Shown here: piece after piece, positions 1-64,000 of the stretch
Numbering within the stretch: the stretch's first letter is position 1
How the letters are laid out: each line of letters opens with the position of its first letter
Position numbers and translations under genes: made by a program
From: a virus
Reading direction: 5' to 3' (one strand)
IMG/VR virus record: IMGVR_UViG_3300020165_003419
Location: 34,300 to 98,299 of that record
Length of the DNA: 64,000 nucleotides
Notes under the pieces: generated by a model
Told to the model about the DNA's origin: nothing
Database searches by the model: none
Seen by the model: the letters and a program-made list of their open reading frames with translations, nothing else

Positions 1-165
1 TTCTGGATTTGAGTAGTCAATATCTGGAACAAAAGTTCGTTGTTCTTCTATTATATTAATTGCATTATCTGACGACTCAACTGACGCATATGCACCTTTC
101 TCGGTTTCATAATCGCTATATTGTGTTGTCTTGTTTGATGCGTCAAAAAGTTTTTTAATGCTCAT
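1..165 (-). CDS. Partial virion structural protein, N-terminus only
   Basis: An open frame starts at ATG 165 and runs off the left edge, giving 55 residues that begin MSIKKLFDAS. It lies directly downstream of the 519-residue tail protein gene in the baseplate block, so a structural role is inferred from position only. No domain can be recognised in the visible part. The stop codon of the upstream gene (167-169) is one base away, so the two are probably translated from the same message. Confidence 0.6.
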   Translation of the reverse strand, partial: MSIKKLFDASNKTTQYSDYETEKGAYASVESSDNAINIIEEQRTFVPDIDYSNPE

Positions 166-166
166 T

Positions 167-1726
167 TTAGCTCTCTTTCACCCTAAATTTAAAAGCCTTA
201 TCTTGTTCGACCCATGAATTAAGTCTATCATCATAAAACACAAATTTAAAGGCGTAAGAGTAACCTTTTTCAAGAAGGCTCATATCAAAATCAAAATAAT
301 TGCCAGAAACATTGTACGACAGCGCTGTGTGTAAATCACTTCCGGTTCCATAAGGAACAACCATTTGGTCATCAATTATGCGCATCACCCCATATGAAGC
401 GCTGCGGATGCCGACAGATTCTATATCATTGTTCGCCACATTATAGATTGTAGGGCTCCAATTTTTCTCTCGGACATAAAGGTTAAGTCTTACTTTTTCC
501 TTGTCAGAATACCCATTCTTGAGGTTTGAGATGTTAAGATAGTAGGTTGGCTCATTTGATGTAACACCGCCGGCAGTGTTGAAGTTTTCTGGCGTTAACG
601 TGCCAGTAAAATATTGTTTGGCTGATGCGGACGCATTAACAACAGTGTTAGAACCACTAAACCATACATCATAAAGTGTATCAAGATTTTCTGACGAGGT
701 AAAGCACACTGAGCATGAGTAAATACCGGTTGAAACCCAGCCTCCCGTAACAACTGTTTTCGCGGTACTGGTATTATTTAAGAATATTGCTGATCCCGAA
801 GGTCCAGTATTATCGATTGAGCCCGAGAACAAGCTAACACACACATCTCCACCAGAAGGAATTCCAGGAAGGTTTACAAGTCTTCCTCGAACAATATTAT
901 AAAAATAAATCTTGTTTAAGTTATCTGCTGCGGGTGCGCGAGAACTGCTGAAATAAACATTTGCCCTATCATCTTTAATAGAGGAATCCCAGCGGGCTTC
1001 AATCATCGGCCTCTTAAAGAAATATTGTGTGCCTCTTCCAAAAAATCTTTTGGTGTAATAAGAATCTTTGGCTCCAAGAGAATTCGTTACAACTGAAGTA
1101 TCTGTTCTTCCGTATGTCTCTGATGCGGAAGCTTCGTAAGACGCACTCAAGCGGATGCCTACACCATAGTTTGTCTGATCTCCAGCCAACCATCGCTCAA
1201 CAAGTGGTGTTATGTTAACATCGATGTCTTCTAATCCACCGGATAAATGCGTGGTATATAAATAATCTGAGTGTTCCCTATAGGTTCCTCCACGATCGAA
1301 CCAGCTAGCGCCCTTCTTTCTCTGTATCCAGTTTGAGCCTATCTGTCCGCTGGTATCATCGGCATAGTTTTCTAAATCTAGTCCAATACCTTCTTCCCAG
1401 TCTTGACTTATAGCGGCAATATTTAATTTATATTCGATTGGTACCGTTTTAGAGTGAGGTGCATTAAACATTTTTAGATAAAAACTTACACTGCCGCTCG
1501 CCGGAATTGTGCCGGCAGTGCGATCAGCGGCAATACCAGTTGTTGGAAACTTGATAATTGCTCTCGATAATTCTTGCGACGCTGACGTTATACGACCGTA
1601 AATTGAAAATACTTCTAACACGTCCGCCATACCAGCGTTTGAGCCAGTCGCTCGTTTATTGAGCGCAGGTTTATAAGCACTAACAATTGTATTATCAGCT
1701 GATGCTGTGTACCTAAAGAGACCCAT
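167..1726 (-). CDS. Virion structural protein, DNRLRE-like N-terminal part
   Basis: 519 residues. The N-terminal 190 residues (MGLFRYTASADNTI at the start, then RAIIKFPTTGI, a long beta-rich stretch and ITPLVERWLAG) look like the DNRLRE-type beta-sandwich seen in surface and appendage proteins. The rest is Ser/Thr/Asn-rich and beta-rich, as in tail or fibre-connecting proteins. Its ATG overlaps the stop of the gp6-like gene by one base (TAATG style), so it belongs to the baseplate operon. A role as a tail accessory or fibre-attachment protein is inferred from position; the exact role is unknown. Confidence 0.55.
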   Translation of the reverse strand: MGLFRYTASADNTIVSAYKPALNKRATGSNAGMADVLEVFSIYGRITSASQELSRAIIKFPTTGIAADRTAGTIPASGSVSFYLKMFNAPHSKTVPIEYKLNIAAISQDWEEGIGLDLENYADDTSGQIGSNWIQRKKGASWFDRGGTYREHSDYLYTTHLSGGLEDIDVNITPLVERWLAGDQTNYGVGIRLSASYEASASETYGRTDTSVVTNSLGAKDSYYTKRFFGRGTQYFFKRPMIEARWDSSIKDDRANVYFSSSRAPAADNLNKIYFYNIVRGRLVNLPGIPSGGDVCVSLFSGSIDNTGPSGSAIFLNNTSTAKTVVTGGWVSTGIYSCSVCFTSSENLDTLYDVWFSGSNTVVNASASAKQYFTGTLTPENFNTAGGVTSNEPTYYLNISNLKNGYSDKEKVRLNLYVREKNWSPTIYNVANNDIESVGIRSASYGVMRIIDDQMVVPYGTGSDLHTALSYNVSGNYFDFDMSLLEKGYSYAFKFVFYDDRLNSWVEQDKAFKFRVKES

Positions 1727-3522
1727 TATCTAATCTTACCTCTAATATCTACTTCTGGAAATTTTAATTCAAAAATTGCGTTAGCTGGACATAGCAACTG
1801 GCTACCATCTGGAGACATATTTTTGTTTATTACAAACGTTGTAGCCGAATACTGACCACCAGTTTTATTATTTATTTTTACACTCACAACATCTAACACT
1901 GCGTCCAAGTCTTTTAGAGCAGTATAGATGCTACTAACATACATTGGCTCGCCAATAAAAAACCCTTCTGAAAATATACTTTTGATTTTCGCCACTGCCA
2001 TGGCTTGGATATCTGAGCGCGCATGTCCGGGCTTAAGCTTTAATACAAAATCAACTCCTAAATTAATTATATAAGGATCTAAAATGTCGATTGTGTCATT
2101 AACCATTCGATAATTGTTTAACCAAGTCTGCAGGTTTTTCTTAATTGTGTTATTGGTAGTGGTCAGTTTACGAAAACTGTCCTCAGATACAACATACATA
2201 TTTAAGTTTCTTTTCATAGAGTCTTGGTCTTTGACCACAAGACATCTTTTAATTGAACCATACTTTCCTGGCATTCTGTATGCTATGTTTTCATAATCTG
2301 CCTGCGTAACCGCTCGATTTTGAGTTGGAAACGTATCGTATATTCTTCTTTTAATTTCAGACGTTGATGGGCTTGTTACATCACCTGTTATTGGCTTACT
2401 GTTTGAAACTTCCAAGCTATTTGTTAATGTATTTATTTCGTTGTTACTTAATACTGTTCTATCTTCAAATTCTAATATAGGAGAGGCAACTACGTTTACA
2501 GCATTGGATGCAACGTTAGAGTTCGTATTATTTGTAGTCCGGTAAACAATGAACAGAGAAGTATTAGATGGTACGATCCCATAGCTAATATTTTGTGATA
2601 GCCTAGTTGGATCAAAAGAAGTGTTAGTGACGTAATCTTTACCAAAAACGTCTATTGCAACTGACTGCGGTGATGCCACTACGTCTGTTTGGTTCGCATC
2701 ACCGGATCCAAATTGTAAAAAATATCCATCTCTACTAAATTCTGACACAAACTTTCGTGATACCAGCATTGGCTTCAATACAGACGGCACATTGTCATTT
2801 TTAAAATTTTCATTGGGTAGCTCTTTATAAACCATATCTTGAGCCAGATAGTCAACTTCGTAATATTGATTACCTTCTGCATCGAAAACTGAAATAATTT
2901 CTACAATGTTTCGATTAGTCAGCTTCACTTTCTTAAATCGTTCAAAAGCTCCGACCTTAACTGTTTGCTGCCCTAACTTTCCAGAAACTACGCGGCCGGT
3001 TGCACGTATAGCGTAATAAGTGGGGGCGCCGGTGGTATTATCAACTTGAGCCACAATAACTGGGTTTGAGGGGTCATTAAAATCTGTATTTTCTATTAAC
3101 ATAAAAGACAAGCCATTCCTAGAGGTAAATCTTGTTCCTCTTTTTAAAATTGGAATGTATCGTGTGTCCGGTCCTAAACCGCTCGAAGCTGCGGGTATTT
3201 GAACATAAAGGTTAACTTCTCCAAAAGTAGAAGAGCGCCCAGGGGCTTTGTACCCTAATGCTCTTCCGTGGCGGACCACATTACTATATTGAAACGAGGT
3301 ATCTAAAAAAGATTCATTGATATTGTAATCTAAATAGAAATTAAGCTGATCGCCGACGTAGGCAACCGCATCTAACATCATGGCTCCAAACGAAGCCTCA
3401 CTAAAGTCTTGGAAGGTATCGGGGTAGAATCGCTCTGCCATTTCCAAGAGATCTTGGCGAATTTCTGTAAATTCTCTATTAGTGTAGTTTATTGGTATGA
3501 ATTTTTTTTGGTCTTCTGCCAT
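1726..3522 (-). CDS. Baseplate wedge protein, T4 gp6-like
   Basis: 598 residues; T4 gp6 is about 660. The N-terminus has the typical gp6/gpJ-family pattern: NYTNREFTEIRQDLLEMAERFYP, read here as a short motif, then an acidic segment with DFSEASFGAMMLDAVAYVGD. The middle is a beta-rich, DUF-like region and the C-terminus has the conserved alternating helix/strand region ending in FELKFPEVD. In T4 this protein forms the wedge dimer that drives sheath contraction. It lies just downstream of the gp25-like gene, the normal partner, which strengthens the call. Confidence 0.85.
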   Translation of the reverse strand: MAEDQKKFIPINYTNREFTEIRQDLLEMAERFYPDTFQDFSEASFGAMMLDAVAYVGDQLNFYLDYNINESFLDTSFQYSNVVRHGRALGYKAPGRSSTFGEVNLYVQIPAASSGLGPDTRYIPILKRGTRFTSRNGLSFMLIENTDFNDPSNPVIVAQVDNTTGAPTYYAIRATGRVVSGKLGQQTVKVGAFERFKKVKLTNRNIVEIISVFDAEGNQYYEVDYLAQDMVYKELPNENFKNDNVPSVLKPMLVSRKFVSEFSRDGYFLQFGSGDANQTDVVASPQSVAIDVFGKDYVTNTSFDPTRLSQNISYGIVPSNTSLFIVYRTTNNTNSNVASNAVNVVASPILEFEDRTVLSNNEINTLTNSLEVSNSKPITGDVTSPSTSEIKRRIYDTFPTQNRAVTQADYENIAYRMPGKYGSIKRCLVVKDQDSMKRNLNMYVVSEDSFRKLTTTNNTIKKNLQTWLNNYRMVNDTIDILDPYIINLGVDFVLKLKPGHARSDIQAMAVAKIKSIFSEGFFIGEPMYVSSIYTALKDLDAVLDVVSVKINNKTGGQYSATTFVINKNMSPDGSQLLCPANAIFELKFPEVDIRGKIR

Positions 3523-3536
3523 TTTATTTCCTCACA

Positions 3537-3902
3537 TTAAATAGTAAGTTCAAGTAAATCTTTTATACCCATATCAGGGATCGAATAGGTTATTCTGATA
3601 GATATGGTATTTGGAGCTTGAGCCGGTTCGGCAAAGTCGATGGCACCAACAATGATGGCTGGCATATATCTTCTAACTTGCTGGTTGATTTTTGCTATAA
3701 TTGCTGATCGGTAATCCGTTGATTTGTTGGTAAACAAAAATGTTTTGATTCCAACTCCGAATCCGGGCTCCATAACCCTCTCTCCCGGATTGGTAAGTAT
3801 CAACATAATAAAATTTTGACGCAGCGTCTCCTTGACGGTATAATTCATAGCGAATCCGTCGGAAGAGTCTCTGTTAATTGGTAGTGATACGCCAAGTGCC
3901 AT
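3537..3902 (-). CDS. Baseplate wedge protein, T4 gp25-like (GPW/gp25 family)
   Basis: 121 residues, the usual size of the gp25/GpW lysozyme-fold family. Family hallmarks are LPINRDSSDGFAMNYT near the N-terminus and the core LTNPGERVMEPGFGVGIKTFLF (residues about 36-58), including the P-G-E-R and E-P-x-F-G motifs. In T4 and related contractile systems (TssE in type VI secretion) this protein nucleates sheath assembly on the baseplate. It sits directly upstream of the gp6-like gene with a 14-base gap. Confidence 0.9.
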   Translation of the reverse strand: MALGVSLPINRDSSDGFAMNYTVKETLRQNFIMLILTNPGERVMEPGFGVGIKTFLFTNKSTDYRSAIIAKINQQVRRYMPAIIVGAIDFAEPAQAPNTISIRITYSIPDMGIKDLLELTI

Positions 3903-3933
3903 AGTTATAACCTGTTATAATTATCTCGTTAAT

Positions 3934-6900
3934 TTAATTTTCTGGTTTTTTACACAAATCTCCATTAGCATTAAATGGATTATCGCGTAATTTGCTTCTT
4001 CTAAACCAGGGTAATATTCGGGCGCCCTTCGTGGGCTGTAGTGAAGCTTTTAGATTTTTAACGACCAGTGCAGCGTAATCTGTTGACTCGCCGTCGTCAG
4101 GCTCAAAATTAAACTTCCTGTTATAATAGTGGCTCTTAAATAGTTTTTTAATTCTACTTTTTGAGCTTTTAAGTAATGTTTGATCCCAATCATCCCAATC
4201 TAAATTAAATGGTGTAAAAACCTGCCTGTCGCTATACGATGCCCAAAGTGCATTGGATTCCGAATAATCGGCATCCCAATTCTCGGGTGCTCTTGGGAAT
4301 GTAACTTTTATTCCGGGCTTAGATTCGAAAGTAGGTTTGGTCGAGTCGAGCATTCCGAGGAGAGTCGGGAAAGATTCGGCGTCTGCAACGGTCTGTTCTC
4401 CAATAGATGGCAGAAAACCCAGATCGTTATAAATTGCCAAAATCGATGGCACTTTTTTGGCAGAATACACTCCATTTAATACATATTGCATTTCTGGAAC
4501 TTCTCTAAGCTGGTTAATCATGCAAAGTAATAGTTTGCTATTAGCTTCAATCGGAGCCGCGGCACCAACTGATAGATCTAGCATATCCATTTCTGTTGTT
4601 ACTAAAGTATATTTTTTGCCTGAAACTACTGCAGAGAACATCAATCCATATCTAGCTCCTAACTGCCCCGTGGTTCCTATGGGCGGCAGCGTTGTGTTCT
4701 GTTCGCCGTCTTGCCCAATTGGGTATACTAATTGCATATCTCCCGGATAAACTTCTGAAATATTAAGCGATAACTCATTACTTTTAATCCTTAATATAGC
4801 ATCGCTCGGGTTCATTTTTATTCCGTTAAGAGAGATATACTTCTCGATTACAAACGGGTGTGATTCTACAGTTGTGTAGCTCACCCCTGACGCATATTCA
4901 TTTATATCCCCAATAGGTACGACTAACTTGTTTGCGAAAGGAGTTAAGATATCATGTTGATCTTCAACGTGAAACTCTCCAGCCATATATATCACATTTC
5001 CATCTTGATCTGTATGATTGTGGTAATAACCAACATATTCGCCACCTTCTGGCATTGAAAGCTCTCCGCCGGCTGTATAATGTTCCTCGCCTTCGGTGGG
5101 AAGACCAATTGGCTCTTCAACTATTTTCTTATCTAGATCCAACGTTTCGCCACCTTGGGTCATGTTTGACAAGATATAATAAAATATGTCATTAATTTTT
5201 GGTTCTACGCCGGCGTGTGCCATGTTTGTTAGGAATTTGTCACTAAGGAATTTCAATTCTTCTAATACAAATTCTTTTAAAACAATTTTCGCGTCTTCTT
5301 CAGTTGCTTGAACTGCTTCGAAATTCTTTTCGTCCCTGTATGTCCTCAGACCTCTTGTTTTAAGCGGCCAACGGTATGGTGCTTGTGTTTCATCTAAAAC
5401 ATTTGCAATTTTGACGTCGTTTCTTTTATCAGTGATTCTTGGATATTTATAATTTTCTTGAGCGTCATTAATTCTAAATAAAGCTTGTAAGACTGCTTCC
5501 GGTGGATCTACAATTGTACCAGCGTCGACCAATCTGCCATAAGTTTGTACTGCCTGCTCTAGAAAAGCATACCAAAATTCGTCATCTTTAAAGGTGTTGA
5601 AGAATTCCCAGCCGGCGCCTTGAGCATCTCTAAAAGACCTCTCCATATTCTCAACTATATATTGTGGATATATTGTACTAAACACATTCTCAAAATCTGG
5701 TTTGAATATTGAAAATGTTGCGTATGTCTTCAAGTAATGCACACTAGCATAAATTCTACACGCGGATTTTATCAACCCTTGGATTCCTGCTTTGCCAGCG
5801 CGGGTTAATATTCTGTTGTATGGTACCTCTGTTACACAATCTGGATCTGATTGCAGTCTTTGATCTTCTGGAATTTCATTATACGTATCTGATATTTCTT
5901 TTGAGATAGAGCCAAAATCTACCAAGTCTGTATTGTGCGGCTTACACGGAGTAAACTCGGGGAACATTATGTTGACCATTCCCAGATATCCTTCGTGTTG
6001 TAAAGGTTTTATGTAGACTCCGGGGTTTGTATAAGACCCACCATAAGTGGTCGGATCAAGGTAGTAAACGCGGGCGTCATCTCCTCTTTCTAGTTGGTCC
6101 CTACTAACACCCATAATCATATCAGAATTTCTTATGGATCTTATCTCATTATCGTCGTCAAGAATGATCGCCTCTTCATATGGGGTGCCTGCTGCCGAGA
6201 GAGTTTGATCTTTTGCTACAACATATTCAGCATCTTCCTCAACCAGCGTGTCGTATTTTGCTCCATACATAAAAGCAAAATCATTCATTGCTATTTCTGT
6301 TTTAAACCTTTCAAATAGCTGGGTAACTACTTTACTGATATGTTCGTTTATAACTTGCTTAGACGGGATCACATCTAACACAGCGTTGTTGTTGATGAGA
6401 TCGTAAAGAAGAGCGACTGAAGGATTGTTTTCTGATTTTGATGAATAACATTCTGCAAATGTCGGATATTGTAGGGGATCTATTTCTCCAAAAGTATTGT
6501 CAATTGCGACAAACTCATAAAGCCTCTCATACATGAGAGGATCTCCATCAGAACTTGCTTTGTCTGATTTGTAATCTTTCCACTCGTCCGGACTCATCAT
6601 AGCTCTTAGATCTGCACGATACATTGCTTTTAAATTAAATATGTTATTAATATTTATTCTTGTTGTGTCAAGTGGTTCAAACGCAGTTCCTAGGTTCGAT
6701 ATTACTCCACCGGTTTCCATTAAATCTCCAAAATATGCGTCTATATCAAAACCGTATGCGAAACTCGTTCCCTCAAGGCTGCGGCGACCCTTGTTATTAT
6801 CTCTAAATTTAAGTTTTATATCTTCGTCTGCTTTACGACCATTGCGAACAATTCTCATAGTCTCAGTGCCCAAGTTTGTTCTAAGTGACACGTTAAAGCC

Positions 6901-9900
6901 CATATCGGGAATTGATATTCTGTCTATATCCACTCCTCCGAATAAGCCAGTAAAACCCAAATCGCTAAAACTCTTAGTAATTGAGGTTGAGGGTTTCCAT
7001 GTATTATTCAATTCAACTGTCGTATCAACTGACAGGATCTCTTGTTGCAAATATGCTGCAACTTTTTCTGGAAAATTACCTTTTTGTAGCTCGGTTGAAG
7101 CGGGGTCAGAGAAAAAGAACAGAAATTGCGAGGAGTCAGGCGCCTCTCCGTCGGTGACAAAATCGACATATCTTGGGTTTGTGGCGCTTTTTCTCCAGTG
7201 AGCCGTTAATGGTTGACCCATTGTATCAGACAACACCATGTTGAGCAGTCCCCATTCGCCAAATCCAAATGCACCACCATTGCCTATTATGTCTTCTGCA
7301 TAATCTTTCTTAAGAGATTTTAAGCTACCAGCAAGACTTGTTGATGCTGCAGCTTGTTGTTGTGGTGATTCAAATGGAACCAAACCATCGTCACAACCGG
7401 GTTGCGATACCATCGGCGGCATGCCAATTGCCTCCGGATCAACAAACCCTTGCTGCATTACAGTAGCGAGACTTTCTAAATCATCTTGTAAGTCATCCTG
7501 CAAGTTGTTAAACATGGTGTCACACTGTTCCGGAGTTGCTCTACCCTCAAGCAAAGCGCAGCGCATTTCTTTAAATTTATCTAACTGATCAGGGGTTGCA
7601 CATAACGTTGGGTTTGCCGGTAAATCATCATCTTCTGGCAAATCTGCCATAAAGTCTCTCATTCCTTGTTTCACATCTTCTGGCATCAATGTTCCGCAAT
7701 TGGCCATAAAGTCGCCAATCGATGCTTGAGTTGGAAATGCTTCTGAAAACTGCGGGTATTCATATTGAACCAAATTATAAGCTGCCGCTCCCATCTCTGC
7801 AGACATATCACCCAGAAAAGCATTCATCATCTCGCTGCGAGTAACTGCAGAAGACAAGTCGCCAGCAAACGATACTACAGCATCCTTATCCGCTAGCGCG
7901 GCACCACCGACGCCAAGTTTTTCGAACATATCGGCGATTGTGTCGTCTATTTGACTGTCACTAGCAGAGTCTTCTCCACAAATTGCATCTTTGACAACGT
8001 CTCTAAATGTCGTGCTACCGTCTAATAATCCAGCTATGGAACCGACGAGCGATCCCAATGCTTCAAGCGCTTTACATATCGCAGAACCCAGTAGCTCACA
8101 AATTTTGATCATTATCTTAACGATAATCATAATAAGTATTTTTTGTAACACAATCTTTAAAAGTTGGAATATGATCCAAGGGAGGTCAGATAGCTTAGGG
8201 ATCCATCCAAATGGATTAAAAAGCTTTGGCATCTTCATATCACGAAGAGAGCGACACCATGGTAAATCAATATCTTTAATAAAGTCTAAAAGGTTTGGCT
8301 GCAAAATCGGCGGTCTTGGGCAATCGAGCATCATGATCATCTTAGCAACCATTTGTGCGCCTGGATATTTATTGAGCATATCAGTTACTGACAATAAATC
8401 GTCAGCATATACTTCAATGAGAGCCTTAATATATGCTTCTATTATAACGTTATCGCTTAATTCATTTTCAGCATTACTTTGCACATCGAATTGTTGCGCC
8501 AATGTTCTTCTTGTTAGTTCTGAAGATCCTGTTGCTGAATCGTATCCAGGTGCTTTGGAAAAAGCGGGGCGTTTACTCTTGTTTAATGTCGTTGGATCAC
8601 CTTCCGGGGACCCTGAAGTGTTTGCCGGGGTTCTCTTCCAAGGTGGAGTATACTTTAATTTTCCAGATGTTACATCTGAGGCTACTGCCATTCCGCCCTC
8701 AAGGGCGGCACCAGATGCATTTTTCAGGATGTCTTGTTCCGCGAGCTTTTTGTTTACTAATTTCTCCATTTCTGCTTGTCTTTCGGGAGGTAGACCAATA
8801 AAGAAGTCTCCAAGATTTTCTATAGACATACCTCGGAGAGCCGCAGCAATAATACTAGATAAAGAGGCTTCAAGACTAAGTCCAGAAAGAAGACATCCTA
8901 TCGCTTCCATTACCAAATCGAACAAGCCGCAGATTTTTAGTCTGTCTAATCCATCAGCAAACAAATTATCTAAAATAGTATCGGCGCCGGGGATGGATAT
9001 CCCACTAAATCCTGATAGAAAGTTTGCGCAAATCATCACGAAGATTTGTTCGTCGTCGTTCATCTGTTGGAACGCTTGTTCTGTAGCCATCTCCATTAGC
9101 TTTTTTGGTCGACCGAGCATTCCAGTTTCCGGATCAAAGTCGTTTGGGTCTATTACGACCCCCATTTTTATATTCTTCTTCTGGAACGAGTCAAAGGTCT
9201 TCGAACAGACGTCTTTGTTGAATTGGTAAGCCAATGCATCACCAATGCTGAAAAACTCATCTAATATTTCTTGTCCTAGGTTGAGCCCTTCGGTAGCTAT
9301 CTTGTCTTGTATACAACTTGCTATAGTATCTGTTGTCTGCTCTTCGGGCCACTTTAGTGTACTATATACTTTAGGATAAGTAAACTCAGTAACCACATCA
9401 AGCCATTGGGGAGCTTCTCTTGCTTGCAGTTTTTGATCTATCCTGTTCATATTCGCAAAATACGCAACTGCAGTACGGTCCTTCCACGCTTGAGTAGAGA
9501 TAAGAGGCTTTAACCTTTTCTTCTTGTAAACATAAGGCTTTCCACCACAACCAAGAGTCCAGACTCTTAGTCTTTTTAGTTCGTATTTCGCAGAAAACTT
9601 AAACTCTATCTTGGTAATTCTATCCATCCCAAAAGCTATTTTGCCCACACCAAATATATTAAGACCTTTATCGTTTAAAAATCCATCTAAAGATGTAAGC
9701 AGTTGTGCAAGAGTGCTGGTTGGGAACAAACCTGCATCGCCATAACGACTGAATTGTTTAATAGAATACAATTTGTTTGATTCTTCAAACACAATTTTAC
9801 CGCGTTCTATGGCAGTATACACTCTATAAAATCTTGAGTAAAGATTAAATGCCTTTCGAACCCTAATTAAGCGAGATTGCATAAGGTCGGCTTCCATCTC

Positions 9901-10398
9901 AACAACGATTGGATTTCCGGGCGTTTCTTCTTCGTCTTCTTCTTCGTCTTCATCCTCTGTCTCCATGGACGGAAGATTAGCTAATATATCAAATGGTACA
10001 GAATATAATAATTTAGCGTATGACAATGGACGTGGGTCAAGGTCATATGCTTGGCTCTCAATCGATTCTTCGAGAGCACTTCGTGTTTCATCGGTGTCAG
10101 CTTTATTGAACCCGATTAGAAGACCTTCAATTGCTTCGGCTTTATATTCGGAATAAATTTCTTCTATATTTACGATGTTTTGATGACTTGTTTGTACAGA
10201 AACTTGGTACGTACAGAACTTTTCATTGAACCATGGTTCAGTAGACTCTCGGGTTCTCCAGCTTGGCGTAATAAAATTTGGATTTGGTACGCATGTAGGG
10301 CATTTTTTTCCAGGAACAACATCAATGATATCATCGCACTTGTCATTTAAACCATCACCGGTTTTATCTTGAAATTGTAAAAATTTAGATTCAGCCAT
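3934..10398 (-). CDS. Giant virion structural protein (2154 aa)
   Basis: The largest gene in the window. The N-terminus carries a calcium-loop-like stretch (D-K-T-G-D-G-L-N-D, about residues 11-19) followed by C-x-x-C (KKCPTC). A run of Glu/Asp follows at about 145-160. A long hydrophobic segment (about residues 725-800, with IIFQLLKIVLQKILIMII) could be membrane-active or a buried coiled core. The C-terminal 700 residues are mixed alpha/beta with no recognised fold. It lies between the gp25-like wedge gene and the putative spike/hub genes, so a baseplate or tail-tube-associated virion protein is likely. I do not call it a tape measure because it is not evidently a long coiled coil. Confidence 0.6.
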   Translation of the reverse strand: MAESKFLQFQDKTGDGLNDKCDDIIDVVPGKKCPTCVPNPNFITPSWRTRESTEPWFNEKFCTYQVSVQTSHQNIVNIEEIYSEYKAEAIEGLLIGFNKADTDETRSALEESIESQAYDLDPRPLSYAKLLYSVPFDILANLPSMETEDEDEEEDEEETPGNPIVVEMEADLMQSRLIRVRKAFNLYSRFYRVYTAIERGKIVFEESNKLYSIKQFSRYGDAGLFPTSTLAQLLTSLDGFLNDKGLNIFGVGKIAFGMDRITKIEFKFSAKYELKRLRVWTLGCGGKPYVYKKKRLKPLISTQAWKDRTAVAYFANMNRIDQKLQAREAPQWLDVVTEFTYPKVYSTLKWPEEQTTDTIASCIQDKIATEGLNLGQEILDEFFSIGDALAYQFNKDVCSKTFDSFQKKNIKMGVVIDPNDFDPETGMLGRPKKLMEMATEQAFQQMNDDEQIFVMICANFLSGFSGISIPGADTILDNLFADGLDRLKICGLFDLVMEAIGCLLSGLSLEASLSSIIAAALRGMSIENLGDFFIGLPPERQAEMEKLVNKKLAEQDILKNASGAALEGGMAVASDVTSGKLKYTPPWKRTPANTSGSPEGDPTTLNKSKRPAFSKAPGYDSATGSSELTRRTLAQQFDVQSNAENELSDNVIIEAYIKALIEVYADDLLSVTDMLNKYPGAQMVAKMIMMLDCPRPPILQPNLLDFIKDIDLPWCRSLRDMKMPKLFNPFGWIPKLSDLPWIIFQLLKIVLQKILIMIIVKIMIKICELLGSAICKALEALGSLVGSIAGLLDGSTTFRDVVKDAICGEDSASDSQIDDTIADMFEKLGVGGAALADKDAVVSFAGDLSSAVTRSEMMNAFLGDMSAEMGAAAYNLVQYEYPQFSEAFPTQASIGDFMANCGTLMPEDVKQGMRDFMADLPEDDDLPANPTLCATPDQLDKFKEMRCALLEGRATPEQCDTMFNNLQDDLQDDLESLATVMQQGFVDPEAIGMPPMVSQPGCDDGLVPFESPQQQAAASTSLAGSLKSLKKDYAEDIIGNGGAFGFGEWGLLNMVLSDTMGQPLTAHWRKSATNPRYVDFVTDGEAPDSSQFLFFFSDPASTELQKGNFPEKVAAYLQQEILSVDTTVELNNTWKPSTSITKSFSDLGFTGLFGGVDIDRISIPDMGFNVSLRTNLGTETMRIVRNGRKADEDIKLKFRDNNKGRRSLEGTSFAYGFDIDAYFGDLMETGGVISNLGTAFEPLDTTRININNIFNLKAMYRADLRAMMSPDEWKDYKSDKASSDGDPLMYERLYEFVAIDNTFGEIDPLQYPTFAECYSSKSENNPSVALLYDLINNNAVLDVIPSKQVINEHISKVVTQLFERFKTEIAMNDFAFMYGAKYDTLVEEDAEYVVAKDQTLSAAGTPYEEAIILDDDNEIRSIRNSDMIMGVSRDQLERGDDARVYYLDPTTYGGSYTNPGVYIKPLQHEGYLGMVNIMFPEFTPCKPHNTDLVDFGSISKEISDTYNEIPEDQRLQSDPDCVTEVPYNRILTRAGKAGIQGLIKSACRIYASVHYLKTYATFSIFKPDFENVFSTIYPQYIVENMERSFRDAQGAGWEFFNTFKDDEFWYAFLEQAVQTYGRLVDAGTIVDPPEAVLQALFRINDAQENYKYPRITDKRNDVKIANVLDETQAPYRWPLKTRGLRTYRDEKNFEAVQATEEDAKIVLKEFVLEELKFLSDKFLTNMAHAGVEPKINDIFYYILSNMTQGGETLDLDKKIVEEPIGLPTEGEEHYTAGGELSMPEGGEYVGYYHNHTDQDGNVIYMAGEFHVEDQHDILTPFANKLVVPIGDINEYASGVSYTTVESHPFVIEKYISLNGIKMNPSDAILRIKSNELSLNISEVYPGDMQLVYPIGQDGEQNTTLPPIGTTGQLGARYGLMFSAVVSGKKYTLVTTEMDMLDLSVGAAAPIEANSKLLLCMINQLREVPEMQYVLNGVYSAKKVPSILAIYNDLGFLPSIGEQTVADAESFPTLLGMLDSTKPTFESKPGIKVTFPRAPENWDADYSESNALWASYSDRQVFTPFNLDWDDWDQTLLKSSKSRIKKLFKSHYYNRKFNFEPDDGESTDYAALVVKNLKASLQPTKGARILPWFRRSKLRDNPFNANGDLCKKPEN

Positions 10399-10412
10399 TT
10401 TTAATTCATTCC

Positions 10413-11396
10413 TTACGTAGAGAACACGTTTGTGCTAACCACGTATTTATCTCCAAAAGGTTTAGTATAATTAACATCCCACAAAGTCTTGTTAACTCTG
10501 CTGTGGTATAAACTCGGTAAAACCCAAGCTATAGTCTGAGAGGAAGCGAATGCGCATGGTGCAGCATGCCACGGAATTGGAGTAACACTAAGCGAAGCAA
10601 ATGTCGTAACATTTAATAATGCTAAATTGAATACTGAAGACCACAATTCATCTACAACTTCAGACAAATCTCGAAGAGCGTCTCTCACGTGTTCACCTTT
10701 TGCCACACCTTGTAAAATTCTGTGGGTTGGTCCAAGACCTAAAAAGCCAGATTCCTGTTTTACATTTCCAGCGATCAATTCAATTGGGGGTGCGGGCTGT
10801 ATTATCTTACCTCCGCGCGCGTTCTGTTCACCGTTAAAGCCATGACCTTTAAATGCGTGGGCACGACCGGTGACTATTTTTACACCTTCGCGACCAATGA
10901 CTCGTACAGCATCAGCTTTAATTCCAATACCGCTACGACCTTTGATTTTTCCAGCTTGTCCGGGGTCGATGCCAAAGTTTAAGTCGATATCCGTCAGTTG
11001 GCTTATATAGATTCTTGCAGCATCACCACTAAATGAGTTATTGACTGCCATTCCATCTTTTAGTTTTGAATTGGACGCTATTCGACCCACCACTAAATCA
11101 ATTGTGTTCGCCTTTTGAGCACCTTTTCCGCCATAACCAGAAGCTAAGTGTGAGGGTCTATCTGATCCAATCACGATGCCGCAGTTTTTGGAACTGTCAG
11201 TTAGTAACACATTGTTAGCAGCTGCCACAAAGTTTACTCTCGGCTCCTCAACTACAGTGTTAAACAATCCAGAATGACTGCCAACTACATTCATTGTTTG
11301 ATTCTGCTCATCGAGAGTTTGAGCAGGAGGAACTACAATTGTTTGTCTCAACGCACCCAATAAAGAGTGGTCATATAATTTTGATTTTTTTGCCAT
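10413..11396 (-). CDS. Putative baseplate spike/hub-associated structural protein
   Basis: 327 residues, not recognised by family. The middle (about residues 95-200) is Gly/Ile/Val-rich with short alternating strands (GRSGIGIKADAVRVIGREG), a pattern like the beta-helical needles of gp5/VgrG-type spikes. The C-terminus is helical then beta-rich (SVTPIPWHAAPC). It is 17 bases downstream of the gp5-like hub/peptidase gene, which supports a role in the central spike or hub. The function is inferred from position and sequence texture only. Confidence 0.5.
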   Translation of the reverse strand: MAKKSKLYDHSLLGALRQTIVVPPAQTLDEQNQTMNVVGSHSGLFNTVVEEPRVNFVAAANNVLLTDSSKNCGIVIGSDRPSHLASGYGGKGAQKANTIDLVVGRIASNSKLKDGMAVNNSFSGDAARIYISQLTDIDLNFGIDPGQAGKIKGRSGIGIKADAVRVIGREGVKIVTGRAHAFKGHGFNGEQNARGGKIIQPAPPIELIAGNVKQESGFLGLGPTHRILQGVAKGEHVRDALRDLSEVVDELWSSVFNLALLNVTTFASLSVTPIPWHAAPCAFASSQTIAWVLPSLYHSRVNKTLWDVNYTKPFGDKYVVSTNVFST

Positions 11397-11413
11397 TTTT
11401 ACTAACCGATTTA

Positions 11414-12688
11414 TTAAGAACCGTCAACACTCCAGTGCCACGCTTCGTCTTGATAATTTTTAATTTTAAGAGTGCCGTTTCCGCGCAGTCCGATGCTTTT
11501 AAGCCACAAGTGTGCTTCTGAGGAGAATGAAGCTCCAAGTGAGCCTCCAAAATCTATTGCAAGCCCCACATTATGTCTAGACTTTCCTGGGCGAGCAGTC
11601 GGAGGTGTGCACTTTGGACGCGTTGGACTGCTCATGACTTCATTAAAATTTCTGTGTCCACAGTTTGCCATTCTAAGATATATTTGTGTTTCAATTGAAC
11701 GATATCCGCTTGAAAAGCAGATAGGATCAACTCCATTTTCTTCAACGTATGGATCCCACCATGATTGCTGCGTTGCTAATCGGTATACTTCCCGAAGTGT
11801 CGCGACCCACGTTGGGTGACCAGTAACACTAGTTTGTTTGTTATGTTTATTCCTACCAATTTGTTCTGTACGACAATTGGCTACAGGATACTGCGCGATA
11901 AGAGCTTGTTCAGCAGCAGAGGGACTTGCACCAAAAAAATCAGCCGGGAAGCCACATTGCCCGCTTGCTAGCTTAGTATAGCCCAGCTTCGAAGGGTCAT
12001 CAATCAATTGTCTAGAAACTTCATCAATTAAAGGTTGAGCTTGTGCTCGGGTAATATCTGGTATCCGGGGTCCTTCGAAATCAAAAGATGCATACGCAAT
12101 TGTAAGGTCACCAAGATCTTGATCCGGATCGAAATCATCAAATCTAGAAGCTAGATTGGTACACTCGGTTGCCATAGCATTTGCTACTACAGAAGACGAT
12201 GATGCATCAAAAATTTCTGTAAAGATCGCATTCTGAAGGTTAAGTTTTATATCTCCTGCTTGCAACTTCACTATTACCGTGTCTCCAATAGTTGGAATGC
12301 GGCCGGAATAGCCTGCTACTGAAGTAAAGGTAGTATGCATGTTAATAATTTTAATTGCTATGCCAGGAGAGGAGTGCATTTCTAAATTGCAAGGATTGGG
12401 AATAGAAGCATGCGGCGAGATAAACCCATTACCTATAATCCTTCCTTTGAAAGATATACCACCTTCAAGGGTATTATCGTTCCATAAATCACTGGCGCCC
12501 GTAAACACAGCGTTGGCATCTGCTGCAGATTGTGGGATTGGTTTAGTTAATACAATAACAGAAAATTCTGTTTGAGTTCCATACGCATCGTAAGCCAAGG
12601 ACTCTCTAAGCGAGTTAGCCTCTAATTCGGACGCGCCTTGAGCATCTGTAAAAAGATCTGGGTCTATCGCTCTTCTATTCTGTCCCAT
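11414..12688 (-). CDS. gp5-like baseplate hub protein with M15/VanY-type peptidase domain
   Basis: 424 residues. The N-terminal part (about 65-170) resembles the OB-fold of gp5/VgrG hub proteins, with short beta strands and a PTIGDTVIVKL segment. The C-terminal about 110 residues carry the M15B (D,D-carboxypeptidase/endopeptidase, VanY) signature: SGYRSIETQ, then S-R-H-N-V-G-L-A-I-D-F with zinc ligands His and Asp, and finally E-A-W-H-W with the catalytic Glu and third ligand. T4 gp5 instead has a lysozyme domain, so here peptidoglycan is probably opened by peptide cleavage during injection. It starts inside the 3' end of the upstream small gene (14-base overlap). Confidence 0.75.
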   Translation of the reverse strand: MGQNRRAIDPDLFTDAQGASELEANSLRESLAYDAYGTQTEFSVIVLTKPIPQSAADANAVFTGASDLWNDNTLEGGISFKGRIIGNGFISPHASIPNPCNLEMHSSPGIAIKIINMHTTFTSVAGYSGRIPTIGDTVIVKLQAGDIKLNLQNAIFTEIFDASSSSVVANAMATECTNLASRFDDFDPDQDLGDLTIAYASFDFEGPRIPDITRAQAQPLIDEVSRQLIDDPSKLGYTKLASGQCGFPADFFGASPSAAEQALIAQYPVANCRTEQIGRNKHNKQTSVTGHPTWVATLREVYRLATQQSWWDPYVEENGVDPICFSSGYRSIETQIYLRMANCGHRNFNEVMSSPTRPKCTPPTARPGKSRHNVGLAIDFGGSLGASFSSEAHLWLKSIGLRGNGTLKIKNYQDEAWHWSVDGS

Positions 12689-12977
12689 TTAGATCTCCTT
12701 GAATTAAATCAAATAGTTCATCTTTTTCTTTTTGATTCAATTCGACCGGTCCTACTGAGGTTTTTTGTTTTAAATTAATAATTTTAACCAACTGTTCATT
12801 GGACCTTTGCATAGTTTCGATATGTTTTGCAGCGACAGGGCTAAGATACTTATTTTCTTCTGAGTTGTTGGCGATCTGATTTGCAATCTCGTTCAAAAAC
12901 TCTTTTGCAACTTTTCGATCACTTCGAATATTATCTAACGCTTCAGAAATCAATGTATCTATTCTGCTGTCACTCAT
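12675..12977 (-). CDS. Small helical protein of unknown function, sigma-factor neighbour
   Basis: 100 residues, predicted to be mostly helical and charged, with a central segment VAAKHIETMQRSNEQLVKI and an acidic C-terminus (ELFDLIQGDLNGTE). It overlaps the gp55-like sigma gene by 4 bases (ATGA) and the hub gene by 14 bases, so the three are translationally linked. The size and acidic, hydrophobic C-terminus could fit a late-transcription co-activator such as T4 gp33. A small terminase-like role is also possible. Neither is supported by a clear motif. Confidence 0.6.
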   Translation of the reverse strand: MSDSRIDTLISEALDNIRSDRKVAKEFLNEIANQIANNSEENKYLSPVAAKHIETMQRSNEQLVKIINLKQKTSVGPVELNQKEKDELFDLIQGDLNGTE

Positions 12978-13696
12978 AACATACCACCTTCCCAGTCACC
13001 TTTAAATGAATAATACTTCTTTCGAAATTTCTTTAAAGAGTTGACGATCTGTTTTGTATTAAGACCGGTTAATTCTCTCAGATATAAATAAATAGCTTTT
13101 TTGTTAAAAATTTCGATATCTTCTTTTGATTCAAAGAGCACAACTATAGCTTTATATACTTTTAAGTCGTTTTCTTTCATTTGTGTTTCATCCCAAGATG
13201 TCATTTCTTGATAGAATGATTTCCAGAATTCTTCTTCCTCTCTTATCGTAAGATATGATTCGCTAGTAGACAGATATTCTTCCTCAAATCTTTTGGAAAT
13301 ATTATCATAATCAATTTCTCTTTTATTTCTTTTTTGTTGCCTCTTTACCTTATGAATAAACCAATTTTTAGTAATAACCGAGAAGTACGAGAAGGCTTTT
13401 GAGCCTTTGCTTTGATCATATTTGTCTAAGATGGTCATTAGCCAAATTTTGCACTCATCTCTTAGGGAGTCACAATTTGGTAAATTTGTAAATTTATAAG
13501 TAAAAACAATCTTATCAACCATTTGGTCAAATGCTGGTTGTATAAAACTTACGTAAAGCTCTGTTCTTTCGCGAATGCATTGTGTTTGTGAATATCTCAC
13601 TATTGCATCTTCATGAACTTGAGTAAAGTAATGGTTTTTTGTTCTCTTTTTTCTACGTCTCTTGATAGTTGGCTTCTTCGGCGTCGTCGTCGTCAT
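12974..13696 (-). CDS. Late-transcription sigma factor, T4 gp55-like
   Basis: 240 residues. After a very basic N-terminus (KRRRKKRTK), residues about 92-122 hold the sigma region-2-like core: YDQSKGSKAFSYFSVITKNW followed by the basic FIHKVKRQQKR. It matches the pattern of T4 gp55, which redirects host RNA polymerase to late promoters together with the sliding clamp. The C-terminal third has an HTH-like segment (LTGLNTKQIVNSLKKFRKKY). The 5' end overlaps the upstream membrane-protein gene by 44 bases in another frame. Structural genes in this window are the likely targets. Confidence 0.8.
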   Translation of the reverse strand: MTTTTPKKPTIKRRRKKRTKNHYFTQVHEDAIVRYSQTQCIRERTELYVSFIQPAFDQMVDKIVFTYKFTNLPNCDSLRDECKIWLMTILDKYDQSKGSKAFSYFSVITKNWFIHKVKRQQKRNKREIDYDNISKRFEEEYLSTSESYLTIREEEEFWKSFYQEMTSWDETQMKENDLKVYKAIVVLFESKEDIEIFNKKAIYLYLRELTGLNTKQIVNSLKKFRKKYYSFKGDWEGGML

Positions 13697-13994
13697 TATC
13701 AGCGGTTTCCTCTTCTATTAGCGAATATACATATTCGAATGTTTCTAACTGTTCATCGAACGAACGAGCATGGTCGACTAAACTTTTTAAAGTTTCATCT
13801 CCATAAAAAGTATCTGTTTCATACACAGCTTGAATATGGTTTGAAAACGATGAAATCATTCTTTGTAAATCACCTAATTCTTCTGCGACCCACAAAAGTC
13901 TAACTATTGCGGTTCTTGCATATATGAAAACACCTATGTTGAATATAGCCGAGAGCATCAATATGCTCGATAATATAATTTCAAGTCGGCTCAT
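13653..13994 (-). CDS. Small membrane protein with acidic tail
   Basis: 113 residues. One N-terminal transmembrane helix (about residues 5-27) is followed by a helical domain and a very acidic C-terminus (EEETADNDDDDAEE). The final 44 bases are shared with the start of the sigma-factor gene in a different frame, and the first 14 bases overlap the zinc-ribbon gene upstream, so translational coupling is likely. No function can be assigned. Confidence 0.6.
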   Translation of the reverse strand: MSRLEIILSSILMLSAIFNIGVFIYARTAIVRLLWVAEELGDLQRMISSFSNHIQAVYETDTFYGDETLKSLVDHARSFDEQLETFEYVYSLIEEETADNDDDDAEEANYQET

Positions 13995-14244
13995 GGGTAT
14001 CTCGCTTAGCGTTCTTTTTTTCTTGTTCTAAAATCTCTCTATTTTTCTCAATGTATTCTTTTGTCGTCTCACCGATTTTTTGAATATCAGTGTTTCTGTT
14101 CTTATAGAGAGGAGTCGTTAACAGCTTTACCATTGTACCAAACTCTTGACAATTTGTGCAGAAATCTATTTTATCATTCATTGAATGAACAATAATCATG
14201 TTTACTTCACAACTAGAACACTGGTAGTTATAGCGCGGCATCAC
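13981..14244 (-). CDS. FmdB-like zinc-ribbon protein
   Basis: 87 residues. The N-terminus is a zinc ribbon of the FmdB/putative regulatory type: MPRYNYQCSSCEVN with the first Cys pair (C-x-x-C), then FCTNCQEFG with the second. A charged helical tail follows. Such proteins accompany T4-like transcription genes and are thought to bind nucleic acid or RNA polymerase, though no activity is proven. It overlaps the neighbouring genes by 4 and 14 bases. Confidence 0.7.
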   Translation of the reverse strand: MMPRYNYQCSSCEVNMIIVHSMNDKIDFCTNCQEFGTMVKLLTTPLYKNRNTDIQKIGETTKEYIEKNREILEQEKKNAKRDTHEPT

Positions 14245-14465
14245 TCAACCATGTTTAGCAAATCTTCTTTTGTGATCTCACTTTCGCTAGAAACACGTAC
14301 AGTAGGGGGGTTTGTAACAGTGAGTCCTTCTTCGGTGGCCACTAATTCAAATCCTTTTAGGATTGGAACAATGTCGATTTGATTTAACAAAGATTCTTGT
14401 AACGCCATCATTACGGCGCCGAGAGCCTGATTTGATAGTTTATAAGTTTCAGTATTATTATCCAT
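14241..14465 (-). CDS. Small conserved-looking protein, function unknown
   Basis: 74 residues from the ATG at 14465, chosen because AAAGGA lies seven bases upstream; an earlier in-frame start at 14501 lacks a comparable site. The protein begins MDNNTETYKLSNQALGAVM and ends ITKEDLLNMVE, and looks like a small alpha/beta protein. Its start overlaps the end of the UDP-sugar dehydrogenase gene by 8 bases. No family recognised. Confidence 0.55.
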   Translation of the reverse strand: MDNNTETYKLSNQALGAVMMALQESLLNQIDIVPILKGFELVATEEGLTVTNPPTVRVSSESEITKEDLLNMVE

Positions 14466-15321
14466 TTTTATTTCCTTTGTTGTTTGATGTGGCTCCTTCA
14501 ATTTTGAGCCAATCGTGGTTTTCTCTTACTTCTAAATTCTTTTGCCAAGATGCTGACATAACTGTGGGTTCTATATCGTTGTCTTCGTAATATTTGATAA
14601 ATCCGTTAATATCCTTTGGAAAACATTTTCCACCATAGCCTAGGCTACCGTCGTGTCCTGGGACGTCTGTATGTGAGTTACCTATCCGTCCGTCACTGAG
14701 GAACCCAGTCATTATTGATTGCCAGTTTAAATCTTTCATGTTTGCCATTTGATACATTTCGTTCATGAATGATACTTTAACGGAAAAGAAGCAATTGCAC
14801 ATATACTTTATAAATTCAGCTGACTGTGTGTCAGTCTCTATAATCTGAGTTGCTGTGAATCGATCCCGGTACAGCTCTTTAACTCTTTGAGATAACTCTT
14901 TATGCTCAGCGCCGATTACAATTCTTGAAGTATTAATAAAGTCTAAGCGTGCAGTTCTTTCCGTTAAAAACTCTGGATTAAAGACTATATTCAGAGTAGG
15001 ATAACGTTCAATGTATTTTAAAGTTGTGCCGGGGACTGCTGTTGATTTAACAATAACAATATTGTTCGATTGTTGATTTACTTTCTCTATCTGGTCAAGC
15101 ACTTGATCTAAAATAGATAAGTCAATCTCTCCGCCGTGACCAATGTTCATCGGTGTGGGCACGCTTACAAAAATAAACTCTGATTCATTAACCACTTCTT
15201 CAAATGTGTGAGTAGAACGCCTTTCATCAGCATCATATATTTTTACATTCGCGTGGAGCGTAAATCCAGATGCAATTGCGGAGCCGACAAAGCCATTTCC
15301 TATAATCCCAACATTCTTCAT
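14458..15321 (-). CDS. UDP-glucose/GDP-mannose dehydrogenase family protein, short form
   Basis: 287 residues. N-terminal Rossmann motif GNGFVGSAI, then SVPTP and FNPEFLTER, and the catalytic-cysteine motif GYGGKCFPKDI (about residue 230). These are the signatures of enzymes that oxidise an NDP-sugar to the uronic acid. Family members are normally about 390-430 residues; here the C-terminal sugar-nucleotide-binding domain is missing, so activity may need a partner or may differ. It is the 3'-most gene of the surface-sugar cassette. Confidence 0.75.
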   Translation of the reverse strand: MKNVGIIGNGFVGSAIASGFTLHANVKIYDADERRSTHTFEEVVNESEFIFVSVPTPMNIGHGGEIDLSILDQVLDQIEKVNQQSNNIVIVKSTAVPGTTLKYIERYPTLNIVFNPEFLTERTARLDFINTSRIVIGAEHKELSQRVKELYRDRFTATQIIETDTQSAEFIKYMCNCFFSVKVSFMNEMYQMANMKDLNWQSIMTGFLSDGRIGNSHTDVPGHDGSLGYGGKCFPKDINGFIKYYEDNDIEPTVMSASWQKNLEVRENHDWLKIEGATSNNKGNKNG

Positions 15322-15323
15322 GT

Positions 15324-16139
15324 TTATAATTCCTTAAAGTTTAAATATTTTTGGTGCACAAAAGATGCGCTTGGGTGCCAGTCATGTTCACTAAAGAAAC
15401 ATGTTTTAGTGTTATGTGGGTTCCAATTTTCTTCGTATCGAATCTTGTTGTTAGGTATGGACCACACAACATGAGGTGTATTACACAAACTCGCTAAATG
15501 CATAGGACCAGATGAAGGACCAAATGCACACTTAGCATTATACAGCAAATTAAATAAAGTTTGTAACTCGATACCTCTCTTGTCGTCAGTACCTTCAATC
15601 CATCCAGATTCTGCTTCGGTACCTATACAAGCTATTTTCTTGTCTCCTAACAGGTTACTTAATTCTTTCCAGTTATCAAGACTCCAATTATCTTCTGGGC
15701 GAACTGTTTGTCTATTTCTAATGTGGAATATATAGTCATAGCTCTCATTTTGTTCTGACCCGTATATTTTATATTCTGGCTTAATGGTATGATTTCCAAA
15801 AATTACCGGCTGAGAGAAGTGCGTAAACGGCGGCAACCCTATTCTTCTGGGTACCACCAATGCAGTTTCTTTATCGAGTTTTATTCCATTATCGACTACC
15901 AATTTTTTAAAGTCTTTACCAAAGTCTACACCATGCATAAAAAAAGAATCAACAACTCCGCCAACAGGCACATGTTCATAGAAATCATCACAGAAATCAT
16001 CATACAACGGCTTTGAGTTTGGTCGAGAGATTATTGTAGTGTGTTCAAACTTTCTGGATAGTGCACGGATATATCCTTGCCATGCAAAAAGCTCCCAGCC
16101 GAACTCGCCAACCCAAGGTCCCGCAATCAATTTTTTCAT
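15324..16139 (-). CDS. Glycosyltransferase family 9-like (heptosyltransferase-like) protein
   Basis: 271 residues. The C-terminal half has the GT-B/GT9 signature: an ACIGTEAESGW strand-loop, then FGPSSGPMHLASLCNTPHV, the motif that binds the nucleotide of ADP-heptose in heptosyltransferases. The N-terminus (GPWVGEFGWELFAWQGYIR) is like a group of short GT9-related phage and host proteins. Given the ADP-heptose genes in the same cassette, a heptosyl donor is an attractive inference. Start and stop abut both neighbours (4-base overlap upstream). Confidence 0.6.
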   Translation of the reverse strand: MKKLIAGPWVGEFGWELFAWQGYIRALSRKFEHTTIISRPNSKPLYDDFCDDFYEHVPVGGVVDSFFMHGVDFGKDFKKLVVDNGIKLDKETALVVPRRIGLPPFTHFSQPVIFGNHTIKPEYKIYGSEQNESYDYIFHIRNRQTVRPEDNWSLDNWKELSNLLGDKKIACIGTEAESGWIEGTDDKRGIELQTLFNLLYNAKCAFGPSSGPMHLASLCNTPHVVWSIPNNKIRYEENWNPHNTKTCFFSEHDWHPSASFVHQKYLNFKEL

Positions 16140-16843
16140 TTATAAAGTCTCTGGTAATCTAGTTTTGCTTGGTGAATTTTGTTTTTAGCCTCGGAAGGAT
16201 CAAACACCCCTTGACCAGCATAGTGTATTATATGGGAATCAAATCTATTTGGGGAACCGTTCCATTCCTCAGAAAACATTGTCATGTGATTATAATGATA
16301 ACTCAATTGTTTGACTTTGTAACCATATTTATTTATTAAATAACCAATATGAATATCATCTGTGCCCCAATCAACAAAATATTTACCGTCAATTTTTCGA
16401 TAAATGTCTCGGTGCATTTTTGATGTAACAAAAACACCGGTGTTAATATAGTTATCTCTCCATCCGATATCACCATATTGTGACTGGGCATTCAACATAC
16501 ACTGCACTCTTTGACCTTTCCGGGAACCCACATCTTCGTAAATTGAACCAATGTGATCCTCTGGCACTTCTTCAAATAGATTAGGACAGTTAGGCGCCAG
16601 AAGCATATCTGAATCGAGGTGCAGAATTCTATCATATTCTTCGTGAAGATCGTAGTGCTTCATTATTCGATACTGATATACTCCGTTTCCGATGCCACCT
16701 ACAGCTTCCTTACAGTCTACCGCTTCATCCAAGACAATAAAATCTGCTCCAACTCTTTCAGCATATCGACGAATAATCGGATGTGTTAATTCAACCCAAT
16801 CTAAACAGACTGCGTCTGCTCTTGTTGTAACCAAAAGACTCAC
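16136..16843 (-). CDS. Glycosyltransferase, GT8/GT-A-like
   Basis: 235 residues. A GT-A type fold is suggested by the metal-binding D-x-D in RILHLDSDMLL (about residues 75-85) and the YINTGVFV motif near residue 135, both typical of GT8/glycogenin-like transferases. A later WGTDDIHIGYL could hold further acceptor-side residues. It overlaps the genes on either side by 4 bases. Donor and acceptor sugars cannot be told from sequence. Confidence 0.65.
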   Translation of the reverse strand: MSLLVTTRADAVCLDWVELTHPIIRRYAERVGADFIVLDEAVDCKEAVGGIGNGVYQYRIMKHYDLHEEYDRILHLDSDMLLAPNCPNLFEEVPEDHIGSIYEDVGSRKGQRVQCMLNAQSQYGDIGWRDNYINTGVFVTSKMHRDIYRKIDGKYFVDWGTDDIHIGYLINKYGYKVKQLSYHYNHMTMFSEEWNGSPNRFDSHIIHYAGQGVFDPSEAKNKIHQAKLDYQRLYK

Positions 16844-17574
16844 GCATCACCTTTCTTTTCCATATATACTAATGCGTTAGTGGAGTGGTAAGAGTTGAGT
16901 GTGCCGGCATCGGCCCACCTTTCTTCCAAAATAGAATAACCACAGGTCCCTTCTTCAATAAATTTGTTATTAATACTTGTGATCTCATACTCACCGCGGT
17001 CTGACATGTCGGCATGTTCAATAATATCAAATACACCATTGGTGTAGAAATAGATCCCTACACACGCCAATTTGCTTTTTGGGTGTGCTGGTTTCTCTTC
17101 TATTTCGATGATCTTATCTCCCTCAAAAACGCCAACTCCGTACCTTCTTGGATCATCTACATGTTTAAAAAATACTTTACAGTTATCTTCTGAGCTTAAA
17201 AAGTGCTCTACGTGAGGTCTTAGATCTTCTTTGAAAATGTTATCTCCCAGAATTACAACGCACGAACTATCTCCCACAAATCCCTCACATAAACGCAGGG
17301 CGCCAGCAATTCCATCAGGCTTGTCTTGTACCTTGTAAGTAAAACTACACCCGTGATCTGCTCCAGAGCCAAGGAGAGACATCATATCCCCACAGTGTTC
17401 TACTCCGGTTACAATCATAATATCTTTTATTCCTGCTTCTACAAGGCGCGCTATCGGATGATAAATCATAGGTACATCCCCAACTGGTAGCAGGTGTTTA
17501 TTTGTTACTTTAGTAAGCGGGTACAGACGAGTGCCCATTCCACCAGCCAGTACTATTCCTTTAATGTTTTTCAT
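16840..17574 (-). CDS. rmlA: Glucose-1-phosphate thymidylyltransferase-like nucleotidyltransferase (RmlA-like)
   Basis: 244 residues. The N-terminal signature GIVLAGGMGTRLYPLT, then KHLLPVGDVPMIYHPI and LGDNIF, is that of RmlA/RfbA, which makes dTDP-glucose from dTTP and glucose-1-phosphate. Usual length is about 290 residues, so the C-terminal allosteric part is reduced, as in short RmlA forms. The adjacent overlapping gene encodes RmlB, the next enzyme of the pathway, which supports the substrate assignment. Confidence 0.75.
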   Translation of the reverse strand: MKNIKGIVLAGGMGTRLYPLTKVTNKHLLPVGDVPMIYHPIARLVEAGIKDIMIVTGVEHCGDMMSLLGSGADHGCSFTYKVQDKPDGIAGALRLCEGFVGDSSCVVILGDNIFKEDLRPHVEHFLSSEDNCKVFFKHVDDPRRYGVGVFEGDKIIEIEEKPAHPKSKLACVGIYFYTNGVFDIIEHADMSDRGEYEITSINNKFIEEGTCGYSILEERWADAGTLNSYHSTNALVYMEKKGDA

Positions 17575-18514
17575 TATACCACTCTATTGTTTTTTTCAAT
17601 CCGTCTTCAAAAGTCGTTGAGGGATTCCAACCTAACTCATTAATAATTTTACTACTATCAATTGCATATCTTTGGTCATGACCCAGGCGATCTTTAACAT
17701 ATTCAATGCTTTCGGACGGCTTTACATTCATTATAGCACATATTTCTTCAATAACATCAATATTTTTCTTTTCACAATCGGAACCTATACAATAAGTTTC
17801 CCCAGTTCTTCCTTTTGTAAAGACATCCCATATTGCTGCACAGTGATCTTCGACGTAAATCCAGTCTCTGATATTAGTACCGCTGCCGTACAGTGGGATT
17901 TTTCTGCCGTCTAATATACAATTAATGACAGTGGGAATAAATTTTTCACTGTGTTGATTGGGTCCATAATTATTTGAGCAATTCGATATAGTTATAGGCA
18001 TATCGTATGTGTGGTGGTACGCACGCACAAGCATATCAGACGATGCTTTTGATGCAGAATATGGATTCTTTGGGTTATAAGGGGTATTTTCGTCAAACTT
18101 GCCGGTTGGTCCCAGATCCCCATATACCTCATCAGTCGATACATGATGAAATCTTTGGATATCAAACTCCATGCACATCTTTAACAAATTAAAAGTACCA
18201 ACAATGTTGCTTTGAATAAAAGCACTAGCATCTTTAATTGAGTTATCAACATGACTCTCGGCGGCCAAATGAATTATATGTGTAATCTTATGATTGTATA
18301 TGGTTCCTCTAAGGTTTTCAATGTCGCATAAGTCAATTTTTGCGAAAGAATACTTTGGGTTATTGATAAACTCATCTGTATTCTTTAAATCTGCGGCATA
18401 TGTCAGAGAATCCAAATTAACAATCTTGGAGACTTCGCTTGTTTTCTGTTCTAATATAAATTTTATGAGGTTGGAGCCGATAAAGCCACAACCTCCTGTT
18501 ACAAGTATATTCAT
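17561..18514 (-). CDS. rmlB: dTDP-glucose 4,6-dehydratase (RmlB-like)
   Basis: 317 residues, an extended short-chain dehydrogenase. Visible motifs are the NAD-binding GGCGFIGSN, LAAESHVDNSI, the active-site STDEVYGDLG and YSASKAS (catalytic Tyr and Lys), NNYGPNQHSEKFIPT and RDWIYVEDHC. The HLAAESHVDxSI and STDEVYG motifs are specific for RmlB rather than other epimerases. It makes dTDP-4-keto-6-deoxyglucose, precursor of rhamnose and many aminosugars. It overlaps rmlA by 14 bases. No RmlC or RmlD is evident nearby, so the end product may be an aminosugar made by a DegT enzyme. Confidence 0.85.
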   Translation of the reverse strand: MNILVTGGCGFIGSNLIKFILEQKTSEVSKIVNLDSLTYAADLKNTDEFINNPKYSFAKIDLCDIENLRGTIYNHKITHIIHLAAESHVDNSIKDASAFIQSNIVGTFNLLKMCMEFDIQRFHHVSTDEVYGDLGPTGKFDENTPYNPKNPYSASKASSDMLVRAYHHTYDMPITISNCSNNYGPNQHSEKFIPTVINCILDGRKIPLYGSGTNIRDWIYVEDHCAAIWDVFTKGRTGETYCIGSDCEKKNIDVIEEICAIMNVKPSESIEYVKDRLGHDQRYAIDSSKIINELGWNPSTTFEDGLKKTIEWYNEKH

Positions 18515-19161
18515 TATTTTCTAAACCCATATAGTTCATTACTATAATAACTTGTTTCAAAACCTAATGCAACTAATTTATTTGATAAACCGTCTATTAA
18601 TCGCTGTAATAAACCCGGGTCACTTGGATCCTGAATATAATGAACTTCCATTGACAACTGTTTTATTTTTTCTGCTACTTCAAGAGTCATAGTCTCCACT
18701 AAATCAAATTCAGCGCCTTCAATATCTAACTTTAGGTAATCTATTTGTCCCAATTCATATAAATCAAATATCTTTTTTAAGGTAATTGTTTCAACTATTG
18801 TTTCTTTTCTTTTTTTTCCACGTTCAGCAGCAAATGGGTCGTACATCCCGTTCATATTGCCCCACTCTGGGAGGTCTTCATATTCAATAAATTTTTCGTG
18901 GGTGTTACTGCTTTCTCCCACTAAGATTTTGTTGTATATTTTTACGTCCGAAACTCCTTTAAATTCAGCAGGCATGTTTGCGCTGTTTAGTGAAGAAGCT
19001 TCGAAACCTATGATCTTAAATTTTTCTGGATTTGTGTAGCAATGCAATTCATTAATAAAATCACCTTGACATACTCCTCCATCAATTATAGTTGCATTTT
19101 CTGGCAACATTTCAAAATTAATAATGTGTCCCAGATGTTTGCCTAAATATATGAGCGACAT
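18514..19161 (-). CDS. FkbM-family methyltransferase
   Basis: 215 residues. FkbM signatures are IIDGGVCQGDFINEL (SAM-binding loop), IIGFEAS, and the conserved acidic motif YLKLDIEGAEFDLVE near residue 140. Such enzymes O-methylate sugars or peptides and are common in O-antigen and capsule loci. The stop overlaps the rmlB start by one base. A TATAAATA sequence, the T4 late-promoter consensus, lies about 25 bases upstream of the start, inside the end of the radical SAM gene; whether it is used is unknown. Confidence 0.75.
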   Translation of the reverse strand: MSLIYLGKHLGHIINFEMLPENATIIDGGVCQGDFINELHCYTNPEKFKIIGFEASSLNSANMPAEFKGVSDVKIYNKILVGESSNTHEKFIEYEDLPEWGNMNGMYDPFAAERGKKRKETIVETITLKKIFDLYELGQIDYLKLDIEGAEFDLVETMTLEVAEKIKQLSMEVHYIQDPSDPGLLQRLIDGLSNKLVALGFETSYYSNELYGFRK

Positions 19162-19170
19162 GTTCCTGCT

Positions 19171-20508
19171 TTATTTTTTAACGTTATTTATATTTGTGCC
19201 AATTGGCGTTGATGTTGATTGGGCTTCTAATTCTCTCATATCCCCAAATCCACCAAATTGCGATGAATCTTCTTGTCTTTCGCATAACAACAAATCATAC
19301 TTAGTCTTAAAATATGCTTGCTGGGCTTTTAATTCGATGTTCGTAAAATGTTCTGTGGACCAGAAATCATTTGAATATTCATCTGCTGTTTCCCAGTTTA
19401 CGTTCTCGTGCAACTTTGGATCGTATAATTGTGTTCCGGGATACGGGCATAAAATTGTAAACCCAACCACATCTGGTCTAATCTCATCAATTAATTTTTC
19501 AGTGAGCAGTAGGTCTTCTCTTGTTTCATTAGGCATACCAAACAAGAAGAAGCCGCGTCTTTCTACTCCATATTTCTTAGCCCAAGCAAATACATTCTTG
19601 ATTGTTTTAACCTGTAGACCCTTGCCAACGTCGCGGAGGATTCTATCACTACCGCTTTCACATCCAATATTTACTTGGTGACACTGGGATTCTTTAAGCC
19701 ATTTAAACATCTCTTCGCTTGCAAAGCTAGCATGAATAAGGCACTCCCATTCTGTGGTGATTCCTCTCTTGATTTTTTCTTTGCAAAACTCAATAACAAA
19801 AGCAGCTGAGATATCAAAGGTTGCATCTACAAACTTAAAGTAAGTCAAGTCAAGTTCTTCGATTACTGATTCTATTTCATCACAAAGCTCGCTAACATCT
19901 CTGCTTCTGATCGGATTGTTGCGGCGGTGAAACCTGCCCGACACAATTCGTTCTGCACAAAAAGCGCAGTTAACAGGACATACCCTGTTACATTGAAAGG
20001 ATGCTGTGCGCTTACCATTCATGGACTCGCACAAATCAACGGTTCTGTAATTTTTGATTATACTACGGTCTGGCCATGGCAATTCTTGCATTGGCGGCTT
20101 GGTTCCTTGTATAACAGGGTCTGTTCGACCATTTACAATTTCTAAGAACACCTCTTCACCTTCGCCAATAACAACTTGATCAACATAAGGATGTGCAGCG
20201 CACTCTTGTGGGAGTGCTGATGGATGGAAGCCACCAAATACTGTTCGTATTTCAGGATTTCTTTTCTTCATTGCCTCTGCTAATCTTAGGGCATGCGGCC
20301 ATGCAGGAGAGGTGCAAGAAAACCCTACAACATCTGCGTCAATTGAGCCTTCAATAATCACTTCATCTGTATCAAAGTTTCCCTGGTAGCATTCTACCTC
20401 AAGATCTCCAACAAAATGTTTCTTCAAATACCCCGCAATGAAGCCTAAACCAATTGGTTCCCAGATATTTTCATAATATGGTTGTACTAATACTACTTTT
20501 GTTGTCAT
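19171..20508 (-). CDS. B12-binding-domain radical SAM protein
   Basis: 445 residues. The N-terminal third looks like a cobalamin-binding Rossmann domain (PIGLGFIAGYL, VVFGGFHPSALP-like stretch GGFHPSALPQE, VIGEGE). The radical SAM domain follows with the 4Fe-4S ligands in C-P-V-N-C-A-F-C (CxxxCxxC, about residue 175) and later GCESGSDRIL and FGMPNETREDL. This architecture is typical of class B methylases and of uncharacterised enzymes in polysaccharide loci. Substrate unknown. The phage also carries IscU and a ferredoxin, which might serve such a cluster enzyme. Confidence 0.8.
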   Translation of the reverse strand: MTTKVVLVQPYYENIWEPIGLGFIAGYLKKHFVGDLEVECYQGNFDTDEVIIEGSIDADVVGFSCTSPAWPHALRLAEAMKKRNPEIRTVFGGFHPSALPQECAAHPYVDQVVIGEGEEVFLEIVNGRTDPVIQGTKPPMQELPWPDRSIIKNYRTVDLCESMNGKRTASFQCNRVCPVNCAFCAERIVSGRFHRRNNPIRSRDVSELCDEIESVIEELDLTYFKFVDATFDISAAFVIEFCKEKIKRGITTEWECLIHASFASEEMFKWLKESQCHQVNIGCESGSDRILRDVGKGLQVKTIKNVFAWAKKYGVERRGFFLFGMPNETREDLLLTEKLIDEIRPDVVGFTILCPYPGTQLYDPKLHENVNWETADEYSNDFWSTEHFTNIELKAQQAYFKTKYDLLLCERQEDSSQFGGFGDMRELEAQSTSTPIGTNINNVKK

Positions 20509-21138
20509 TTATCGACCCTCCTTATATACATCATATATAGATAAGTCTTGGTATTCTCGCTCTAAATCATCGTTGTGATCTGCAATGCCGAGCATTAAAA
20601 CAAGACCTTTTGCAGCAATCTCCGGTAACATGTAATAATTCCAACCTAACATATCAAAGTGATCTACCATGTGATCTACCGGATTTCTACCAAAATAGCG
20701 AGCCCTCTTAAGCCACTCATACGCTTCTTTATCATCGGTTAGAATCATACCGCCCTTACCAAGCTTCAAGAACTTGTGGGGTCCACTAAACGAAATACAT
20801 TGCATTTGTCCCGGTCGGTACATATCCTTAGTAAATCTTAAGGCACTGTCCCAAACTGGCAATGGAGAAAGTTGGTATTCTCCTTTTAATTTATTTCCGG
20901 CGAGAGCTGGGTGTTCTTTATCAAACTTTACGTGATTACCAGACTGTATGATAGCGCAGGGTACCGACATAAAGGTTCTTGCAGGAATAGTTAATTCTTG
21001 TCCTTGGGTTTTCAGATACTTAAGACACAAGAACATACCATTAGTTGCGTTGTCCACTGCGACGGCATATTTGGCGCCGGTGTACTCGGCTACTGTTTCT
21101 TCAAACATGTGCGTAACTTCGTATGGGTTGTGTTTCAT
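20509..21138 (-). CDS. Short DegT/DnrJ/EryC1-family aminotransferase-like protein
   Basis: 209 residues, about half the usual 370. The family pattern is still visible: FEETVAEYTGAKYAVAVDNAT, then IPARTFMSVPCAI, VWDSALRF in place of the usual E-D-xA-H region, and the putative PLP-lysine motif SFSGPHKFLKLGKGGMI. The C-terminal small domain is lacking. It may be a compact enzyme, act as a heteromer with the full-length copy at 26 kb, or be a decayed form; the frame is intact. It overlaps the CMP-sugar synthetase gene by 4 bases. Confidence 0.6.
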   Translation of the reverse strand: MKHNPYEVTHMFEETVAEYTGAKYAVAVDNATNGMFLCLKYLKTQGQELTIPARTFMSVPCAIIQSGNHVKFDKEHPALAGNKLKGEYQLSPLPVWDSALRFTKDMYRPGQMQCISFSGPHKFLKLGKGGMILTDDKEAYEWLKRARYFGRNPVDHMVDHFDMLGWNYYMLPEIAAKGLVLMLGIADHNDDLEREYQDLSIYDVYKEGR

Positions 21139-21797
21139 TTGATACCTCGTAACTTCTTGTATATCATTTCAGCAACCATAAAATCAAATTCTGTATCAAT
21201 ATCAATTGATTCAATTTCATCTAACACTTTAAAAGTGGGGTTATCTGTCACTACGTTTCTATATTTTATCATATCTTTTTTAGAGATTATGCAGATTCCA
21301 TAAGTTACTGCGTTAATATCTGGTAAATCTTGGCTGTTGGGCGACTCTGCAATGTCGTAGTTTAATGGTTTACCATCTAACCACATGTGATGTTTAATTT
21401 GAGACACTGTTACAAGATTTTCTAACTCATCATCTTGTTTAAATTTCTGAATACAGTCATGATATGTCTCTAACGATATCATTGGACACGTAACCGGGCT
21501 GTACATAAGATACTCTGCATCCATGCAGTGAGCTAGATTTTCAAAAAATTCAGAATTAGAAGCTTCGGAACTAGCGTGATACTGGTCACGAGTGTGAGTT
21601 TTTACTCCATGTTCTCTGGCAATAGAAAGCATTTTTTCACAATCGGAACTTACCACGATATCGTCTACAAGTTTGACTTGCTTAAGTTGATTAATTTTTA
21701 ATTCTAATAAGTTCGTATCTGCAAATGGCTTAAGGTTTTTGTTTTTAACTCTTACTGAGCCTTTACGCACTGGGATTACTGCTGTTATTTTTCTCAC
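21135..21797 (-). CDS. Acylneuraminate cytidylyltransferase-like (CMP-sugar synthetase)
   Basis: 220 residues. The N-terminus AVIPVRKGSVRVKNKNLKPF is the nucleotide-binding signature of the NeuA/PseF/KdsB group (A-x-I-P-A-R-x-G-S). VVSSDCEKML and YLMYSPVTCPM fit the same fold. The enzyme should activate a nonulosonic or ulosonic acid with CTP for transfer to a surface glycan. Which acid cannot be told. Overlaps both neighbours by 4 bases, inside the cassette. Confidence 0.75.
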   Translation of the reverse strand: MRKITAVIPVRKGSVRVKNKNLKPFADTNLLELKINQLKQVKLVDDIVVSSDCEKMLSIAREHGVKTHTRDQYHASSEASNSEFFENLAHCMDAEYLMYSPVTCPMISLETYHDCIQKFKQDDELENLVTVSQIKHHMWLDGKPLNYDIAESPNSQDLPDINAVTYGICIISKKDMIKYRNVVTDNPTFKVLDEIESIDIDTEFDFMVAEMIYKKLRGIK

Positions 21798-22774
21798 TTA
21801 AGCCTCTCAAGGATCTCGCTCCAGTTGTTGGTGAATTCGATTGCTTTATCATCAATATAAAATTTTGCTCTTGGCTTCTCATGTGTGATTTCAGACACGT
21901 AATCGCGTACACCATGAAATTCCAGCCACTCATCAACCAGTTCATAGCCTGTTTTGCCGTTTACAAACGGTCTGTCCGGGCGTACCTTGGCGGAAAAAAT
22001 AATAATGTTCCAGTCATCCGCCAGAGATTTTATTGCTTCCAGGGCGCCTTCTATGGGCGCCCCATAACACGTGCCATCGTGCCAGCCTTTATCAAATGTA
22101 TGCACGACACCGTCAAAGTCAATAGCTAAGTTTGCCAATTGACTCTCTAGTCCGGGCGGAACCTCTTGATTGTGGGTCTCAACCTCTGACTCGATGCCAA
22201 GTTTTTCAAATCTTCTTTCTTGGGCCTTCTTAGAAATAGTAGGACACATAAACCCTGCATCATGGATTAACTGGTATGTCATCGTTAGCGACAAAATCTC
22301 TGAGGTATGATAATATTTGGCGTGCTGAATAACTTGGATGACCTTGGGGTTTATTCCCTTCTCTTTTGGCTGTGCTGCCCAAAGTGCGCTTGGGATTCCT
22401 TGGTCTGCTGCCCAATTCAGTGCGGTTGCAAGACAATCAGATGATGCTCCATTAGTTGAGCAGGATAACCCAATAGCCAAGCATTCACTTTTGTCGAGGT
22501 TTCTTGTTCTGATCTCCAACCAATTTTGAATCCAATCATTGAAGCTTGTATCTCCCTGAATCGAAGTAACAACTACTCCGCCGCCGGGAGCATATACGTT
22601 CTTATCTGTTAGTCGCGATGCATCAACTGCAGCGTGCTCAGCAATACTCATATTACCGCCGTGACCAAAAAAGAAAACGTGCTTGGCGTCATTGTAAAGT
22701 TCTTGTAGCTGTTGAAATTCATCTGTAGCTACAATCGCTCTGAATTTATTTTCCATTGATTCAATGTCTAACAT
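21794..22774 (-). CDS. SIS-domain (GmhA-like) / HAD-like hydrolase fusion
   Basis: 326 residues in two parts. Residues about 25-170 form a SIS sugar-phosphate isomerase domain with FFFGHGGNMSIAEHAA, close to the G-N-G-G-S loop of GmhA, and LSCSTNGAS as the second phosphate-binding loop. Residues about 213-326 look like a HAD hydrolase: LAIDFDGVVHTFD supplies the D-x-D-G nucleophile motif, and KPRAKFYIDDKAI the late acidic motif. The pair could make and dephosphorylate a heptose phosphate, the first and third steps of ADP-heptose synthesis, for which later enzymes are encoded at 31-33 kb. That assignment is inferred. Confidence 0.7.
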   Translation of the reverse strand: MLDIESMENKFRAIVATDEFQQLQELYNDAKHVFFFGHGGNMSIAEHAAVDASRLTDKNVYAPGGGVVVTSIQGDTSFNDWIQNWLEIRTRNLDKSECLAIGLSCSTNGASSDCLATALNWAADQGIPSALWAAQPKEKGINPKVIQVIQHAKYYHTSEILSLTMTYQLIHDAGFMCPTISKKAQERRFEKLGIESEVETHNQEVPPGLESQLANLAIDFDGVVHTFDKGWHDGTCYGAPIEGALEAIKSLADDWNIIIFSAKVRPDRPFVNGKTGYELVDEWLEFHGVRDYVSEITHEKPRAKFYIDDKAIEFTNNWSEILERLK

Positions 22775-22782
22775 TTTTTAAT

Positions 22783-23502
22783 TTATCCTATATTATTTTG
22801 ATCTGCTGTCGGGAAGATATCTAATGACACTGGGTTTATTGAGTATATTTCAACGTCTGGGTAATTCTCTTCTATCCACCCTTTTACAATTCCCCAGTAT
22901 CTAGCTATCCAATAACCGGCTCCTTGATCTTTACCGATCATTATTTTTGCAAATGTGCCGTTATCATAATTACAATCATGCCCAACAAGGTATATTTTTT
23001 TTACACCGCAATATAGCATGAACTGTAGCACCTCAAAAGATATAGAAGCGACTGCCATAAGTGGTCCGATTGTTATATCTTTTTTAAACATACAGGTGTC
23101 AGGATTTCCATCGCTATCACATTCATAATATTTTGCATTTTTAATTCTACCGGGCATTTGACCAGATCGAGGTACAACTCCAATCTCTGGGATCTCTATA
23201 ACTCTGTTGTCTTCCCAAATTGGATGTCTAATAAATTTTTGTATATTCGGTTTATACTCGTTGTATTCTGCATATCTATAATAAAACTTTGCTGGAACCT
23301 GTGGCATTGCATCTCCCATAAACCAATAATCTAAATTTAAATCTAGAAATATTTGATCGTTTACACCATATCTTAACACGTCCGGGGGCAGCTGTCCACT
23401 ATTAAATTCAAGAATTGTTGGTCCTGAACCGAATAATACAGCGCTGGCGCCCTCGTGTTTATTGTGGTACTCGGCAAATGCGTTCCAGTTAAGCACACTC
23501 AT
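22783..23502 (-). CDS. DUF115/sialyltransferase-like Rossmann protein
   Basis: 239 residues. The N-terminus SAVLFGSGPTILEF then YGVND and DLDYWFMGD resembles the fold shared by DUF115 proteins and GT42 sialyltransferases (G-x-G-P-S near the start). VKKIYLVGHDCNYDNGTF near residue 180 resembles the second conserved motif of these proteins. The adjacent CMP-sugar synthetase would supply a donor if it is a GT42 enzyme, but no catalytic His can be placed with confidence. Confidence 0.5.
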   Translation of the reverse strand: MSVLNWNAFAEYHNKHEGASAVLFGSGPTILEFNSGQLPPDVLRYGVNDQIFLDLNLDYWFMGDAMPQVPAKFYYRYAEYNEYKPNIQKFIRHPIWEDNRVIEIPEIGVVPRSGQMPGRIKNAKYYECDSDGNPDTCMFKKDITIGPLMAVASISFEVLQFMLYCGVKKIYLVGHDCNYDNGTFAKIMIGKDQGAGYWIARYWGIVKGWIEENYPDVEIYSINPVSLDIFPTADQNNIG

Positions 23503-24095
23503 TTTAATTTTCCAATATAAACAGGAATATTTCTTTTGTCTCCACCAAGTAATTTATTATTTGTAAGCCTCTGCCTGTTTTCAAATGTTTTATCAAACCA
23601 GTTTTCAAGTGTGGGCTGAAACGCCGGATCTTCGACTTCGTTGCCATAATCTATAACAAAACAATTTTTTACTCTCAAGTTTTCAAAAATGTCTGTATAA
23701 TAATTTTGTGGAGTTTCTGATAGGCAGTGTGTTTCGATTATCATATCCCATTCTTCGTCAAAAACTTTTTTATATTCGCTAGATTTAAAAAATCTAACAT
23801 TATCGCCAACATTTTGTTTGATGAGATCGAAATGTGCCTCAAGATCTAATATTGCGTAATCCACATTTTTATTTAATTGTAAAATATTTTTTGCCAAAAA
23901 TCCATTACCGGCGCCAATTTCTAATATTTTACCACTAAAATCAGAATAATGTTCTGACCACAGGTTAACATATTCTTGGTCACCGGTGGAAGATATTTTT
24001 CCTACTGGTGAGCTTGAGTTAAACCATGTTGGTTTTACGTTGTTTTCTTTGCTATCATTTGGAACCATTCCAGGTGCTAATTTCCATTTTGACAT
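23499..24095 (-). CDS. SAM-dependent methyltransferase (sugar O-methyltransferase-like)
   Basis: 198 residues from the ATG at 24095, chosen because it falls four bases after the upstream stop and follows AGAGGATTGGGAT; a longer frame from 24152 would overlap the epimerase gene by 53 bases. Motif I is KILEIGAGNGFLAKNI (about residue 55) and the acidic motif II is AILDLEAH. The C-terminus resembles sugar O-methyltransferases of capsule loci. Overlaps the next gene by 4 bases. Confidence 0.65.
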   Translation of the reverse strand: MSKWKLAPGMVPNDSKENNVKPTWFNSSSPVGKISSTGDQEYVNLWSEHYSDFSGKILEIGAGNGFLAKNILQLNKNVDYAILDLEAHFDLIKQNVGDNVRFFKSSEYKKVFDEEWDMIIETHCLSETPQNYYTDIFENLRVKNCFVIDYGNEVEDPAFQPTLENWFDKTFENRQRLTNNKLLGGDKRNIPVYIGKLK

Positions 24096-24099
24096 ACTC

Positions 24100-25050
24100 C
24101 TATCCCAATCCTCTTTTAATGTTGACGTATGGATTGACGAAATCGGCAACATTTAGTGCCTTGATTATCTCATCAATTCCCTCTTCAATCGTAACCTCTG
24201 TTTTAAAGCCAAGAGCTTTTATCTTATCATAACTTACGATGTAATTTCTCTTATCTGCGTCTTCACCAATTTCTTCGAAGTGAATGAATCCATTAGTTTT
24301 ATCGGCTACCATGCGGCAGACATCTTCTTTACTGTAGTTCATTGAGTCATCACCAATATTATATACATTGTTGACCATCTTATCAACGTTGTTGACCGCT
24401 AGCATAAAAGCGTTGGCCATGTCTGAAACATGGATAAACGTTCTCATAAAGTGTTTCTCGTAAACAACCAAATACCCATCACGCAAACACTTGTTGGTGA
24501 AGTCATTAATGAGCAAGTCAAGTCGAAGACGAGGAGAAACACCGAATGCGGTAGCAAATCGATACGCGATAACATTACCGCGCGCCATTAGCATGTGCTC
24601 TGCTTCTGTTTTTGTTTCTCCATATAGGCTCAACGGATTAAGAGGCGATTCTTCCGTACAAATATCCGTTACCTTGCCATAGTTGCTTCCAGTCGAACCA
24701 TATAAGATTATCTGTTCTGGGCTGGTAGCGTCAATTATATTCTGGGTTCCGCCGACGTTAACGTTAGTTGCTAACTCAGGGTTGTTTTTACAGGCAGGGA
24801 ACCCAACAATTGCCGCTAAATGAATAATGATATCCTTATCTTTTACTGCAGCTTCTACGTCCTTCTTGATTGTAACATCTCCGTTAATGAAATGAAAATT
24901 CTTATTCCTGAAAAACGAGAGAAGTTGATTACCTCCTTGCATCAGATTATCAAACACTGTCACCTCATGCCCAGCTTCGATAAGCTTGGGTAACAGTGCG
25001 GTACCTACATACCCGGCGCCCCCGGTGACTAAAATTCTTTTCTTTACCAT
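24100..25050 (-). CDS. NAD-dependent epimerase/dehydratase (extended SDR)
   Basis: 316 residues. Motifs: VTGGAGYVGTALL (NAD binding), HLAAIVGFPAC, YGSTGSNYGKV (active-site Ser/Thr) and YGETKTEAE with the catalytic Tyr and Lys, then RTFIHVSDMANAF. This is a classic NDP-sugar epimerase or dehydratase layout. The exact product cannot be told. It overlaps the DUF962 gene by 7 bases. Confidence 0.8.
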   Translation of the reverse strand: MVKKRILVTGGAGYVGTALLPKLIEAGHEVTVFDNLMQGGNQLLSFFRNKNFHFINGDVTIKKDVEAAVKDKDIIIHLAAIVGFPACKNNPELATNVNVGGTQNIIDATSPEQIILYGSTGSNYGKVTDICTEESPLNPLSLYGETKTEAEHMLMARGNVIAYRFATAFGVSPRLRLDLLINDFTNKCLRDGYLVVYEKHFMRTFIHVSDMANAFMLAVNNVDKMVNNVYNIGDDSMNYSKEDVCRMVADKTNGFIHFEEIGEDADKRNYIVSYDKIKALGFKTEVTIEEGIDEIIKALNVADFVNPYVNIKRGLG

Positions 25051-25331
25051 ATTGATAACCTTCCTAATAAAATATCTTTAAACATAATCCAATCAGCTAT
25101 TTTTGCTTTTACTGGATCATTGAATGCTGCTGGTTTGTTTTTTTCGAAAACATAATGTCCTGTCCAAGCAAATGGATATACGACGAATGGCGCGAACAGC
25201 AAACCGAACCATGCGTTATTAACTATTATAACACCTACATACAAAATTGTAAGCCATAAACCAATAAAATGCAATAATCTGCATTTTGGGTGGGTGTGTA
25301 ATTTTAAATAATTTTGATAATACTCATGCAT
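25044..25331 (-). CDS. DUF962/Mpo1-like membrane protein
   Basis: 95 residues. The pattern YYQNYLKLHTHPKCRLLHFIG at the N-terminus, two or more transmembrane stretches (about 26-60), and W-T-G-H-Y-V-F-E-K-N-K-P-A-A-F near residue 57-72 are the hallmarks of DUF962. Yeast Mpo1 of this family is an Fe(II) 2-hydroxy fatty acid dioxygenase, with the conserved His residues binding iron. A fatty-acid-modifying role, perhaps in lipid A or membrane remodelling, is an inference. It overlaps its neighbours by 7-8 bases inside the sugar cassette. Confidence 0.7.
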   Translation of the reverse strand: MHEYYQNYLKLHTHPKCRLLHFIGLWLTILYVGVIIVNNAWFGLLFAPFVVYPFAWTGHYVFEKNKPAAFNDPVKAKIADWIMFKDILLGRLSIW

Positions 25332-26043
25332 TTTCTTTTATAAACCTCTGGAATCTTTCTATTATCTCATCTTTGCTATACAGATAGGGACCTGTTCTTC
25401 CCCAATGAATCGAATGAGCAGTTAACATATTCTCATGTACAACTTTTTCGGGGTCTGTGCATAAATAGTCTGACTTGAATAACTTAAGTATATCATGAAA
25501 AAGTATCGGCTCTGTAGCTATGTTTAACGTTTTAAGTTTCGCGTTTTGCATTATTATTATGTCTTGCCACAGTAAGTCTAAGCAGTAATATTGAAAAGTT
25601 GAATCTTGGTGTGGTAAATAACTCTCTTCTTTGTTTAACAGATCGTAGATTGCATTCTTTCTCAATCCATCTCCAAACAAAGACGGCAACCGCACAACAG
25701 AGACATCATCAAAATGATTTTTTAAATATGTCTCCAGATAAAGACGATTTTGACCATATGCGTTATCAGCAGGGTTATCGTAAACAGCGATTGTAGAGAT
25801 AAGAATTAATTTTTTAAATTTTGTTTTTTCTAAATTTTTAATCAATCTTTGAATTTGTGCAAAGTCTTCTTTTGGCTGCTTATTCGCTTTCCATTTTACG
25901 CTACTTACGCCAGCACACACTATCAACTCAAATTGTTGACCAGAAATCTCTTCAATGTTTTTAGAATTATAGTATCTGTCAAATTGCGTTTGTTCTGATA
26001 AATTTGAACCAACAAACCCAGTGTGCCCGATAAGTGCTTTCAT
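25324..26043 (-). CDS. NAD(P)-binding SDR protein, short form
   Basis: 239 residues. The N-terminus MKALIGHTGFVGSNL is the dinucleotide-binding loop of extended SDRs, though written G-x-x-G-F-V-G. LILISTIAVYD and AYGQNRLYLE give a plausible Ser and Tyr region, but the usual Y-x-x-x-K appears as Y-G-Q-N-R, lacking the Lys. The protein may therefore be a reductase with altered chemistry or a non-catalytic relative. Overlaps neighbours by 4 and 8 bases. Confidence 0.6.
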   Translation of the reverse strand: MKALIGHTGFVGSNLSEQTQFDRYYNSKNIEEISGQQFELIVCAGVSSVKWKANKQPKEDFAQIQRLIKNLEKTKFKKLILISTIAVYDNPADNAYGQNRLYLETYLKNHFDDVSVVRLPSLFGDGLRKNAIYDLLNKEESYLPHQDSTFQYYCLDLLWQDIIIMQNAKLKTLNIATEPILFHDILKLFKSDYLCTDPEKVVHENMLTAHSIHWGRTGPYLYSKDEIIERFQRFIKENA

Positions 26044-27179
26044 TGATTGTCGTATTCTTTAATGTTTGTAATAATTCTGGTGACGTCGTCTTCAGTCAGA
26101 TCTGAATGTAAAGGGATGAGGATGACATCTTCGTCGGCTCGCTTAAGGTTTGGCAAGTCACAAAGCCCGCCGAACATCTCATATATATCATTTCTTCGAT
26201 TATTAACGTTAACTTGAATATTCCTATCCCACATGTAGTGAGCGAACTCTTCGCGGTCTTCGACATGGATAGGAAAAATCTGATAGTTGGGTGTCCAGTG
26301 ATCTTGGTAGTTTAAAAGCGTAACCTTTGTTAAACCTTGCAGCTCTCTTCGGTATCTTTCTCCAATCTGCTTACGATGTTCCAAGACTCTGTCTAAATGA
26401 TCCATTGCTACACTGGCGAGTGTTGCAGTGATGTCATTCATGTTTGATTTAAATCCAAGCCCATCGGGTGGGACAGGGAGAGGATCCAAAATGCTGGTCT
26501 TCTTGACCTCTCGATCAATCCCATACCAAGACTGCTTGCGAATCTTCTTATATAAAGCTTCATCAGTGGTGGTTATGACTCCGCCATCTCCACAGGTTAC
26601 AATCTTAACGCACTGGAACGAGAATGTTGCCACATCTCCGAAAGATCCAATAGGTTGTCCCTTGTATTCGCATGCCATTGCGTGCGCGCTATCTTCGATA
26701 ATTGGAAGACCATGACGGTCTGCTACTTCACGTAGCTCGTCCATATCAACAGGATTGCCCGCATAGTGAACGCACATGATCGCTTTTGTTTTATTTGTAA
26801 TCTTCTCTTCGACGCTCTTTGGATCAATATTGAGTGTATCATATTGAATATCCGCGAACACGGGTGTGGCGCCAATCTCAAGAATTGAAGTATTAGTCGC
26901 AATAAAGGTGAATGGTGTACTGACTACTTCGTCGCCGGGGCCGACATCAAGAGCTTTGAGCGCAATTTTAAGAGCGGCGGTTCCGCTCATGCAAGCTGCA
27001 GCATATGGAGCTTTAAACCTTGCTCGAACTTTTGCTCTAAATTCTGCTTCTTTCTTACCGGTATTAAGCCACTTTGACTTAAGTGTCTTAGCTACTTCTT
27101 CACCAGCTTCGTCTGGAACGTACACACTCCAGCACCTGATGATGGACTCTTCCATTTTAAAATCATTGTCAGTTGTCAT
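26040..27179 (-). CDS. DegT/DnrJ/EryC1/StrS-family aminotransferase
   Basis: 379 residues, full family length. Visible motifs: AAACMSGTAALKIALKAL, PFTFIATNTSILEIGATPVF, IEDSAHAM (substrate and PLP region) and FSFQCVKIVTCGDGG with the presumed PLP-binding Lys. These PLP enzymes transfer an amino group to keto-sugars; the dTDP-4-keto-6-deoxyglucose made by RmlB is a plausible substrate. Overlaps the downstream SDR and upstream methyltransferase genes by 4 bases each. Confidence 0.85.
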   Translation of the reverse strand: MTTDNDFKMEESIIRCWSVYVPDEAGEEVAKTLKSKWLNTGKKEAEFRAKVRARFKAPYAAACMSGTAALKIALKALDVGPGDEVVSTPFTFIATNTSILEIGATPVFADIQYDTLNIDPKSVEEKITNKTKAIMCVHYAGNPVDMDELREVADRHGLPIIEDSAHAMACEYKGQPIGSFGDVATFSFQCVKIVTCGDGGVITTTDEALYKKIRKQSWYGIDREVKKTSILDPLPVPPDGLGFKSNMNDITATLASVAMDHLDRVLEHRKQIGERYRRELQGLTKVTLLNYQDHWTPNYQIFPIHVEDREEFAHYMWDRNIQVNVNNRRNDIYEMFGGLCDLPNLKRADEDVILIPLHSDLTEDDVTRIITNIKEYDNQ

Positions 27180-28045
27180 TTACTATTCTCCTTTACTTTT
27201 GTTGCTGTGACGTAATAAACTGAATTGGGTATCTTGCCACTACTGAATGTCAAATCTTCACTTTCAATCGCCCTAATTATTGCATCTCTTTCAAGATATA
27301 TGACGGCGCGGATCTCATCAACCTCATCTCCGAAGAGTCCGCTGGCTTCAAAAGGCATTATAACATGGTCGTCTTCTTTTTCAAAACCAAAATCTTTAAG
27401 CATACAGTCAATAGTGTCTGGGTGATACATTCTCTGTCGATTAAATTGTATCTCTGTTTTTGCTCCGAATGGAACTGATAAGATAAGCTTTCCTCCAGGC
27501 TTTAAAACTCTATGGAACTCTTTTAAACCTTTTTGATCGCCGTAATAATCTAACTCGTCTCCATAACGACCAAGCCCAAAATGTTCTAAAGCGTGTAGAC
27601 ATGTTACTATATCATAACTATTGGCTTTAAACGGCAGCAATTGAGCTTCACTAAGTTTCAACTCAAAAGATGGTATAGTAGCTGCACACCATTCGCCGTT
27701 TGGTTTTAATTCTTTAAATAAACAATTTACTCTAGGCTCCACATATGTAACCTCGCAGGTATGGCTAAAGAACAAAGCCGTTTCAAGTCGGCTGGAAATA
27801 TCAAGCAGTTTAGGCGGAGTTGGTACACCCAATGAGTATTCAAGAACCGCTCTTGTTGCTTGGTAATCTTGATACATATAAACGCTGTCAACGTTCAAAG
27901 TCCCAGCGCAGTCTTTAAAATAACTTCTTTCAATCTCATCTTCATCTTGTTGGAAATAATCAACAAATTTAGAGCTTTCATCTTTTTTCTGTCTAAGCAG
28001 AGCTTTAAGCTCCTCTTTTTCATCTTCGGCTGTCTTTACTGTCAT
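27176..28045 (-). CDS. SAM-dependent methyltransferase, DUF268-like
   Basis: 289 residues. The SAM-binding region is degenerate (PKLLDISSRLETALF), followed by VTCLHALEHFGLGRYGDEL, whose E-H-F-G-L-G-R-Y-G-D run recalls DUF268, and FHRVLKPGGKLILSVPFG typical of methyltransferases. The N-terminal 50 residues are charged and helical. Located between the aminotransferase and a GDP-fucose-synthase-like gene. Substrate unknown. Confidence 0.6.
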   Translation of the reverse strand: MTVKTAEDEKEELKALLRQKKDESSKFVDYFQQDEDEIERSYFKDCAGTLNVDSVYMYQDYQATRAVLEYSLGVPTPPKLLDISSRLETALFFSHTCEVTYVEPRVNCLFKELKPNGEWCAATIPSFELKLSEAQLLPFKANSYDIVTCLHALEHFGLGRYGDELDYYGDQKGLKEFHRVLKPGGKLILSVPFGAKTEIQFNRQRMYHPDTIDCMLKDFGFEKEDDHVIMPFEASGLFGDEVDEIRAVIYLERDAIIRAIESEDLTFSSGKIPNSVYYVTATKVKENSK

Positions 28046-28968
28046 TACACCAGCCCCCTATAATATTGTACTGTTTGGCTAACACCTTCTTGGTGATCAT
28101 AAAAAACGTAATCTTTGAACAAATCTTCAAATTTGCCCATTCCTAAAATCTTAATTGGAGCGCCATCTTGGAAATCTGTATTGAATGTGAGCTTGCCTTG
28201 ATAGCCGGTGGCTTTTGCTATGTTTTGTGCTGTTTCAGCAATTGCAAAGCCCTGCCCTTGAGCTACGTTTACTGGTTCAATAACTTTTTCAAGCTGCAGT
28301 GACTGCAGTAAAATCTTACACACATCGTCTATGTAGATCCATTCTCTGACTGGCTTACCTGTTCCCCAGATCTCAAACTCTGTGTCATTGTTCTCGATAG
28401 ATTCTAACATTCTAATGATCATACCGTTTAGGGCATGCACCTTATTGGGGTCAGTACTGTCGCCTGGACCATAAATACCCGAAAACATGAGATTAATACT
28501 ATTGATATTATACTGCATTTCATAACACCGAGAGATGTAATACAAAACTCTCTTGAAGTTACCGAACGAAAATACCGAGGGATGAACTGTTCCGTCAAGC
28601 CACTTTTCTTCTTCTTGGATCTGCGGGCCGTCAACATAACAACAATTAGAGAGCAGATTTACAATCGGTGTCGTTGGGCAGTTCTCTAATACAGCTTTAT
28701 ATAAGTTTAGGGCGATATAAGTATTATCTGATATTACATCTCCCGCGAATGCCGTTACATAATGAACACTGCCGACATTTGCTGCACAATTAAAAATAGC
28801 ATCAATTCCGCGGTGTCGAAACTCCAGCAGCTTCTTGCTTAATTGTGTGTAATCTCTTAAATCGCACTGTGCTCTGGATAGTCCAATTACTTCGTGACCT
28901 TCATCGGTCAAATATTTTGTTAGGTTTTTACCGACAAAACCAGTGTGCCCTAATACGATGTATCTCAT
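28045..28968 (-). CDS. GDP-L-fucose synthase-like SDR with Tyr-to-Phe change
   Basis: 307 residues from ATG 28968, chosen because GGGAGAG lies seven bases upstream; the start five codons earlier contains that site. Motifs follow GDP-fucose synthase: GHTGFVGKNL, CAANVGSVHY, LLSNCCYV and GTGKPVREWIYIDD. In the catalytic Y-x-x-x-K, the Tyr is replaced: the protein reads F-G-N-F-K, in register with Y-A-I-A-K of E. coli WcaG, with the following C-Y-E-M-Q-Y aligned to S-Y-N-R-Q-Y. The proton donor is thus missing, so reduction or epimerisation may be altered. Confidence 0.7.
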   Translation of the reverse strand: MRYIVLGHTGFVGKNLTKYLTDEGHEVIGLSRAQCDLRDYTQLSKKLLEFRHRGIDAIFNCAANVGSVHYVTAFAGDVISDNTYIALNLYKAVLENCPTTPIVNLLSNCCYVDGPQIQEEEKWLDGTVHPSVFSFGNFKRVLYYISRCYEMQYNINSINLMFSGIYGPGDSTDPNKVHALNGMIIRMLESIENNDTEFEIWGTGKPVREWIYIDDVCKILLQSLQLEKVIEPVNVAQGQGFAIAETAQNIAKATGYQGKLTFNTDFQDGAPIKILGMGKFEDLFKDYVFYDHQEGVSQTVQYYRGLV

Positions 28969-29768
28969 TTTGTTCTCTCCCAAATATATTTTATGTCTTC
29001 TTCATTAAAAAATCTAGCTGAAGACTGTTGTGCTATCACCAAGCCATCGGCTGTTTTTGTTGATTTCCTTTCTTTTATGGACTGTTCAAGTTCGGATATA
29101 ATCTCTTTTGATATATGTGGTGTTAATTTAACAATATTGTTTTGTCCTTTTGTATAAAGCTCCAGATATGAATATAAATGTGGCTCGTTGGGATAGCTGT
29201 AGTTGTAATTTAATATAGTTGCGCCATCAAATCGTGCGCGATTATCATTCACAAGTTCAAAATCCCATGATGTCATATTGGGTCGTAGATATTTCAAAAA
29301 ATATTCTTTAGACCATATTGCTGGATGCAACGACATTCGGTACTCGATATGTTGAGCAAACTCAAGCAAGTTTTTGTTATCTTCAAAAGTTTTTGTGGCA
29401 CTTAAAGAAATACCGCCGCCAAGCATTGCTTTTTGTGCTTTCTTATTTATGAGTTGTTCTTCTAATTCAGCTATCTTATTGAGCGGCACTTGATTCATTA
29501 AGATGTGATCATCAAATATTAGAGCGAAGTATTCTTCTTTAACTTCTTTAAAGAATGGGATAAGGGCATTTGTCCACGTTTTGCCATAATCTTCTTGTGT
29601 ACCCACACAAGCAACATTTACGTTATCTGGCAACTCTTTTAATTCTAACACATCTTCATAGCCGACGATCGTTATGTCTTGATTCGGCCAATACTTGTTG
29701 AGAAAATGCACATTAATTGGGCATAAGCTTTTCGTATACTTGTTCGAAGTTGAGAGATAAATTTTCAT
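28965..29768 (-). CDS. Putative glycosyltransferase, GT-A-like
   Basis: 267 residues from ATG 29768, which overlaps the upstream stop (ATGA) and follows AGGAG by eight bases; the longer form starts at GTG 29777. FALIFDDHILMNQVP holds a D-D-x pair that could bind metal in a GT-A fold, and NMTSWDFELVN a possible second acidic site. The family was not recognised with certainty. Position in the cassette supports a transferase. Confidence 0.5.
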   Translation of the reverse strand: MKIYLSTSNKYTKSLCPINVHFLNKYWPNQDITIVGYEDVLELKELPDNVNVACVGTQEDYGKTWTNALIPFFKEVKEEYFALIFDDHILMNQVPLNKIAELEEQLINKKAQKAMLGGGISLSATKTFEDNKNLLEFAQHIEYRMSLHPAIWSKEYFLKYLRPNMTSWDFELVNDNRARFDGATILNYNYSYPNEPHLYSYLELYTKGQNNIVKLTPHISKEIISELEQSIKERKSTKTADGLVIAQQSSARFFNEEDIKYIWERTK

Positions 29769-30466
29769 CAGTTGCACTCCTTACAAGGCTTTCCAAGATT
29801 AAAGCCGGTCTCTTCCCAGCCTTTGTGACAGTTGTGTCGAACACCTCTGGTAAAAGGATCCATATTGCTACCTATATCAATAAATGTTATGTCTGGAAAT
29901 TCTTGGAACCAGTCCCTAACCAGCACACGCGCAGTTGGACCTAAAGAGATAGCTACCACGTCTCCAGATTGAAAGAGCGGTGGTACTTTTTTCTTTATCC
30001 CCTCGTATAGATCCCAACTATTTCTCCTAGGAAGTTTAACGGAGTTTACAATGTTTAATCCCATCTCTTTTAACGGCTCAGTGTTTTGATCATTACCACC
30101 AATCCAAATTAAACGGCGGTCTCCCATTACTTCTGGAAATGTTTCAATGAAGTGTTTCCAATTCTTGTTCGTTGTAACAACCGCCTTGGTTAAAAATTCG
30201 TAATCTTCGCCGGCAATATTTTTTGCTAGACCCGACCACAAAGGGTAGCATAAAGAACAGGGAACACCAATGTAATAATTTTCTTGTTTGTGTTCTAAAG
30301 AAGATCTCAATGCGGTTCTCAAGCTTTCGTCAACATACTGGTCACCTCTTGCAACAGTTGTGTGCGCTTGAGAGATGCCCATCATTTCGCCGTCGTTAAA
30401 TCTAGCAAAACCAAATGGTATTTTATTTTTAAGATTATGATTGAACCAATCCATGTCTTCGATCAT
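29768..30466 (-). CDS. GT-D-fold (DUF1792-like) glycosyltransferase-like protein
   Basis: 232 residues from ATG 30466, preceded by AAAGGGAG at good spacing; an upstream frame to 30550 overlaps the cupin gene and is disfavoured. FGFARFNDGEMMGIS carries the D-x-E motif (D-G-E) typical of the GT-D fold described for DUF1792 proteins of glycan loci. GDVVAISLGPTARVLV further on is a typical strand-loop. Neighbours are sugar genes. Confidence is moderate since only one motif is distinctive. Confidence 0.55.
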   Translation of the reverse strand: MIEDMDWFNHNLKNKIPFGFARFNDGEMMGISQAHTTVARGDQYVDESLRTALRSSLEHKQENYYIGVPCSLCYPLWSGLAKNIAGEDYEFLTKAVVTTNKNWKHFIETFPEVMGDRRLIWIGGNDQNTEPLKEMGLNIVNSVKLPRRNSWDLYEGIKKKVPPLFQSGDVVAISLGPTARVLVRDWFQEFPDITFIDIGSNMDPFTRGVRHNCHKGWEETGFNLGKPCKECN

Positions 30467-30467
30467 T

Positions 30468-30833
30468 TTAATCTCCCTTTTGTATTCTATGTGAATCTGA
30501 ATCAAAATGCTGTGTCGAAAATTCAAACAACTCAGTATCCTCCAAAGCAATCATCTGATGTCTTAGACCGGTCCAAACATGAAAGTTGTCGCCGGGACCA
30601 AGTATGACTTCATTAGCTTCAGAAATATCATCTCCAGGAGAATATTTTACCAATATTTTGCCGGATTGTATATAAAAAACCTCATCTTTTAGTTCATGGT
30701 AATGCCAAGAGCAGCGTTTTCCTTTAACAAAATAAAGAAGTTTGCCGCAATATTGCTCACAGTTTACAATCCATTTTTCAAAACCCCAACCTTTGGGGAC
30801 AAATTTAATCTCTTGTGTTGAAGAAGTCTTCAT
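30468..30833 (-). CDS. Cupin-domain protein (phosphomannose isomerase-like)
   Basis: 121 residues from ATG 30833, with AAGGA seven bases before it. A single cupin barrel: WHYHELKDEVFYIQSGKI gives cupin motif 1 with two His and a Glu, and PGDNFHVWTGLRHQMIA gives motif 2. The closest type is the C-terminal domain of mannose-6-phosphate isomerase/GDP-mannose pyrophosphorylase, or a sugar isomerase. Metal ligands look complete. Overlaps the HAD gene by 29 bases. Confidence 0.7.
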   Translation of the reverse strand: MKTSSTQEIKFVPKGWGFEKWIVNCEQYCGKLLYFVKGKRCSWHYHELKDEVFYIQSGKILVKYSPGDDISEANEVILGPGDNFHVWTGLRHQMIALEDTELFEFSTQHFDSDSHRIQKGD

Positions 30834-31131
30834 CTTTAATTCCTTTATCATCAATGTAAAAATCACCAGCTGGTTTTCCTAAAAATAGAGAGTGAAACTG
30901 AACACCCCAATCAAGTAACTGCTGTCTTGTTAAATCATAAAATGCACGATTTGCATATCCGATATTGTTATCGCTTCTGCCCATTCCTCTTGCTGTTTGA
31001 AAAACAATCTCATGTCCTTCTTTATACAGTTGGTTTACTTTGTCAATGCGCTCTTGTATAGGGAACGCCTCTGAATAGTCTCCCTCGGTCTTGGTGCATA
31101 TCGTTCCGTCAATATCAAAAACGTAAGTCAT
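30805..31131 (-). CDS. Small HAD-superfamily phosphatase
   Basis: 108 residues from ATG 31131 (AAGGAAC upstream). YVFDIDGTICTKTEGDY is HAD motif I with D-x-D-G-T, IVFQTARGMGRS gives motif II (T), and GDFYIDDKGI the final acidic motif. This minimal HAD type is common in capsule and LPS loci as a sugar-phosphate phosphatase. Because the next three genes upstream make ADP-heptose, it could be the heptose-bisphosphate phosphatase (GmhB step), in competition with the HAD part of the SIS fusion. Confidence 0.75.
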   Translation of the reverse strand: MTYVFDIDGTICTKTEGDYSEAFPIQERIDKVNQLYKEGHEIVFQTARGMGRSDNNIGYANRAFYDLTRQQLLDWGVQFHSLFLGKPAGDFYIDDKGIKDEDFFNTRD

Positions 31132-31927
31132 AAGTTCCTTTAAGCATTTCATCTACATCATCTTTTGTAATAACATAAGTTCCCATATGAGAAACTGATA
31201 TGCTAGCCAATTTATTAGCGCACCTAATGGCCGATGGAATACTTTTATCTCTTAGATAGGTGTATGCTAATGTCGATAAGAATACATCGCCGGCGCCGCA
31301 AACATCAAACACCTCAACAACGTTAGTTGGGAAAACCACATCTTTGTATCGTGTTCCTTTTTCTCCCAAAGTAACAATAAACTGACTGTTCTCTGGGAAT
31401 ACTTCAATTGATTCATATTCTTTTTCATTTATTTTGATGAATACTCCCTCAAAGCAAGATAAATCGACTTTCTTTGTATCAACAAAAATCGGAATATTTA
31501 CATCTAATTCTTTATAGTATCGGATTATTTCTTTACATGCTTCCGGCGGCAAAAAACCTTTATTGTAATCACTAATAACTACAACGTCTGGTACAGTGGT
31601 TGTGTGTATTATGTTTGTATTTATAGGTTGGATGCTGTGGTGTTCACCTTCATCCCATCTTAGCAAATGTTGGTTATATTTGCTATCGATAAACCTATGT
31701 TTGTTTATTTTTTCTGTATTGGTATAGTGCAAAACGAATCCGCCAAGAGATTCCATGTTAAGGCGAACGTTCCAAGACATTCCAGGCAAAACTACACGCT
31801 TGGTTTCTTTTAATACTGGTACTGGTGCTTCAGGACTGAGTCTTTCACATTTGCCATAATGATAAATATCACTACAGCAATCACCTATCAGAACTACGTT
31901 GTATCGTTTTTGTTGTTGAATATCCAT
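31115..31927 (-). CDS. Heptose-7-phosphate kinase-like PfkB protein (HldE domain I)
   Basis: 270 residues from ATG 31927 (the longer frame begins with TTG at 31939). A PfkB/ribokinase fold: VVLIGDCCSDIYHYG, RLSPEAPVPVLKE (the R-x-S-P-E-A-P-V-P-V motif found in RfaE/HldE), VISDYNKGFLP, and the catalytic VCGAGDVFLST with the GAGD anion hole and Asp base. In E. coli this domain is fused to a nucleotidyltransferase; here it is a separate gene that overlaps its nucleotidyltransferase partner by 47 bases. It phosphorylates heptose-7-phosphate at C1. Confidence 0.85.
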   Translation of the reverse strand: MDIQQQKRYNVVLIGDCCSDIYHYGKCERLSPEAPVPVLKETKRVVLPGMSWNVRLNMESLGGFVLHYTNTEKINKHRFIDSKYNQHLLRWDEGEHHSIQPINTNIIHTTTVPDVVVISDYNKGFLPPEACKEIIRYYKELDVNIPIFVDTKKVDLSCFEGVFIKINEKEYESIEVFPENSQFIVTLGEKGTRYKDVVFPTNVVEVFDVCGAGDVFLSTLAYTYLRDKSIPSAIRCANKLASISVSHMGTYVITKDDVDEMLKGTYDLRF

Positions 31928-32303
31928 CAATTTTCTCAAAAAATTCTATTTTTTTAGCATGCTTGCCGCCTACCACATGTTTATTCTTGTAGTCGGAGCC
32001 TATCACCATAATATCTGGGGACACCATTTTTACTAAAATTTCTAATTCTTTTGCTGAGTCAAAAATCACAACTTCATCAACAAAAGAAAGACTTTCTAAC
32101 ATTAGTTTTCTGTCTTGTTCGCTGTTGATTGGTCGAGTTGGACCTTTAAGCTCTTTTACTCTTTTATCAGAGTCAATTCCTATTATAACCTTATCTGACT
32201 TATTTTTTAAATATTCAAACAATTTTATGTGCCCGACATGTAGAATATCAAAACAGCCGTTTGTAAATCCAACTATTTTATGCTTTTTTCCAAAATTGAA
32301 CAT
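31881..32303 (-). CDS. ADP-heptose synthase-like nucleotidyltransferase (HldE domain II / HldC-like)
   Basis: 140 residues from ATG 32303; an in-frame upstream extension to 32354 would sit inside the HldD gene. GFTNGCFDILHVGHIKLFE is the cytidylyltransferase-type H-x-G-H signature of HldE domain II, and VIGSDYKNKHVVGG and YSTTKTI the late motif. The enzyme would make ADP-heptose from heptose-1-phosphate and ATP. The ATG lies within the last 26 bases of hldD, so the two are translationally coupled. Confidence 0.8.
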   Translation of the reverse strand: MFNFGKKHKIVGFTNGCFDILHVGHIKLFEYLKNKSDKVIIGIDSDKRVKELKGPTRPINSEQDRKLMLESLSFVDEVVIFDSAKELEILVKMVSPDIMVIGSDYKNKHVVGGKHAKKIEFFEKIDGYSTTKTIQRSSDR

Positions 32304-33186
32304 ATTTGTCAATCCCACCGTGAAGAGACGAAAACGGTCTATCGTATTTGCCAATCATATAAAGTTTATCTGTATCAGCCCGAGTAAATTTCTGATACTT
32401 GTCTACCAGATATCCAGGCATTTCTATTTCTTTTGTGTCAAAAGAATAATATTCGGACATTATTTCAGGTATTGCTGAAAATGATTCTGCTATACCAGTG
32501 CCGCAATTAAAGATTCCACTAATTTTTTTATTCTCAATGAAATGTTTATTAATAGAAACGATATCATCAATATAAATAAAGTCTCTTAAAAAGCCATGGC
32601 TTCCTTCAAAAATTCTAATCTCACCAGTCGTATCAATTTGCTTTTTAAATTGGTGTACAACCGAAGCCATGCCTCCCTTTCGGTGTTCCATTGGTCCATA
32701 CACATTAAAATATCTCAATCCCACAATTTGTGGGTACCCTTCGCAACTTATAAAAGATTCAGCGTAATTATCGAATACTCTTTTTGAGTTTGCATAAACG
32801 TTTTTTGGATTCAAATAAGCTTCTTCATGAAAAGGTCCATCTCCGTAAACAGAGGCAGAGGAAGCATATATTAAACGTATATCATGTTTTAAACATGTCT
32901 GTAGTAGACTCAAGCTATAATCAAAATTATGCTTCATCATAAACTTAGGTGCATAAATTGTTGTGTCGGAGCATGCACCCTGGTGTATAATAATTTCGAT
33001 TTGTTTTGCATATGAATCATTTTTTAATTTTTCTAAGAATGTAAATGGATCCATAACCGGATGTTTTGGCGAAAACTCATTTGCAAACCCATCGATGAAA
33101 TCAACAAGTACTATATCTCTAACGTGCTTAAGATTTTGATATATATTCCAACCAATAAATCCGGCGGCGCCTGTTATTACTATCAT
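32278..33186 (-). CDS. hldD: ADP-L-glycero-D-manno-heptose 6-epimerase (HldD)
   Basis: 302 residues, family length. HldD-specific signatures: VITGAAGFIGWN, IIHQGACSDTT, YASSASVYGDG, VYANSKRVFD, YFNVYGPMEHRKGGMASVV and FLRDFIYIDD. The catalytic Tyr/Lys and the H-Q-G-A-C-S-D-T loop are intact. The enzyme inverts C6 of ADP-D-glycero-D-manno-heptose, the last step before transfer to LPS core. It directly precedes the nucleotidyltransferase and kinase genes, making a phage-borne ADP-heptose operon. Confidence 0.9.
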   Translation of the reverse strand: MIVITGAAGFIGWNIYQNLKHVRDIVLVDFIDGFANEFSPKHPVMDPFTFLEKLKNDSYAKQIEIIIHQGACSDTTIYAPKFMMKHNFDYSLSLLQTCLKHDIRLIYASSASVYGDGPFHEEAYLNPKNVYANSKRVFDNYAESFISCEGYPQIVGLRYFNVYGPMEHRKGGMASVVHQFKKQIDTTGEIRIFEGSHGFLRDFIYIDDIVSINKHFIENKKISGIFNCGTGIAESFSAIPEIMSEYYSFDTKEIEMPGYLVDKYQKFTRADTDKLYMIGKYDRPFSSLHGGIDKYVQFWKKA

Positions 33187-34025
33187 TCGAACATTACCTC
33201 TTTGAATCTTAATAATGCGGCATCAATATTTTCAGATATTTTGTCGTTTAATTCATCACCGGAGAGGTGGCTATAATCTTCGCTGAAGAACCCAACAAGC
33301 TTAGGCGTAGTTAACACCTTGCAGTTTAACATTTTGGCTTCAGCGCAGACGCGCGAAAACGTTTCCAGCACTTGAGGAAAAAATATAAACTTTTCACATA
33401 AAGATAATCGTGTAATAAATTCTACATAATCCGGGGAGCTTACCATTGTGGGCACAATATCGTTATTCTTACAAAACTCCATAGCTTTCAAAGTACCCTT
33501 TACTTGGTTGCCGCTATCTAAAATTCCATACTCGTTTGACTTTCCAGAAGTATGACTAATCTGCTTAATTAATTCTAAATGTTCTTTAGACCACAAGCTG
33601 CAGCCTATACTATGAACATTGTTAATTTGCAAATTATTTTCTATAACTTCTTTACAAACTTTGCTTAATACAAAAACTTTTTTTGCTTGGTCATAAAAAT
33701 CCCTATTGATAATCATGTTTCTTGGAGCAATAAAATTCTTGAAAGCTCCAGGATTTCGATTAGCAACATATTTGTGGTCATGCTCATAAATAATGTAATT
33801 CTTTTTATTCATCAGGTACTGTTTAGCTGTATCTGGTAGTCTTATAAAGTTGCTTACTACAAAGAAATCATAATCATCAAGCACACTCTCAACATTGTAA
33901 GTGTGCACCCCTGATGCTTTTACTTTTTTTTGTGACGATAAATAATTTAGGAGCACTGAATCATTTTTTTCAGCACCCCCAATTATCTCATTTTCAAAAA
34001 AGTCTTGTAGTAGAGCTACTTTCAT
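33183..34025 (-). CDS. Glycosyltransferase, group 1 (GT4)-like
   Basis: 280 residues. The C-terminal half has a GT-B appearance: YGILDSGNQVKGTLKAMEF (strand plus K-G loop), FFPQVLETFSRVCAEAKML (the E-x7-E-like helix of GT4 enzymes) and KVLTTPKLVGF. The N-terminus MKVALLQDFFENEIIGGAEK holds a GGAE motif typical of GT4 acceptor domains. Shorter than usual (about 370), so the N-terminal domain is compact. Overlaps both neighbours by 4 bases. Confidence 0.65.
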   Translation of the reverse strand: MKVALLQDFFENEIIGGAEKNDSVLLNYLSSQKKVKASGVHTYNVESVLDDYDFFVVSNFIRLPDTAKQYLMNKKNYIIYEHDHKYVANRNPGAFKNFIAPRNMIINRDFYDQAKKVFVLSKVCKEVIENNLQINNVHSIGCSLWSKEHLELIKQISHTSGKSNEYGILDSGNQVKGTLKAMEFCKNNDIVPTMVSSPDYVEFITRLSLCEKFIFFPQVLETFSRVCAEAKMLNCKVLTTPKLVGFFSEDYSHLSGDELNDKISENIDAALLRFKEVMFE

Positions 34026-35269
34026 AAAATTTCAATCTGTGACAAATTACTAGCCCACTCTGTGTCTATCTCTAATCCGAGAGCCGACACAAATTTATCA
34101 TACATTTTTGATTGTTCGAATCTTTCATGAATCTCAGTTGCATACGTCTCTGCGGCTGCGACATGTCCAGCATTGTTTTGAATATCTTCATAACATTGTC
34201 TCATATTTTCTTTATAAGACTGTTCTCTTGCATTTGCCCAGCCTGACTCTTCTATTAGAACAGTTGGCCACACAACTTCTTTTGGAACTTTAGCTATGTC
34301 AAAGGCAACATTATAAAAATTCTCTCTACCGTTCTCATTGCACAAAAAGTCTAATTGTCCGGACCAACCAACACTTACGACTGGAAGTCCACTGTATGCT
34401 GCTTCAAAAATTGGCAACCCAAAACCCTCTCCATGAGGAATGGCGACAAAAGCGGACACTTTTTCGTGACTGTACAAGGAGTGCATCTCGGCATCTGACA
34501 TGTCTCCATGTAGTAAATAAATTTTACACTTCCGATCTTTAGGTAGATCTGCGAGTAGACCCTTTAATTGTCCTTCGCATCCTTCTCTGTCCATTAAGCA
34601 ATTTTTTGATAGATTGGTCTTCAATACCAAACCAACTTCGTCGTTGTGAAACTCGTCGACGAACCATCGAACCATGTTCTCAATATTTTTTCTTGGAGAC
34701 CATTGGGCTACTGCCAAGAAATTGGTATCGTATTCAAGCTCTAAATCAATTTCTGGTAACGACTCATAAACTTTAGCAGGATAATTGACTACTTCGATGT
34801 CAGTCTCAGTTTTAAGCCATCCCTCGGGGACCGTGTGATCGCCACCCTGTTGTACGTATTTTGTAAATTCCATCACATTCTTAGAATGGTTTGAGATTAC
34901 TATCACTTTATTCATTGCATTAATTGCGGCAATCCACTCACCAGAAATTAGAGTAGTCTCCATTCCAGCTGTATATCCAATATTAATGGGTGCGTAGCTT
35001 TTCCATTCATTTGGGATGGTGATTTGAAGAGATGCGTCATATGTACCGTTCTGTTGGCTGTGTGCAATCGTTTTTTCGATTAGGTGATCAATCCACATCT
35101 TTTCTTCATCGTACTCAGGTACCCATCCAGTTTGTCCCCATTTTAAGGGTTGTACATAGATGTCGAATGCGTCTTCTTGGCTGCGTAGGGCTCGGAGCGC
35201 ATATCTTGATTGTTCTCCGTAACCAGAGCGGGTTAAAATAGGTCCTACGACCAGTAATTTGGTTTTCAT
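34022..35269 (-). CDS. Glycosyltransferase family 4 protein
   Basis: 415 residues. N-terminus LLVVGPILTRSGYGEQSRY with the G-Y-G loop of GT4 acceptor domains; C-terminal donor domain with AQWSPRKNIENMVRWF, FVAIPHGEGFGLPIFEAAYS and LPVVSVGWSGQLDFL. The E-G-F-G-L-P-x-x-E-A motif is the GT4 donor-phosphate signature (E-x7-E). It is paired with a second GT4 gene two bases upstream. Donor sugar unknown. Confidence 0.85.
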   Translation of the reverse strand: MKTKLLVVGPILTRSGYGEQSRYALRALRSQEDAFDIYVQPLKWGQTGWVPEYDEEKMWIDHLIEKTIAHSQQNGTYDASLQITIPNEWKSYAPINIGYTAGMETTLISGEWIAAINAMNKVIVISNHSKNVMEFTKYVQQGGDHTVPEGWLKTETDIEVVNYPAKVYESLPEIDLELEYDTNFLAVAQWSPRKNIENMVRWFVDEFHNDEVGLVLKTNLSKNCLMDREGCEGQLKGLLADLPKDRKCKIYLLHGDMSDAEMHSLYSHEKVSAFVAIPHGEGFGLPIFEAAYSGLPVVSVGWSGQLDFLCNENGRENFYNVAFDIAKVPKEVVWPTVLIEESGWANAREQSYKENMRQCYEDIQNNAGHVAAAETYATEIHERFEQSKMYDKFVSALGLEIDTEWASNLSQIEIL

Positions 35270-35270
35270 T

Positions 35271-36551
35271 TTATGCCACCTCTACTAAGTGGTATCTTTG
35301 ATAACCTTTCCGGGTTTCCCAAGAGCCGTGCTTTTCCATAAACTCGTCCATTAAATTCACCCATCCTTTTTCATAATTTTCAAAGCTATAATTTTCTTTG
35401 ACATGCTTCATTCCAGCTTCAGACATAGCTTTGTATTTTGCCTTTGGAAGCTTTATCGCCTTTGTTAAAGATTTTTCGAAATCTGCTTGTGAAACTCGGT
35501 CTTCATAGATATAAGGCACCGCAAGCGAGCCAATAATAGATTTACTAGCCGGCTGAAGTCCCCATCCAAACCAATCCTTACCATCGGTCACTTGTTCCTG
35601 AAGACCACCAGTCATACTAACGATAATTGGAGAACCACAAGAAAGTGACTCCAATGTACCTAACCCGAACCCTTCAGCATCTGCTATATTGATCGTAAAG
35701 TCGGCCGCATTATAAAAGGCTCCAAGTTCTGCAGAAGATACTTTGTTAGTTGAAAGCATTACCTGTCCTCGGTGTAGTCCAAGGTATTCGATAAGGTGAG
35801 GTAGTGGCTGTCCGTGAGGATCTTCTGCATCTGTATGCATCAACAGACAAGCTTTATCGTGACCGACCTTATCAAGCCATTCCTTGAACCACCAAACTAA
35901 AGTTCCGGGCTGCTTCCTTCTCGCATTTCTGTTGTTCCAGAAAAATATCTTTTTATTTGCACTGCGGAGTTCATCTTCTCCATGAGAAAAAATCTGTTCT
36001 CTCAGCTTTTTAGTCCTTTCATCACTGGGTTTAAATTTATAAAAGTCTGAGGTGTTCACGGCGTGAGGAAGATAATGCGAGGAAACATTTGGTGCAACCT
36101 CTTGTAGAATTTTATGAGTAACCTTTGAAATACAAACTACCTCGTCAGTAGAGCGATAGAATCTACGATTGAATTGCGGCGCTGGAAAGTTATCCCACAC
36201 ATGGTAATAAATCATTGGGCAGCATGCTCGGATTTCATTTTCAATTTCCCAAAGCCAGCCGTAGAACCTCGGGTCAGTCATAAACCAAACCGCATCAGGA
36301 CGCTCTTTTTGTAGAATTGAGCGTATTAGTTCATGTGTACCATACCCATCAATAGGAAAAACTCTAAACTCTTGTCCCCAAGGGTCAACAGTCTGTGGAG
36401 TATAGTCTGCATGCTTTATAGCCCCGCCTAGGCAGATGAACTCATACCGTCCAGTCTTCAACAAAGCCTCAATCATGTATTTAGTTTGTGTTCCAACGCC
36501 AGATGGGGACATCGGGTGGTCAGAAATGACCAAAATCTTCTTTTTATTCAT
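35271..36551 (-). CDS. Glycosyltransferase family 4 protein
   Basis: 426 residues. N-terminal ISDHPMSPSGVGTQTKYMI, then a donor domain with FFWNNRNARRKQPGTLVWWF, INIADAEGFGLGTLESLSCG and SPIIVSMTGGLQEQV. The E-G-F-G-L-x-x-L-E-S motif is the GT4 signature. Related in layout to the neighbouring GT4 gene, though the two are not close copies. First gene of the sugar cassette in the direction of transcription, just downstream of a consensus sigma70 promoter and one intervening gene. Confidence 0.85.
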   Translation of the reverse strand: MNKKKILVISDHPMSPSGVGTQTKYMIEALLKTGRYEFICLGGAIKHADYTPQTVDPWGQEFRVFPIDGYGTHELIRSILQKERPDAVWFMTDPRFYGWLWEIENEIRACCPMIYYHVWDNFPAPQFNRRFYRSTDEVVCISKVTHKILQEVAPNVSSHYLPHAVNTSDFYKFKPSDERTKKLREQIFSHGEDELRSANKKIFFWNNRNARRKQPGTLVWWFKEWLDKVGHDKACLLMHTDAEDPHGQPLPHLIEYLGLHRGQVMLSTNKVSSAELGAFYNAADFTINIADAEGFGLGTLESLSCGSPIIVSMTGGLQEQVTDGKDWFGWGLQPASKSIIGSLAVPYIYEDRVSQADFEKSLTKAIKLPKAKYKAMSEAGMKHVKENYSFENYEKGWVNLMDEFMEKHGSWETRKGYQRYHLVEVA

Positions 36552-36558
36552 TTATTCC

Positions 36559-37329
36559 TCATGGACAGTGTTCTGTCTTATAAAATTTACAACCATAACC
36601 GCCAGTGCATGACAAACGATTCTTTATGTATCTTTGATTTTTAATATTATACAACGCAGTATCCAAAAGTTTAAGAGCATTTTCAGTTTTTTTATTACCA
36701 CTCGTAACTCTAAAGAATTCAACGCGGTTTTTCTTTGCTGTTCGCTTGAGTAGCGCAAAATGCGTCTCTACATCTTTTGGATCTACATTCATCTTTTGGC
36801 AAAAATAATGTTTATACAGAGTAAGCTGATATGTCACCATCGCATCCGAGCGTTTTTTTCGATCCCAGCCCCATGAACAAGTTTTCCAATCAAATATGTG
36901 GACTTTGCCATCGGGTGTTGATACTACGGCATCAATGAATCCCTTGAATTTGTATCCATCTTCTGTTTCAATATCTTCCATGAGGGGCATTTCTACCGCC
37001 ATAACTTCGTACTCTTCAAAATATTCATTCAAAGCGTCCTCAATCTCGGGGATAATGTTTTTGCCTTGCCCCATCATGTCGACAACAAGCTTCTTATTTA
37101 TTTGGAGGTCGTCATCAAGACCAGCAATGTTATTTTTAAGCTCTTGTACAAAAAAATCTTCATCTACATCTTCTTGAAGTAGTTTCTTTTCGCATACAGA
37201 GTGCATTGCGGTTCCAAAAGCAGTATATTCATTACCTTTGAATCCGTCGATCTTATCTACTCTAGTTAACTTGTGATACCAAGCGCAAAAACTCCAGTCT
37301 TTTAGCTCAGAATATGAAATATGTGGCAT
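36559..37329 (-). CDS. PD-(D/E)XK nuclease with possible Fe-S cluster (Cas4/RecB-like)
   Basis: 256 residues. SYSELKDWSFCAWYHKL at the N-terminus and FGTAMHSVCEKKL follow the RecB/Cas4 family start, with F-K-G-F-I-D-A-V-V...V-H-I-F-D-W-K-T giving the catalytic D-(x)n-D-x-K (about residue 130-150). Four Cys could bind a 4Fe-4S cluster: one near residue 15 and three at the C-terminus (S-C-T-G-G-Y-G-C then E-H-C-P), the Cas4/AddB arrangement. No CRISPR array or cas gene is near, so a DNA recombination/end-processing role is more likely. It follows a consensus promoter at 37350-37378. Confidence 0.75.
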   Translation of the reverse strand: MPHISYSELKDWSFCAWYHKLTRVDKIDGFKGNEYTAFGTAMHSVCEKKLLQEDVDEDFFVQELKNNIAGLDDDLQINKKLVVDMMGQGKNIIPEIEDALNEYFEEYEVMAVEMPLMEDIETEDGYKFKGFIDAVVSTPDGKVHIFDWKTCSWGWDRKKRSDAMVTYQLTLYKHYFCQKMNVDPKDVETHFALLKRTAKKNRVEFFRVTSGNKKTENALKLLDTALYNIKNQRYIKNRLSCTGGYGCKFYKTEHCP

Positions 37330-37349
37330 ATTTACCTCTTTAATATACT

Positions 37350-37378
37350 ATTATAACCAGTTTAGAACGCGTTGTCAA
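37350..37378 (-). promoter_or_regulatory. Consensus sigma70 promoter
   Basis: On the minus strand TTGACA (37373-37378) is followed by a 17-base spacer and TATAAT (37350-37355), a perfect match. The -35 lies in the last codons of the upstream gene and the start of the nuclease gene follows 20 bases after the -10. It should drive the nuclease and possibly the long sugar cassette with host RNA polymerase. Confidence 0.8.
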
Positions 37379-38066
37379 GGTCAGATTCTAAATTAAGTTC
37401 AAATATTTTTTTATATAAGGTCGGGCTCACTGATTTGAGAGCGCTACGATCGTCTGGACGCATGTAAAAATCTGTGAACCCTGTAGCAAAGTACTCTCTA
37501 AGGGAAGTAGGGGCATATGCGTTTATAAACATACCAACACATATTATATTAAGCTTATCATATCCAACGGTGTTCAGTAGGAAGTTGTCAAACTCCTCAC
37601 TATATTCGACGTCTGAAAAAAATGATTTAGGGATCTTGTACCCCAAAGACGAAAGTTCGTCGCGGAGTCTAATTCTTTTTTGTAAGAATTCTTTCTTAAC
37701 GGAGGAATCACTATAGATGTCAAACCCATACGCTTCTTCCGCGGCATGTGCTACTTCGTGTATTATGTCGTCGACCATATCATCAACATCGTCCTGTTGA
37801 TTTGATACATGAAGTATTGCATCTTTATAAAATGCATTTATATCTCGTTCTTCAAACTCTTTAAACCAGCCTACTACTATCATTTCAATCTCAGACAAAA
37901 GATGGTGTGGTAGCTTTGATTCAACTATTGATATTACTTTTTCAATATCTATAGAATTATTCTCTAATTTATCTTTGAAGTAAACATGGATCCCAGTAGG
38001 CGTATAAAAATCAACCTGTTGATTCATTAACTCTTTTTGTCTGTTTTCTATATAAGTTTTCAGCAT
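37362..38066 (-). CDS. Hypothetical protein with HExxH metallopeptidase-like motif
   Basis: 234 residues. A zincin-type motif IIHEVAHAAEEAYG lies near residue 97-110 (H-E-x-x-H), preceded by acidic DDVDDMVDDI. ILHVSNQQD before it and LREYFATGFTDF after it, with a distal Glu-containing helix, resemble peptidases or peptidase-like phage proteins. No family is recognised. It overlaps its upstream neighbour by 56 bases in another frame. Confidence 0.55.
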   Translation of the reverse strand: MLKTYIENRQKELMNQQVDFYTPTGIHVYFKDKLENNSIDIEKVISIVESKLPHHLLSEIEMIVVGWFKEFEERDINAFYKDAILHVSNQQDDVDDMVDDIIHEVAHAAEEAYGFDIYSDSSVKKEFLQKRIRLRDELSSLGYKIPKSFFSDVEYSEEFDNFLLNTVGYDKLNIICVGMFINAYAPTSLREYFATGFTDFYMRPDDRSALKSVSPTLYKKIFELNLESDLDNAF

Positions 38067-38310
38067 CGTCTAATCCTAATTGATAACCTCTGAGAAAATT
38101 CTCTTCGGCGAAGGCAAACACAAATTCTGGAAACTCTGCGGCCAAGACTTCTGAAATCATATGTACTGTGACTTCTTCATTGTCTAACTTGGTGCCGACA
38201 TACTCAACTAAAAAGTTTTTAAGTTCAGACTCGGTGCCCGGTTCTACTCCAAGCGCAAGCATTGGGTTTTCGTGAGCTTCAAGCTCGGTTATTACTCTTT
38301 CTTCACTCAT
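38011..38310 (-). CDS. Small acidic protein, function unknown
   Basis: 99 residues, mostly helical and acidic (VITELEAHENPM, LRGYQLGLDDAENLYRK). Its last 56 bases overlap the start of the metallopeptidase-like gene in another frame. It is the first gene after the promoter at 38331-38359, so it is probably an early gene. No similarity recognised. Confidence 0.55.
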   Translation of the reverse strand: MSEERVITELEAHENPMLALGVEPGTESELKNFLVEYVGTKLDNEEVTVHMISEVLAAEFPEFVFAFAEENFLRGYQLGLDDAENLYRKQTKRVNESTG

Positions 38311-38330
38311 AATAAGTGCTCCTTTTATTT

Positions 38331-38359
38331 AATATAACTTAGAAATAAAAATTTGTCAA
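38331..38359 (-). promoter_or_regulatory. Sigma70-type promoter
   Basis: Minus strand TTGACA (38354-38359), 17-base spacer, TATATT (38331-38336). It lies in the gap between the PIN-PhoH gene and the 99-residue protein gene and faces the latter, about 20 bases before its start codon. Confidence 0.75.
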
Positions 38360-38366
38360 TTTTTTA

Positions 38367-39698
38367 TTATAAAACTCTTGATGCGAGGGTCGCTAATTCA
38401 GACCTTTCGCCTTTTTTAAATGTCATATGACCAGAAATATGGTGCTCTTTGAACTTTTCAACTGCATGAGCTAACCCATTTGACGTTTCGTTTACATAGA
38501 CGTTGTCTATCTGCTCAACATCACCCGTGAGAATAATTTTCGTTCCTTCTCCAATACGTGTGATAATTGTTTTAATTTCGTGTTTGGTTAGGTTTTGAGC
38601 TTCATCGATTACAATAAATGCATTTGAGATTGAGCGACCGCGGATATATGTCAGGGCTTCAATTTCAATTTTTCCTTTCTCCATATACATTTCAAGCGAT
38701 GTGCGATCCCCCATCAAAAACTTAAGATTGTCTTGTATCGGCATGAGCCATGGAAGCATCTTCTCTTCCATTGTACCGGGAAGGAATCCGATATCTTTAC
38801 CTAACGGTTGTATTGGTCTAGAAACAATTAATCGCGAGTAATGATTGTTTTCTGTGTGCAATCCTATTGTCTGCTGCAACCCAGCAGCAATTGCTAGTAA
38901 AGTTTTTCCAGAACCAGCACGACCAACTAAAGAAATAATCTTAATGTCGGGATCCATTAGCATATCAATTGCAAACGCTTGCTCTTTGTTCCTTGCATCA
39001 ATTTTCCAATCCGGGAGCTTCTTATGCACTATGGTTTTTAATGGCTCATAGTGGCTCTTGAAGCGCGCTAGGGCTGATTTCTTTTCATTGGCATTGGACA
39101 CCATCATTACATATTGGTTTGGTTGTAAGCTTTGTACCGCGTCTTCTTCTCTTAGAAATATTTCTTCACCTGAATAAAACCGGTCTATAATCTCATCGTC
39201 AAACGTTTGTATAACAAACCCCGTGTATAATTCATCTGACGAGATTACAGCACGTTCTGATATATAATCTTCAGCTGCTATTCCAACAGAATCACAAATA
39301 ACACGCATATTAATATCGCGGCTAACCATAATTGTTTTTCGGGTGCCAGTTGCCTGAATAGACTTAGCTGTGGCTATTATAGTATGATCTGGGAGCCTTA
39401 TATCTAGATCTGCAGGAAATACAACATCTTTCAAGTTTGCAAAAGATACTACTTTAAGTATTCCTTTACCTTTTTGAATTCGAATCCCAGTTTCAAGAGA
39501 ACCTTTAGCTCGAAATTCATCCAGAGTTCTGATGAACTGGCGGGCATTAGCTCCTACCGAGTCTTGGCGCTTTTTGTGTCCATCAATTTCTTCCAAAACT
39601 TTTAAAGGAATGAAGATATCGTGGTTGTTGAACTTAAAAAGGACATTAGCATCAGTTAAGCATACGCTAGTGTCCAGTACATAATTTTTCTTAGGCAT
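38367..39698 (-). CDS. PIN-PhoH (PhoH2-type) protein
   Basis: 443 residues. The N-terminal about 150 residues are a PIN ribonuclease domain: NYVLDTSVCLTDANVLF gives the first catalytic Asp, IPLKVLEEIDGHK the second, and LPDHTIIATA and MVSRDINMR the remaining acidic positions. The C-terminal domain is PhoH: LVGRAGSGKTLLAIAAG (Walker A), FIVIDEAQN (Walker B) and ILTGDVEQIDN. PIN-PhoH proteins act as RNA helicase-nucleases in bacteria. Many phages carry only the PhoH half, so the two-domain form is of note. An extended -10 site precedes it. Confidence 0.85.
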   Translation of the reverse strand: MPKKNYVLDTSVCLTDANVLFKFNNHDIFIPLKVLEEIDGHKKRQDSVGANARQFIRTLDEFRAKGSLETGIRIQKGKGILKVVSFANLKDVVFPADLDIRLPDHTIIATAKSIQATGTRKTIMVSRDINMRVICDSVGIAAEDYISERAVISSDELYTGFVIQTFDDEIIDRFYSGEEIFLREEDAVQSLQPNQYVMMVSNANEKKSALARFKSHYEPLKTIVHKKLPDWKIDARNKEQAFAIDMLMDPDIKIISLVGRAGSGKTLLAIAAGLQQTIGLHTENNHYSRLIVSRPIQPLGKDIGFLPGTMEEKMLPWLMPIQDNLKFLMGDRTSLEMYMEKGKIEIEALTYIRGRSISNAFIVIDEAQNLTKHEIKTIITRIGEGTKIILTGDVEQIDNVYVNETSNGLAHAVEKFKEHHISGHMTFKKGERSELATLASRVL

Positions 39699-39726
39699 TT
39701 AATCCTCTAAATATCCACACTTAAAT

Positions 39727-39735
39727 AGTATATCA
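39727..39735 (-). promoter_or_regulatory. Extended -10 promoter, candidate
   Basis: On the minus strand TGATATACT (39727-39735) fits TGnTATAAT with one mismatch and lies about 28 bases before the PIN-PhoH start. The -35 region is not a good match, so this is only a candidate. Confidence 0.4.
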
Positions 39736-40287
39736 TAATGATTCTTTCATAAAATCTATGTGCAACCAACAACGAGGCTCATAAAGTTCAGCACCGCCGA
39801 CTGCTATTTCAGCTAAATTTTCTACTTTCTTGTGCGTGTAAAATGCGTCTGCTCCGCAGACCGTACAAACTGCTGGGCATTTTTCTATGTGTGTTGCCCA
39901 TGGAAACATAGCGGTTACCTCTTCAAAGTCTCTACCGCTTGCAGATAAATCTAAAGAAGAGACAACAATAGTTTTTCCCTGTTTGAACAAGTCAATAAGA
40001 GCCCACGAAATGCCTTTAAGCATAAACGCCTCATCTACCGCAACTACATCATATTCGTGGTGATGTCTCATATAATGCATAACTTCTGTACCAGATTCTA
40101 CTATCTTTGCCGGCATTGAGGCGCCGGAATGAGTACTTATACGGTTGTCTGAGTATCTATTATCTATCTTTGGCTTAAATGCGATGATTTTTCGTTTTTG
40201 GTATTTATATCTATCAAGCGCAGCAAACAATCTTGTGGTCTTTGAGCCAAACATTGGTCCAGTAAAAATAATAAATTTCGGATTCAT
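39733..40287 (-). CDS. tdk: Thymidine kinase
   Basis: 184 residues, the length of type II thymidine kinases. Signatures are the P-loop FTGPMFGSKTTRLF (with G-S-K where many bacterial enzymes have S-G-K), the lasso region DNRYSDNRISTHSGA, VVAVDEAFML (Walker B/catalytic Glu), SSLDLSASGRDF, and zinc-binding Cys pairs CPAVCTVCGADAFY with a later Cys. It would recycle thymidine for phage DNA synthesis. It lies just downstream of tRNA genes and upstream of PIN-PhoH. Confidence 0.9.
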   Translation of the reverse strand: MNPKFIIFTGPMFGSKTTRLFAALDRYKYQKRKIIAFKPKIDNRYSDNRISTHSGASMPAKIVESGTEVMHYMRHHHEYDVVAVDEAFMLKGISWALIDLFKQGKTIVVSSLDLSASGRDFEEVTAMFPWATHIEKCPAVCTVCGADAFYTHKKVENLAEIAVGGAELYEPRCWLHIDFMKESL

Positions 40288-40302
40288 TTTTTGTCCATAA
40301 TG

Positions 40303-40378
40303 TGGAGCCGAGAACAGGATTCGAACCTGCGACCATCTGATTACAAATCAGAAGCTCTACCAACTGAGCTATCTCGGC
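40303..40378 (-). tRNA. tRNA-Thr (anticodon TGT)
   Basis: A 76-base cloverleaf on the minus strand: acceptor GCCGAGA/TCTCGGC, D-arm GCTC AGTTGGTA GAGC, anticodon arm TCTGA TTTGTAA TCAGA, T-arm GCAGG TTCGAAT CCTGT, and an encoded 3' CCA. The anticodon TGT reads ACA/threonine. All stems are well paired. It sits between the thymidine kinase gene and the second tRNA. Confidence 0.95.
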
Positions 40379-40533
40379 GGTTCTTCTAAAGTATACTCTA
40401 AATTAGAGATTTTGTTAAGATCTATCATATTCATTCCAGCTGGCATAATACAAGAGCTTAAAAACCATAAATATACTAAAGCGCTACACAAAATCCATAG
40501 CAGTAAGTGTAACGCTATTTCACCTATGTCCAT
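40369..40533 (-). CDS. Possible small membrane peptide between the tRNAs
   Basis: A 54-residue frame from ATG 40533 to the stop at 40369, beginning MDIGEIALHLLLWIL and with one strong hydrophobic stretch followed by a polar tail. Its end overlaps the tRNA-Thr acceptor by 10 bases and there is no convincing ribosome-binding site, so it may be spurious. It is listed because it fills the 168-base gap between two tRNAs. Confidence 0.3.
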   Translation of the reverse strand: MDIGEIALHLLLWILCSALVYLWFLSSCIMPAGMNMIDLNKISNLEYTLEEPPR

Positions 40534-40545
40534 ATAATAGATAGG

Positions 40546-40638
40546 CTGGAGGGGGAGGATTCGAACCTCCAAGGTGCACTTTCGTGAATCACCACCCGAG
40601 AAACAGTCGGGCGCGTTTGCCAATTCCGCCACCCCCCA
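40546..40638 (-). tRNA. Atypical tRNA: anticodon GTT with long variable arm
   Basis: A 93-base cloverleaf on the minus strand. Acceptor TGGGGGG/CCCTCCA (one G-T pair), D-arm GCG...CGC, anticodon arm CCCGA CTGTTTC TCGGG, a variable arm of about 24 bases with its own hairpin (GGTG...CACC and inner CAC-GAAA-GTG), T-arm GGAGG TTCGAAT CCTCC, discriminator G. CCA is not encoded (CCT follows). The anticodon is GTT (Asn), and U1-A72 with G73 also match tRNA-Asn, but the long variable arm and D-loop are of the Leu/Ser class. Base 37 is T instead of the usual purine. Confidence 0.75.
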
Positions 40639-40737
40639 AAAGGGGCCGGTTTTTTGTCATGAACTAAGGAACCGGAAAACCTTCGCCTACGTGACCACCG
40701 GCGACCGCGTCCCGCTTATAAAGCGAGCAGGACAGCG
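40639..40737 (-). other. Structured intergenic segment with consecutive hairpins
   Basis: Between the 158-residue gene and the atypical tRNA lie three hairpins: 40709-40733 (8 pairs, a C-A mismatch on the plus strand becomes a G-T wobble on the minus strand, which points to a minus-strand RNA), 40683-40704 (TCGCC/GGCGA), and 40646-40675 (CCGGTT/AACCGG). A fourth small hairpin (CCCC-AAAA-GGGG) at 40634-40645 runs into the tRNA acceptor stem. This may serve in processing of the tRNA precursor, in 3'-end protection, or as a small RNA. Confidence 0.4.
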
Positions 40738-41214
40738 CTATGAATCAAATGTCAACGTTCCATTGTCAGTAGCTACCGAAACTGTCCAGCCTGACAAAAA
40801 CGGTGAGGCGGACACAATATCCGTTGCCGGTACCTGTACTTCTGCTGACAGAGTACAAAAACCTCTCTTGTGATCATATTTTTCTGTTGAATGCTCAATG
40901 TATTCTTGATCATAAAAATTTTCAGTTAAATATTCAGTAAGGTAATCTTCAAAAGTAAAGCTTCCTCGCTCATAATCGTCAAGATGACCTTCGCTACGCA
41001 GGGATTCTAGAATTTCACCAGACCAACGACTTGATACTCGTAGACCGGGTGTGGCGATAAGACTGGCGAATGAACTTACTACATCAGTATCTGACAGCGC
41101 TGTTTCTACATCTGTCTCGTTATGCACGAAGACATCAGTACCTTCGCTGTATGAAAGCGTTACTAATGCACCCTCTTCAAGATTGAGGTTTTTGATTTTT
41201 TGTGTGATTGACAT
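40738..41214 (-). CDS. Hypothetical protein, early region
   Basis: 158 residues, mixed alpha/beta and acidic (SYSEGTDVFVHNETDVETAL; LSAEVQVPATDIVSAS; DNGTLTFDS). No family recognised. It follows a double TTGACA promoter region at 41261-41296 and lies just upstream of the hairpin cluster and tRNAs, so it is probably expressed early with them. The high content of Asp, Glu and Ser suggests a soluble protein. Confidence 0.55.
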   Translation of the reverse strand: MSITQKIKNLNLEEGALVTLSYSEGTDVFVHNETDVETALSDTDVVSSFASLIATPGLRVSSRWSGEILESLRSEGHLDDYERGSFTFEDYLTEYLTENFYDQEYIEHSTEKYDHKRGFCTLSAEVQVPATDIVSASPFLSGWTVSVATDNGTLTFDS

Positions 41215-41260
41215 TTAAACTCCTTTGTTAATCCACGCAACGACGTAATATTCGCCATTG

Positions 41261-41296
41261 TTAATAATTATTAACACAGTTGGTGTCAAGTGTCAA
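41261..41296 (-). promoter_or_regulatory. Tandem sigma70-type promoter elements
   Basis: On the minus strand two TTGACA hexamers (41291-41296 and 41284-41289) are each followed at 17 bases by TAATAA (41268-41273) and TATTAA (41261-41266). The start of the 158-residue gene lies about 47 bases downstream of the second -10. Confidence 0.65.
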
Positions 41297-41311
41297 GGGT
41301 AATATCTCATT

Positions 41312-41824
41312 TTATTCCCACAGATACTCTTTCCAAAGATCGCTTATCTGACTGGTTGTTAAGGTTCTTAAAATACTAACTTTGGGCTTTTTGGGGTTGC
41401 TTATTGGGTGCATATTCGCCTCATGAGGTGTTTTACATCCTTTTCTTTGATTGCATTTTTTGCAAGAGGCTACTAAATTTGTCCACGTATTTTTGCCGCC
41501 GCGGCTTTTAGGTAGAACATGGTCTAAAGTTAACTCTTCCGTCGGGAAACTTTTGGCACAGTATTGACAATGGTTTTTGTCTCTATAAATTACATTCACT
41601 CTGCTGCAAGATACACCAGTAAACCTAAATCTTACTATTGTCTTAAGAACAATAACTGCCGGCAGTTCAAAACTACGTGAAGGAGATGAAATTCTTTTTT
41701 CATAAGTTTCCAGGGGCATAGCTTTACCTACCAAACACATAACTAATGCTTCTATAGCATCTATCACTTCAATCGGCCGATAGGTTGAATCTAACTTTAA
41801 AGCCTTCATACTATCTATTTGCAT
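41312..41824 (-). CDS. HNH endonuclease
   Basis: 170 residues. The HNH domain is in the C-terminal half: C-Q-Y-C (first zinc Cys pair), LTLDHVLPKSRGGKNTW with the catalytic His, TNLVASCKKCNQRKG with the Asn and second Cys pair. Such proteins include homing nucleases and packaging-associated nucleases. The N-terminal 70 residues (PIEVIDAIEALVMCL) are typical of bacterial and phage HNH proteins annotated simply as HNH. GAGG precedes the start codon by six to seven bases. Confidence 0.8.
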   Translation of the reverse strand: MQIDSMKALKLDSTYRPIEVIDAIEALVMCLVGKAMPLETYEKRISSPSRSFELPAVIVLKTIVRFRFTGVSCSRVNVIYRDKNHCQYCAKSFPTEELTLDHVLPKSRGGKNTWTNLVASCKKCNQRKGCKTPHEANMHPISNPKKPKVSILRTLTTSQISDLWKEYLWE

Positions 41825-41842
41825 GCATGTACCTCGCTCTAT

Positions 41843-41871
41843 ACAGTAACTATATTACTGTTAGTTGTCAA
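41843..41871 (-). promoter_or_regulatory. Sigma70-type promoter
   Basis: Minus strand TTGACA (41866-41871), 17-base spacer, TACTGT (41843-41848), located 19 bases before the HNH start codon. The -10 matches four of six consensus bases. Confidence 0.6.
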
Positions 41872-41874
41872 GTA

Positions 41875-42372
41875 CTATCTACCAGAACTTTGTGGTGTGT
41901 TGCGGTTCGGCGGGAGTTCAAAGTCTCTGCCTTTTTTAGTTAACTCGGAAGAACTTTGTAGTTTTTCTTCTCCACCAACGCCCCATAATAATTCTACACC
42001 GATTTCTTCGCATACAGCTTGTTCGGGAGTATTGGCTTTTCCTCGATCACCACCATTCGCAAAGAAGGTTGGTTTTAATCTTCGAATAGCTTCACACACG
42101 GTACCATCGGAGTCGTCCACTGAGTCCACTAAGATAACACCTTTAATAGCGTTTAAGATTTCGACGCGGCGCTCCCATTCCATAAAAACAAAACCTTTTT
42201 TACGAAACAACCAATCATCTGAGTTAGCTATTATTATTACATCTCCATATTGTGCGGCATGTCTTATCATTCGAATATGTCCAGCATGCACAGGATCAAA
42301 GCCGCCTGAGACCATTACGGTTGGGTTCGTCCCATCGTTGTTTTTCTTCCACATATCTCTATGTACAGTCAT
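41875..42372 (-). CDS. Cytidylyltransferase-like nucleotidyltransferase
   Basis: 165 residues. VMVSGGFDPVHAGHIRMIRHA near residue 20 has the G-x-F-D-x-x-H-x-G-H signature, and IIIANSDDWLFRKKG and EWERRVEIL follow the cytidylyltransferase pattern of HldE domain II/TagD. It is distinct from the HldC-like gene at 32 kb and not in the sugar cassette. Substrate unknown; possibly a sugar- or alcohol-phosphate, or a nicotinamide nucleotide. The C-terminus is a polar tail (PPNRNTPQSSGR). Confidence 0.65.
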   Translation of the reverse strand: MTVHRDMWKKNNDGTNPTVMVSGGFDPVHAGHIRMIRHAAQYGDVIIIANSDDWLFRKKGFVFMEWERRVEILNAIKGVILVDSVDDSDGTVCEAIRRLKPTFFANGGDRGKANTPEQAVCEEIGVELLWGVGGEEKLQSSSELTKKGRDFELPPNRNTPQSSGR

Positions 42373-42398
42373 TCTAAAATTCCTCCAGTTAAGTTTTT

Positions 42399-42407
42399 AT
42401 TATATCA
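42399..42407 (-). promoter_or_regulatory. Extended -10 promoter
   Basis: Minus strand TGATATAAT: a perfect TATAAT (42399-42404) preceded by TG at the extended -10 position. The -35 is weak. It lies 26 bases before the start of the nucleotidyltransferase gene, and a GGAGG site follows. Confidence 0.6.
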
Positions 42408-42431
42408 TATTAACAAGAATTGTATAGAAAT

Positions 42432-43481
42432 TTATGATCCCGTGTCACCTGTATCAGTTGGACCGGCGCCATATGGATCGTCCGGATCATAATGATATGC
42501 AATATCTACGTGATCATTTCCAGATGGGATAACATCAAAATATACAGTGTTATCTGATGCTTGGTAATGCCAATCCCAATTTAGGGCGCCGTTAATAAAC
42601 ACGCGGATAGTATCTTCGTCACTTACAACATATGTGAGTTCAATTTGTTCATATGGTTCTAATCGACTGGATGCATCTTGGACACCGGGCGCCCAATCCT
42701 CAGCGCATATATCTACTACGACACCACCAAAGTGATTCGTTGCTTCCATGTATCGGTCTCCAACATCAATCATATTTGGAGGAGTGCTACAAAGGCTGTC
42801 CGCTTGCGCGACGTTATTGATACTAGCTAAGTATGCTGATCCGCCGCGGAGAGAGTTGTACCAAACTTTAAAATCATCAATGTCTGGGAAGTGTGCATCA
42901 CTTTGTTCCTCTTCGTCAGAGACAAACACGACCAATAGGGCTGCATCAGGTCTCAGCCATGTGGCACCGTAAGGATTATTGATTATATATTCATACGCTG
43001 CGTCGAACCCTTCTTCTCGACCGCCGCGTCCCATGGCGGCGTACATGTCCATAGCGTCTGCTATATCATCCCCAGGAACAAGGGGAAACTGAGCCTCTAC
43101 TGAGGCTTTAGCTGGGTCGTTACTCATCATGGCTAATCGCCAACCGGAGTCTGGTAATGCCTCCAGCATAGCTTCAATTCCAGCCATAAGTTCCGGATCA
43201 AAACGGTTCATTGAGCCAGAAGTATCGATAATCCATAAGATATCCACACCATCAACGCTTTGAGGTTGATTAAAAGAATCTACCCAGATCTCACCGTATT
43301 CGGTTTCCCCAGGAACTTCTACTAAAATGTATACAGGGACTTCAACAATCTCTCCCGGTACATCTACATAAATTGTTTCTCCGTTGCCTTCACCATGGAG
43401 AACATAATCAACATTACTGGTACAACCAGCAATTATTGTAACGAACAGCATTACTGCTGCTTTTAGTAACTTGTGTGCCAT
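42432..43481 (-). CDS. Lipoprotein with von Willebrand factor type A domain
   Basis: 349 residues. The N-terminus (LLKAAVMLFVTIIAGC) is a type II signal peptide with lipobox I-A-G-C and Cys20. After an acidic repeat-like region (VDVPGEIVEVPVYILVEVPGE), a vWA domain starts at about residue 79: ILWIIDTSGSMNRF holds the MIDAS D-x-S-x-S, and LLVVFVSDEEEQSD the later Asp. The C-terminus GPTDTGDTGS recalls linkers in predatory and delta-type bacterial lipoproteins. A surface or periplasmic lipoprotein made by a phage suggests modification of the infected cell surface, for example against superinfection. No such role is shown. Confidence 0.8.
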   Translation of the reverse strand: MAHKLLKAAVMLFVTIIAGCTSNVDYVLHGEGNGETIYVDVPGEIVEVPVYILVEVPGETEYGEIWVDSFNQPQSVDGVDILWIIDTSGSMNRFDPELMAGIEAMLEALPDSGWRLAMMSNDPAKASVEAQFPLVPGDDIADAMDMYAAMGRGGREEGFDAAYEYIINNPYGATWLRPDAALLVVFVSDEEEQSDAHFPDIDDFKVWYNSLRGGSAYLASINNVAQADSLCSTPPNMIDVGDRYMEATNHFGGVVVDICAEDWAPGVQDASSRLEPYEQIELTYVVSDEDTIRVFINGALNWDWHYQASDNTVYFDVIPSGNDHVDIAYHYDPDDPYGAGPTDTGDTGS

Positions 43482-43486
43482 CCCTA

Positions 43487-43696
43487 TTAGTAGGTAGAGG
43501 CGGGCTCCGGAAAAAGATGATGTTCACGTACTTTTTTTTTCTTTCCGGTCTCTTCAATGTAGATATCGTAATCATAAAAGTCGTTTTTTGGGTATACCCA
43601 TAAAATAAGGGCTCGATTTTGCATTTCCTTTAATAATTCAGAATCTGAGTCTGCAAATGGTTTATAAACTACCCACTCATCAACTTCATACTTCAT
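43487..43696 (-). CDS. Small protein, unknown function
   Basis: 69 residues: VDEWVVYKPFADSDSELL, then ILWVYPKNDFYDYDIYIEET and a Lys-rich turn. The W-V-V-Y-K and strand pattern are like small SH3-type barrels, but the match is weak. It lies 5 bases upstream of the lipoprotein gene and 2 bases downstream of the NlpC/P60-like gene, so all three probably form one message. Confidence 0.5.
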   Translation of the reverse strand: MKYEVDEWVVYKPFADSDSELLKEMQNRALILWVYPKNDFYDYDIYIEETGKKKKVREHHLFPEPASTY

Positions 43697-43698
43697 CT

Positions 43699-44196
43699 TT
43701 ATTTATACTCCGGTTTGTGATTTTTTAACACTTCGTATAATTTTCCTGGTGAAAGATTTGGGGTCTTATAAATACGTATCTTGTCCCATTTTATTAATCT
43801 TGCTTTAACTAAGGCATGGGCTATCCACTCAGAACAATACCAGCGATCTCTATGTTTAACGATGTAAGGAAGGACTTGTGATAAAATCATTCCTATCCAG
43901 TCATACTTGGCGCCATTGGTTTTATCAATAAAATTATAAAGTTGTTCAATCTGGTAATCTCTAACCGGCTTTCTCCAACTTAGTTCAAAACTTAGAAAAT
44001 CCCAATCTTCCAAATTTTCTACTTCATAGACTGAACGACCTGCGACTTTTGCTGTCAAGAAAGGCGAGATACTTACCCACGTGACACCATTTGGCAATAC
44101 TAATTCGGCATGACTATATGGGCTTTTTGTCCACCATCGAATTATCTTATTTTTCCAGTTTCCTTTGCCTTTGTAGAATGCCACGCTTATTTTCAT
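43699..44196 (-). CDS. Permuted NlpC/P60 (YiiX-like) papain-fold protein
   Basis: 165 residues. The order of catalytic residues is that of the circularly permuted papain fold: SPYSHAELVLPNG gives the His in the N-terminal part, and RWYCSEWIAHAL gives the Cys near residue 120. YDWIGMI before it is also typical of the family. Such proteins act as amidases or lipid-linked hydrolases. No signal peptide is seen, so the target may be cytoplasmic, membrane-linked or virion-borne. Confidence 0.65.
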   Translation of the reverse strand: MKISVAFYKGKGNWKNKIIRWWTKSPYSHAELVLPNGVTWVSISPFLTAKVAGRSVYEVENLEDWDFLSFELSWRKPVRDYQIEQLYNFIDKTNGAKYDWIGMILSQVLPYIVKHRDRWYCSEWIAHALVKARLIKWDKIRIYKTPNLSPGKLYEVLKNHKPEYK

Positions 44197-44313
44197 CTTT
44201 TAAAATACCTAAATATAAAATTATCCCTTCTTAATAATATAGCATATTTCTAGTATAAACCTACAAAAAATACTATATATTTTTGGATGTACATATCACA
44301 CGGAGGGCTCGGT

Positions 44314-44610
44314 GTGGAATTTTTATATATTACGCTAGGCGTATGTCTAAGTATTTTAGTTTATTTCGTTTACAAATTTATTGTTTTCCAAAAAAAACAA
44401 ATAGTTGCCAAAGATATGCTAGAGCAGTGTATGCTTGACGAAATTCAACAAACAAGAGAAGAATATCAAAGACGACGATTATCTGAAATACGTGATTCAA
44501 GAAAGAAAACAAACGTTTTTCGTAAAATGGCTATCGACGAGATAGCAAAGCAAAAACTAGTTTATGATGAAGAGTCTGGCTGTTACGTCAGAAGGCGCCA
44601 GATTAATTAA
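44314..44610 (+). CDS. Small plus-strand membrane protein with coiled-coil tail
   Basis: 98 residues from GTG 44314, chosen because GGAGGG (44302-44307) stands six bases upstream; the ATG at 44287 lies before that site. An N-terminal transmembrane segment (FLYITLGVCLSILVYFVYKF) is followed by a long charged helix (LEQCMLDEIQQTREEY). It is the only convincing plus-strand gene in the window and converges on the IscU gene, with overlapping stop codons. Its role is unknown; the shape (one helix anchor plus coiled coil) would fit an inner-membrane accessory or lysis-linked protein. Confidence 0.55.
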   Translation: MEFLYITLGVCLSILVYFVYKFIVFQKKQIVAKDMLEQCMLDEIQQTREEYQRRRLSEIRDSRKKTNVFRKMAIDEIAKQKLVYDEESGCYVRRRQIN

Positions 44611-44987
44611 GAATTTTTGTTTTTATAATCTTTTATCGCTGCTCGGATTGCATCTTCGGCCAAAACTGAACAGTGTATCTTCACCGGTGGTAACGATAGT
44701 TCTTTTGCTATATCTGCATTAGATATATCTTGGGCTTCCTCAATATTTAAACCCTTTACCATTGTTGTAATTAAAGAACTTGAGGCAATTGCAGATCCAC
44801 ACCCAAAAGTTTTGAATTTTGCATCCTCAATGACACCGTTATCATTTATTTTTAATTGAAGCCTCATGACGTCTCCACATGCTGGCGCTCCAACAGTGCC
44901 TGTTCCAACACTTGAATCATTTTTATCTAATGAACCCACATTTTGTGGATTCTCGAAATGATCAACAACTTTATCTGAATAACTCAT
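44607..44987 (-). CDS. iscU: IscU-like Fe-S cluster scaffold
   Basis: 126 residues with all key IscU residues at E. coli positions: Cys37 and Asp39 in VGAPACGDVM, Cys63 in TFGCGSAIASSS, the HscA-binding motif L-P-P-V-K at 99-103, His105 and Cys106. The N-terminal YSDKVVDHFENPQNVG is also diagnostic. IscU assembles 2Fe-2S and 4Fe-4S clusters with IscS and hands them over through HscA/HscB. The intact LPPVK motif suggests it uses the host chaperones. It lies just downstream of the tmRNA and no IscS is seen in the window. Confidence 0.95.
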   Translation of the reverse strand: MSYSDKVVDHFENPQNVGSLDKNDSSVGTGTVGAPACGDVMRLQLKINDNGVIEDAKFKTFGCGSAIASSSLITTMVKGLNIEEAQDISNADIAKELSLPPVKIHCSVLAEDAIRAAIKDYKNKNS

Positions 44988-44999
44988 ATAATAACTAGA

Positions 45000-45336
45000 T
45001 GGTGGAGATGGCGGGAGTCGAACCCGCGTCCAAAATAACTCTGATTGTAGTCATTCACAAGCTTATCAGTTTTTTATATCCCCTAACTGAATGGGTAGAC
45101 GGTCATAATCTAAAGCTTACCGTCCTGTTGCCTTAGAAGGTTTGATTTTTTCAACTTGTCTGTTGTTTTGATTAGATTGGAAAGAAGGTTCTAATCGACC
45201 TCCCGATTAAGCCGCTAAGCGGACAGATTCGAAGTGGTTATTGTTATTAGCAATTATTGTTTTTGAACGATTAAGGTTGTATCTTACCTGCTTGCACTAT
45301 TCCTCTTTATTACCTTGTCGAATCCAAATCATCCCC
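45000..45336 (-). ncRNA. ssrA: tmRNA (ssrA)
   Basis: 337 bases on the minus strand. The 5' end GGGGATGATTTGGATTCGAC and the 3' end GACGCGGGTTCGACTCCCG then CCATCTCCACCA form the tRNA-like domain; the acceptor has the G3-U70 pair needed for alanylation. A tag frame beginning at GCT reads ANNNNHFESVRLAA followed by TAA, which ends in the hydrophobic L-A-A recognised by ClpXP-type proteases. tmRNA rescues ribosomes stalled on truncated messages. The tRNA-like T-loop GTTCGAC is conserved. Presence in a phage genome suggests a benefit when host mRNA is being degraded. Confidence 0.95.
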
Positions 45337-45538
45337 TTTTCTTTTTTACTATTACACCGACCGGATTAGAATTTTCTCCATCAAGCCAAATATTGACTTC
45401 TGTTTTATTCTCTTCTCGTTCAGTTTTAATAAAATAAATATTTTTCTTTGCAGCTTTTAATGCAGCTGACTCTGTCGAATGTTTGCTTATGAGATCTCCC
45501 ATAATATAATGCCCATTCCATTTATATACTTTCCACAT
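45329..45538 (-). CDS. Small protein upstream of tmRNA, unknown function
   Basis: 69 residues with a beta-rich start (MWKVYKWNGHYIMGDLI) and a Lys-rich end (VGVIVKKKRG). Its last eight bases overlap the 5' end of the tmRNA, so the two are probably on one transcript and the tmRNA 5' end is made by processing. No family recognised. It overlaps the HTH gene by 17 bases. Confidence 0.5.
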   Translation of the reverse strand: MWKVYKWNGHYIMGDLISKHSTESAALKAAKKNIYFIKTEREENKTEVNIWLDGENSNPVGVIVKKKRG

Positions 45539-45878
45539 TGTTGAAATACTCCTCCAATTGATATCTTTTATAGAGACTATTAAATTCTGAATATGATACG
45601 CCTAAGAATCTTGCTGCATCTTTTTTTGACTTGGTAGTCGAAACAGCAAACTTGAGCATTGCATCTTTAATAATATAATCTGATTTCTTCCATATGTCAA
45701 GCCCATACAGACGATTATTTATATTAGCTGCTGACAATTCTAATTTTATTGCTAATAAATCTTCAATCGTAAACGTGTTGATCACCACGAGAGTTTCATC
45801 GTTAATTTTATTTTGGTCTTTGAACTTTTGTATAACACTGAGATTGACAGAAGTTGATTTTGTGTTATTATTAGACAT
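45522..45878 (-). CDS. Small Fis-like HTH DNA-binding protein
   Basis: 118 residues from ATG 45878; a frame from GTG 45914 would translate through the repeats and lacks a binding site. The C-terminal 40 residues (KKDAARFLGVSYSEFNSLYKRYQL) look like the HTH of Fis/NtrC-type proteins, where a short A-A-x-x-L-G-V turn is diagnostic. The N-terminal two thirds are helical. Direct repeats just upstream could be its operator, so self-control is possible. It probably heads the operon that carries the tmRNA and IscU. Confidence 0.55.
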   Translation of the reverse strand: MSNNNTKSTSVNLSVIQKFKDQNKINDETLVVINTFTIEDLLAIKLELSAANINNRLYGLDIWKKSDYIIKDAMLKFAVSTTKSKKDAARFLGVSYSEFNSLYKRYQLEEYFNNVESI

Positions 45879-45924
45879 GTGATTAATAGAAGTGATAGAC
45901 ACTGTGATAGACACATGTGATTAA
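45875..45924. promoter_or_regulatory. Nested direct repeats, possible operator
   Basis: ACATGTGATTAA occurs at 45875-45886 and 45913-45924; between them GTGATAGACAC occurs at 45892-45902 and 45904-45914. The whole array lies between the promoter at 45944-45972 and the HTH gene start, a place where a repressor could bind. Confidence 0.55.
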
Positions 45925-45943
45925 CACCGCCACCACAGATATT

Positions 45944-45972
45944 AATATAAACTCAAAACTAAATCTTGTCAA
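45944..45972 (-). promoter_or_regulatory. Sigma70-type promoter of the HTH/tmRNA/IscU operon
   Basis: Minus strand TTGACA (45967-45972), 17-base spacer, TATATT (45944-45949). The transcribed leader passes through the direct repeats before the HTH gene. Confidence 0.75.
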
Positions 45973-45991
45973 GTACTTTTTTTAAAAAAAA

Positions 45992-46774
45992 TTACAATTC
46001 GATGGACATGTCGGCTTCTTCACCGCCGCCAACTGCGTCATCACCGCTATCTACCGCATCATCGTATGCCTGATTTGATGGTTCTTCCACAGAACCAGAA
46101 AGCTCATCTTCAAATTTATTGAAGTATAGTTTAAGATTAGCAATCAAATAATCATAGAACAATTCTTGATCTTCAGGATCCGAAAGAAGTTCATATGAAT
46201 CAATGATTGCAGTTTCAATTTTCTTAAACGATTGGTATGCCATATTACGACCGGTTTGATCACCATCTACACCAGATCCAAATTCTTCTTTTTCATCAGG
46301 CGCATCATCTTCCTCGGCGGCTTTCTTTTCGGCATCCGTACGAATATCAATAAACTTATCATCAACACCGTCAGCATCATCGACTACATCTATATCTACT
46401 TCGTTTAACTCAGCATCATCTGGGTCAGCCGCGTTGTTAGCAATTGCTGGTGTGAGAGTTTTGACTACAGCGTTAACAATATGCGCACGAAATGATTGTC
46501 TCTGTGTTTCGTTAGTAGTAAGAGATTTGAAATCTGTCTCAAGAACAGGTACTATCTTTTTGAGTAGTTCTTCAAGAACATTGATTCCAGTTGACTTATT
46601 TGGTGTTGGGCTTACGTCTGGGGTTGAAACCTCTGATAGCATTTTTTTGAGTTCTAGCTCAGCTAATTTAACAATGCTCTTTTCGAATAAAACTTTTGTA
46701 CTTGTTTTTTTCTGCTTGACAAAGCGGATTAAATCACGTATATTAGATCTAAGTGTTTTCTCTTCTTGGTTCAT
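45992..46774 (-). CDS. Acidic head- or core-like protein, unknown function
   Basis: 260 residues. A basic, helical N-terminus (RSNIRDLIRFVKQKKTSTKV) and a very acidic middle (DPDDAELNEVDIDVVDDADG; AEEDDAPDEKEE) with a C-terminal helical domain (LFYDYLIANLKLYFNKFEDEL) and acidic tail. Such charge patterns are common in scaffold or core proteins. It follows the ligase-like gene with a 4-base overlap, starting the block of virion-type genes. No motif supports a specific function. Confidence 0.5.
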   Translation of the reverse strand: MNQEEKTLRSNIRDLIRFVKQKKTSTKVLFEKSIVKLAELELKKMLSEVSTPDVSPTPNKSTGINVLEELLKKIVPVLETDFKSLTTNETQRQSFRAHIVNAVVKTLTPAIANNAADPDDAELNEVDIDVVDDADGVDDKFIDIRTDAEKKAAEEDDAPDEKEEFGSGVDGDQTGRNMAYQSFKKIETAIIDSYELLSDPEDQELFYDYLIANLKLYFNKFEDELSGSVEEPSNQAYDDAVDSGDDAVGGGEEADMSIEL

Positions 46775-48741
46775 CTTAATATGCCTCTTTCCATAATTAG
46801 TCTCATCACCTCATCAACGGTGACTAAATTAGTGTTTTCTCTTGTAACGAGCTTACTTCGTTGTTTTTCTGCTTCGTTATCATCTTCTATTTCTTTTTTA
46901 TTGCCCCAGGGTCCTCCCTTAGCACCAACTGCAGCACCGCCGGCTGCTCCCGCACCGGACATTTCTTGCATCGGCGAGGCTATTCCAAGTATAGAAAGCA
47001 AATCAAATACATTGTCTTCACCAATAAAGTCTTCTAATTCCTCAATGGCATCCTCGCTAGTTTCTGCAGCGCCCAATAATTCTCTCATGTCTGACGCGCT
47101 GTATGGAACTCCATTGGGTCTCAAAGAAGGCTTAACTGCAGTAGCAAAGGGATCCATCAATTTAACACCCTCTTTAATGTACTTTTCTGCTCCCGCCCAT
47201 CGACCGGCGTCTCCACCCTTGTTGCTGGCTCCTAATATTACCTTAGTCCCCTCTTCCAAGGGACCATCACGTCCAACATATTCGTATGCTGCGGTTAATG
47301 GCGAAGCATGGTTAGAGATACCTACCTCTACATTCGGCAGGTCTTGGGTTAGAAGGTTCCATATCTTTAGAGAATCTTCAGCAGTAATTTCACGTCCGTT
47401 CGGTAATTTTCGACCTCCACGTGTCGGCCGCGAAATTAAAACAATAACTTCATCAGCCATTTCTGCATATTTCCGCACCATATCTAGGTGCCCGTTGTGA
47501 GGTGGCTTAAAAGCTCCCGGAACAACAGCAATCGTTTTGCCAAAATCAGCATCGACGACCGGATCATCATCTTCGTCTTCTTCTGTCACAGGCTTAAATT
47601 CATAGCCAATGAAGTCTTCTTCATTTTCAGTTACACTTCCACCAAATCCACCACCAAGATTTCCTAAGATGAATTCTCCGGTAATTTTAACAGGGTTTGG
47701 TCCAAATTTTTCTTCATCCCTAAGCACTACCCCCTCGTGACTCATCAAGTCGCCCATGGGGCTTGTGAGACCCCTTAAAACGTCGTTCCCGAGCATACGA
47801 GTGGCATGCATAAAGAGGGCACCGTTGATAGCACGTTCTGCGTCAGCTTGGTCGACCAAACTAACTACCGGCACGCCATCGACTGCAAGTGCTTTATACA
47901 GTTCTTTGTGAAGAGGGTGTCGTGTTACCATCTTATCTCCGACTCGAACTTTTAAAGAATCGTAATCTGGATTCTGCGCACTGGAAAGCCAATCGGCAAG
48001 CGATTTAGTAATCTCCCGGTCGTCAGATATTTTAATTGTCAATGGTTCCGATAACGTACTACTAAAATCAATATCTGTGTCTTCTGTGCGGGTAGTTGGT
48101 ACGGAGCCATAAACCTTAAATCCTAATTCGGCTGCTATCGGATTCAACTTCTCTATAAGGGTTTCCATGATTTCTGGATCATAAGTAACTTCTCGACTGG
48201 GCGCTTTGATTCCATCTGGTCTCTCGGCTCCCGGTCTTACATTCCCTTTACTTGCGCCGGACTTTGCGACTTTTTCATAAAATTGGTTTAGTCCGTGAAT
48301 AGCTAAAAAGTTTTCATCGTAATCAGTAACATTCGTTGTACCTGTAACGTATTCAGTATTAAGGAACATCGATGGGTTATCCCACATTCCAAGTTCTTGT
48401 AATTGTGGCTTAATTGCCGGCAGCGCTTTATTTAGGATAGCTAGAAGTGTCTTAATAGCCGGTCGCATACCGTGACCTTCAGGAAATCTTTGGTCGACTC
48501 TTGACATTGTAATTCCGCTGATGTCAATTTCTTTTGACGACCCGCGGTCAACAGCAAATTGACGTTGTCCGTCAGTCTCAACAACTTTAAACGAAACGTT
48601 AACTCCATCGATTTTAACAGCACCAGCACCTTCTGTTTCAAGATGATCTTTGGCTTTGTTAAAAAAGTCGAGAAGGTCGTTACCTGTTCTTACAGAGCCC
48701 AAATCAAAAGGATGGGCCATATGTCCGGCAGCACCGCCCAT
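46771..48741 (-). CDS. Ligase-like nucleotidyltransferase fused to HxGH nucleotidyltransferase
   Basis: 656 residues in two modules. The N-terminal module has the motifs of DNA/RNA ligases: AVKIDGVNVSF (motif I, K43-x-D-G), SMFLNTEYVTG (motif III-like), SHEGVVLRDEE (motif IV, about residue 330) and PVKITGEF (motif V). The C-terminal module (from about residue 400) has VVPGAFKPPHNGHLDMVRKY, the H-x-G-H adenylyl/cytidylyltransferase signature, followed by VIVLISRPTRGGRK and PYSASDMREL. It ends with an Ala/Gly-rich linker and a short basic helix (EVMRLIMERGILR). The pairing suggests an enzyme that both activates and repairs or modifies a nucleic acid or cofactor; which is unknown. Confidence 0.75.
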   Translation of the reverse strand: MGGAAGHMAHPFDLGSVRTGNDLLDFFNKAKDHLETEGAGAVKIDGVNVSFKVVETDGQRQFAVDRGSSKEIDISGITMSRVDQRFPEGHGMRPAIKTLLAILNKALPAIKPQLQELGMWDNPSMFLNTEYVTGTTNVTDYDENFLAIHGLNQFYEKVAKSGASKGNVRPGAERPDGIKAPSREVTYDPEIMETLIEKLNPIAAELGFKVYGSVPTTRTEDTDIDFSSTLSEPLTIKISDDREITKSLADWLSSAQNPDYDSLKVRVGDKMVTRHPLHKELYKALAVDGVPVVSLVDQADAERAINGALFMHATRMLGNDVLRGLTSPMGDLMSHEGVVLRDEEKFGPNPVKITGEFILGNLGGGFGGSVTENEEDFIGYEFKPVTEEDEDDDPVVDADFGKTIAVVPGAFKPPHNGHLDMVRKYAEMADEVIVLISRPTRGGRKLPNGREITAEDSLKIWNLLTQDLPNVEVGISNHASPLTAAYEYVGRDGPLEEGTKVILGASNKGGDAGRWAGAEKYIKEGVKLMDPFATAVKPSLRPNGVPYSASDMRELLGAAETSEDAIEELEDFIGEDNVFDLLSILGIASPMQEMSGAGAAGGAAVGAKGGPWGNKKEIEDDNEAEKQRSKLVTRENTNLVTVDEVMRLIMERGILR

Positions 48742-48744
48742 AAT

Positions 48745-49839
48745 CTATCCCTTTGTTTTTAATGCGTACGCAATAATTTCCTTAAGGCGCACCTCGGAAA
48801 GATCAGACTTATGTTGGTCCATATCACGCTTACCAGGGAAGTCCTCTTCAACAACCTCTTCATCTTCTTCGTCTTCTTCGTCTAAACGACGTCCAGATGC
48901 ATCACGCCCAGCAACTCGATCGGCACGATCGGTTTTGGACTGTTCATCAACGGTTTCATCAGCGTCATCTGCTGCATCTTCCATTGATTCACCCTTATTG
49001 CCATCTTTATCGAGATCTAAAAAGTCTGGCTTTTCGCCTTCTTCTAACTCTTCATCATCATGATCGCGCTTAGCAGGGTGCCCATCGTGACCTTCGGCAA
49101 GCGAAGCATCTGTAATTTGGATATCCTCAACCGCGACATTTTCTAAGATTGTTCCATCTTTAAGTTTCATGTCATAGTGAGTAACCTTACCAAGCTTTTC
49201 GCTCCAGTTGTGAGAGATTGCTTCAGCCATTTGAGTACCACCATTGTGGCTTACACCGCCGTGGTGAACACAATAATGGTTAGGGGCAAATGCGCCTGCC
49301 TCTTCATTAATATTTTCTTCTACGCTTTCATTAAGCTTACTGAGGTCCATTTTAAAACCCCAGTTCTCTGAAAGGAGACTTTTCAACTCTCCGTTCTTCC
49401 AATCTTTTGTTGACATGTTAGTGTCTCCTTTTTGTAAATGTTCAAAATAAATAGTATTGTTTTGCTTTAAAGTGTCTTCAAAATCACGAAGACACATGCT
49501 GCCATCGCGATTAGCTTCAATTTCCATTTGTCGTAAGTGCGGATCTTTTTGGGCATATCCTTCTCCCATTTCACCAACATCATCAAATTTGCCTTCGCAA
49601 TTTTGTTTATGATGCACTAATTCATGGCCAAGAGAACGCAAAATATCTTTTGGATGACGGTTAGTCGTATACAGAGTCACGGCTTTTTCTTGTGGGTCAT
49701 AGTAAGCAGTTTTTCCTAATGGGTTCGCTGCATTTTTTGAATCTTGTTTTAAAAATAGCCGCGGCGGATTCTTGAACCCTATCTTTTCTTGCGCAAACGG
49801 CATAAACTGAAGAATTAGGTTTTTTAGGACGTCATTCAC
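48745..49839 (-). CDS. Metallopeptidase-like acidic protein with strong internal start
   Basis: 364 residues. The N-terminal third has an H-E-x-x-H motif in RSLGHELVHHKQNCEG (about residue 72-77) with a distal E (EIEANRDG), typical of a zinc metallopeptidase. The C-terminal half is acidic (DEEDEEDEEVVEED) with a D-x-D-x-D-G segment and ends EVRLKEIIAYALKTKG, as scaffold/core proteins often do. A second start at ATG 49416 follows AAGGAG by eight bases and would yield a 223-residue product starting MSTKDWKNGELKSLLSENWG. Two products from one frame are therefore likely, as for some phage head proteins. Confidence 0.6.
   Translation of the reverse strand: MNDVLKNLILQFMPFAQEKIGFKNPPRLFLKQDSKNAANPLGKTAYYDPQEKAVTLYTTNRHPKDILRSLGHELVHHKQNCEGKFDDVGEMGEGYAQKDPHLRQMEIEANRDGSMCLRDFEDTLKQNNTIYFEHLQKGDTNMSTKDWKNGELKSLLSENWGFKMDLSKLNESVEENINEEAGAFAPNHYCVHHGGVSHNGGTQMAEAISHNWSEKLGKVTHYDMKLKDGTILENVAVEDIQITDASLAEGHDGHPAKRDHDDEELEEGEKPDFLDLDKDGNKGESMEDAADDADETVDEQSKTDRADRVAGRDASGRRLDEEDEEDEEVVEEDFPGKRDMDQHKSDLSEVRLKEIIAYALKTKG
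49416..49431 (-). promoter_or_regulatory. Strong internal ribosome-binding site and start
   Basis: AAGGAG on the minus strand, eight bases before the in-frame ATG at 49416, inside the 364-residue gene. It is stronger than the site at the gene's own start, suggesting a separate C-terminal product of 223 residues. Confidence 0.6.
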
Positions 49840-50173
49840 TTAAAAATACCTCTTTCTGGTCGTCAGAGTACCAAATATACTCTAAATAGTTACCAAATGG
49901 GTCTTTGACGTAAACTCCTACTGTACCGTCCCGATGTTTTACAACTATTCCTTTGTCAATAGGTAAATCTTCTTTATTTTTTACTAAAATACCGATATGC
50001 GCATGGGGATAATAATTTTTATCAATTAAGGCAATATTTGTGTTTTTTATTTGTATTCTAATATACTTTTTATCTTTGTGGGTTGTTATTCCAGATAAAT
50101 GTTCCAAATACCACTTTTCTGCTGCATCCAAGTCATCTACCAGAATAGCTATATGGTCAACTAGCGATTTCAT
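49832..50173 (-). CDS. VOC-family (glyoxalase/dioxygenase fold) protein
   Basis: 113 residues. VDHIAILVDDLDAAEKWYLE is the start of a vicinal-oxygen-chelate module with the first metal His; HAHIGILVKN and VKDPFGNYLEYIWY supply the later strand and metal Glu. Function ranges from glyoxalase to fosfomycin-resistance and dioxygenase enzymes; substrate not evident. It overlaps the metallopeptidase gene by 8 bases. Confidence 0.7.
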   Translation of the reverse strand: MKSLVDHIAILVDDLDAAEKWYLEHLSGITTHKDKKYIRIQIKNTNIALIDKNYYPHAHIGILVKNKEDLPIDKGIVVKHRDGTVGVYVKDPFGNYLEYIWYSDDQKEVFLSE

Positions 50174-50432
50174 CGTCTTGATCTCCTGCTTTTGATACTA
50201 AAGTTAGACTCAGTGCAAACAATTCTATTTCTTTACAAGAGTCGTCTAACGGCACTGCCGTACAAATCGAAATTAAACGATTAGATATTAATTTATTTGT
50301 AATATCGGTTATAATACCGTAGTGGGGCTCAAAGTCTTCTTTTTCACTACTCCAAATACTCCATTCAACTATATCACCTAATTGAAAATCTTCTGCAGCT
50401 AAACTACCATATGGGTTCTTGTCTTCCATCAC
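50157..50432 (-). CDS. Small beta-barrel protein (SH3-like family)
   Basis: 91 residues. DFQLGDIVEWSIW followed by HYGIITDIT and later strands fit the small SH3/KOW-like barrel family of which at least eight more copies lie at 59.6-64 kb. The 3' end overlaps the VOC gene by 17 bases. Function unknown. Confidence 0.5.
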   Translation of the reverse strand: MMEDKNPYGSLAAEDFQLGDIVEWSIWSSEKEDFEPHYGIITDITNKLISNRLISICTAVPLDDSCKEIELFALSLTLVSKAGDQDDEIAS

Positions 50433-50452
50433 ACAGTAAATATGTTGGTTTG

Positions 50453-50605
50453 TTACATTAATGTGTGTTTATCTTTAAAAGTTTCACTGTACATTAGAGC
50501 TAATATAGTCACTAAAGTAAACTCGTAACCATAAACAGCGTACATTGACCACGAAAGAAATAAAAATAAAGCTGTTTTCCAAAATTTTCCAAACTTAAAT
50601 AACAT
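50453..50605 (-). CDS. Short two-segment membrane peptide
   Basis: 50 residues from ATG 50605 to the stop at 50453, starting MLFKFGKFWKTALFLFLSWS with a second hydrophobic run (TLVTILALMY). Its start overlaps the upstream stop (TGATG) and AGGAT precedes it, so it is probably translated by coupling. It fills the gap at 50.4-50.6 kb. A holin- or antiholin-like role is conceivable but not supported further. Confidence 0.5.
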   Translation of the reverse strand: MLFKFGKFWKTALFLFLSWSMYAVYGYEFTLVTILALMYSETFKDKHTLM

Positions 50606-50901
50606 CAATCAAATCCTGATAGTAAAAACAAATCATCTGGCTCAACACAAACAAGATGTCCACATACAGTATACACTAAAGTTCTACCTTTGTAATCATA
50701 ATTTTCTTTTAATATGTATATCTTGGTGCCACGAGAAACTTTTTGAAACATTCTACTGTTCGGATCGTAACACATTTTGTCGCTTTCGCCTAACAAAATA
50801 TATGCCGGAATCAAGGGGCGCCCGGACTCCGTCTCACCAGCTATTTGATCTAAAATAATTTTTAGTAATTCGCTAGCGCCCGATGTTTTTTTCTGGGTCA
50901 T
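50605..50901 (-). CDS. Hypothetical protein with beta-rich core
   Basis: 98 residues. A basic, helical N-terminus (MTQKKTSGASELLKIILDQ) is followed by a beta-rich region with G-T-K-I-Y-I-L-K and V-Y-T-V-C-G-H-L-V-C-V, which could be a small barrel. It may be a distant member of the SH3-like set, but the G-D-L-V signature is missing. Its stop codon is joined to the start of the short membrane peptide. Confidence 0.5.
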   Translation of the reverse strand: MTQKKTSGASELLKIILDQIAGETESGRPLIPAYILLGESDKMCYDPNSRMFQKVSRGTKIYILKENYDYKGRTLVYTVCGHLVCVEPDDLFLLSGFD

Positions 50902-51020
50902 ATTTTAACTAGCGATCAAACAAAGCAAATTTTACCATGACTAATTGATTGAACAGATAAAAGATGGATATTGTTTGTTTCTTTAAAAATACTATCTTCT
51001 TTTTCTAGAAAAATCTTTAA
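50902..51020. other. Short gap without gene
   Basis: A 119-base AT-rich stretch between two small genes. It holds several T-runs and no frame longer than about ten codons with a binding site. No promoter or terminator is clear. Confidence 0.3.
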
Positions 51021-51347
51021 TTAAAATATCTCTAAGCCCCAAGCCATCGCCAAACCCATTATGCCTTGCACCACCATAAACATCGTCACAGCTTTTGTTT
51101 TAAATATTTTTAAATCTTCAACTTCCTGCAGTACTTCTCGCAACTGTGGAGGGGAAGCAACATCGTCCATTTTTTCTTTCCATACTTTAAGATCTTGAAC
51201 ACGATCTTCCTTAGCTTTCAATTCAGTTAGCTGTGTTTGTACCATTTGTAGTTCGCTTCGCAAACCTTCAATTCCACTCGAAAGAGTTTCAAGTTGTTGT
51301 AAAACTAACTTTGAGTAGGTTTCCCACCCGTTACCATTATTAGACAT
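51021..51347 (-). CDS. Coiled-coil protein with C-terminal membrane anchor (XhlA-like)
   Basis: 108 residues. Heptad-rich helices (LETLSSGIEGLRSELQMVQT) fill residues 10-85, followed by one C-terminal transmembrane helix (TMFMVVQGIMGLAMAWGL). This is the layout of haemolysin XhlA and of some holin partners. GGAGG precedes the start. Lysis involvement is possible, but no endolysin is evident beside it. Confidence 0.5.
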   Translation of the reverse strand: MSNNGNGWETYSKLVLQQLETLSSGIEGLRSELQMVQTQLTELKAKEDRVQDLKVWKEKMDDVASPPQLREVLQEVEDLKIFKTKAVTMFMVVQGIMGLAMAWGLEIF

Positions 51348-51429
51348 AGTGCATCCTCCGCTAATAAGTAGTAAGTTAACGGCGACTAAACATGTTCAAC
51401 ACAACACCATATTCAATAATGGCTCATTA

Positions 51430-51996
51430 TTAAGTGATGTCATCCGCATACTTTACTTTTCTTGCTCTAATTTTTATATCGGGATACTGTTCTGATAATG
51501 CACTCACTGCTTCCACATTCTTTCCGGAATCATCAAAAAATAAAACGTCTGTGGCACCTGCATCAATCCTATCGGATATCCACGCTGCTTTATCTGCAGG
51601 GTCGGAACTACCTAAAAGTTCAAATGTAATCATAGATGTGTCAAGTCCAATACTCTCAAGATACTCTCTAATAGGACCTTCGGCCGCTGGATCTCTCGCC
51701 GTTAGAACGGCTATCTCCCTGCCTTCAGTGCCAGCGTTAAGAGCATTACGAATAATGTTAGTAATTTGTTTTATTTCTCTCGGATTGATAACATTATCAA
51801 ATTCAGAAAAGTCATACTCGTATCCTGGGTTCATTTTATGGTTCGCATATTCGTCGGTGGTCATTTCAATTCTTTCACCGGTGTCAGTTGTAATATGAAT
51901 ATTGGAATCAGACTTTGCGATTGTGTCATCAAAGTCAAACACACGCAGCTTTGATTCAGTTAAATACTTTCGCCAATTTTCAAGTAGGAGTTTCAT
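51430..51996 (-). CDS. HAD-superfamily phosphatase with 14-residue leader
   Basis: 188 residues. The first 14 residues (MKLLLENWRKYLTE) are shared with three other genes nearby and end in L-T-E. The HAD core follows at once: LRVFDFDDTIAKS (D-x-D-D-T nucleophile), IAVLTARDP (motif II) and VLFFDDSGKNVEAV (acidic motif). Removal of the leader after E14 would leave a mature phosphatase. It may dephosphorylate a nucleotide or the 5'/3' ends of nucleic acids. Together with the kinase gene at 53-54 kb it could form a packaged effector set. Confidence 0.75.
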   Translation of the reverse strand: MKLLLENWRKYLTESKLRVFDFDDTIAKSDSNIHITTDTGERIEMTTDEYANHKMNPGYEYDFSEFDNVINPREIKQITNIIRNALNAGTEGREIAVLTARDPAAEGPIREYLESIGLDTSMITFELLGSSDPADKAAWISDRIDAGATDVLFFDDSGKNVEAVSALSEQYPDIKIRARKVKYADDIT

Positions 51997-52448
51997 TATG
52001 AATTTCCATCAAGAGTAGAAGTTATTGCGCTAAGAGCTTCACTATCATTCATACGATGATCACTGCCAACACTAATTAGTTTAGCTCCGTACATCTTCGA
52101 TAATAAACGACTATCACCATATGGTATAACATCATCCTGGCGAGAGTGTAATATCGTTGCTCCGGGCGGTATTGGGCACGTTGGGCAATATTTCTTCCAA
52201 GCCGGCGCAATAAGGACCATCTTACCGAGAGGTAGCTGCGCCGCCATGGCAACTGCACCCCCTCGTGAAGAGCCTACGACTGCATCCGGTAAGTGTTCTT
52301 CGTATGCATCTTTAGCTGCATCAACACTCCCTTGCCAATCGTCTCTTGAAAGCCGGGGCTCAATAACCTCATGCCCTGCCGCAGCAAGTGCTTTGGGTTT
52401 TGAGCCACCAGGCTTTGATTCTAATCCGTGGAGAAACAAAACTTTCAT
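51996..52448 (-). CDS. Small alpha/beta hydrolase (YqiA-like esterase)
   Basis: 150 residues. VLFLHGLESKPGGSK (oxyanion region), AVVGSSRGGAVAMAA with the nucleophile Ser in G-S-S-R-G, ILHSRQDDVIP with the Asp, and VGSDHRMND with the His form a complete triad. Size and motifs match YqiA-type esterases. Unlike its neighbours it lacks the shared leader. It overlaps them by one and four bases. Confidence 0.75.
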   Translation of the reverse strand: MKVLFLHGLESKPGGSKPKALAAAGHEVIEPRLSRDDWQGSVDAAKDAYEEHLPDAVVGSSRGGAVAMAAQLPLGKMVLIAPAWKKYCPTCPIPPGATILHSRQDDVIPYGDSRLLSKMYGAKLISVGSDHRMNDSEALSAITSTLDGNS

Positions 52449-53071
52449 TTAGGGTTTCCGAGCATAATTTTTAATACATCTTTATTGCCAGCAATTTCTC
52501 TAGTATACCACCCGTTGATGCCTGGATATTTACCTTCGGGGTGTTCCCCTAACCAATTTATAGGCTTACCGGTTCCAAGAATTGACTGTACTTTTTCAGA
52601 ATCTTCGACAGCCGGCACATTATAATATTTTAACATAATATGCGCAATAGATTTAGACATTTCTGCGTAGTGTCCCGATTGGGATAACAATTCGGCAGTT
52701 TTATTAATGTAAGCATCCTTGCCGGCTTTAGAGCCATCATGCCCAGCCACTGAGAGTTTGGTTCCTGCGGACTTACGTTTTCCCCCGCGTAAAGCGTCGG
52801 GTTCGGGGTCGTCATCAAGATCAACAGCTACCCAGACATCTTCGTCCCCAGGTAACTGTCCTGAGTTTTTATAATCATAGTTCCCGCCGATGGGTGCGTA
52901 TGCAGTCTGTATCAGATCAAACAATTGATCTGAGAGATCAACATTCAATGGATCTCTTGATGCTTTGATGTCGGCTGGGTCTATCTCGGTCCACTGACCT
53001 TTGTCAGTATCCAGATCTTCCCATTTTTTTTCATTTAAATACTCTCGCCAATTTTCAAGTAAGAGTTTCAT
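52445..53071 (-). CDS. Leader-bearing protein of unknown function
   Basis: 208 residues. Begins with the shared leader (MKLLLENWREYLNE), followed by acidic KKWEDLDTDKGQW and a soluble domain with WVAVDLDDDPEPDAL, SVAGHDGSKAGKDAY and a helix-rich C-terminus ending REIAGNKDVLKIMLGNPK. A GNAT-like or nucleotide-binding fold is possible but I cannot assign one. Directly follows the kinase gene (one-base overlap). Confidence 0.6.
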   Translation of the reverse strand: MKLLLENWREYLNEKKWEDLDTDKGQWTEIDPADIKASRDPLNVDLSDQLFDLIQTAYAPIGGNYDYKNSGQLPGDEDVWVAVDLDDDPEPDALRGGKRKSAGTKLSVAGHDGSKAGKDAYINKTAELLSQSGHYAEMSKSIAHIMLKYYNVPAVEDSEKVQSILGTGKPINWLGEHPEGKYPGINGWYTREIAGNKDVLKIMLGNPK

Positions 53072-54096
53072 TATATGCTCCTCAAACTAAATAGCCCAAG
53101 ATCGGTTATAACAAAATTCTTGGTACCGGGTCGAACCATGACGTTTCCAGAATGAATATCTTTGGGTTGCCAGTTTTGTTGATCGAGAAAATGCTTCATT
53201 GCTCGCATCAAACCTTCGGCTTCAGGAAAGTTTCTCTCAACTTTCTCTCCAGCTTTGCCGGCAGCACTAACTCTACCGTGTCCACCGTGAACAGGCACAA
53301 TTTGTTTTTGAAGAATGTCTGTGTAAATCTCGCTAAGTTCTCTTTTAAAATACTTAGGCAACTGCTCATAGAATGAGGAATCTTGTTCTAAATAAGGAAG
53401 AGAAGCCTCTGCCACCAAATCAGATAACGTCTCCGCTGGTAAAAATTCCCAGTTGTGTCCGGACATTTCTGTTATCTTTTTCATCACAATGTTTGGTACT
53501 TCCTGCATAATATCTTGATAAACGTTTGGGTCACCTTGTCTCAACATAAGGTTTCCATACAAACCTTGTATGATAACTTCATAGATTGCTTCAGGATCTT
53601 TAAATAATCTAGTATATTTTTCGTGTCTTGACAAATCTGCATCATCTGAATTCAGAGCAAACAAGTCTGCTTTAACTCTATCGGGAATGTCTTCTAAGAG
53701 TTCCATAAATATAAAATAATCTTTTGTAGTCTCTTCTACATTATACACGTCTGGAAGGTATTTTGCAAATTTTTGATTCATCGAGGCTTTGTTATCCATA
53801 GCAAAGCGATAGTTTTGCGCTTCTCTGTCTGCCGTATCAGGACCTCCATAGAGTCTTTTTACAACATGCTTCATTGCATTGCGTTCACCAGTCTTTTTAT
53901 TCTCGACCAAATAAACTTCTCCCATCATACCCTTACCTAATTTGCGGTCAAAGTAAAATCCAGCATCTTCGGCGCCTTGCTTAGCACGAACTTTTTTATC
54001 TACTTCTACTTGATTCCAAGATTTGCCATCCATATCCATGGTGGCTTCTTCATCTTCGTTTACAAATTTTCGCCAATTTTCAAGTAGGAGTTTCAT
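53071..54096 (-). CDS. Protein kinase-like protein with 14-residue leader
   Basis: 341 residues. After the shared leader (MKLLLENWRKFVNE), residues about 40-330 show a Ser/Thr kinase fold: the P-loop FDRKLGKGMMGEVYLVE, the ATP-binding Lys in AMKHV, the catalytic loop PKDIHSGNVMV (Asp and Asn), and the metal motif ITDLGLF in place of D-F-G. The sequence is intact in these positions. Phage kinases are known to rewire host metabolism; T4 injects its Alt enzyme with a similar leader. Phosphorylation of host proteins after injection is an inference. Confidence 0.75.
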   Translation of the reverse strand: MKLLLENWRKFVNEDEEATMDMDGKSWNQVEVDKKVRAKQGAEDAGFYFDRKLGKGMMGEVYLVENKKTGERNAMKHVVKRLYGGPDTADREAQNYRFAMDNKASMNQKFAKYLPDVYNVEETTKDYFIFMELLEDIPDRVKADLFALNSDDADLSRHEKYTRLFKDPEAIYEVIIQGLYGNLMLRQGDPNVYQDIMQEVPNIVMKKITEMSGHNWEFLPAETLSDLVAEASLPYLEQDSSFYEQLPKYFKRELSEIYTDILQKQIVPVHGGHGRVSAAGKAGEKVERNFPEAEGLMRAMKHFLDQQNWQPKDIHSGNVMVRPGTKNFVITDLGLFSLRSI

Positions 54097-54425
54097 TAAA
54101 ATTGTATTCCCTCTTCTCGATACAGCGACGCTTCAATAATATTTAGAACTGTTTTAAGAACAGTTTTATCAGAAGCTAACTCTGGGCTTTCGAAAATGCC
54201 TTCATTTTCAGCATTATAAACATTCAGTTCGTCTGCTAAACCTTGGACATTTTTTATGCCCATTTTATATAAGTGAGAAGGGATATACATATTACTAGGT
54301 GTATGTGTGACAACATAGTGAGTTTTACCTTTGATTTTATTATTGCGTTTAGTGACATGAAAAGGCTCAATAGCACTTTTGTCTTCACCCAAATACCGGT
54401 GCCAATTTTCTATTAAAAGTTTCAT
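54096..54425 (-). CDS. Small leader-bearing protein, unknown function
   Basis: 109 residues. The shared leader is the most divergent copy (MKLLIENWHRYLGE). The mature part has a basic, beta-rich start (FHVTKRNNKIKGKTHYVVTH) and a helical C-terminus (LGLADELNVYNAENEGIF, approximately). No family recognised. It overlaps both neighbours by one to four bases. Confidence 0.55.
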   Translation of the reverse strand: MKLLIENWHRYLGEDKSAIEPFHVTKRNNKIKGKTHYVVTHTPSNMYIPSHLYKMGIKNVQGLADELNVYNAENEGIFESPELASDKTVLKTVLNIIEASLYREEGIQF

Positions 54426-56842
54426 GATATAAATCTTCTCCAGTTTCCTACAAGCTGTTCATTGACATCGTCAGTCCACGTCCCGGACATGTTTTGCGCT
54501 TGAATTTGAGCGAGAGTCTTATTAAATATAACCGTGAGATTATCTTCATCATCCATTTCACCGGTTACTAATTCTTTAAAAAGTTCTACACGTTCGGCAT
54601 TATCGTCTGCGTCGACTTTAAACTGTATTTGTACAACTCTCTCTTCACCACTTCTAGTAACAGTATAATGAGAAATATCTAAATGATATTCTGTTCCAAC
54701 TTCTTGTCTTGGGGCAGCTAACATATTCTGTCTTAGAAGCAGTTTAAACTCGCGAGAATCTAAAAGCCTCTCTAGTATCTGCGGAGACATTTTCCATTCC
54801 CCTGAGTCGTACTCAAAGCTCACAGAGGCATATGATTCATAGCTATCCTCATACTCTCCATCAGTTTCCACGTCCCACTCATAAGAATCTATATCTCCGT
54901 TCTCAATATCCATAGCGAGAGTCATATATTCGCCACCGACCATTTGACCTTCGCGCTTGAAGTATGTTGACAAAATTTCTTTCCACGCATCATGACGGTC
55001 ATCGATTAAAGAGTCAATTTTTTGACAAGCATCCGCGAACTCCTCTACTAGAGCATAATAAGATTGCCCGCCCAACTCTGGGTGTTCTAGATTTACGCCG
55101 CATGTCCAAAAGATGGTGTCGCCTTGACGACCCACGTAAGCTCGATCAGTAAAAAAATCTCCATATATATCGTTAATCGCATCTGGAGAATATTGAACAA
55201 CCCCGTCGATCGCGGTTGGTAGCCTACTCCAATCACTCACGTTCCACTCGATCACAACTTCGGCCGCACCCCTAATATACACGTCTTCTCCACCGTCATC
55301 TTCGACGTCAAAGCTAATTTTTGTAACAGCCGCACGTTGGTTCCAAGTATCAATAATCTCTTGACACTGATTTTCGTATGATGTTCTGATGTCTCCGATT
55401 AAGTCTGCGTCCAAATCATCTTCGGTTTCTGTGTTCTGCTTCATATTGCCGCTAACACGTTGTTCTATCCCTAACAATTGTCTCATTAGTGCTTCACGAC
55501 CCGATGCATTGGCGGTGTCCTCGTAGGAGCCACCAAAGATCATAAATCTATCTAAATTAATCTTGCCGTTTTCTTGTGGCATGTTTGCGATGACTTCTTC
55601 TTGGTTATCACGAGACCAGTCAGTAACTCTATCGACTAAACCGGGAATATCAGCACCGTATACTCGTTTCTCAGGCATCCCAACGTCTTGTCCGTCATCC
55701 CAGCGCTCCGGTTCATCTGTGTCATAATATCTAACATGACGAATGCGCGCCCGAGAAATTGGATTGATTTCACCAACATCATAGCGCTGATCATCATAAA
55801 AGATTTCACCTTCTTGAATTTCTTGCTCTGCGCTGTCTATATTACCCGTATTTGTGGTGCTCAGAAGCTCTTCTGTTTCCACAACATACGCAACCGCCCC
55901 GTGACCCCGGGCTTCTGCTACAGCACATTTATAATAGGACTGATAGGCGTTTGTACGGCTAGACGGAGAGTGGCAAGAGGTAATTTTGTCAAAATCACTC
56001 ATTCTGAGCACATCTATCGGATGTCGAGTAATAATAATGGAAAATTTGTCATTATCGATGTTATTTATCTCTTTTTTGATGAATGCAGCGTTCTTTTGCC
56101 AATACTCGCCGTATTTTGTTGCTAATTCGGTTAAATCATAGCCAGCGGGTCCTGCAACGCCCGGATTTACGATATATAAGTACATTTGATCGTTAATTCT
56201 GTTTAAATTCTCCAATTCTTTCTCATCGAGTGCAGCATTACGCATTTTCACTGTAACTTCGTGCCACTTGGCGATTGGTTGACCATTTGGACCTTTATAT
56301 CCAATACCAGCCAAGTAATCATAGACTTTTTGGTACAATGCGTCCTTTTTTCTGCTTAAATCGGCTATTTTTTTGAATAATTTGCCGATTTTCATCTGAA
56401 TCTTCTTAGTTTTCTTCTTTGGTTCCGGGTCACCAACCAACATACCCAGTAAATCGTCTGATGTGCGCAGATCACGCTCAGCAAAGACCATGCCCTTGTC
56501 CCAATCTACATCATACTCTTGAGATTCGAAGAATTTTGCAAACTTTCCAAGCTCTGTAGCTGGATCAAGGGTTGGAAACGGTATCACCGCGCGCATTTTG
56601 CCACCAAAAAGGTCATTTAAAGGCAGATTTGCTGGGTCGAGGTCATCTAATACATCTTCCAACACTCTCATCTCGTCTTCAGTGACTTCTCGGAGTACTT
56701 TTTCGTTAACAGGTACACAATTAGGTACATTTCTGTCACCTTTTTTCTTCATTCCCTTTTGCGTATAGCCATCCCAACATTTTTCTTGTAAAACATTAAG
56801 CAACGCGGTGGTTTTAGCTAAAATTTGTTCATCACTTAACAT
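54422..56842 (-). CDS. Large conserved-looking protein, virion or DNA-processing candidate
   Basis: 806 residues. The N-terminus has a Cys-containing motif (CWDGYTQKGMKKKGDRNVPN then CVPVNE) that is repeated in some phage structural and giant-virus proteins. The middle holds a basic stretch (KKKTKKIQMKIGKLFKKIAD) and the striking ITRHPIDVLRMSDFDKITSC-H-S segment followed by YYKCAVAEARGHGAVAYVV, with clusters of His, Asp and Cys that could be an active site. The C-terminal third is acidic and beta-rich, ending LVGNWRRFIS. No fold is recognised. It is coupled by overlap to the small leader gene and to the Cys-rich gene. Confidence 0.55.
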   Translation of the reverse strand: MLSDEQILAKTTALLNVLQEKCWDGYTQKGMKKKGDRNVPNCVPVNEKVLREVTEDEMRVLEDVLDDLDPANLPLNDLFGGKMRAVIPFPTLDPATELGKFAKFFESQEYDVDWDKGMVFAERDLRTSDDLLGMLVGDPEPKKKTKKIQMKIGKLFKKIADLSRKKDALYQKVYDYLAGIGYKGPNGQPIAKWHEVTVKMRNAALDEKELENLNRINDQMYLYIVNPGVAGPAGYDLTELATKYGEYWQKNAAFIKKEINNIDNDKFSIIITRHPIDVLRMSDFDKITSCHSPSSRTNAYQSYYKCAVAEARGHGAVAYVVETEELLSTTNTGNIDSAEQEIQEGEIFYDDQRYDVGEINPISRARIRHVRYYDTDEPERWDDGQDVGMPEKRVYGADIPGLVDRVTDWSRDNQEEVIANMPQENGKINLDRFMIFGGSYEDTANASGREALMRQLLGIEQRVSGNMKQNTETEDDLDADLIGDIRTSYENQCQEIIDTWNQRAAVTKISFDVEDDGGEDVYIRGAAEVVIEWNVSDWSRLPTAIDGVVQYSPDAINDIYGDFFTDRAYVGRQGDTIFWTCGVNLEHPELGGQSYYALVEEFADACQKIDSLIDDRHDAWKEILSTYFKREGQMVGGEYMTLAMDIENGDIDSYEWDVETDGEYEDSYESYASVSFEYDSGEWKMSPQILERLLDSREFKLLLRQNMLAAPRQEVGTEYHLDISHYTVTRSGEERVVQIQFKVDADDNAERVELFKELVTGEMDDEDNLTVIFNKTLAQIQAQNMSGTWTDDVNEQLVGNWRRFIS

Positions 56843-58622
56843 TTATTTTCCTAACTGCCTCTTTCATTGACTTAGAACCGCGGCATTTCCACTTCTTACG
56901 AGATAATGCATTGGCACATGGGGGGTTTTTGCACTTTTTAATCTTTGCTGACCGTGCACAGTACGCATCACCCTTAGCTGTCCCGGGTCTGATGCGGTCT
57001 CCGCCGCCTTTTGCTTGTCCTTTTTGCCCAAATGATCGACATTTGCCGTCTACACGCTTGGCAAAGCGCTTTCCTTTCGAGGGTTTACAAGGTTTTTTGG
57101 CTTTTTCTTCAAGACTTCTCCGCGGCGGTCTCTGGTAAGCAGCAGGGCTCTCTAGGCATTTTTTGTATTCTCTCATTGAGGCACCATCAGGAACTTTTTC
57201 ATCACAGAGAGGGTCTGCTTCAAGACCTTGCGCTAACCAATGTGGTGGAAGTTTCTTGCCTTCGCTGAATTTATGTTTCTTTTCATCTAAAACTTGAGCT
57301 AATTCGTCCTCAATCATCATTTGTAAAGATTCTTTTTTAGAATTGCCCCAATTGGCAGCGCCAACTTTACGACATTTAACTAAAGCTCCGGATGCATATG
57401 CGCTCGGCCATACTTTATAGCGTGATTTTACCTTATTATAGCAAGCATCCTTTTTAGCAGATGACTTTTCTTCATCGAGAGTATACATATCATAATCATC
57501 TTCGTTAGGATCACCAAAATCTCTGCGTCCCACTTCATCCGACAGATCTCGATACATCTCTTCTGTGTCGTCATATGGCGTGGTCTCTCCATTTCGATGC
57601 GTTACCAAAATAACAGGCTTTCCGTCGCTAGCAATCTCAATGGAGGCTTCTACTCCAAACTTGTCTGCTAAATCTTGCACCTCATCGCGCATAAGATCTT
57701 CAGGACTCATACGTTCTTCACCAGTATCAATATCAGCAACAGCGCGACCGGGTTCATATTCGGTTTCTTCTAAACCTCTTGTTAGTTCTACTGGTCCATC
57801 TTGCTGCAACTGTTGCAGTTGGTCTTCAAGAACTTCTAATTTATCACGAAGATTCATTACTTCAGATTGTTTTGCAAAATAAGCTTTACTATTTCGAACG
57901 TCACTGAGATCTGTGTCATCATCAGCGGAGTCATCCATATTTTTCATACCTTTTTCAGCGTTGATAATTGCCTGTTCGAGCCTCGCAATCTTTTTTGTAA
58001 TGCCGGCTATGTGTGTTTGCCTATCTTCTCTAACAGCAGAAAGCTCTTCTTTGATCACAATAATTAACTTTTCGTTATTTTTACCGTAAGTTTCACAAGG
58101 ATCGTTCCCGCATCCACAATTCATACCTTCGTTAACTGGCTCTTCTGGTTCTTCTGTTTGGTCGAGAATTTTTTTGATTTGATCAGATTGCCCTTTGTGC
58201 ATTTTAGAAGCACCAGCAAGCTCGTCAGCTATCTTTTCTAACTCCTTTTCATGCTCTTTTGTGTGCGTCTCAGTAACCACAGCTTCTATTTCTTCTTCAA
58301 TTATTTGATACAAATCCATTTTATATAATTCCTCATTTTTTTTCTTAGATTTTGCTTTCTTGCCCCATGATTTACCCTTGCCACGTTCTTTACACGCGCC
58401 CGGTGTAGGTCTGCACGCAGGATATTTTTTACGTTTTTCGCCTGAACCGCGCCCACAAGCCTTGTAACCGCCACTTCCATCAGGAGAATTACAATCAACC
58501 CATCCTTTTTTAGAACCCTTGGCTCCCTTCCTACCAAACCAGTCTCTTAAAGAGGACTCTTTGCTAGATTCAGACCCGGCTTTTTTCTTTTTTTCGTCCA
58601 GTGGACCATATAAGTCATTCAT
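56832..58622 (-). CDS. Basic Cys-rich multidomain protein, possible processed head polyprotein
   Basis: 596 residues from ATG 58622; a longer frame begins with TTG at 58679, but that TTG is the -35 hexamer of the promoter. A DUF5872-like basic Cys-rich N-terminal domain (SKKGWVDCN, KACGRGSGEKRKKYPACRPT) is followed by coiled coils (about 100-290), an acidic alpha/beta domain, a second Cys/Lys-rich module (EEKSSAKKDACYNKVKSRYK), a third (DPLCDEKVPDGA) and a fourth (KKPCKPSKGKRFAKRVDGKC). Each basic module is preceded by an L-[DE]-E site, the type cut by T4-like prohead proteases. Confidence 0.65.
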   Translation of the reverse strand: MNDLYGPLDEKKKKAGSESSKESSLRDWFGRKGAKGSKKGWVDCNSPDGSGGYKACGRGSGEKRKKYPACRPTPGACKERGKGKSWGKKAKSKKKNEELYKMDLYQIIEEEIEAVVTETHTKEHEKELEKIADELAGASKMHKGQSDQIKKILDQTEEPEEPVNEGMNCGCGNDPCETYGKNNEKLIIVIKEELSAVREDRQTHIAGITKKIARLEQAIINAEKGMKNMDDSADDDTDLSDVRNSKAYFAKQSEVMNLRDKLEVLEDQLQQLQQDGPVELTRGLEETEYEPGRAVADIDTGEERMSPEDLMRDEVQDLADKFGVEASIEIASDGKPVILVTHRNGETTPYDDTEEMYRDLSDEVGRRDFGDPNEDDYDMYTLDEEKSSAKKDACYNKVKSRYKVWPSAYASGALVKCRKVGAANWGNSKKESLQMMIEDELAQVLDEKKHKFSEGKKLPPHWLAQGLEADPLCDEKVPDGASMREYKKCLESPAAYQRPPRRSLEEKAKKPCKPSKGKRFAKRVDGKCRSFGQKGQAKGGGDRIRPGTAKGDAYCARSAKIKKCKNPPCANALSRKKWKCRGSKSMKEAVRKINVK

Positions 58623-58650
58623 TTTTAGATATTTCCAAAGCTTTCTCCAA

Positions 58651-58679
58651 TAAATAGATCGGAATCTCACTATTGTCAA
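58651..58679 (-). promoter_or_regulatory. Sigma70-type promoter before the Cys-rich gene
   Basis: Minus strand TTGACA (58674-58679), 17-base spacer, TATTTA (58651-58656), about 29 bases before ATG 58622. It supports that ATG as the true start. Confidence 0.65.
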
Positions 58680-58696
58680 TGTCTTCAGGGCATAAT

Positions 58697-59422
58697 CTAC
58701 CTACACGCTCTAGGTTTTTCTGGCATGCCATTGCATAAAGCAGTTAAAGCTAAATCTATGTTCAAGTTTTGTATTGGAGATACCCAAATCATATTCTCTT
58801 GTATTTGGAATGAAGGGCTTCTTTCTACATCAACAGCCCAGAGCACTCCAACAATTTTTCCATCGTTGTCATATATTACTGATCCACTACAACCAAACCA
58901 TCCATAAGTTTGCAAAATAATTTGCCTTCCTGCTTCTGGGTGTGTTTCGAAACCTGCAACGTGTCCACGGAAGCTCAGCAAACTGTGCCAGGAAGGAAAT
59001 CCTGAATATGTGATAGTCTGACCAACTTCTATTAATTCTGAACGTGGCTTCCAACGCATTGGTTTCGCATATTCAAACTCACTAGGCAAATATAACAAAG
59101 ACATGTCATTTAATGGGTCTTTATAAACTAAGACTGCCATCCGGCGTTCAGTCTCTGTCGCTATCAAGTACGAAGTGCCAAGCGCCCCATCTGCCACGTG
59201 GTGCGCTGTTAGAACAAGATGCATTCCTTTGTAGTTAATTAGCCCTCCGGTACCATGACCTTGTCCGGTCAGCACTCTTACAGACGCATTGCGTACATTT
59301 TTCTCGACTACACTAAGCGAGTTGCTTATTTGTGTCGTTAGATTTTTATTCTGAGTTGTCGGTGTTGCAATTGCTGTAACTGGCAACAATAACGCTGCCA
59401 CAATTAATAGTATTTTCTTCAT
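58697..59422 (-). CDS. Secreted trypsin-like serine protease
   Basis: 241 residues. A signal peptide (MKKILLIVAALLLPVTAIAT) precedes a chymotrypsin-fold domain: VLTAHHVADG holds the His, KDPLNDMSLLYLP the Asp, and FGCSGSVIYDN the Ser in G-x-S-G-S. Cys residues near the C-terminus could form disulfides in the periplasm. It is coupled to the small membrane gene just upstream by an ATGA overlap. A role in envelope breakdown or in degrading host defence proteins is possible. Confidence 0.8.
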   Translation of the reverse strand: MKKILLIVAALLLPVTAIATPTTQNKNLTTQISNSLSVVEKNVRNASVRVLTGQGHGTGGLINYKGMHLVLTAHHVADGALGTSYLIATETERRMAVLVYKDPLNDMSLLYLPSEFEYAKPMRWKPRSELIEVGQTITYSGFPSWHSLLSFRGHVAGFETHPEAGRQIILQTYGWFGCSGSVIYDNDGKIVGVLWAVDVERSPSFQIQENMIWVSPIQNLNIDLALTALCNGMPEKPRACR

Positions 59423-59586
59423 CTCTTGTGTTCTCCTTTAAAAATTATAAATCGAGCACTCAATAAAGCAATATTAATAATTGACAAAACAGATAAACTA
59501 TGTACACCATGAAATATACCAATAAGAAGTATACCAATGTTTGCAACTATTGCCGCTTGACACAGGGATGTCATTAAATTGTTCAA
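59419..59586 (-). CDS. Tiny two-helix membrane protein coupled to the protease
   Basis: 55 residues from TTG 59586, with AGGAGG five bases before it, to the stop at 59419 that overlaps the protease start codon. Two hydrophobic stretches (AAIVANIGILLIGIF and LSVLSIINIALLSARFIIF) are separated by a short loop. Too short for the usual length cut-off. The small size and two helices resemble phage holins or leader peptides. It fills the gap between the protease and the next gene. Confidence 0.55.
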   Translation of the reverse strand: MNNLMTSLCQAAIVANIGILLIGIFHGVHSLSVLSIINIALLSARFIIFKGEHKR

Positions 59587-59604
59587 AAGAGCCTCCTAGA
59601 TTAA

Positions 59605-59874
59605 TTAGGGCTCCCTTTTGCAATGTGATATTATTTCCACTCCTCCTACTGGGAGTGGCACTATTTTTCTTGTTTTGAGTAGGTATACATGAACTTCCGG
59701 GAATATCTTTAATTGTACTTGGTCTGATGGCAAAATATCGTAGCTCTCAACGACTATTCCGCATGATTCTATGACCGTGTCGCCATCAAATTTAAATTGA
59801 TGATTAACAATTCTTACTAAATCTCCCTTTTTGGGAATTTTTTTCAAATTGTATCTATTTTTTCTTTCATCCAA
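59605..59874 (-). CDS. SH3-like small protein
   Basis: 89 residues. IPKKGDLVRIVNHQF followed by SCGIVVESYD and further strands is the G-D-L-V barrel pattern shared by the small genes around it. N-terminus basic (MDERKNRYNLKKI). Overlaps its upstream neighbour by 31 bases in another frame. Confidence 0.6.
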   Translation of the reverse strand: MDERKNRYNLKKIPKKGDLVRIVNHQFKFDGDTVIESCGIVVESYDILPSDQVQLKIFPEVHVYLLKTRKIVPLPVGGVEIISHCKREP

Positions 59875-60302
59875 TCGATAGCTTCCTCATATGAGTCAAA
59901 AATAACGGATAAACCCTCGATATACCGGCTAGTGCCAGTTTCCAACGCGGCCCATTGCCAATTCCAATTTGTGTCTTTAGAATAAATAAGACCGCCGCTA
60001 AGATTTCTTTTAGTGTTTATCTTCTTTTTCTTAATTATGGTCGCCAAGACTCTATTTTTTGCTAAGTGAAAGCGCTGTTCGTCAGTAACTTCTATACGCT
60101 CTTGGGCACCCTCGGTATTAAGAATTTTAAAATCAAATTTTTTTATTCTTTCTCCGTACTTTTCGATTAAATTTGTAATCTCAATTTGTTCGAATCGGCT
60201 AATCGCCTCTTCATATTCACCCTCATATGAAAATGTGTGTATGGGCGCCTTTGCCCTCTTGCCACTTTTAAATAATTTGTATACATTCCAATTAGAACTC
60301 AT
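59844..60302 (-). CDS. Hypothetical protein
   Basis: 152 residues. Contains an acidic, helical first half (YEEAISRFEQIEITNLIEKY) and a basic, beta-rich second half (KKKKINTKRNLSGGLIYSKD) with a Trp cluster (NWNWQWAALET). It ends in a helix (EEAIDWMKEKIDTI). It sits among the SH3-like genes but does not show their motif. No function assigned. Confidence 0.5.
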   Translation of the reverse strand: MSSNWNVYKLFKSGKRAKAPIHTFSYEGEYEEAISRFEQIEITNLIEKYGERIKKFDFKILNTEGAQERIEVTDEQRFHLAKNRVLATIIKKKKINTKRNLSGGLIYSKDTNWNWQWAALETGTSRYIEGLSVIFDSYEEAIDWMKEKIDTI

Positions 60303-60588
60303 GGTTCCCTCCGTTTGCTGGATAGTGTGCTAGCATGCCAACAATAATCGATAATTTCATGCCTTCTTCCTCAATAATTGTTGACATTGGGACATTTGTA
60401 GGGTCTTCTGCATATCGATCTACGTTCTTGATCCACTTAACATGCCAAAAATACATGTCGTCATAAATCATATCAATGCGTCTTTCGCGCTCAATCAACA
60501 ATGCAACAAACCCAGTAGTTTCATCAACTATCAAATCTCCTACCTTAAGTATAACACCATTCAGCGCAGAATACAAGTCATCCATCAA
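60292..60588 (-). CDS. SH3-like small protein
   Basis: 98 residues with LKVGDLIVDETTGFVALLIE and YFWHVKWI, the G-D-L-I then W-x-V-x-W pattern of the family; a later segment (EDPTNVPMSTIIEEEG) is helical. Overlaps both neighbours by 4-11 bases. Most similar in layout to the next gene upstream. Confidence 0.6.
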   Translation of the reverse strand: MMDDLYSALNGVILKVGDLIVDETTGFVALLIERERRIDMIYDDMYFWHVKWIKNVDRYAEDPTNVPMSTIIEEEGMKLSIIVGMLAHYPANGGNHEF

Positions 60589-60854
60589 ACTATTCTCGCT
60601 TTTTCAACTTTAAAAGTACCAGTGCGTATTAGATTTAATAAACCTTCTTCTGTATAAGGCTGATATCGACTTACCGTATCTTCTGTTGTCGGCATCGGTC
60701 CGGTCCAGAATATGTCCCAAGCCCACAGATTAATTAATTTGTTGCCGTCATCGTCTAAGAGATTTTCAAACAAGCTATAGCGCGAAACCAGCAATCCAAT
60801 GTCACCAGTAGCTATATCAACGACGATGTCGCCTATTTTTAAATTAATATCCAC
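60585..60854 (-). CDS. SH3-like small protein
   Basis: 89 residues with LKIGDIVVDIATGDIGLLVS and NLWAWDIFW; the T-G-D-I-G-L-L turn closely follows that of the gene downstream, suggesting duplication. C-terminal helix (YTEEGLLNLIRTG). Confidence 0.6.
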   Translation of the reverse strand: MDINLKIGDIVVDIATGDIGLLVSRYSLFENLLDDDGNKLINLWAWDIFWTGPMPTTEDTVSRYQPYTEEGLLNLIRTGTFKVEKARIV

Positions 60855-60872
60855 ATAAGTAAGTAGGGGATA

Positions 60873-61232
60873 CTATCTTTGAATTGACCGCCTAATCCGT
60901 TGTGCATGGATACAAGCTAAAATATGCTCCTCAATTGACCGATCGGGTGAAAGATCGGTATTAATTACGCACACATTATTGGGCAGTATAAGAGCAGGAA
61001 TTGGCGACGGCGCCGCTATAGCGCCATTTTCCGGCGGCATGGCATCGATGTAGGTCGGTTGGTTATACGACTCCAGCAACGCATCCGGTCTTGTTCGCGC
61101 CATTTTTTCGCCGCCAGTTTTTTCTTCTATAAAATTTTTCTCATTAGCCACATGCTCATCCGCAGTGATGCCCGCATTTGCAGCCCAAACGCCGCATGCA
61201 GACAGTGCAAAAAAAGTAAACATATATTTCAT
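60873..61232 (-). CDS. Exported protein of unknown function
   Basis: 119 residues from ATG 61232, with GGAG seven bases upstream. A signal peptide (MKYMFTFFALSACGVWAANA) is visible; the mature part is Pro- and Ala-rich (NGAIAAPSPIPALILP) with two Cys (NNVCVINTDL and HILACIHAQ) that could form a disulfide. It is the second exported protein in this stretch and may act in the periplasm with the protease. Confidence 0.6.
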   Translation of the reverse strand: MKYMFTFFALSACGVWAANAGITADEHVANEKNFIEEKTGGEKMARTRPDALLESYNQPTYIDAMPPENGAIAAPSPIPALILPNNVCVINTDLSPDRSIEEHILACIHAQRIRRSIQR

Positions 61233-61271
61233 GGATATACTCCGCATTCAAAATCGCAATAAATAGTTCAT

Positions 61272-61463
61272 TTATTTATTAATAACCATATAATGACCGC
61301 CATTTTCCCACCGCAACCAAACGTCTTTAGCGATCTTTGGGTACCGTACGTACATCATACCGGTTTGGTCATCGATTTGCAGAACGAGACCTAATGACCG
61401 GTCGTTTCGCCAGACGTCTTTAACCCACGATCCAACCGCGGCCGTTGTGTTGTTAGCTTGCAA
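61272..61463 (-). CDS. SH3-like small protein, TTG start
   Basis: 63 residues. The frame has no ATG; a TTG at 61463 follows AAGGT and the stop of the upstream gene (TAAATTG). AAVGSWVKDVW, SLGLVLQIDD and MMYVRYPK match the barrel family, and VWLRWENGGHYMVI completes it. A longer frame to 61622 overlaps the upstream gene and is not believed. Confidence 0.55.
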   Translation of the reverse strand: MQANNTTAAVGSWVKDVWRNDRSLGLVLQIDDQTGMMYVRYPKIAKDVWLRWENGGHYMVINK

Positions 61464-61464
61464 T

Positions 61465-61734
61465 TTATACCTTAATGCGATCGATGATATATGGATGGTG
61501 GAAAGAAAGGTCTTTGTACAATTTCTTGATGACCTTCTTGGCAACTTCGCCAATATCCGCCTTTGTGTCTTTAGACTTAAGAGCAGTTGCAAGCTCATCC
61601 GCAAGAATCTTTTTAAGTTCACTCTTGATACGTTTATCCAATTCCGTACCGATCATCTTCTTTATATCAGATTTATCGGTTGACGAAAGATTCTCGTTAA
61701 TGAGAGTTATAACAATGTCCTTGGAAATATGCAT
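61465..61734 (-). CDS. Helical protein, unknown function
   Basis: 89 residues, Lys-rich and helical: VITLINENLSSTDKSDIKKM, then KSELKKILADELATALKSK and VAKKVIKKLYKDL. It may oligomerise. It follows the promoter at 61758-61786 and leads into the TTG-start SH3-like gene. No family recognised. Confidence 0.5.
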   Translation of the reverse strand: MHISKDIVITLINENLSSTDKSDIKKMIGTELDKRIKSELKKILADELATALKSKDTKADIGEVAKKVIKKLYKDLSFHHPYIIDRIKV

Positions 61735-61751
61735 ACTGTAAATAGTCTATA

Positions 61752-62000
61752 CTATACATTATACACCAGTTCGAGATGATTTGCAACATGATTCGACGCT
61801 AATTCGTCTTTTAACCAATATACGCTGTAGGTATGAAAAGCGGTGGTGTTGACTTTAACGACAATGCCCACACGCTTGACACGTTTTTTATCTGATGAGT
61901 ATGTATACGGGAATCCGTACGGGTTGGCATTAGTGCTACCGGTATAGTACACCAAGTCACCAACAACGAAGTCTACAGGGTGACGCGCATCCTCGTTCAT
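61752..62000 (-). CDS. SH3-like small protein
   Basis: 82 residues: FVVGDLVYYTGS, then KRVGIVVKVN and YSVYWLKDEL give the G-D-L-V, G-I-V-V and Y-W features of the family, with a longer first loop (NANPYGFPYTYSSDK). Overlaps the next gene by 4 bases. Confidence 0.65.
   Translation of the reverse strand: MNEDARHPVDFVVGDLVYYTGSTNANPYGFPYTYSSDKKRVKRVGIVVKVNTTAFHTYSVYWLKDELASNHVANHLELVYNV
61758..61786 (-). promoter_or_regulatory. Sigma70-type promoter
   Basis: Minus strand TTGCAA (61781-61786), 17-base spacer, TATAAT (61758-61763), in the end of the 82-residue gene and 24 bases before the next start codon. Confidence 0.6.
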
Positions 62001-62344
62001 CGTGACCCCATAAGCGTTTTATCCGCGTTTTCTACCAGCAACAAGTGATCACCGTTGAACAATCCTGTTTTAAATTTACTAATTACCAACGGGTGGTTTG
62101 TCCATATCACCATATACTCACGATTCGCATATGTTTCCACAACGATGCCCACGTAACGTCCAAAGTCAACGCCAACCGATTTGGTTATTGAATACCGAAA
62201 CTCTGGTGCAAGTGTCACTAAGTCTCCCAACTCGAAGCGGCGGCTAAGCCCACGCGTCCATCGCGGTGACTGAAATGTATCTATAGACCCACTATACGCG
62301 CCCACAGCTGCGCCTAATGGGTTTTCTGCCCTCTTACTACCCAT
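61997..62344 (-). CDS. SH3-like small protein
   Basis: 115 residues, the longest copy. A Ser/Gly/Arg-rich N-terminal extension (GAAVGAYSGSIDTFQSPRW) precedes FELGDLVTLAPEF, YVGIVVETYAN and YMVIWTNHP. Ends DHLLLVENADKTLMG. It is the first gene downstream of the 1 kb non-coding region. Confidence 0.65.
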   Translation of the reverse strand: MGSKRAENPLGAAVGAYSGSIDTFQSPRWTRGLSRRFELGDLVTLAPEFRYSITKSVGVDFGRYVGIVVETYANREYMVIWTNHPLVISKFKTGLFNGDHLLLVENADKTLMGSR

Positions 62345-62504
62345 AAAGTATATAGGCGCGTCATGGGCAATTTGCGTACCGGGCTAATCTGGAAATTTTT
62401 AGGCGGTGTTTTTTAAATCATAATCTCAGAAAATTTCTCAGCCATATCGAGAAGGTACTTAGCCAGCCATCGCTGACCGCCTATCGGCCGAGACATACAT
62501 TCCG

Positions 62505-62530
62505 GGTAGGGGGGAGGGGGACCCCCCCGT
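62505..62530 (+). other. G-run tract with complementary C-run
   Basis: Three G-runs (3, 6 and 5 bases) in close order followed by seven Cs, able to form either a hairpin or a G-quadruplex. No gene overlaps it. Confidence 0.4.
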
Positions 62531-62531
62531 C

Positions 62532-62552
62532 TTTGACAGCATTTTGACAGCA
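62532..62552 (+). repeat. Direct repeat TTTGACAGCA x2
   Basis: Two copies of TTTGACAGCA, 11 bases apart, with a third related TGACAG further on at 63098-63103 in the same region. Possible iterons or protein-binding sites. Confidence 0.4.
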
Positions 62553-63096
62553 GTTAAATAAACGTCAAAACAGTGTCAGGCACAGTGATTGTCAATTACT
62601 TGTCAATACTTCCATCACATCCAGTCACACTATACTGTAACATGTATACATATAATGCTGCTGTACACATACCCCAATAGCTTACATGGAATGCGATGTC
62701 TGTCGATTTAGATATTATTTTATATGATCTCGGATACTTTTCTCGCAACCGGTTACGTATCTGTCGCATGTATTCCTCTCCCTTTAAGCCGAACGTTAAC
62801 TAAGTTACTAGTATTGTTAGACATTCTATTTAATGTATCATCGGCATGCATGCAACGCGCGGCAGGCGCTGTCACATTTGTAACATGAGAATGATACAGA
62901 TATTGTTTAATGATTATAATACTTTAATTAGTTTTGCCCTCGCATGCAAACCTACAAATAGTTTAACGCACCCCCGTCGCATGTGAGTGTATACACCCGA
63001 GCATAACGCAGGTTACACGGGCACTATCGTCCGCATGCTGTCGCATGTGTCGCGCATTGTGTGTGACATGTCAAAAGAATGTCAAAATAAATGTGC

Positions 63097-63125
63097 TTGA
63101 CAGTGTGTGTGCGTATAGGTATAAA
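63097..63125 (+). promoter_or_regulatory. Plus-strand sigma70 promoter
   Basis: TTGACA (63097-63102), 17-base spacer, TATAAA (63120-63125). It faces away from the leftward operons and no convincing gene follows, so it could drive a small RNA, an antisense transcript toward the ferredoxin gene, or an origin primer. Confidence 0.6.
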
Positions 63126-63365
63126 GCCCCACCGCATGTGAAGTGCAGTTATAAAACATATTATAAACACATACTAACAATAACTAACACTACAAACCAC
63201 ATTGATCCACCGCAATACACTTTATCTAAATGCTTTGTACAGTACTACCCACAGTGCTTATAACAGTATTAGTAACATTAACTAACTCTGGTACCCACAT
63301 AGCTCTGTTCTCATACAGATAGATAATACCTGCAATGATTAATATATTATGTATAAGTCTCGACA

Positions 63366-63629
63366 TCATTCTACTCCATCGTCGCCGATTGCTTCAACCG
63401 GACAGGCATCCATTGCTTCATAACATTCAGCAAGTTCTTCCTCGGTTTCCGGTTGTTTGTATACGAGGTCATGAGTTGCGTCATCACTCTCGCGAAAGTT
63501 GTTGGGGGCTTCATATAAACAGACGTTGCAAATAATACAGGTTGAATCAACATAAAATGATACCTTCTTGTTATTAAACTCAACAACGTCTGTGTTGTTA
63601 TCATCAAACTTCTCTTTAGGATCTGCCAT
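63366..63629 (-). CDS. Ferredoxin (single 4Fe-4S type)
   Basis: 87 residues. The ligands are C-I-I-C-N-V-C (Cys31, 34, 37) and A-C-P-V-E-A-I (Cys76 before Pro), a C-x-x-C-x-x-C...C-P set typical of single-cluster bacterial ferredoxins, with an extra Cys69. The rest is acidic, as expected for an electron carrier. With IscU at 44.6 kb it makes a second Fe-S gene in the phage. The start overlaps the adjacent small gene by 14 bases. Confidence 0.85.
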   Translation of the reverse strand: MADPKEKFDDNNTDVVEFNNKKVSFYVDSTCIICNVCLYEAPNNFRESDDATHDLVYKQPETEEELAECYEAMDACPVEAIGDDGVE

Positions 63630-63798
63630 TGCTTATTACCTCCATATCTGATTCTCCGGCGTGGGTCTTCAATCCGCTCTTAACATTGCGAACCTCATAG
63701 ACCCATTCGGATCGGTCATGCCATTTCTTTATGATGACTCCCGTGATGGGAGGCTGACCCCATTGCATTATAACTTTAACTAAATCACCCACAGTCAC
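63616..63798 (-). CDS. SH3-like small protein, GTG start
   Basis: 60 residues from GTG 63798, preceded by GAGG at six bases; a longer frame to 63882 would run through the upstream gene. TVGDLVKVIMQW, ITGVIIKKWHD and WVYEVRNVKSG follow the family pattern. It overlaps the next upstream SH3-like gene by 14 bases. Confidence 0.6.
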   Translation of the reverse strand: MTVGDLVKVIMQWGQPPITGVIIKKWHDRSEWVYEVRNVKSGLKTHAGESDMEVISNGRS

Positions 63799-63964
63799 TA
63801 AGCACCTCAACATCAGTAGGGTGAGCATATAATCTATAGTCACTTTTAATAGACTGTATAAGAATGGTACGATTGTGATCATCTTCTTTGATCGCGATGA
63901 TAAGACCGACCACGGGATCGCGGCCGTGTGTGCGCTTCACGCTTACGAGGTTACCGACTTTCAT
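63785..63964 (-). CDS. SH3-like small protein
   Basis: 59 residues from ATG 63964: MKVGNLVSVKRTHGRDPVVG then LIIAIKEDDHNRTILIQSIK and a short tail. AGGAAGG lies upstream, and the preceding stop overlaps the start (TAATG). It fits the family with N replacing D in the G-D-L-V turn. Confidence 0.6.
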   Translation of the reverse strand: MKVGNLVSVKRTHGRDPVVGLIIAIKEDDHNRTILIQSIKSDYRLYAHPTDVEVLSDCG

Positions 63965-64000
63965 TATTTTACCTTCCTCGCCTTCATGATCTGACGTTCC
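63964..64000 (-). CDS. Partial gene, C-terminus only
   Basis: A short frame ending ERQIMKARKVK then TAA, whose stop overlaps the start of the 59-residue gene. It continues beyond the right edge. The basic tail and tight overlap suggest another small gene of the same operon. Confidence 0.35.
   Translation of the reverse strand, partial: ERQIMKARKVK

Follow-up and report, generated by a model that had tools for sequence, protein, structure and literature searches.

A conserved five-gene phage cassette that probably leads to ADP-heptose, with a cupin as candidate replacement for the isomerase GmhA

ADP-heptose serves as a core building block for Gram-negative surfaces and also acts as an innate-immune agonist. 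Bacteria make ADP-L-glycero-beta-D-manno-heptose with GmhA, HldE (or HldA plus HldC), GmhB, and HldD; GmhA, which catalyzes the first step, is treated as the pathway's marker. NDP-heptose enzymes have been surveyed across kingdoms by Tang et al. 2024; according to a comment on that study (PMC11461863), viral enzymes were assayed and make ADP-heptose, and no viral phosphatase was found. In cyanophages, Sullivan et al. 2010 (PMC3037559) noted that the gene clusters T4-GC 304, 305, 307, and 308 co-occur in three phages and left as a question whether these lipopolysaccharide (LPS) genes are functional or stuffer DNA. The clusters with T4-GC 304-308 in P-SSM2, S-SM2, and S-SSM7 hold the HldC, HldA, HAD, cupin, and HldD genes in arrangements that vary, and the passages on them assign no pathway role to the cupin.

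Here we describe a related cassette in a 64,000-base stretch (the window), which spans bases 34300-98299 of the 98,299-base IMG/VR virus record IMGVR_UViG_3300020165_003419; the remainder of the record, two stretches (L004 and L005), was scanned for RNA genes and open reading frames (ORFs). The record is a tailed-phage contig of a marine-type virus and has matches to baseplate-wedge genes; megablast with the window DNA found no close relative among named phages. Five minus-strand genes overlap end to end, running from high to low coordinates in the order HldD, HldC, HldA, small HAD, and cupin (Table 1). A preliminary description of the window had recognized an overlapping cluster at 30805-33186 composed of HldD, a separate kinase and nucleotidyltransferase, and a HAD phosphatase. 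All four ORFs are present with intact motifs; the cupin, the fifth overlapping member, had been missed. Judged by its sequences, positions 30468-33186 would constitute a conserved five-gene module leading from sedoheptulose 7-phosphate to ADP-heptose, in which the cupin is a nonhomologous replacement of GmhA; we put the probability of this reading at roughly two in three (0.68). The kinase, nucleotidyltransferase, and epimerase are homologous to those of the bacterial pathway, and the phosphatases of both belong to the HAD superfamily. In contrast to the bacterial pathway, the cassette has a cupin and lacks GmhA, its kinase is about 30 residues shorter, and its phosphatase is of the EcbF/BcbF type, not GmhB.

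Table 1. Features of the window discussed in the text
Feature	Positions	Strand	Basis
HldD, ADP-glyceromanno-heptose 6-epimerase	32278..33186	-	TIGR02197, tblastn, 1eq2
HldC-like heptose-1-phosphate nucleotidyltransferase, separate gene	31881..32354	-	TIGR02199, phrog_7878, NGCFDxxHxGH motif
Compact HldA-like heptose-7-phosphate kinase, PfkB family	31115..31939	-	TIGR02198, phrog_8133, motifs, tree
Small HAD phosphatase, EcbF/BcbF type, candidate for the GmhB step	30805..31152	-	TIGR01689, 1xpj/9iqw, DxDxT
Cupin, 3-His/1-Glu metal site, candidate sedoheptulose-7-phosphate isomerase	30468..30866	-	PF07883, conserved residues, AlphaFold2/Foldseek, linkage, fusions
SIS-like domain fused to HAD domain, outside the cassette	21794..22774	-	Low-confidence model nearest GmhA
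Three genes upstream of the cassette, two of them GT4-like glycosyltransferases	33183..36551	-	Glycos_transf_1; synteny with the cassette in relatives

HldD exceeds the curated cut-off of TIGR02197 (287.5 versus 274.6 bits), shares 42% identity with enterobacterial HldD in tblastn, and has E. coli HldD (1eq2) as its best solved relative (E 1e-63). The HldC-like protein scores below the curated cut-off of TIGR02199 (127.8 bits, E 2.8e-37, versus 181.5), keeps the NGCFDxxHxGH catalytic motif, and matches phrog_7878; its solved relatives are cytidylyltransferase-fold enzymes. The kinase matches TIGR02198 in three stretches with 145.9 bits (E 1.5e-42), likewise below the curated cut-off (345), and lacks profile positions of about 65-96. 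It is therefore named HldA-like and assigned to a compact subfamily represented by phrog_8133 (E 1e-82). The SPEAPVPV-type N-terminal motif, the K-x-R and R-x-D positions, SDYxKG, and GAGD are all kept, and in an alignment of 16 phage proteins GAGD is invariant, SPEAPVPV is nearly so, and the gap is common to all 16. Phage members measure 241-276 residues (trimmed set, with one outlier) versus 304-340 for cellular ones. A quick tree splits the phage copies from seven cellular sequences and a pair of long-branch rows and clusters the window kinase with two IMG/VR contigs, L095 and L099. The preliminary description had named placement of the PfkB protein in an unrelated sugar pathway as refuting evidence. 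No such placement emerged: the nearest solved structure is Burkholderia HldA 4e84, named D-beta-D-heptose 7-phosphate kinase. For the small HAD protein the best NCBIfam model is that of EcbF/BcbF (TIGR01689, E 5e-15, 55.5 bits versus a cut-off of 162), and no GmhB model matches. It has 1xpj and 9iqw as solved relatives and an invariant DxDxT motif.

The cupin passes the gathering score of PF07883 (Cupin_2; 33.8 versus 27.2 bits) and is the best conserved protein of the cassette: the window copy is 58-65% identical to that of most cyanophages, compared with 34-47% for the kinase. Across 66 aligned sequences H57, E62, and H103 are invariant and H55 is nearly so, forming the classic three-His/one-Glu cupin metal site. 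In a Foldseek search, the top match of the AlphaFold2 model (mean pLDDT 92) is a fructose-bound D-lyxose isomerase, and the model also aligns with small archaeal phosphomannose isomerases over most of their length. The predicted fold is thus shared with cupin-type D-lyxose isomerase (7nzp, 2y0o) and archaeal cupin phosphomannose isomerase (7zvm, 7zvy), at about 25% identity in structural alignments. The reaction proposed for the cupin, an aldose-ketose isomerization yielding a manno-type sugar, is a further likeness to these enzymes; the GmhA reaction has its six-carbon analogue in the conversion of fructose 6-phosphate to mannose 6-phosphate. The 3-His/1-Glu site of the window cupin also resembles that of the D-lyxose isomerase TsLI, in which three His and one Glu hold the metal and a proton-transfer role has been proposed for the Glu (PMC8378251). 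Since CapF, KdgF, and oxalate decarboxylase obtain Foldseek scores almost equal to the top match, and several cupins fall within one Z unit when the model is aligned with VIA-align, the predicted fold allows an aldose-ketose isomerase without proving one; function does not follow from sharing the cupin fold. Identity with the type II mannose-6-phosphate isomerase of cyanophage S-SCSM1 (PMC9602691) was rejected, as the motif of that enzyme has Ser, Gln, His, and Arg and the cupin has SxHYHxxK. A literature search pairing cupins with sedoheptulose 7-phosphate or gmhA, whose coverage left out most subscription papers, returned no report of a link.

By tblastn, single-cell marine viruses and the cyanophages P-SSM2, P-SSM5, S-CAM1, S-CAM3, S-SSM7, S-SM2, P-TIM68, S-T4, and Sf-CH8 have genes of the cassette, and the cassette is also present in dozens of IMG/VR contigs. 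The genes are linked in at least 10 different orders across dozens of phages, and this persistence of linkage through many arrangements argues that the cluster is not due to chance. Scanning viral contigs with an alignment of the cupin yielded at least 573 relatives among at least 600 candidate stretches; of these loci, the best 80 have HldA (59 loci), HAD (65), HldC (59), and HldD (13) near the cupin. When 50 whole phage records bearing the cupin or HldA were searched, the compact HldA model matched in 47 and GmhA in none (E 0.01). HldD or SIS alone as an IMG/VR query retrieved no relatives in a search that used short exact patterns. In cyanophage records, the HAD gene is annotated as phosphoheptose isomerase and the cupin as cysteine dioxygenase. 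Both names look wrong, the former because the protein has HAD motifs and no SIS domain.

Homologous loci in cellular genomes place the cupin in the same context. In the Woesearchaeota locus L124, the cupin is followed by HldD, HldA, and then a true GmhB::HldC fusion, and the DPANN loci L163 and L164 have the same order. Other DPANN archaea carry an HldA::cupin fusion, either adjoining an HldC::GmhB fusion and HldD (L166 and L167) or detected as such (L170 and L171), and one (L169) encodes GmhB::cupin::HldC in a single 504-residue frame beside HldA; cupin, HldA, and HldC are separate genes in L162 and L168. Altogether, 13 cupin loci of DPANN archaea were compared: 9 contain heptose genes, and a match to E. 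coli GmhA is absent from all of them. A member of the Peribacteraceae (L127) has the reverse fusion, cupin::HldA, followed by GmhB::HldC, with no GmhA in the locus. In the L124 and L127 genomes, the GmhA model gave no matches other than GlmS-sized ones. Because these DPANN and Peribacteraceae operons have a gene for every step but the isomerization, the cupin fits the vacant place.

Co-occurrence was assessed in one bacterial class (that of genome G064; 148 genomes), with a strong cupin defined as scoring above 150 bits and GmhA by E below 1e-20. All 36 genomes with a strong cupin have HldA/HldE, and GmhA is present in 4 and absent from 32; among the 86 HldA-positive genomes without a strong cupin, GmhA is present in 67 and absent from 19. 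These counts agree with the cupin taking the place of GmhA, but they do not represent independent events, because the metagenome-assembled genomes (MAGs) are incomplete and related to one another; a Fisher value for them is therefore not to be read as a probability. Counting against the reading are the 4 genomes with both proteins, the 19 with neither, and weaker cupins (85-115 bits) that coexist with GmhA in other genomes of the class; the weaker cupins may represent a different subfamily. GmhA is absent from most of the cupin-bearing genomes tested, and gene presence, motifs, linkage, and fusions are likewise direct results of the computation.

HldD above its cut-off, the motifs of HldA and HldC, and retention of the set in phages, DPANN archaea, and bacteria of the candidate phyla radiation (CPR) together give good support to an ADP-heptose route, and from these sequences the cassette very likely encodes an NDP-heptose pathway. 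The main alternative is that ADP-heptose is made with sedoheptulose 7-phosphate isomerized by GmhA of the host or by a phage protein, the cupin acting later, for example, as an NDP-heptose epimerase or isomerase. We consider this unlikely, even as the best of the competing explanations. A host may indeed supply GmhA: among 101 genomes of the picocyanobacterial family to which a Prochlorococcus single-cell genome belongs, 27 have a GmhA-like match (18 an HldA-like one). In addition to the four genomes of the G064 class with both a strong cupin and GmhA, a cupin operon and a GmhA-like gene are both present in genome G058 (locus L125), and a MAG contig (L115) has the cupin cassette with a GmhA-like gene nearby. 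Against this, most picocyanobacteria tested gave no GmhA match, the 50 phage records lack one as well, and the DPANN operons contain every step bar GmhA with the cupin fused to the kinase.

The phage protein to be weighed here is the SIS-HAD protein, in which the preliminary description had seen a GmhA-like SIS domain at 22 kb that would supply the first step. Its low-confidence model (pLDDT 60) is in fact nearest to GmhA 2i2w in Foldseek, with DiaA and KdsD close behind. However, the protein has no NCBIfam GmhA match and no Pfam SIS match at E values up to 10, PF13580 finds no match in the virus record, and the SIS-like domain shares its polypeptide with a HAD domain (L095 encodes the two as separate genes that overlap). 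E65 and H180 of E. coli GmhA have no clear counterpart in a pairwise alignment that is itself uncertain. Of 123 related loci, one encodes the protein, and in the window its gene adjoins a CMP-sugar synthetase-like gene (21135-21797; PseF, E 3e-19), a neighbor that points to another nucleotide sugar. On family tests, rarity, and place, we therefore rejected it as the phage GmhA in the main reading and retain it within the alternative above; as modeled, it would have a GmhA-like fold at best, and it lies outside the cassette. The cupin is the better candidate for the first step, and we regard a role as the isomerase as probable.

A second alternative, that the kinase, phosphatase, transferase, and cupin were repurposed for a different activated sugar and that HldD is an accessory kept by some phages only, appears improbable. 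It would account for the scarcity of HldD near the cupin in the 80 best viral loci, for the HldA and HldC scores under the curated cut-offs, and for the lost kinase segment. Yet HldD of the window is over its cut-off, the heptose-kinase motifs are kept, and full-length cellular relatives of HldA, GmhB, and HldD stand in operons with the same cupin; where HldD is missing, the D-glycero form could still be the product. That the cassette is an unused passenger acquired from bacteria, a possibility raised as stuffer DNA for cyanophage LPS clusters in PMC3037559, is most improbable in view of catalytic residues that are invariant across distant phages, a kinase that forms its own compact phage clade, and genes that stay together despite reshuffled order.

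With the cupin as isomerase, the pathway would proceed as follows. Sedoheptulose 7-phosphate would be converted by the cupin to D-glycero-D-manno-heptose 7-phosphate, the compact HldA would add a phosphate at C1, the HAD protein would remove the phosphate at C7, HldC would attach the nucleotide, and HldD would epimerize C6. We infer each of these reactions, the identity of the nucleotide, and the final acceptor. The nearby glycosyltransferases of the phage itself would probably use the heptose, with either a virion component or a glycan of the infected cell as acceptor. Two genes just upstream of the cassette match Glycos_transf_1 (34022-35269 and 35271-36551), the order of the three upstream genes is identical in three relatives (L039, L030, and L098), and the L039 contig is syntenic with the window across 18 genes, from 36559 down to 22783. 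For transfer onto a host-surface glycan specifically, we see the chances as about even. The GT9-like transferase proposed at 15 kb was rejected as a heptosyltransferase: gene 15324-16139 scores 15.7 bits (E 0.0097) against Glyco_transf_9 (PF01075), under the gathering score of 22, so no claim about the acceptor is based on it. Of the whole route from sedoheptulose 7-phosphate to a heptosylated surface sugar that had been envisaged, the ADP-heptose portion is retained, the SIS protein is not supported as its first step, and the GT9/surface-sugar last step is tentative.

Compared with the viral enzymes of Tang et al. 2024 as described in PMC11461863, the cassette of the window adds a HAD phosphatase candidate and a cupin in the place of the isomerase. 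The novelty lies in reading the five-gene cassette as a whole: the HAD protein is likely to be the phosphatase of the viral route, and the cupin is likely to replace GmhA, a reading for which archaea and bacteria provide fusion and co-occurrence evidence. More broadly, we lean toward the view that phages, DPANN archaea, CPR bacteria, and one or more clades of HldE-bearing bacteria use the cupin as an unrecognized stand-in for GmhA and that it gives phages a self-sufficient NDP-heptose route, including into picocyanobacteria, most of which have no HldA or GmhA match. If the cupin does perform the GmhA step, phages, archaea, and candidate-phyla bacteria that make heptose would have been overlooked or called incomplete, and the two long-standing cyanophage annotations would be wrong. 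The question asked in 2010 about the function of cyanophage LPS genes becomes an in vitro question of four or five enzymes. Synechococcus LPS without heptose has been reported, and the cyanobacterial LPS reported so far mostly lacks heptose (PMC4515613). Together with the few GmhA and HldA matches in picocyanobacteria, this suggests that the route brought by a cyanophage is often new to the cell, and a phage heptose pathway would then make something new, not more of the same.

The phage carries a long nucleotide-sugar cluster beside the proposed five-gene ADP-heptose cassette, and a run of its genes is common to the window and one of the loci compared with it (L074). The cluster includes UDP-glucose-dehydrogenase-like and RmlA/RmlB-like genes, together with two DegT aminotransferases, a B12-binding radical SAM protein, and a PseF-like cytidylyltransferase. 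The gene adjoining it, which has no Pfam match, is retained in 26 of the 123 related loci, and by eye its product looks like a small sigma-type protein. PF06127 is a 2-hydroxy-fatty-acid dioxygenase family, unusual in phage; relatives of the Mpo1-like protein are present in about 10 related loci.

Features of the window outside the ADP-heptose cassette
Feature	Position	Strand	Match or motif
Gene adjoining sugar cluster	12974-13696	-	
Nucleotide-sugar cluster	14458-27179	-	
Mpo1-like short protein	25044-25331	-	PF06127, E 3e-28
tRNA-Thr(TGT) and tRNA-Asn(GTT), two phage tRNA genes	40303-40638	-	
165-aa nucleotidyltransferase-like protein	41875-42372	-	HxGH-type motif
tmRNA gene, one-piece	45000-45336	-	RF00023, 126 bits
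656-aa nucleotidyltransferase-like protein	46771-48741	-	Nicotinamide-nucleotide adenylyltransferase (weak)

The tag encoded by the tmRNA was given by ARAGORN as ANNNNHFESVRLAA. The permuted-tmRNA model also passed marginally, on a stretch overlapping the one-piece match.

In public cyanophage records (L009-L014, L016, and L017), the HAD gene of the cassette is named phosphoheptose isomerase and the cupin gene cysteine dioxygenase. The same name as in these records is attached to phrog_1238, and the shared naming is doubtful.

Cassettes were also encountered on contigs assigned to cellular genomes. A 101,404-base contig, represented by loci L085 and L108, is at once an IMG/VR virus and a member of a Halobacteriovorax metagenome-assembled genome (MAG), and the cassette loci L105 to L107, L110, and L111, all on genome contigs, also appear to be viral contigs that binning placed in MAGs. 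Downstream of the complete cupin cassette of another locus, L115, a GmhA-like frame is followed by a frame with HAD and HldC-like domains (10174-11435 of that locus); these frames possibly constitute a second heptose-type module.

Follow-up and report, generated by a model that had tools for sequence, protein, structure and literature searches.

Why should a virus join a ligase-like domain to a HIGH nucleotidyltransferase in one polypeptide? The question is raised by an open reading frame (ORF 46771-48741) in the window, as we call the whole 64,000-nt stretch analysed, which covers positions 34,300 to 98,299 of a 98,299-base IMG/VR record (IMGVR_UViG_3300020165_003419) of a marine virus of bacteria. 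An in-frame stop lies two codons ahead of the ATG, so the start of this ORF is fixed. A sequence-only reading had proposed that the ORF fuses a ligase-like domain to a HIGH nucleotidyltransferase and that the fusion hints at a coupled two-step reaction. The fusion proved to be real and recurrent, being present in dozens of independent contigs. On sequence grounds, the product is an N-terminal covalent-nucleotidyltransferase/RNA-ligase-like domain followed by a C-terminal HIGH nucleotidyltransferase, an assignment backed by motif invariance and predicted fold, with weak matches in the PDB. The genomic setting of the ORF is weightier than the fusion itself. The features of the locus are collected in Table 1.

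Table 1 Features of the locus, in window coordinates (arrows mark predicted cuts)
Feature	Coordinates	Strand	Basis or remark
Fused ligase-like/HIGH ORF, 656 aa	46771..48741	-	ligase-like domain, acidic linker, HIGH nucleotidyltransferase, C-terminal tail
Type-A RNA-ligase-like domain, about residues 1-360, begins M-GGAAGHMAHPFDL	47662..48741	-	alignments, AlphaFold2, Foldseek
Motif I, K43-I-D-G46, predicted nucleotidyl-lysine	48604..48615	-	K43, D45, G46 invariant
Motif Ia, D65-R66	48544..48549	-	invariant
Motif III glutamate E130 (FLNTEYV)	48352..48354	-	invariant
Motif IV, E336-G-V-V-L-R341	47719..47736	-	E336, G337 invariant
Motif V, V351-K352-I-T-G355, single lysine	47677..47691	-	K352, T354, G355 invariant
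HIGH-superfamily nucleotidyltransferase domain, about residues 402-560	47062..47538	-	Pfam, NCBIfam, PHROG and PDB matches; alignment
HIGH signature H415-N-G-H418	47488..47499	-	H415, G417, H418 invariant
Conserved [LIVM]xE-[MTIV]-S site, M591-Q-E-M-S595	46957..46971	-	glutamate conserved, alignment of 28 relatives
Conserved helix-like C-terminal tail (ENxDLSxVDEVMRLIMERGI)	46774..46845	-	alignment of 28 relatives
Zincin-like HExxH protein, upstream partner	48745..49839	-	63/63 related loci with room, among the matches listed
Downstream partner (MNQEEKTLR...)	45992..46774	-	75/75 related loci with room, among the matches listed
HAD-like protein with leader MKLLLENWRKYLTE↓	51430..51996	-	
Protein with leader MKLLLENWREYLNE↓	52445..53071	-	
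Protein-kinase-like protein with leader MKLLLENWRKFVNE↓	53071..54096	-	
Small protein with leader MKLLIENWHRYLGE↓	54096..54425	-	

The window's version of the ligase-like domain, here called type A, was examined in two alignments of 20 relatives each, with identity down to about 38-40%, the second set being the more diverse. The motifs picked out in the sequence-only reading (K43-I-D-G, E336-G-V-V-L-R and V351-K-I-T-G, in that order) stood up, with their key residues invariant in 20 relatives, which shows that they are not there by chance, and two motifs missing from its list, Ia (D65-R66) and III (E130), are also present. The order I, Ia, III, IV, V is that of covalent nucleotidyltransferases. 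Besides the residues marked as invariant in Table 1, N48 and H149 are invariant in these alignments. The K-x-K that covalent nucleotidyltransferases have in motif V was not found, as VKITG keeps only K352 and has T at the second lysine.

The confident AlphaFold2 model of the window's ligase-like half (pLDDT 86.5) shows residues 364-400 as disordered, so the two halves would be joined by a flexible acidic linker. When this model was compared with the PDB using Foldseek, 11 of the 11 top matches were RNA ligases, including archaeal Rnl, T4 Rnl1 and RNA editing ligase, at E 0.03-0.1 and TM below 0.3. Among viral models, its own family came first, followed by the DUF6267-HIGH protein of phage S-PM2 (E 8e-5) and viral RNA/DNA ligases. 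At the sequence level, the first 400 residues matched no Pfam or PHROG family, Pfam RNA_ligase being the best weak match of the ligase-like half (E 0.024-0.15); sequence-profile searches of the ligase-like halves against the PDB matched no solved RNA ligase, and hhalign of type A against T4 Rnl2 alone gave no match. Type A resembles T4 Rnl1, T4 Rnl2 and the archaeal Rnl3-type enzymes in motif order and nearest predicted fold, but differs from them in the lack of a significant sequence match, the single motif V lysine, the fusion to a HIGH domain and the stretch of about 185 residues between motifs IIIa and IV. Taken together, alignments and model make type A a well supported but not proven member of the ligase superfamily. 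A Pol-beta reading of GS...DIDF (residues 213-226) was rejected because this stretch, inspected by eye, is not conserved in the family.

The G-A-F-K-P-P-H-N-G-H signature, also recognised in the sequence-only reading, lies at residues 409-418, and the C-terminal half scored above the curated cut-off of Pfam CTP_transf_like (PF01467, E 1.3e-5) and above that of TIGR00125 (E 5.8e-9). The second HIGH-family motif (consensus S[AG][TS]xxR) reads S-A-S-D-M-R in the window protein. This half is a HIGH nucleotidyltransferase, CoaD/NMNAT-like in kind. Behind it, M591-Q-E-M-S595 is a possible C-terminal prohead-protease site, and sites of this type were not seen in other ORFs. A role of the C-terminal tail as a targeting peptide common to several proteins found no support, as no such tail was present in other ORFs of the window or the related loci. 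A second, separate HIGH nucleotidyltransferase is encoded in the window at 41875-42372 (-), near the heptose-1-phosphate adenylyltransferase PHROG 7878 (E 8e-19).

A search with the fused protein returned at least 80 contigs with the same HIGH domain, ahead of which stood type A, type B (GHMAHLSED...TEKVDGQN) or type C, the last being DUF6267 by Pfam (E about 1e-95 in L001 and L002). Counts here and below are of distinct sequences among the best 80 matches per scan rather than across all phages, and related sequences are not independent events. No Pfam match to DUF6267 (PF19782) was found in the window protein. By hhalign, type B is a relative of type A (probability 98.7%, E 2e-16), type C is only faintly similar to either of them (profile E 5e-4, probability 31%), and common to all three are the motif I lysine, an E-G in motif IV and the lysine of motif V. 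Whatever the ligase type, every related locus with room, among the matches listed, has the zincin-like gene upstream (63/63) and a 260-aa gene downstream (75/75). With three versions standing between constant flanks, ligase-like halves have evidently replaced one another at this position, and A, B and C therefore seem to do the same job.

More than a hundred T4-like phage records contain relatives of DUF6267 (PF19782, PHROG 455), a family of T4-like cyanophages and pelagiphages that is named in no paper of the literature searched. DUF6267 is like the window's type A in position, with the same HIGH domain behind it and the same genes on either side, and in having H(M/L)xH and K-x-D-G...EG...K, and the fold comparison links the two through the S-PM2 protein; it differs in its weak profile similarity and in motif III, which is Q-G-D (D instead of E). 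Foldseek of a DUF6267 model ranked T4 Rnl1 first, a result not taken as proof because of its E of 0.13 and the mediocre model (pLDDT 76.6). The S-PM2 fusion is annotated as two ORFs, p141 and p142, with a 28-base gap in NC_006820 (L006 6001-7780), and another S-PM2 record gives a 591-aa protein (UniProt A0A0M6VVW4).

Other ARRANGEMENTS were type A alone, before HIGH, after HIGH (permuted) and in polyproteins of the form HIGH-zincin-...-ligase. In Microcystis phage Mel-JY01, HIGH precedes a type-B domain; DUF6267 and HIGH are neighbouring or fused in cyanophages, a pelagiphage, a methylophage and a Stenotrophomonas phage; and in Flavobacterium phage immuto, gp088 fuses HIGH to a zincin of the type encoded upstream of the window gene. 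The same gp088 (L185 6261-8984) has a Pol-beta-like motif (GS...DLDI) N-terminal to HIGH and zincin, recalling the RNA-ligase-associated RlaP family. A bacterial origin of the family was rejected, as 84,980 species genomes gave 5 matches, all on MAG contigs. Type-A-like relatives (L271, L273) lie on contigs of 400 kb that had been placed in Firmicutes and Erysipelotrichaceae MAGs; these bins may contain huge phages.

The earlier suggestion of a coupled two-step reaction is not borne out by these arrangements: three very different ligase-like domains are joined to the same HIGH domain, the domain order is reversible, the halves also occur as separate genes, and a probable protease site lies between them in the reversed form. 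What the comparison does show is that ligase-like and HIGH activities occur as a pair, accompanied in most lineages by head-targeting signals.

Near the window gene, four ORFs (51430-54425, -) start with MKLL(L/I)ENW...xE. The leader MKLLLENW[RK]xYLxE stands at the start of no fewer than 67 distinct ORFs whose functions are unrelated (window, L001-L091 and L178-L183), including HAD, kinase-like and ART-like proteins and one with a HAD_SAK RNA-repair match; it ends in [LIVMF]xE in 67/67 distinct ORFs among the matches listed, and a leader-bearing ORF directly precedes the S77 protease gene in L179. We consider this to be likely the head-targeting leader of the window's lineage, in which case the window gene would adjoin a cargo cluster. 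Of the leader-bearing ORFs, L052 440-940 weakly matched ART-PolyVal (E 1.7e-4) and L061 371-1177 weakly matched HAD_SAK_1 of RNA repair proteins (E 6.8e-4). The window also encodes a glyoxalase-like small protein (49832-50173, -) with the zincin gene on one side and the cargo-like genes on the other, a phage tmRNA (45000-45336, -; tag ANNNNHFESVRLAA) adjoining a NifU-like gene (44607-44987), and an 806-aa protein (54422-56842, -) whose residues 12-57 match short segments of many PHROGs of unknown function (9737, 4359, 727 and others) and are perhaps another shared terminal peptide.

In T4, gp21 cleaves after L/I-x-E, and leader residues 4, 7, 8 and 10 matter for targeting and processing (PMC9026906). 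T4 IPII and IPIII start with MKTYQEFIAE↓A and IPI with MKTFKEFTSTTTPVSTITE↓A. In type-A proteins, the residue upstream of GGxxGHMxHPF is E in 57/60 distinct sequences among the matches listed, preceded so as to give [LIVM]xE in 56/60 and [LI]xE in 50/60. This E↓GG junction is found behind short leaders and HIGH domains alike. The type-A leaders MITFAQFLLE↓GG and MTTFKEFYQLISE↓GG resemble those of T4 IPII/IPIII and IPI. The (L/I/V)-x-E↓GG junction is of the T4 prohead-protease site type, and cleavage is predicted there. For DUF6267, [LI]xE stands just ahead of the domain in 55/59 distinct leaders among the matches listed, and the HIGH genes adjoining DUF6267 genes also carry leaders close to the T4 capsid-targeting sequence (CTS). 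As background, with ORFs called by a first-ATG rule, a CTS-like pattern was present in 21/461 other ORFs of DUF6267 loci, of which 5 were DUF6267 variants by eye, and in 1/48 annotated genes of an S-SCSM1 stretch, namely the HIGH gene. The S77 protease is encoded in 17/17 of the related contigs above 103 kb that were tested and is absent from the window's own 98-kb fragment.

HIGH proteins have been detected by mass spectrometry in CsCl-purified virions of cyanophages S-SZBM1, S-SCSM1 and S-CREM2, with the authors of the latter two doubting whether they were cargo rather than contamination (PMC9146016, PMC9602691, PMC10665884). A T4-type leader stands at the N-terminus of each of these proteins (3/3): MRFRQFIIE↓A, MKSFLQFLKE↓A and MKNFSSFLTE↓A. 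These virion proteins, annotated as NMNAT/cytidylyltransferase, have a HIGH domain, a CTS leader and, in several phages, a DUF6267 neighbour, but they are stand-alone HIGH proteins, and the mass spectrometry covers these cyanophage relatives, not the window protein. The S-CREM2 virion proteins gp155, gp156 and gp160 have no clear leader, so a leader is not the sole route into the virion.

The explanation that we put first, with belief and doubt about evenly divided, is that the window protein is a bifunctional enzyme of a family of head-packaged, injected cargo serving early RNA repair and/or NAD/nucleotide metabolism. Its ligase-like half would load a nucleotide on Lys43. T4-like phages would load the family's enzymes into the prohead via a capsid-targeting leader, the gp21/S77 prohead protease would trim them at (L/I)-x-E↓, and the trimmed enzymes would be injected into the cell together with the phage DNA, where, early in infection, RNA cut by host nucleases would be resealed and NAD or another dinucleotide restored. 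Injection by such viruses is probable, as T4-type targeting and cleavage sequences are present in relatives. RNA repair would be the most economical role for a promptly delivered RNA-ligase-like enzyme, and NAD/nucleotide metabolism for a CoaD/NMNAT-like HIGH enzyme; a leader-bearing neighbour that matches HAD_SAK_1 is a hint of RNA repair. What is read from sequence comprises the domains and their invariant motifs, the permutation, the swapping in place, the sequences of leaders and junctions and the presence of the protease gene; the occurrence of HIGH relatives in virions was shown by others; and we infer catalysis, substrates, cleavage and injection, as well as packaging of the leaderless copy in the window.

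That copy starts with M-GGAAGHM, which leaves no room for a leader, and an N-terminal CTS ending in (L/I)-x-E was not found in it, so its packaging can only be surmised; it may perhaps proceed through the conserved C-terminal tail and the [LIVM]xE-[MTIV]-S site. The leaderless start could also mean that head targeting was lost and that in the window lineage the enzyme pair works inside the infected cell only, an alternative that we rate as rather unlikely. It would fit the finding that none of the 32 M-GG members among the matches listed has an N-terminal leader, and that the DUF6267 protein adjoining HIGH in S-SZBM1, likewise without a leader, is missing from the virion list. Against it, a C-terminal targeting signal is possible, given that T4 Alt and gp21 undergo C-terminal cleavage (PMC9026906); moreover, the window gene lies near genes with the MKLLLENW...xE leader, and relatives with identical flanks encode the S77 protease.

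In the NAD-linked variant of the sequence-only reading, the HIGH half might make NAD from NMN and ATP, with the ligase half using or recycling the NAD. NAD-dependent adenylation releases NMN, HIGH relatives annotated as NMNAT occur in cyanophage virions, and the domain scores with both NadR/NadM and CoaD models. However, CoaD outscores NadR/NadM and all remain under their curated cut-offs, those of the NMN adenylyltransferase families not being reached (nadR_NMN_Atrans, 20.5 bits against 341; PRK01153, 22.2 against 127), no NMN-binding domain of NAD-dependent ligases was recognised, and the three ligase versions and the reversed order speak against tight coupling, which makes this NAD-linked scheme improbable. 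We find it a little harder still to believe that the ligase-like half is a structural or attachment factor rather than an enzyme. A precedent is T4 gp63, which also acts in tail-fibre attachment; type B has a weak match (E 0.0018) to PHROG 562, "RNA ligase and tail fiber protein attachment catalyst", and DUF6267 has D instead of E in motif III, with a single lysine in motif V. But types A, B and C all have, without variation, the motif I lysine, the EG of motif IV and the lysine of motif V, which a purely structural role would not require. Finally, cleavage of these proteins is predicted from sequence and [LIV]-x-E-GG might be a fold feature of the domain's first turn, but this is very improbable, since 32 members among the matches listed begin directly with M-GG, so that LxE is dispensable for the type-A domain, (L/I)xE also stands ahead of unrelated domains (DUF6267, then DK/SK; HIGH, then AR/A), and 67/67 of the MKLLLENW leaders listed, on unrelated proteins, end in [LIVMF]xE.

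The favoured explanation, that of head-packaged and injected cargo, has its closest parallel in T4 IPI/IPII/IPIII and Alt, which share the N-terminal leader of 10-15 residues with aromatics near positions 4 and 7 and an (L/I)-x-E end, the S77 (gp21) protease in the genome and a cargo of unrelated enzymes. Unlike these internal head proteins, the cargo here is a ligase-like/HIGH enzyme, often a multi-domain polyprotein with an internal site, and the window copy has no leader. Earlier surveys have treated phage RNA repair, NAD synthesis and head-packaged polyvalent proteins (including Iyer et al. 2017, PMC5512222), and sugar-nucleotide synthesis has been proposed in this literature for some cyanophage HIGH enzymes; the portions of these surveys that we consulted do not describe the ligase-like and HIGH pair. 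Polyvalent proteins, as presented in the consulted part of Iyer et al. (PMC5512222), are likewise multi-domain and head-packaged, often with zincin and ART domains, and no ligase-HIGH combination is described there; zincins were proposed for their processing, whereas we propose the prohead protease.

More broadly, and more tentatively, with confidence somewhat short of even, T4-like phages across the ocean may possess an unrecognised class of injected polyproteins cut by the prohead protease, by which RNA would be repaired and NAD restored before phage expression. Its members would combine RNA-ligase-like domains (including DUF6267), HIGH nucleotidyltransferases and zincin modules; T4-type leaders would load them into the capsid, (L/I)xE↓GG cuts inside the prohead would separate the parts, and the window protein would be a leaderless member. 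This supplies a testable function for DUF6267, and a head-targeting leader would explain the recurrent "NMNAT/cytidylyltransferase" of cyanophage virions. The MKLLLENW leader offers a likely way to list injected cargo, and short leader peptides could predict the injected cargo of uncultured phages. Taken together, the findings suggest that when marine T4-like phages infect a cell, nucleotidyl-transfer enzymes arrive with them ready-made.
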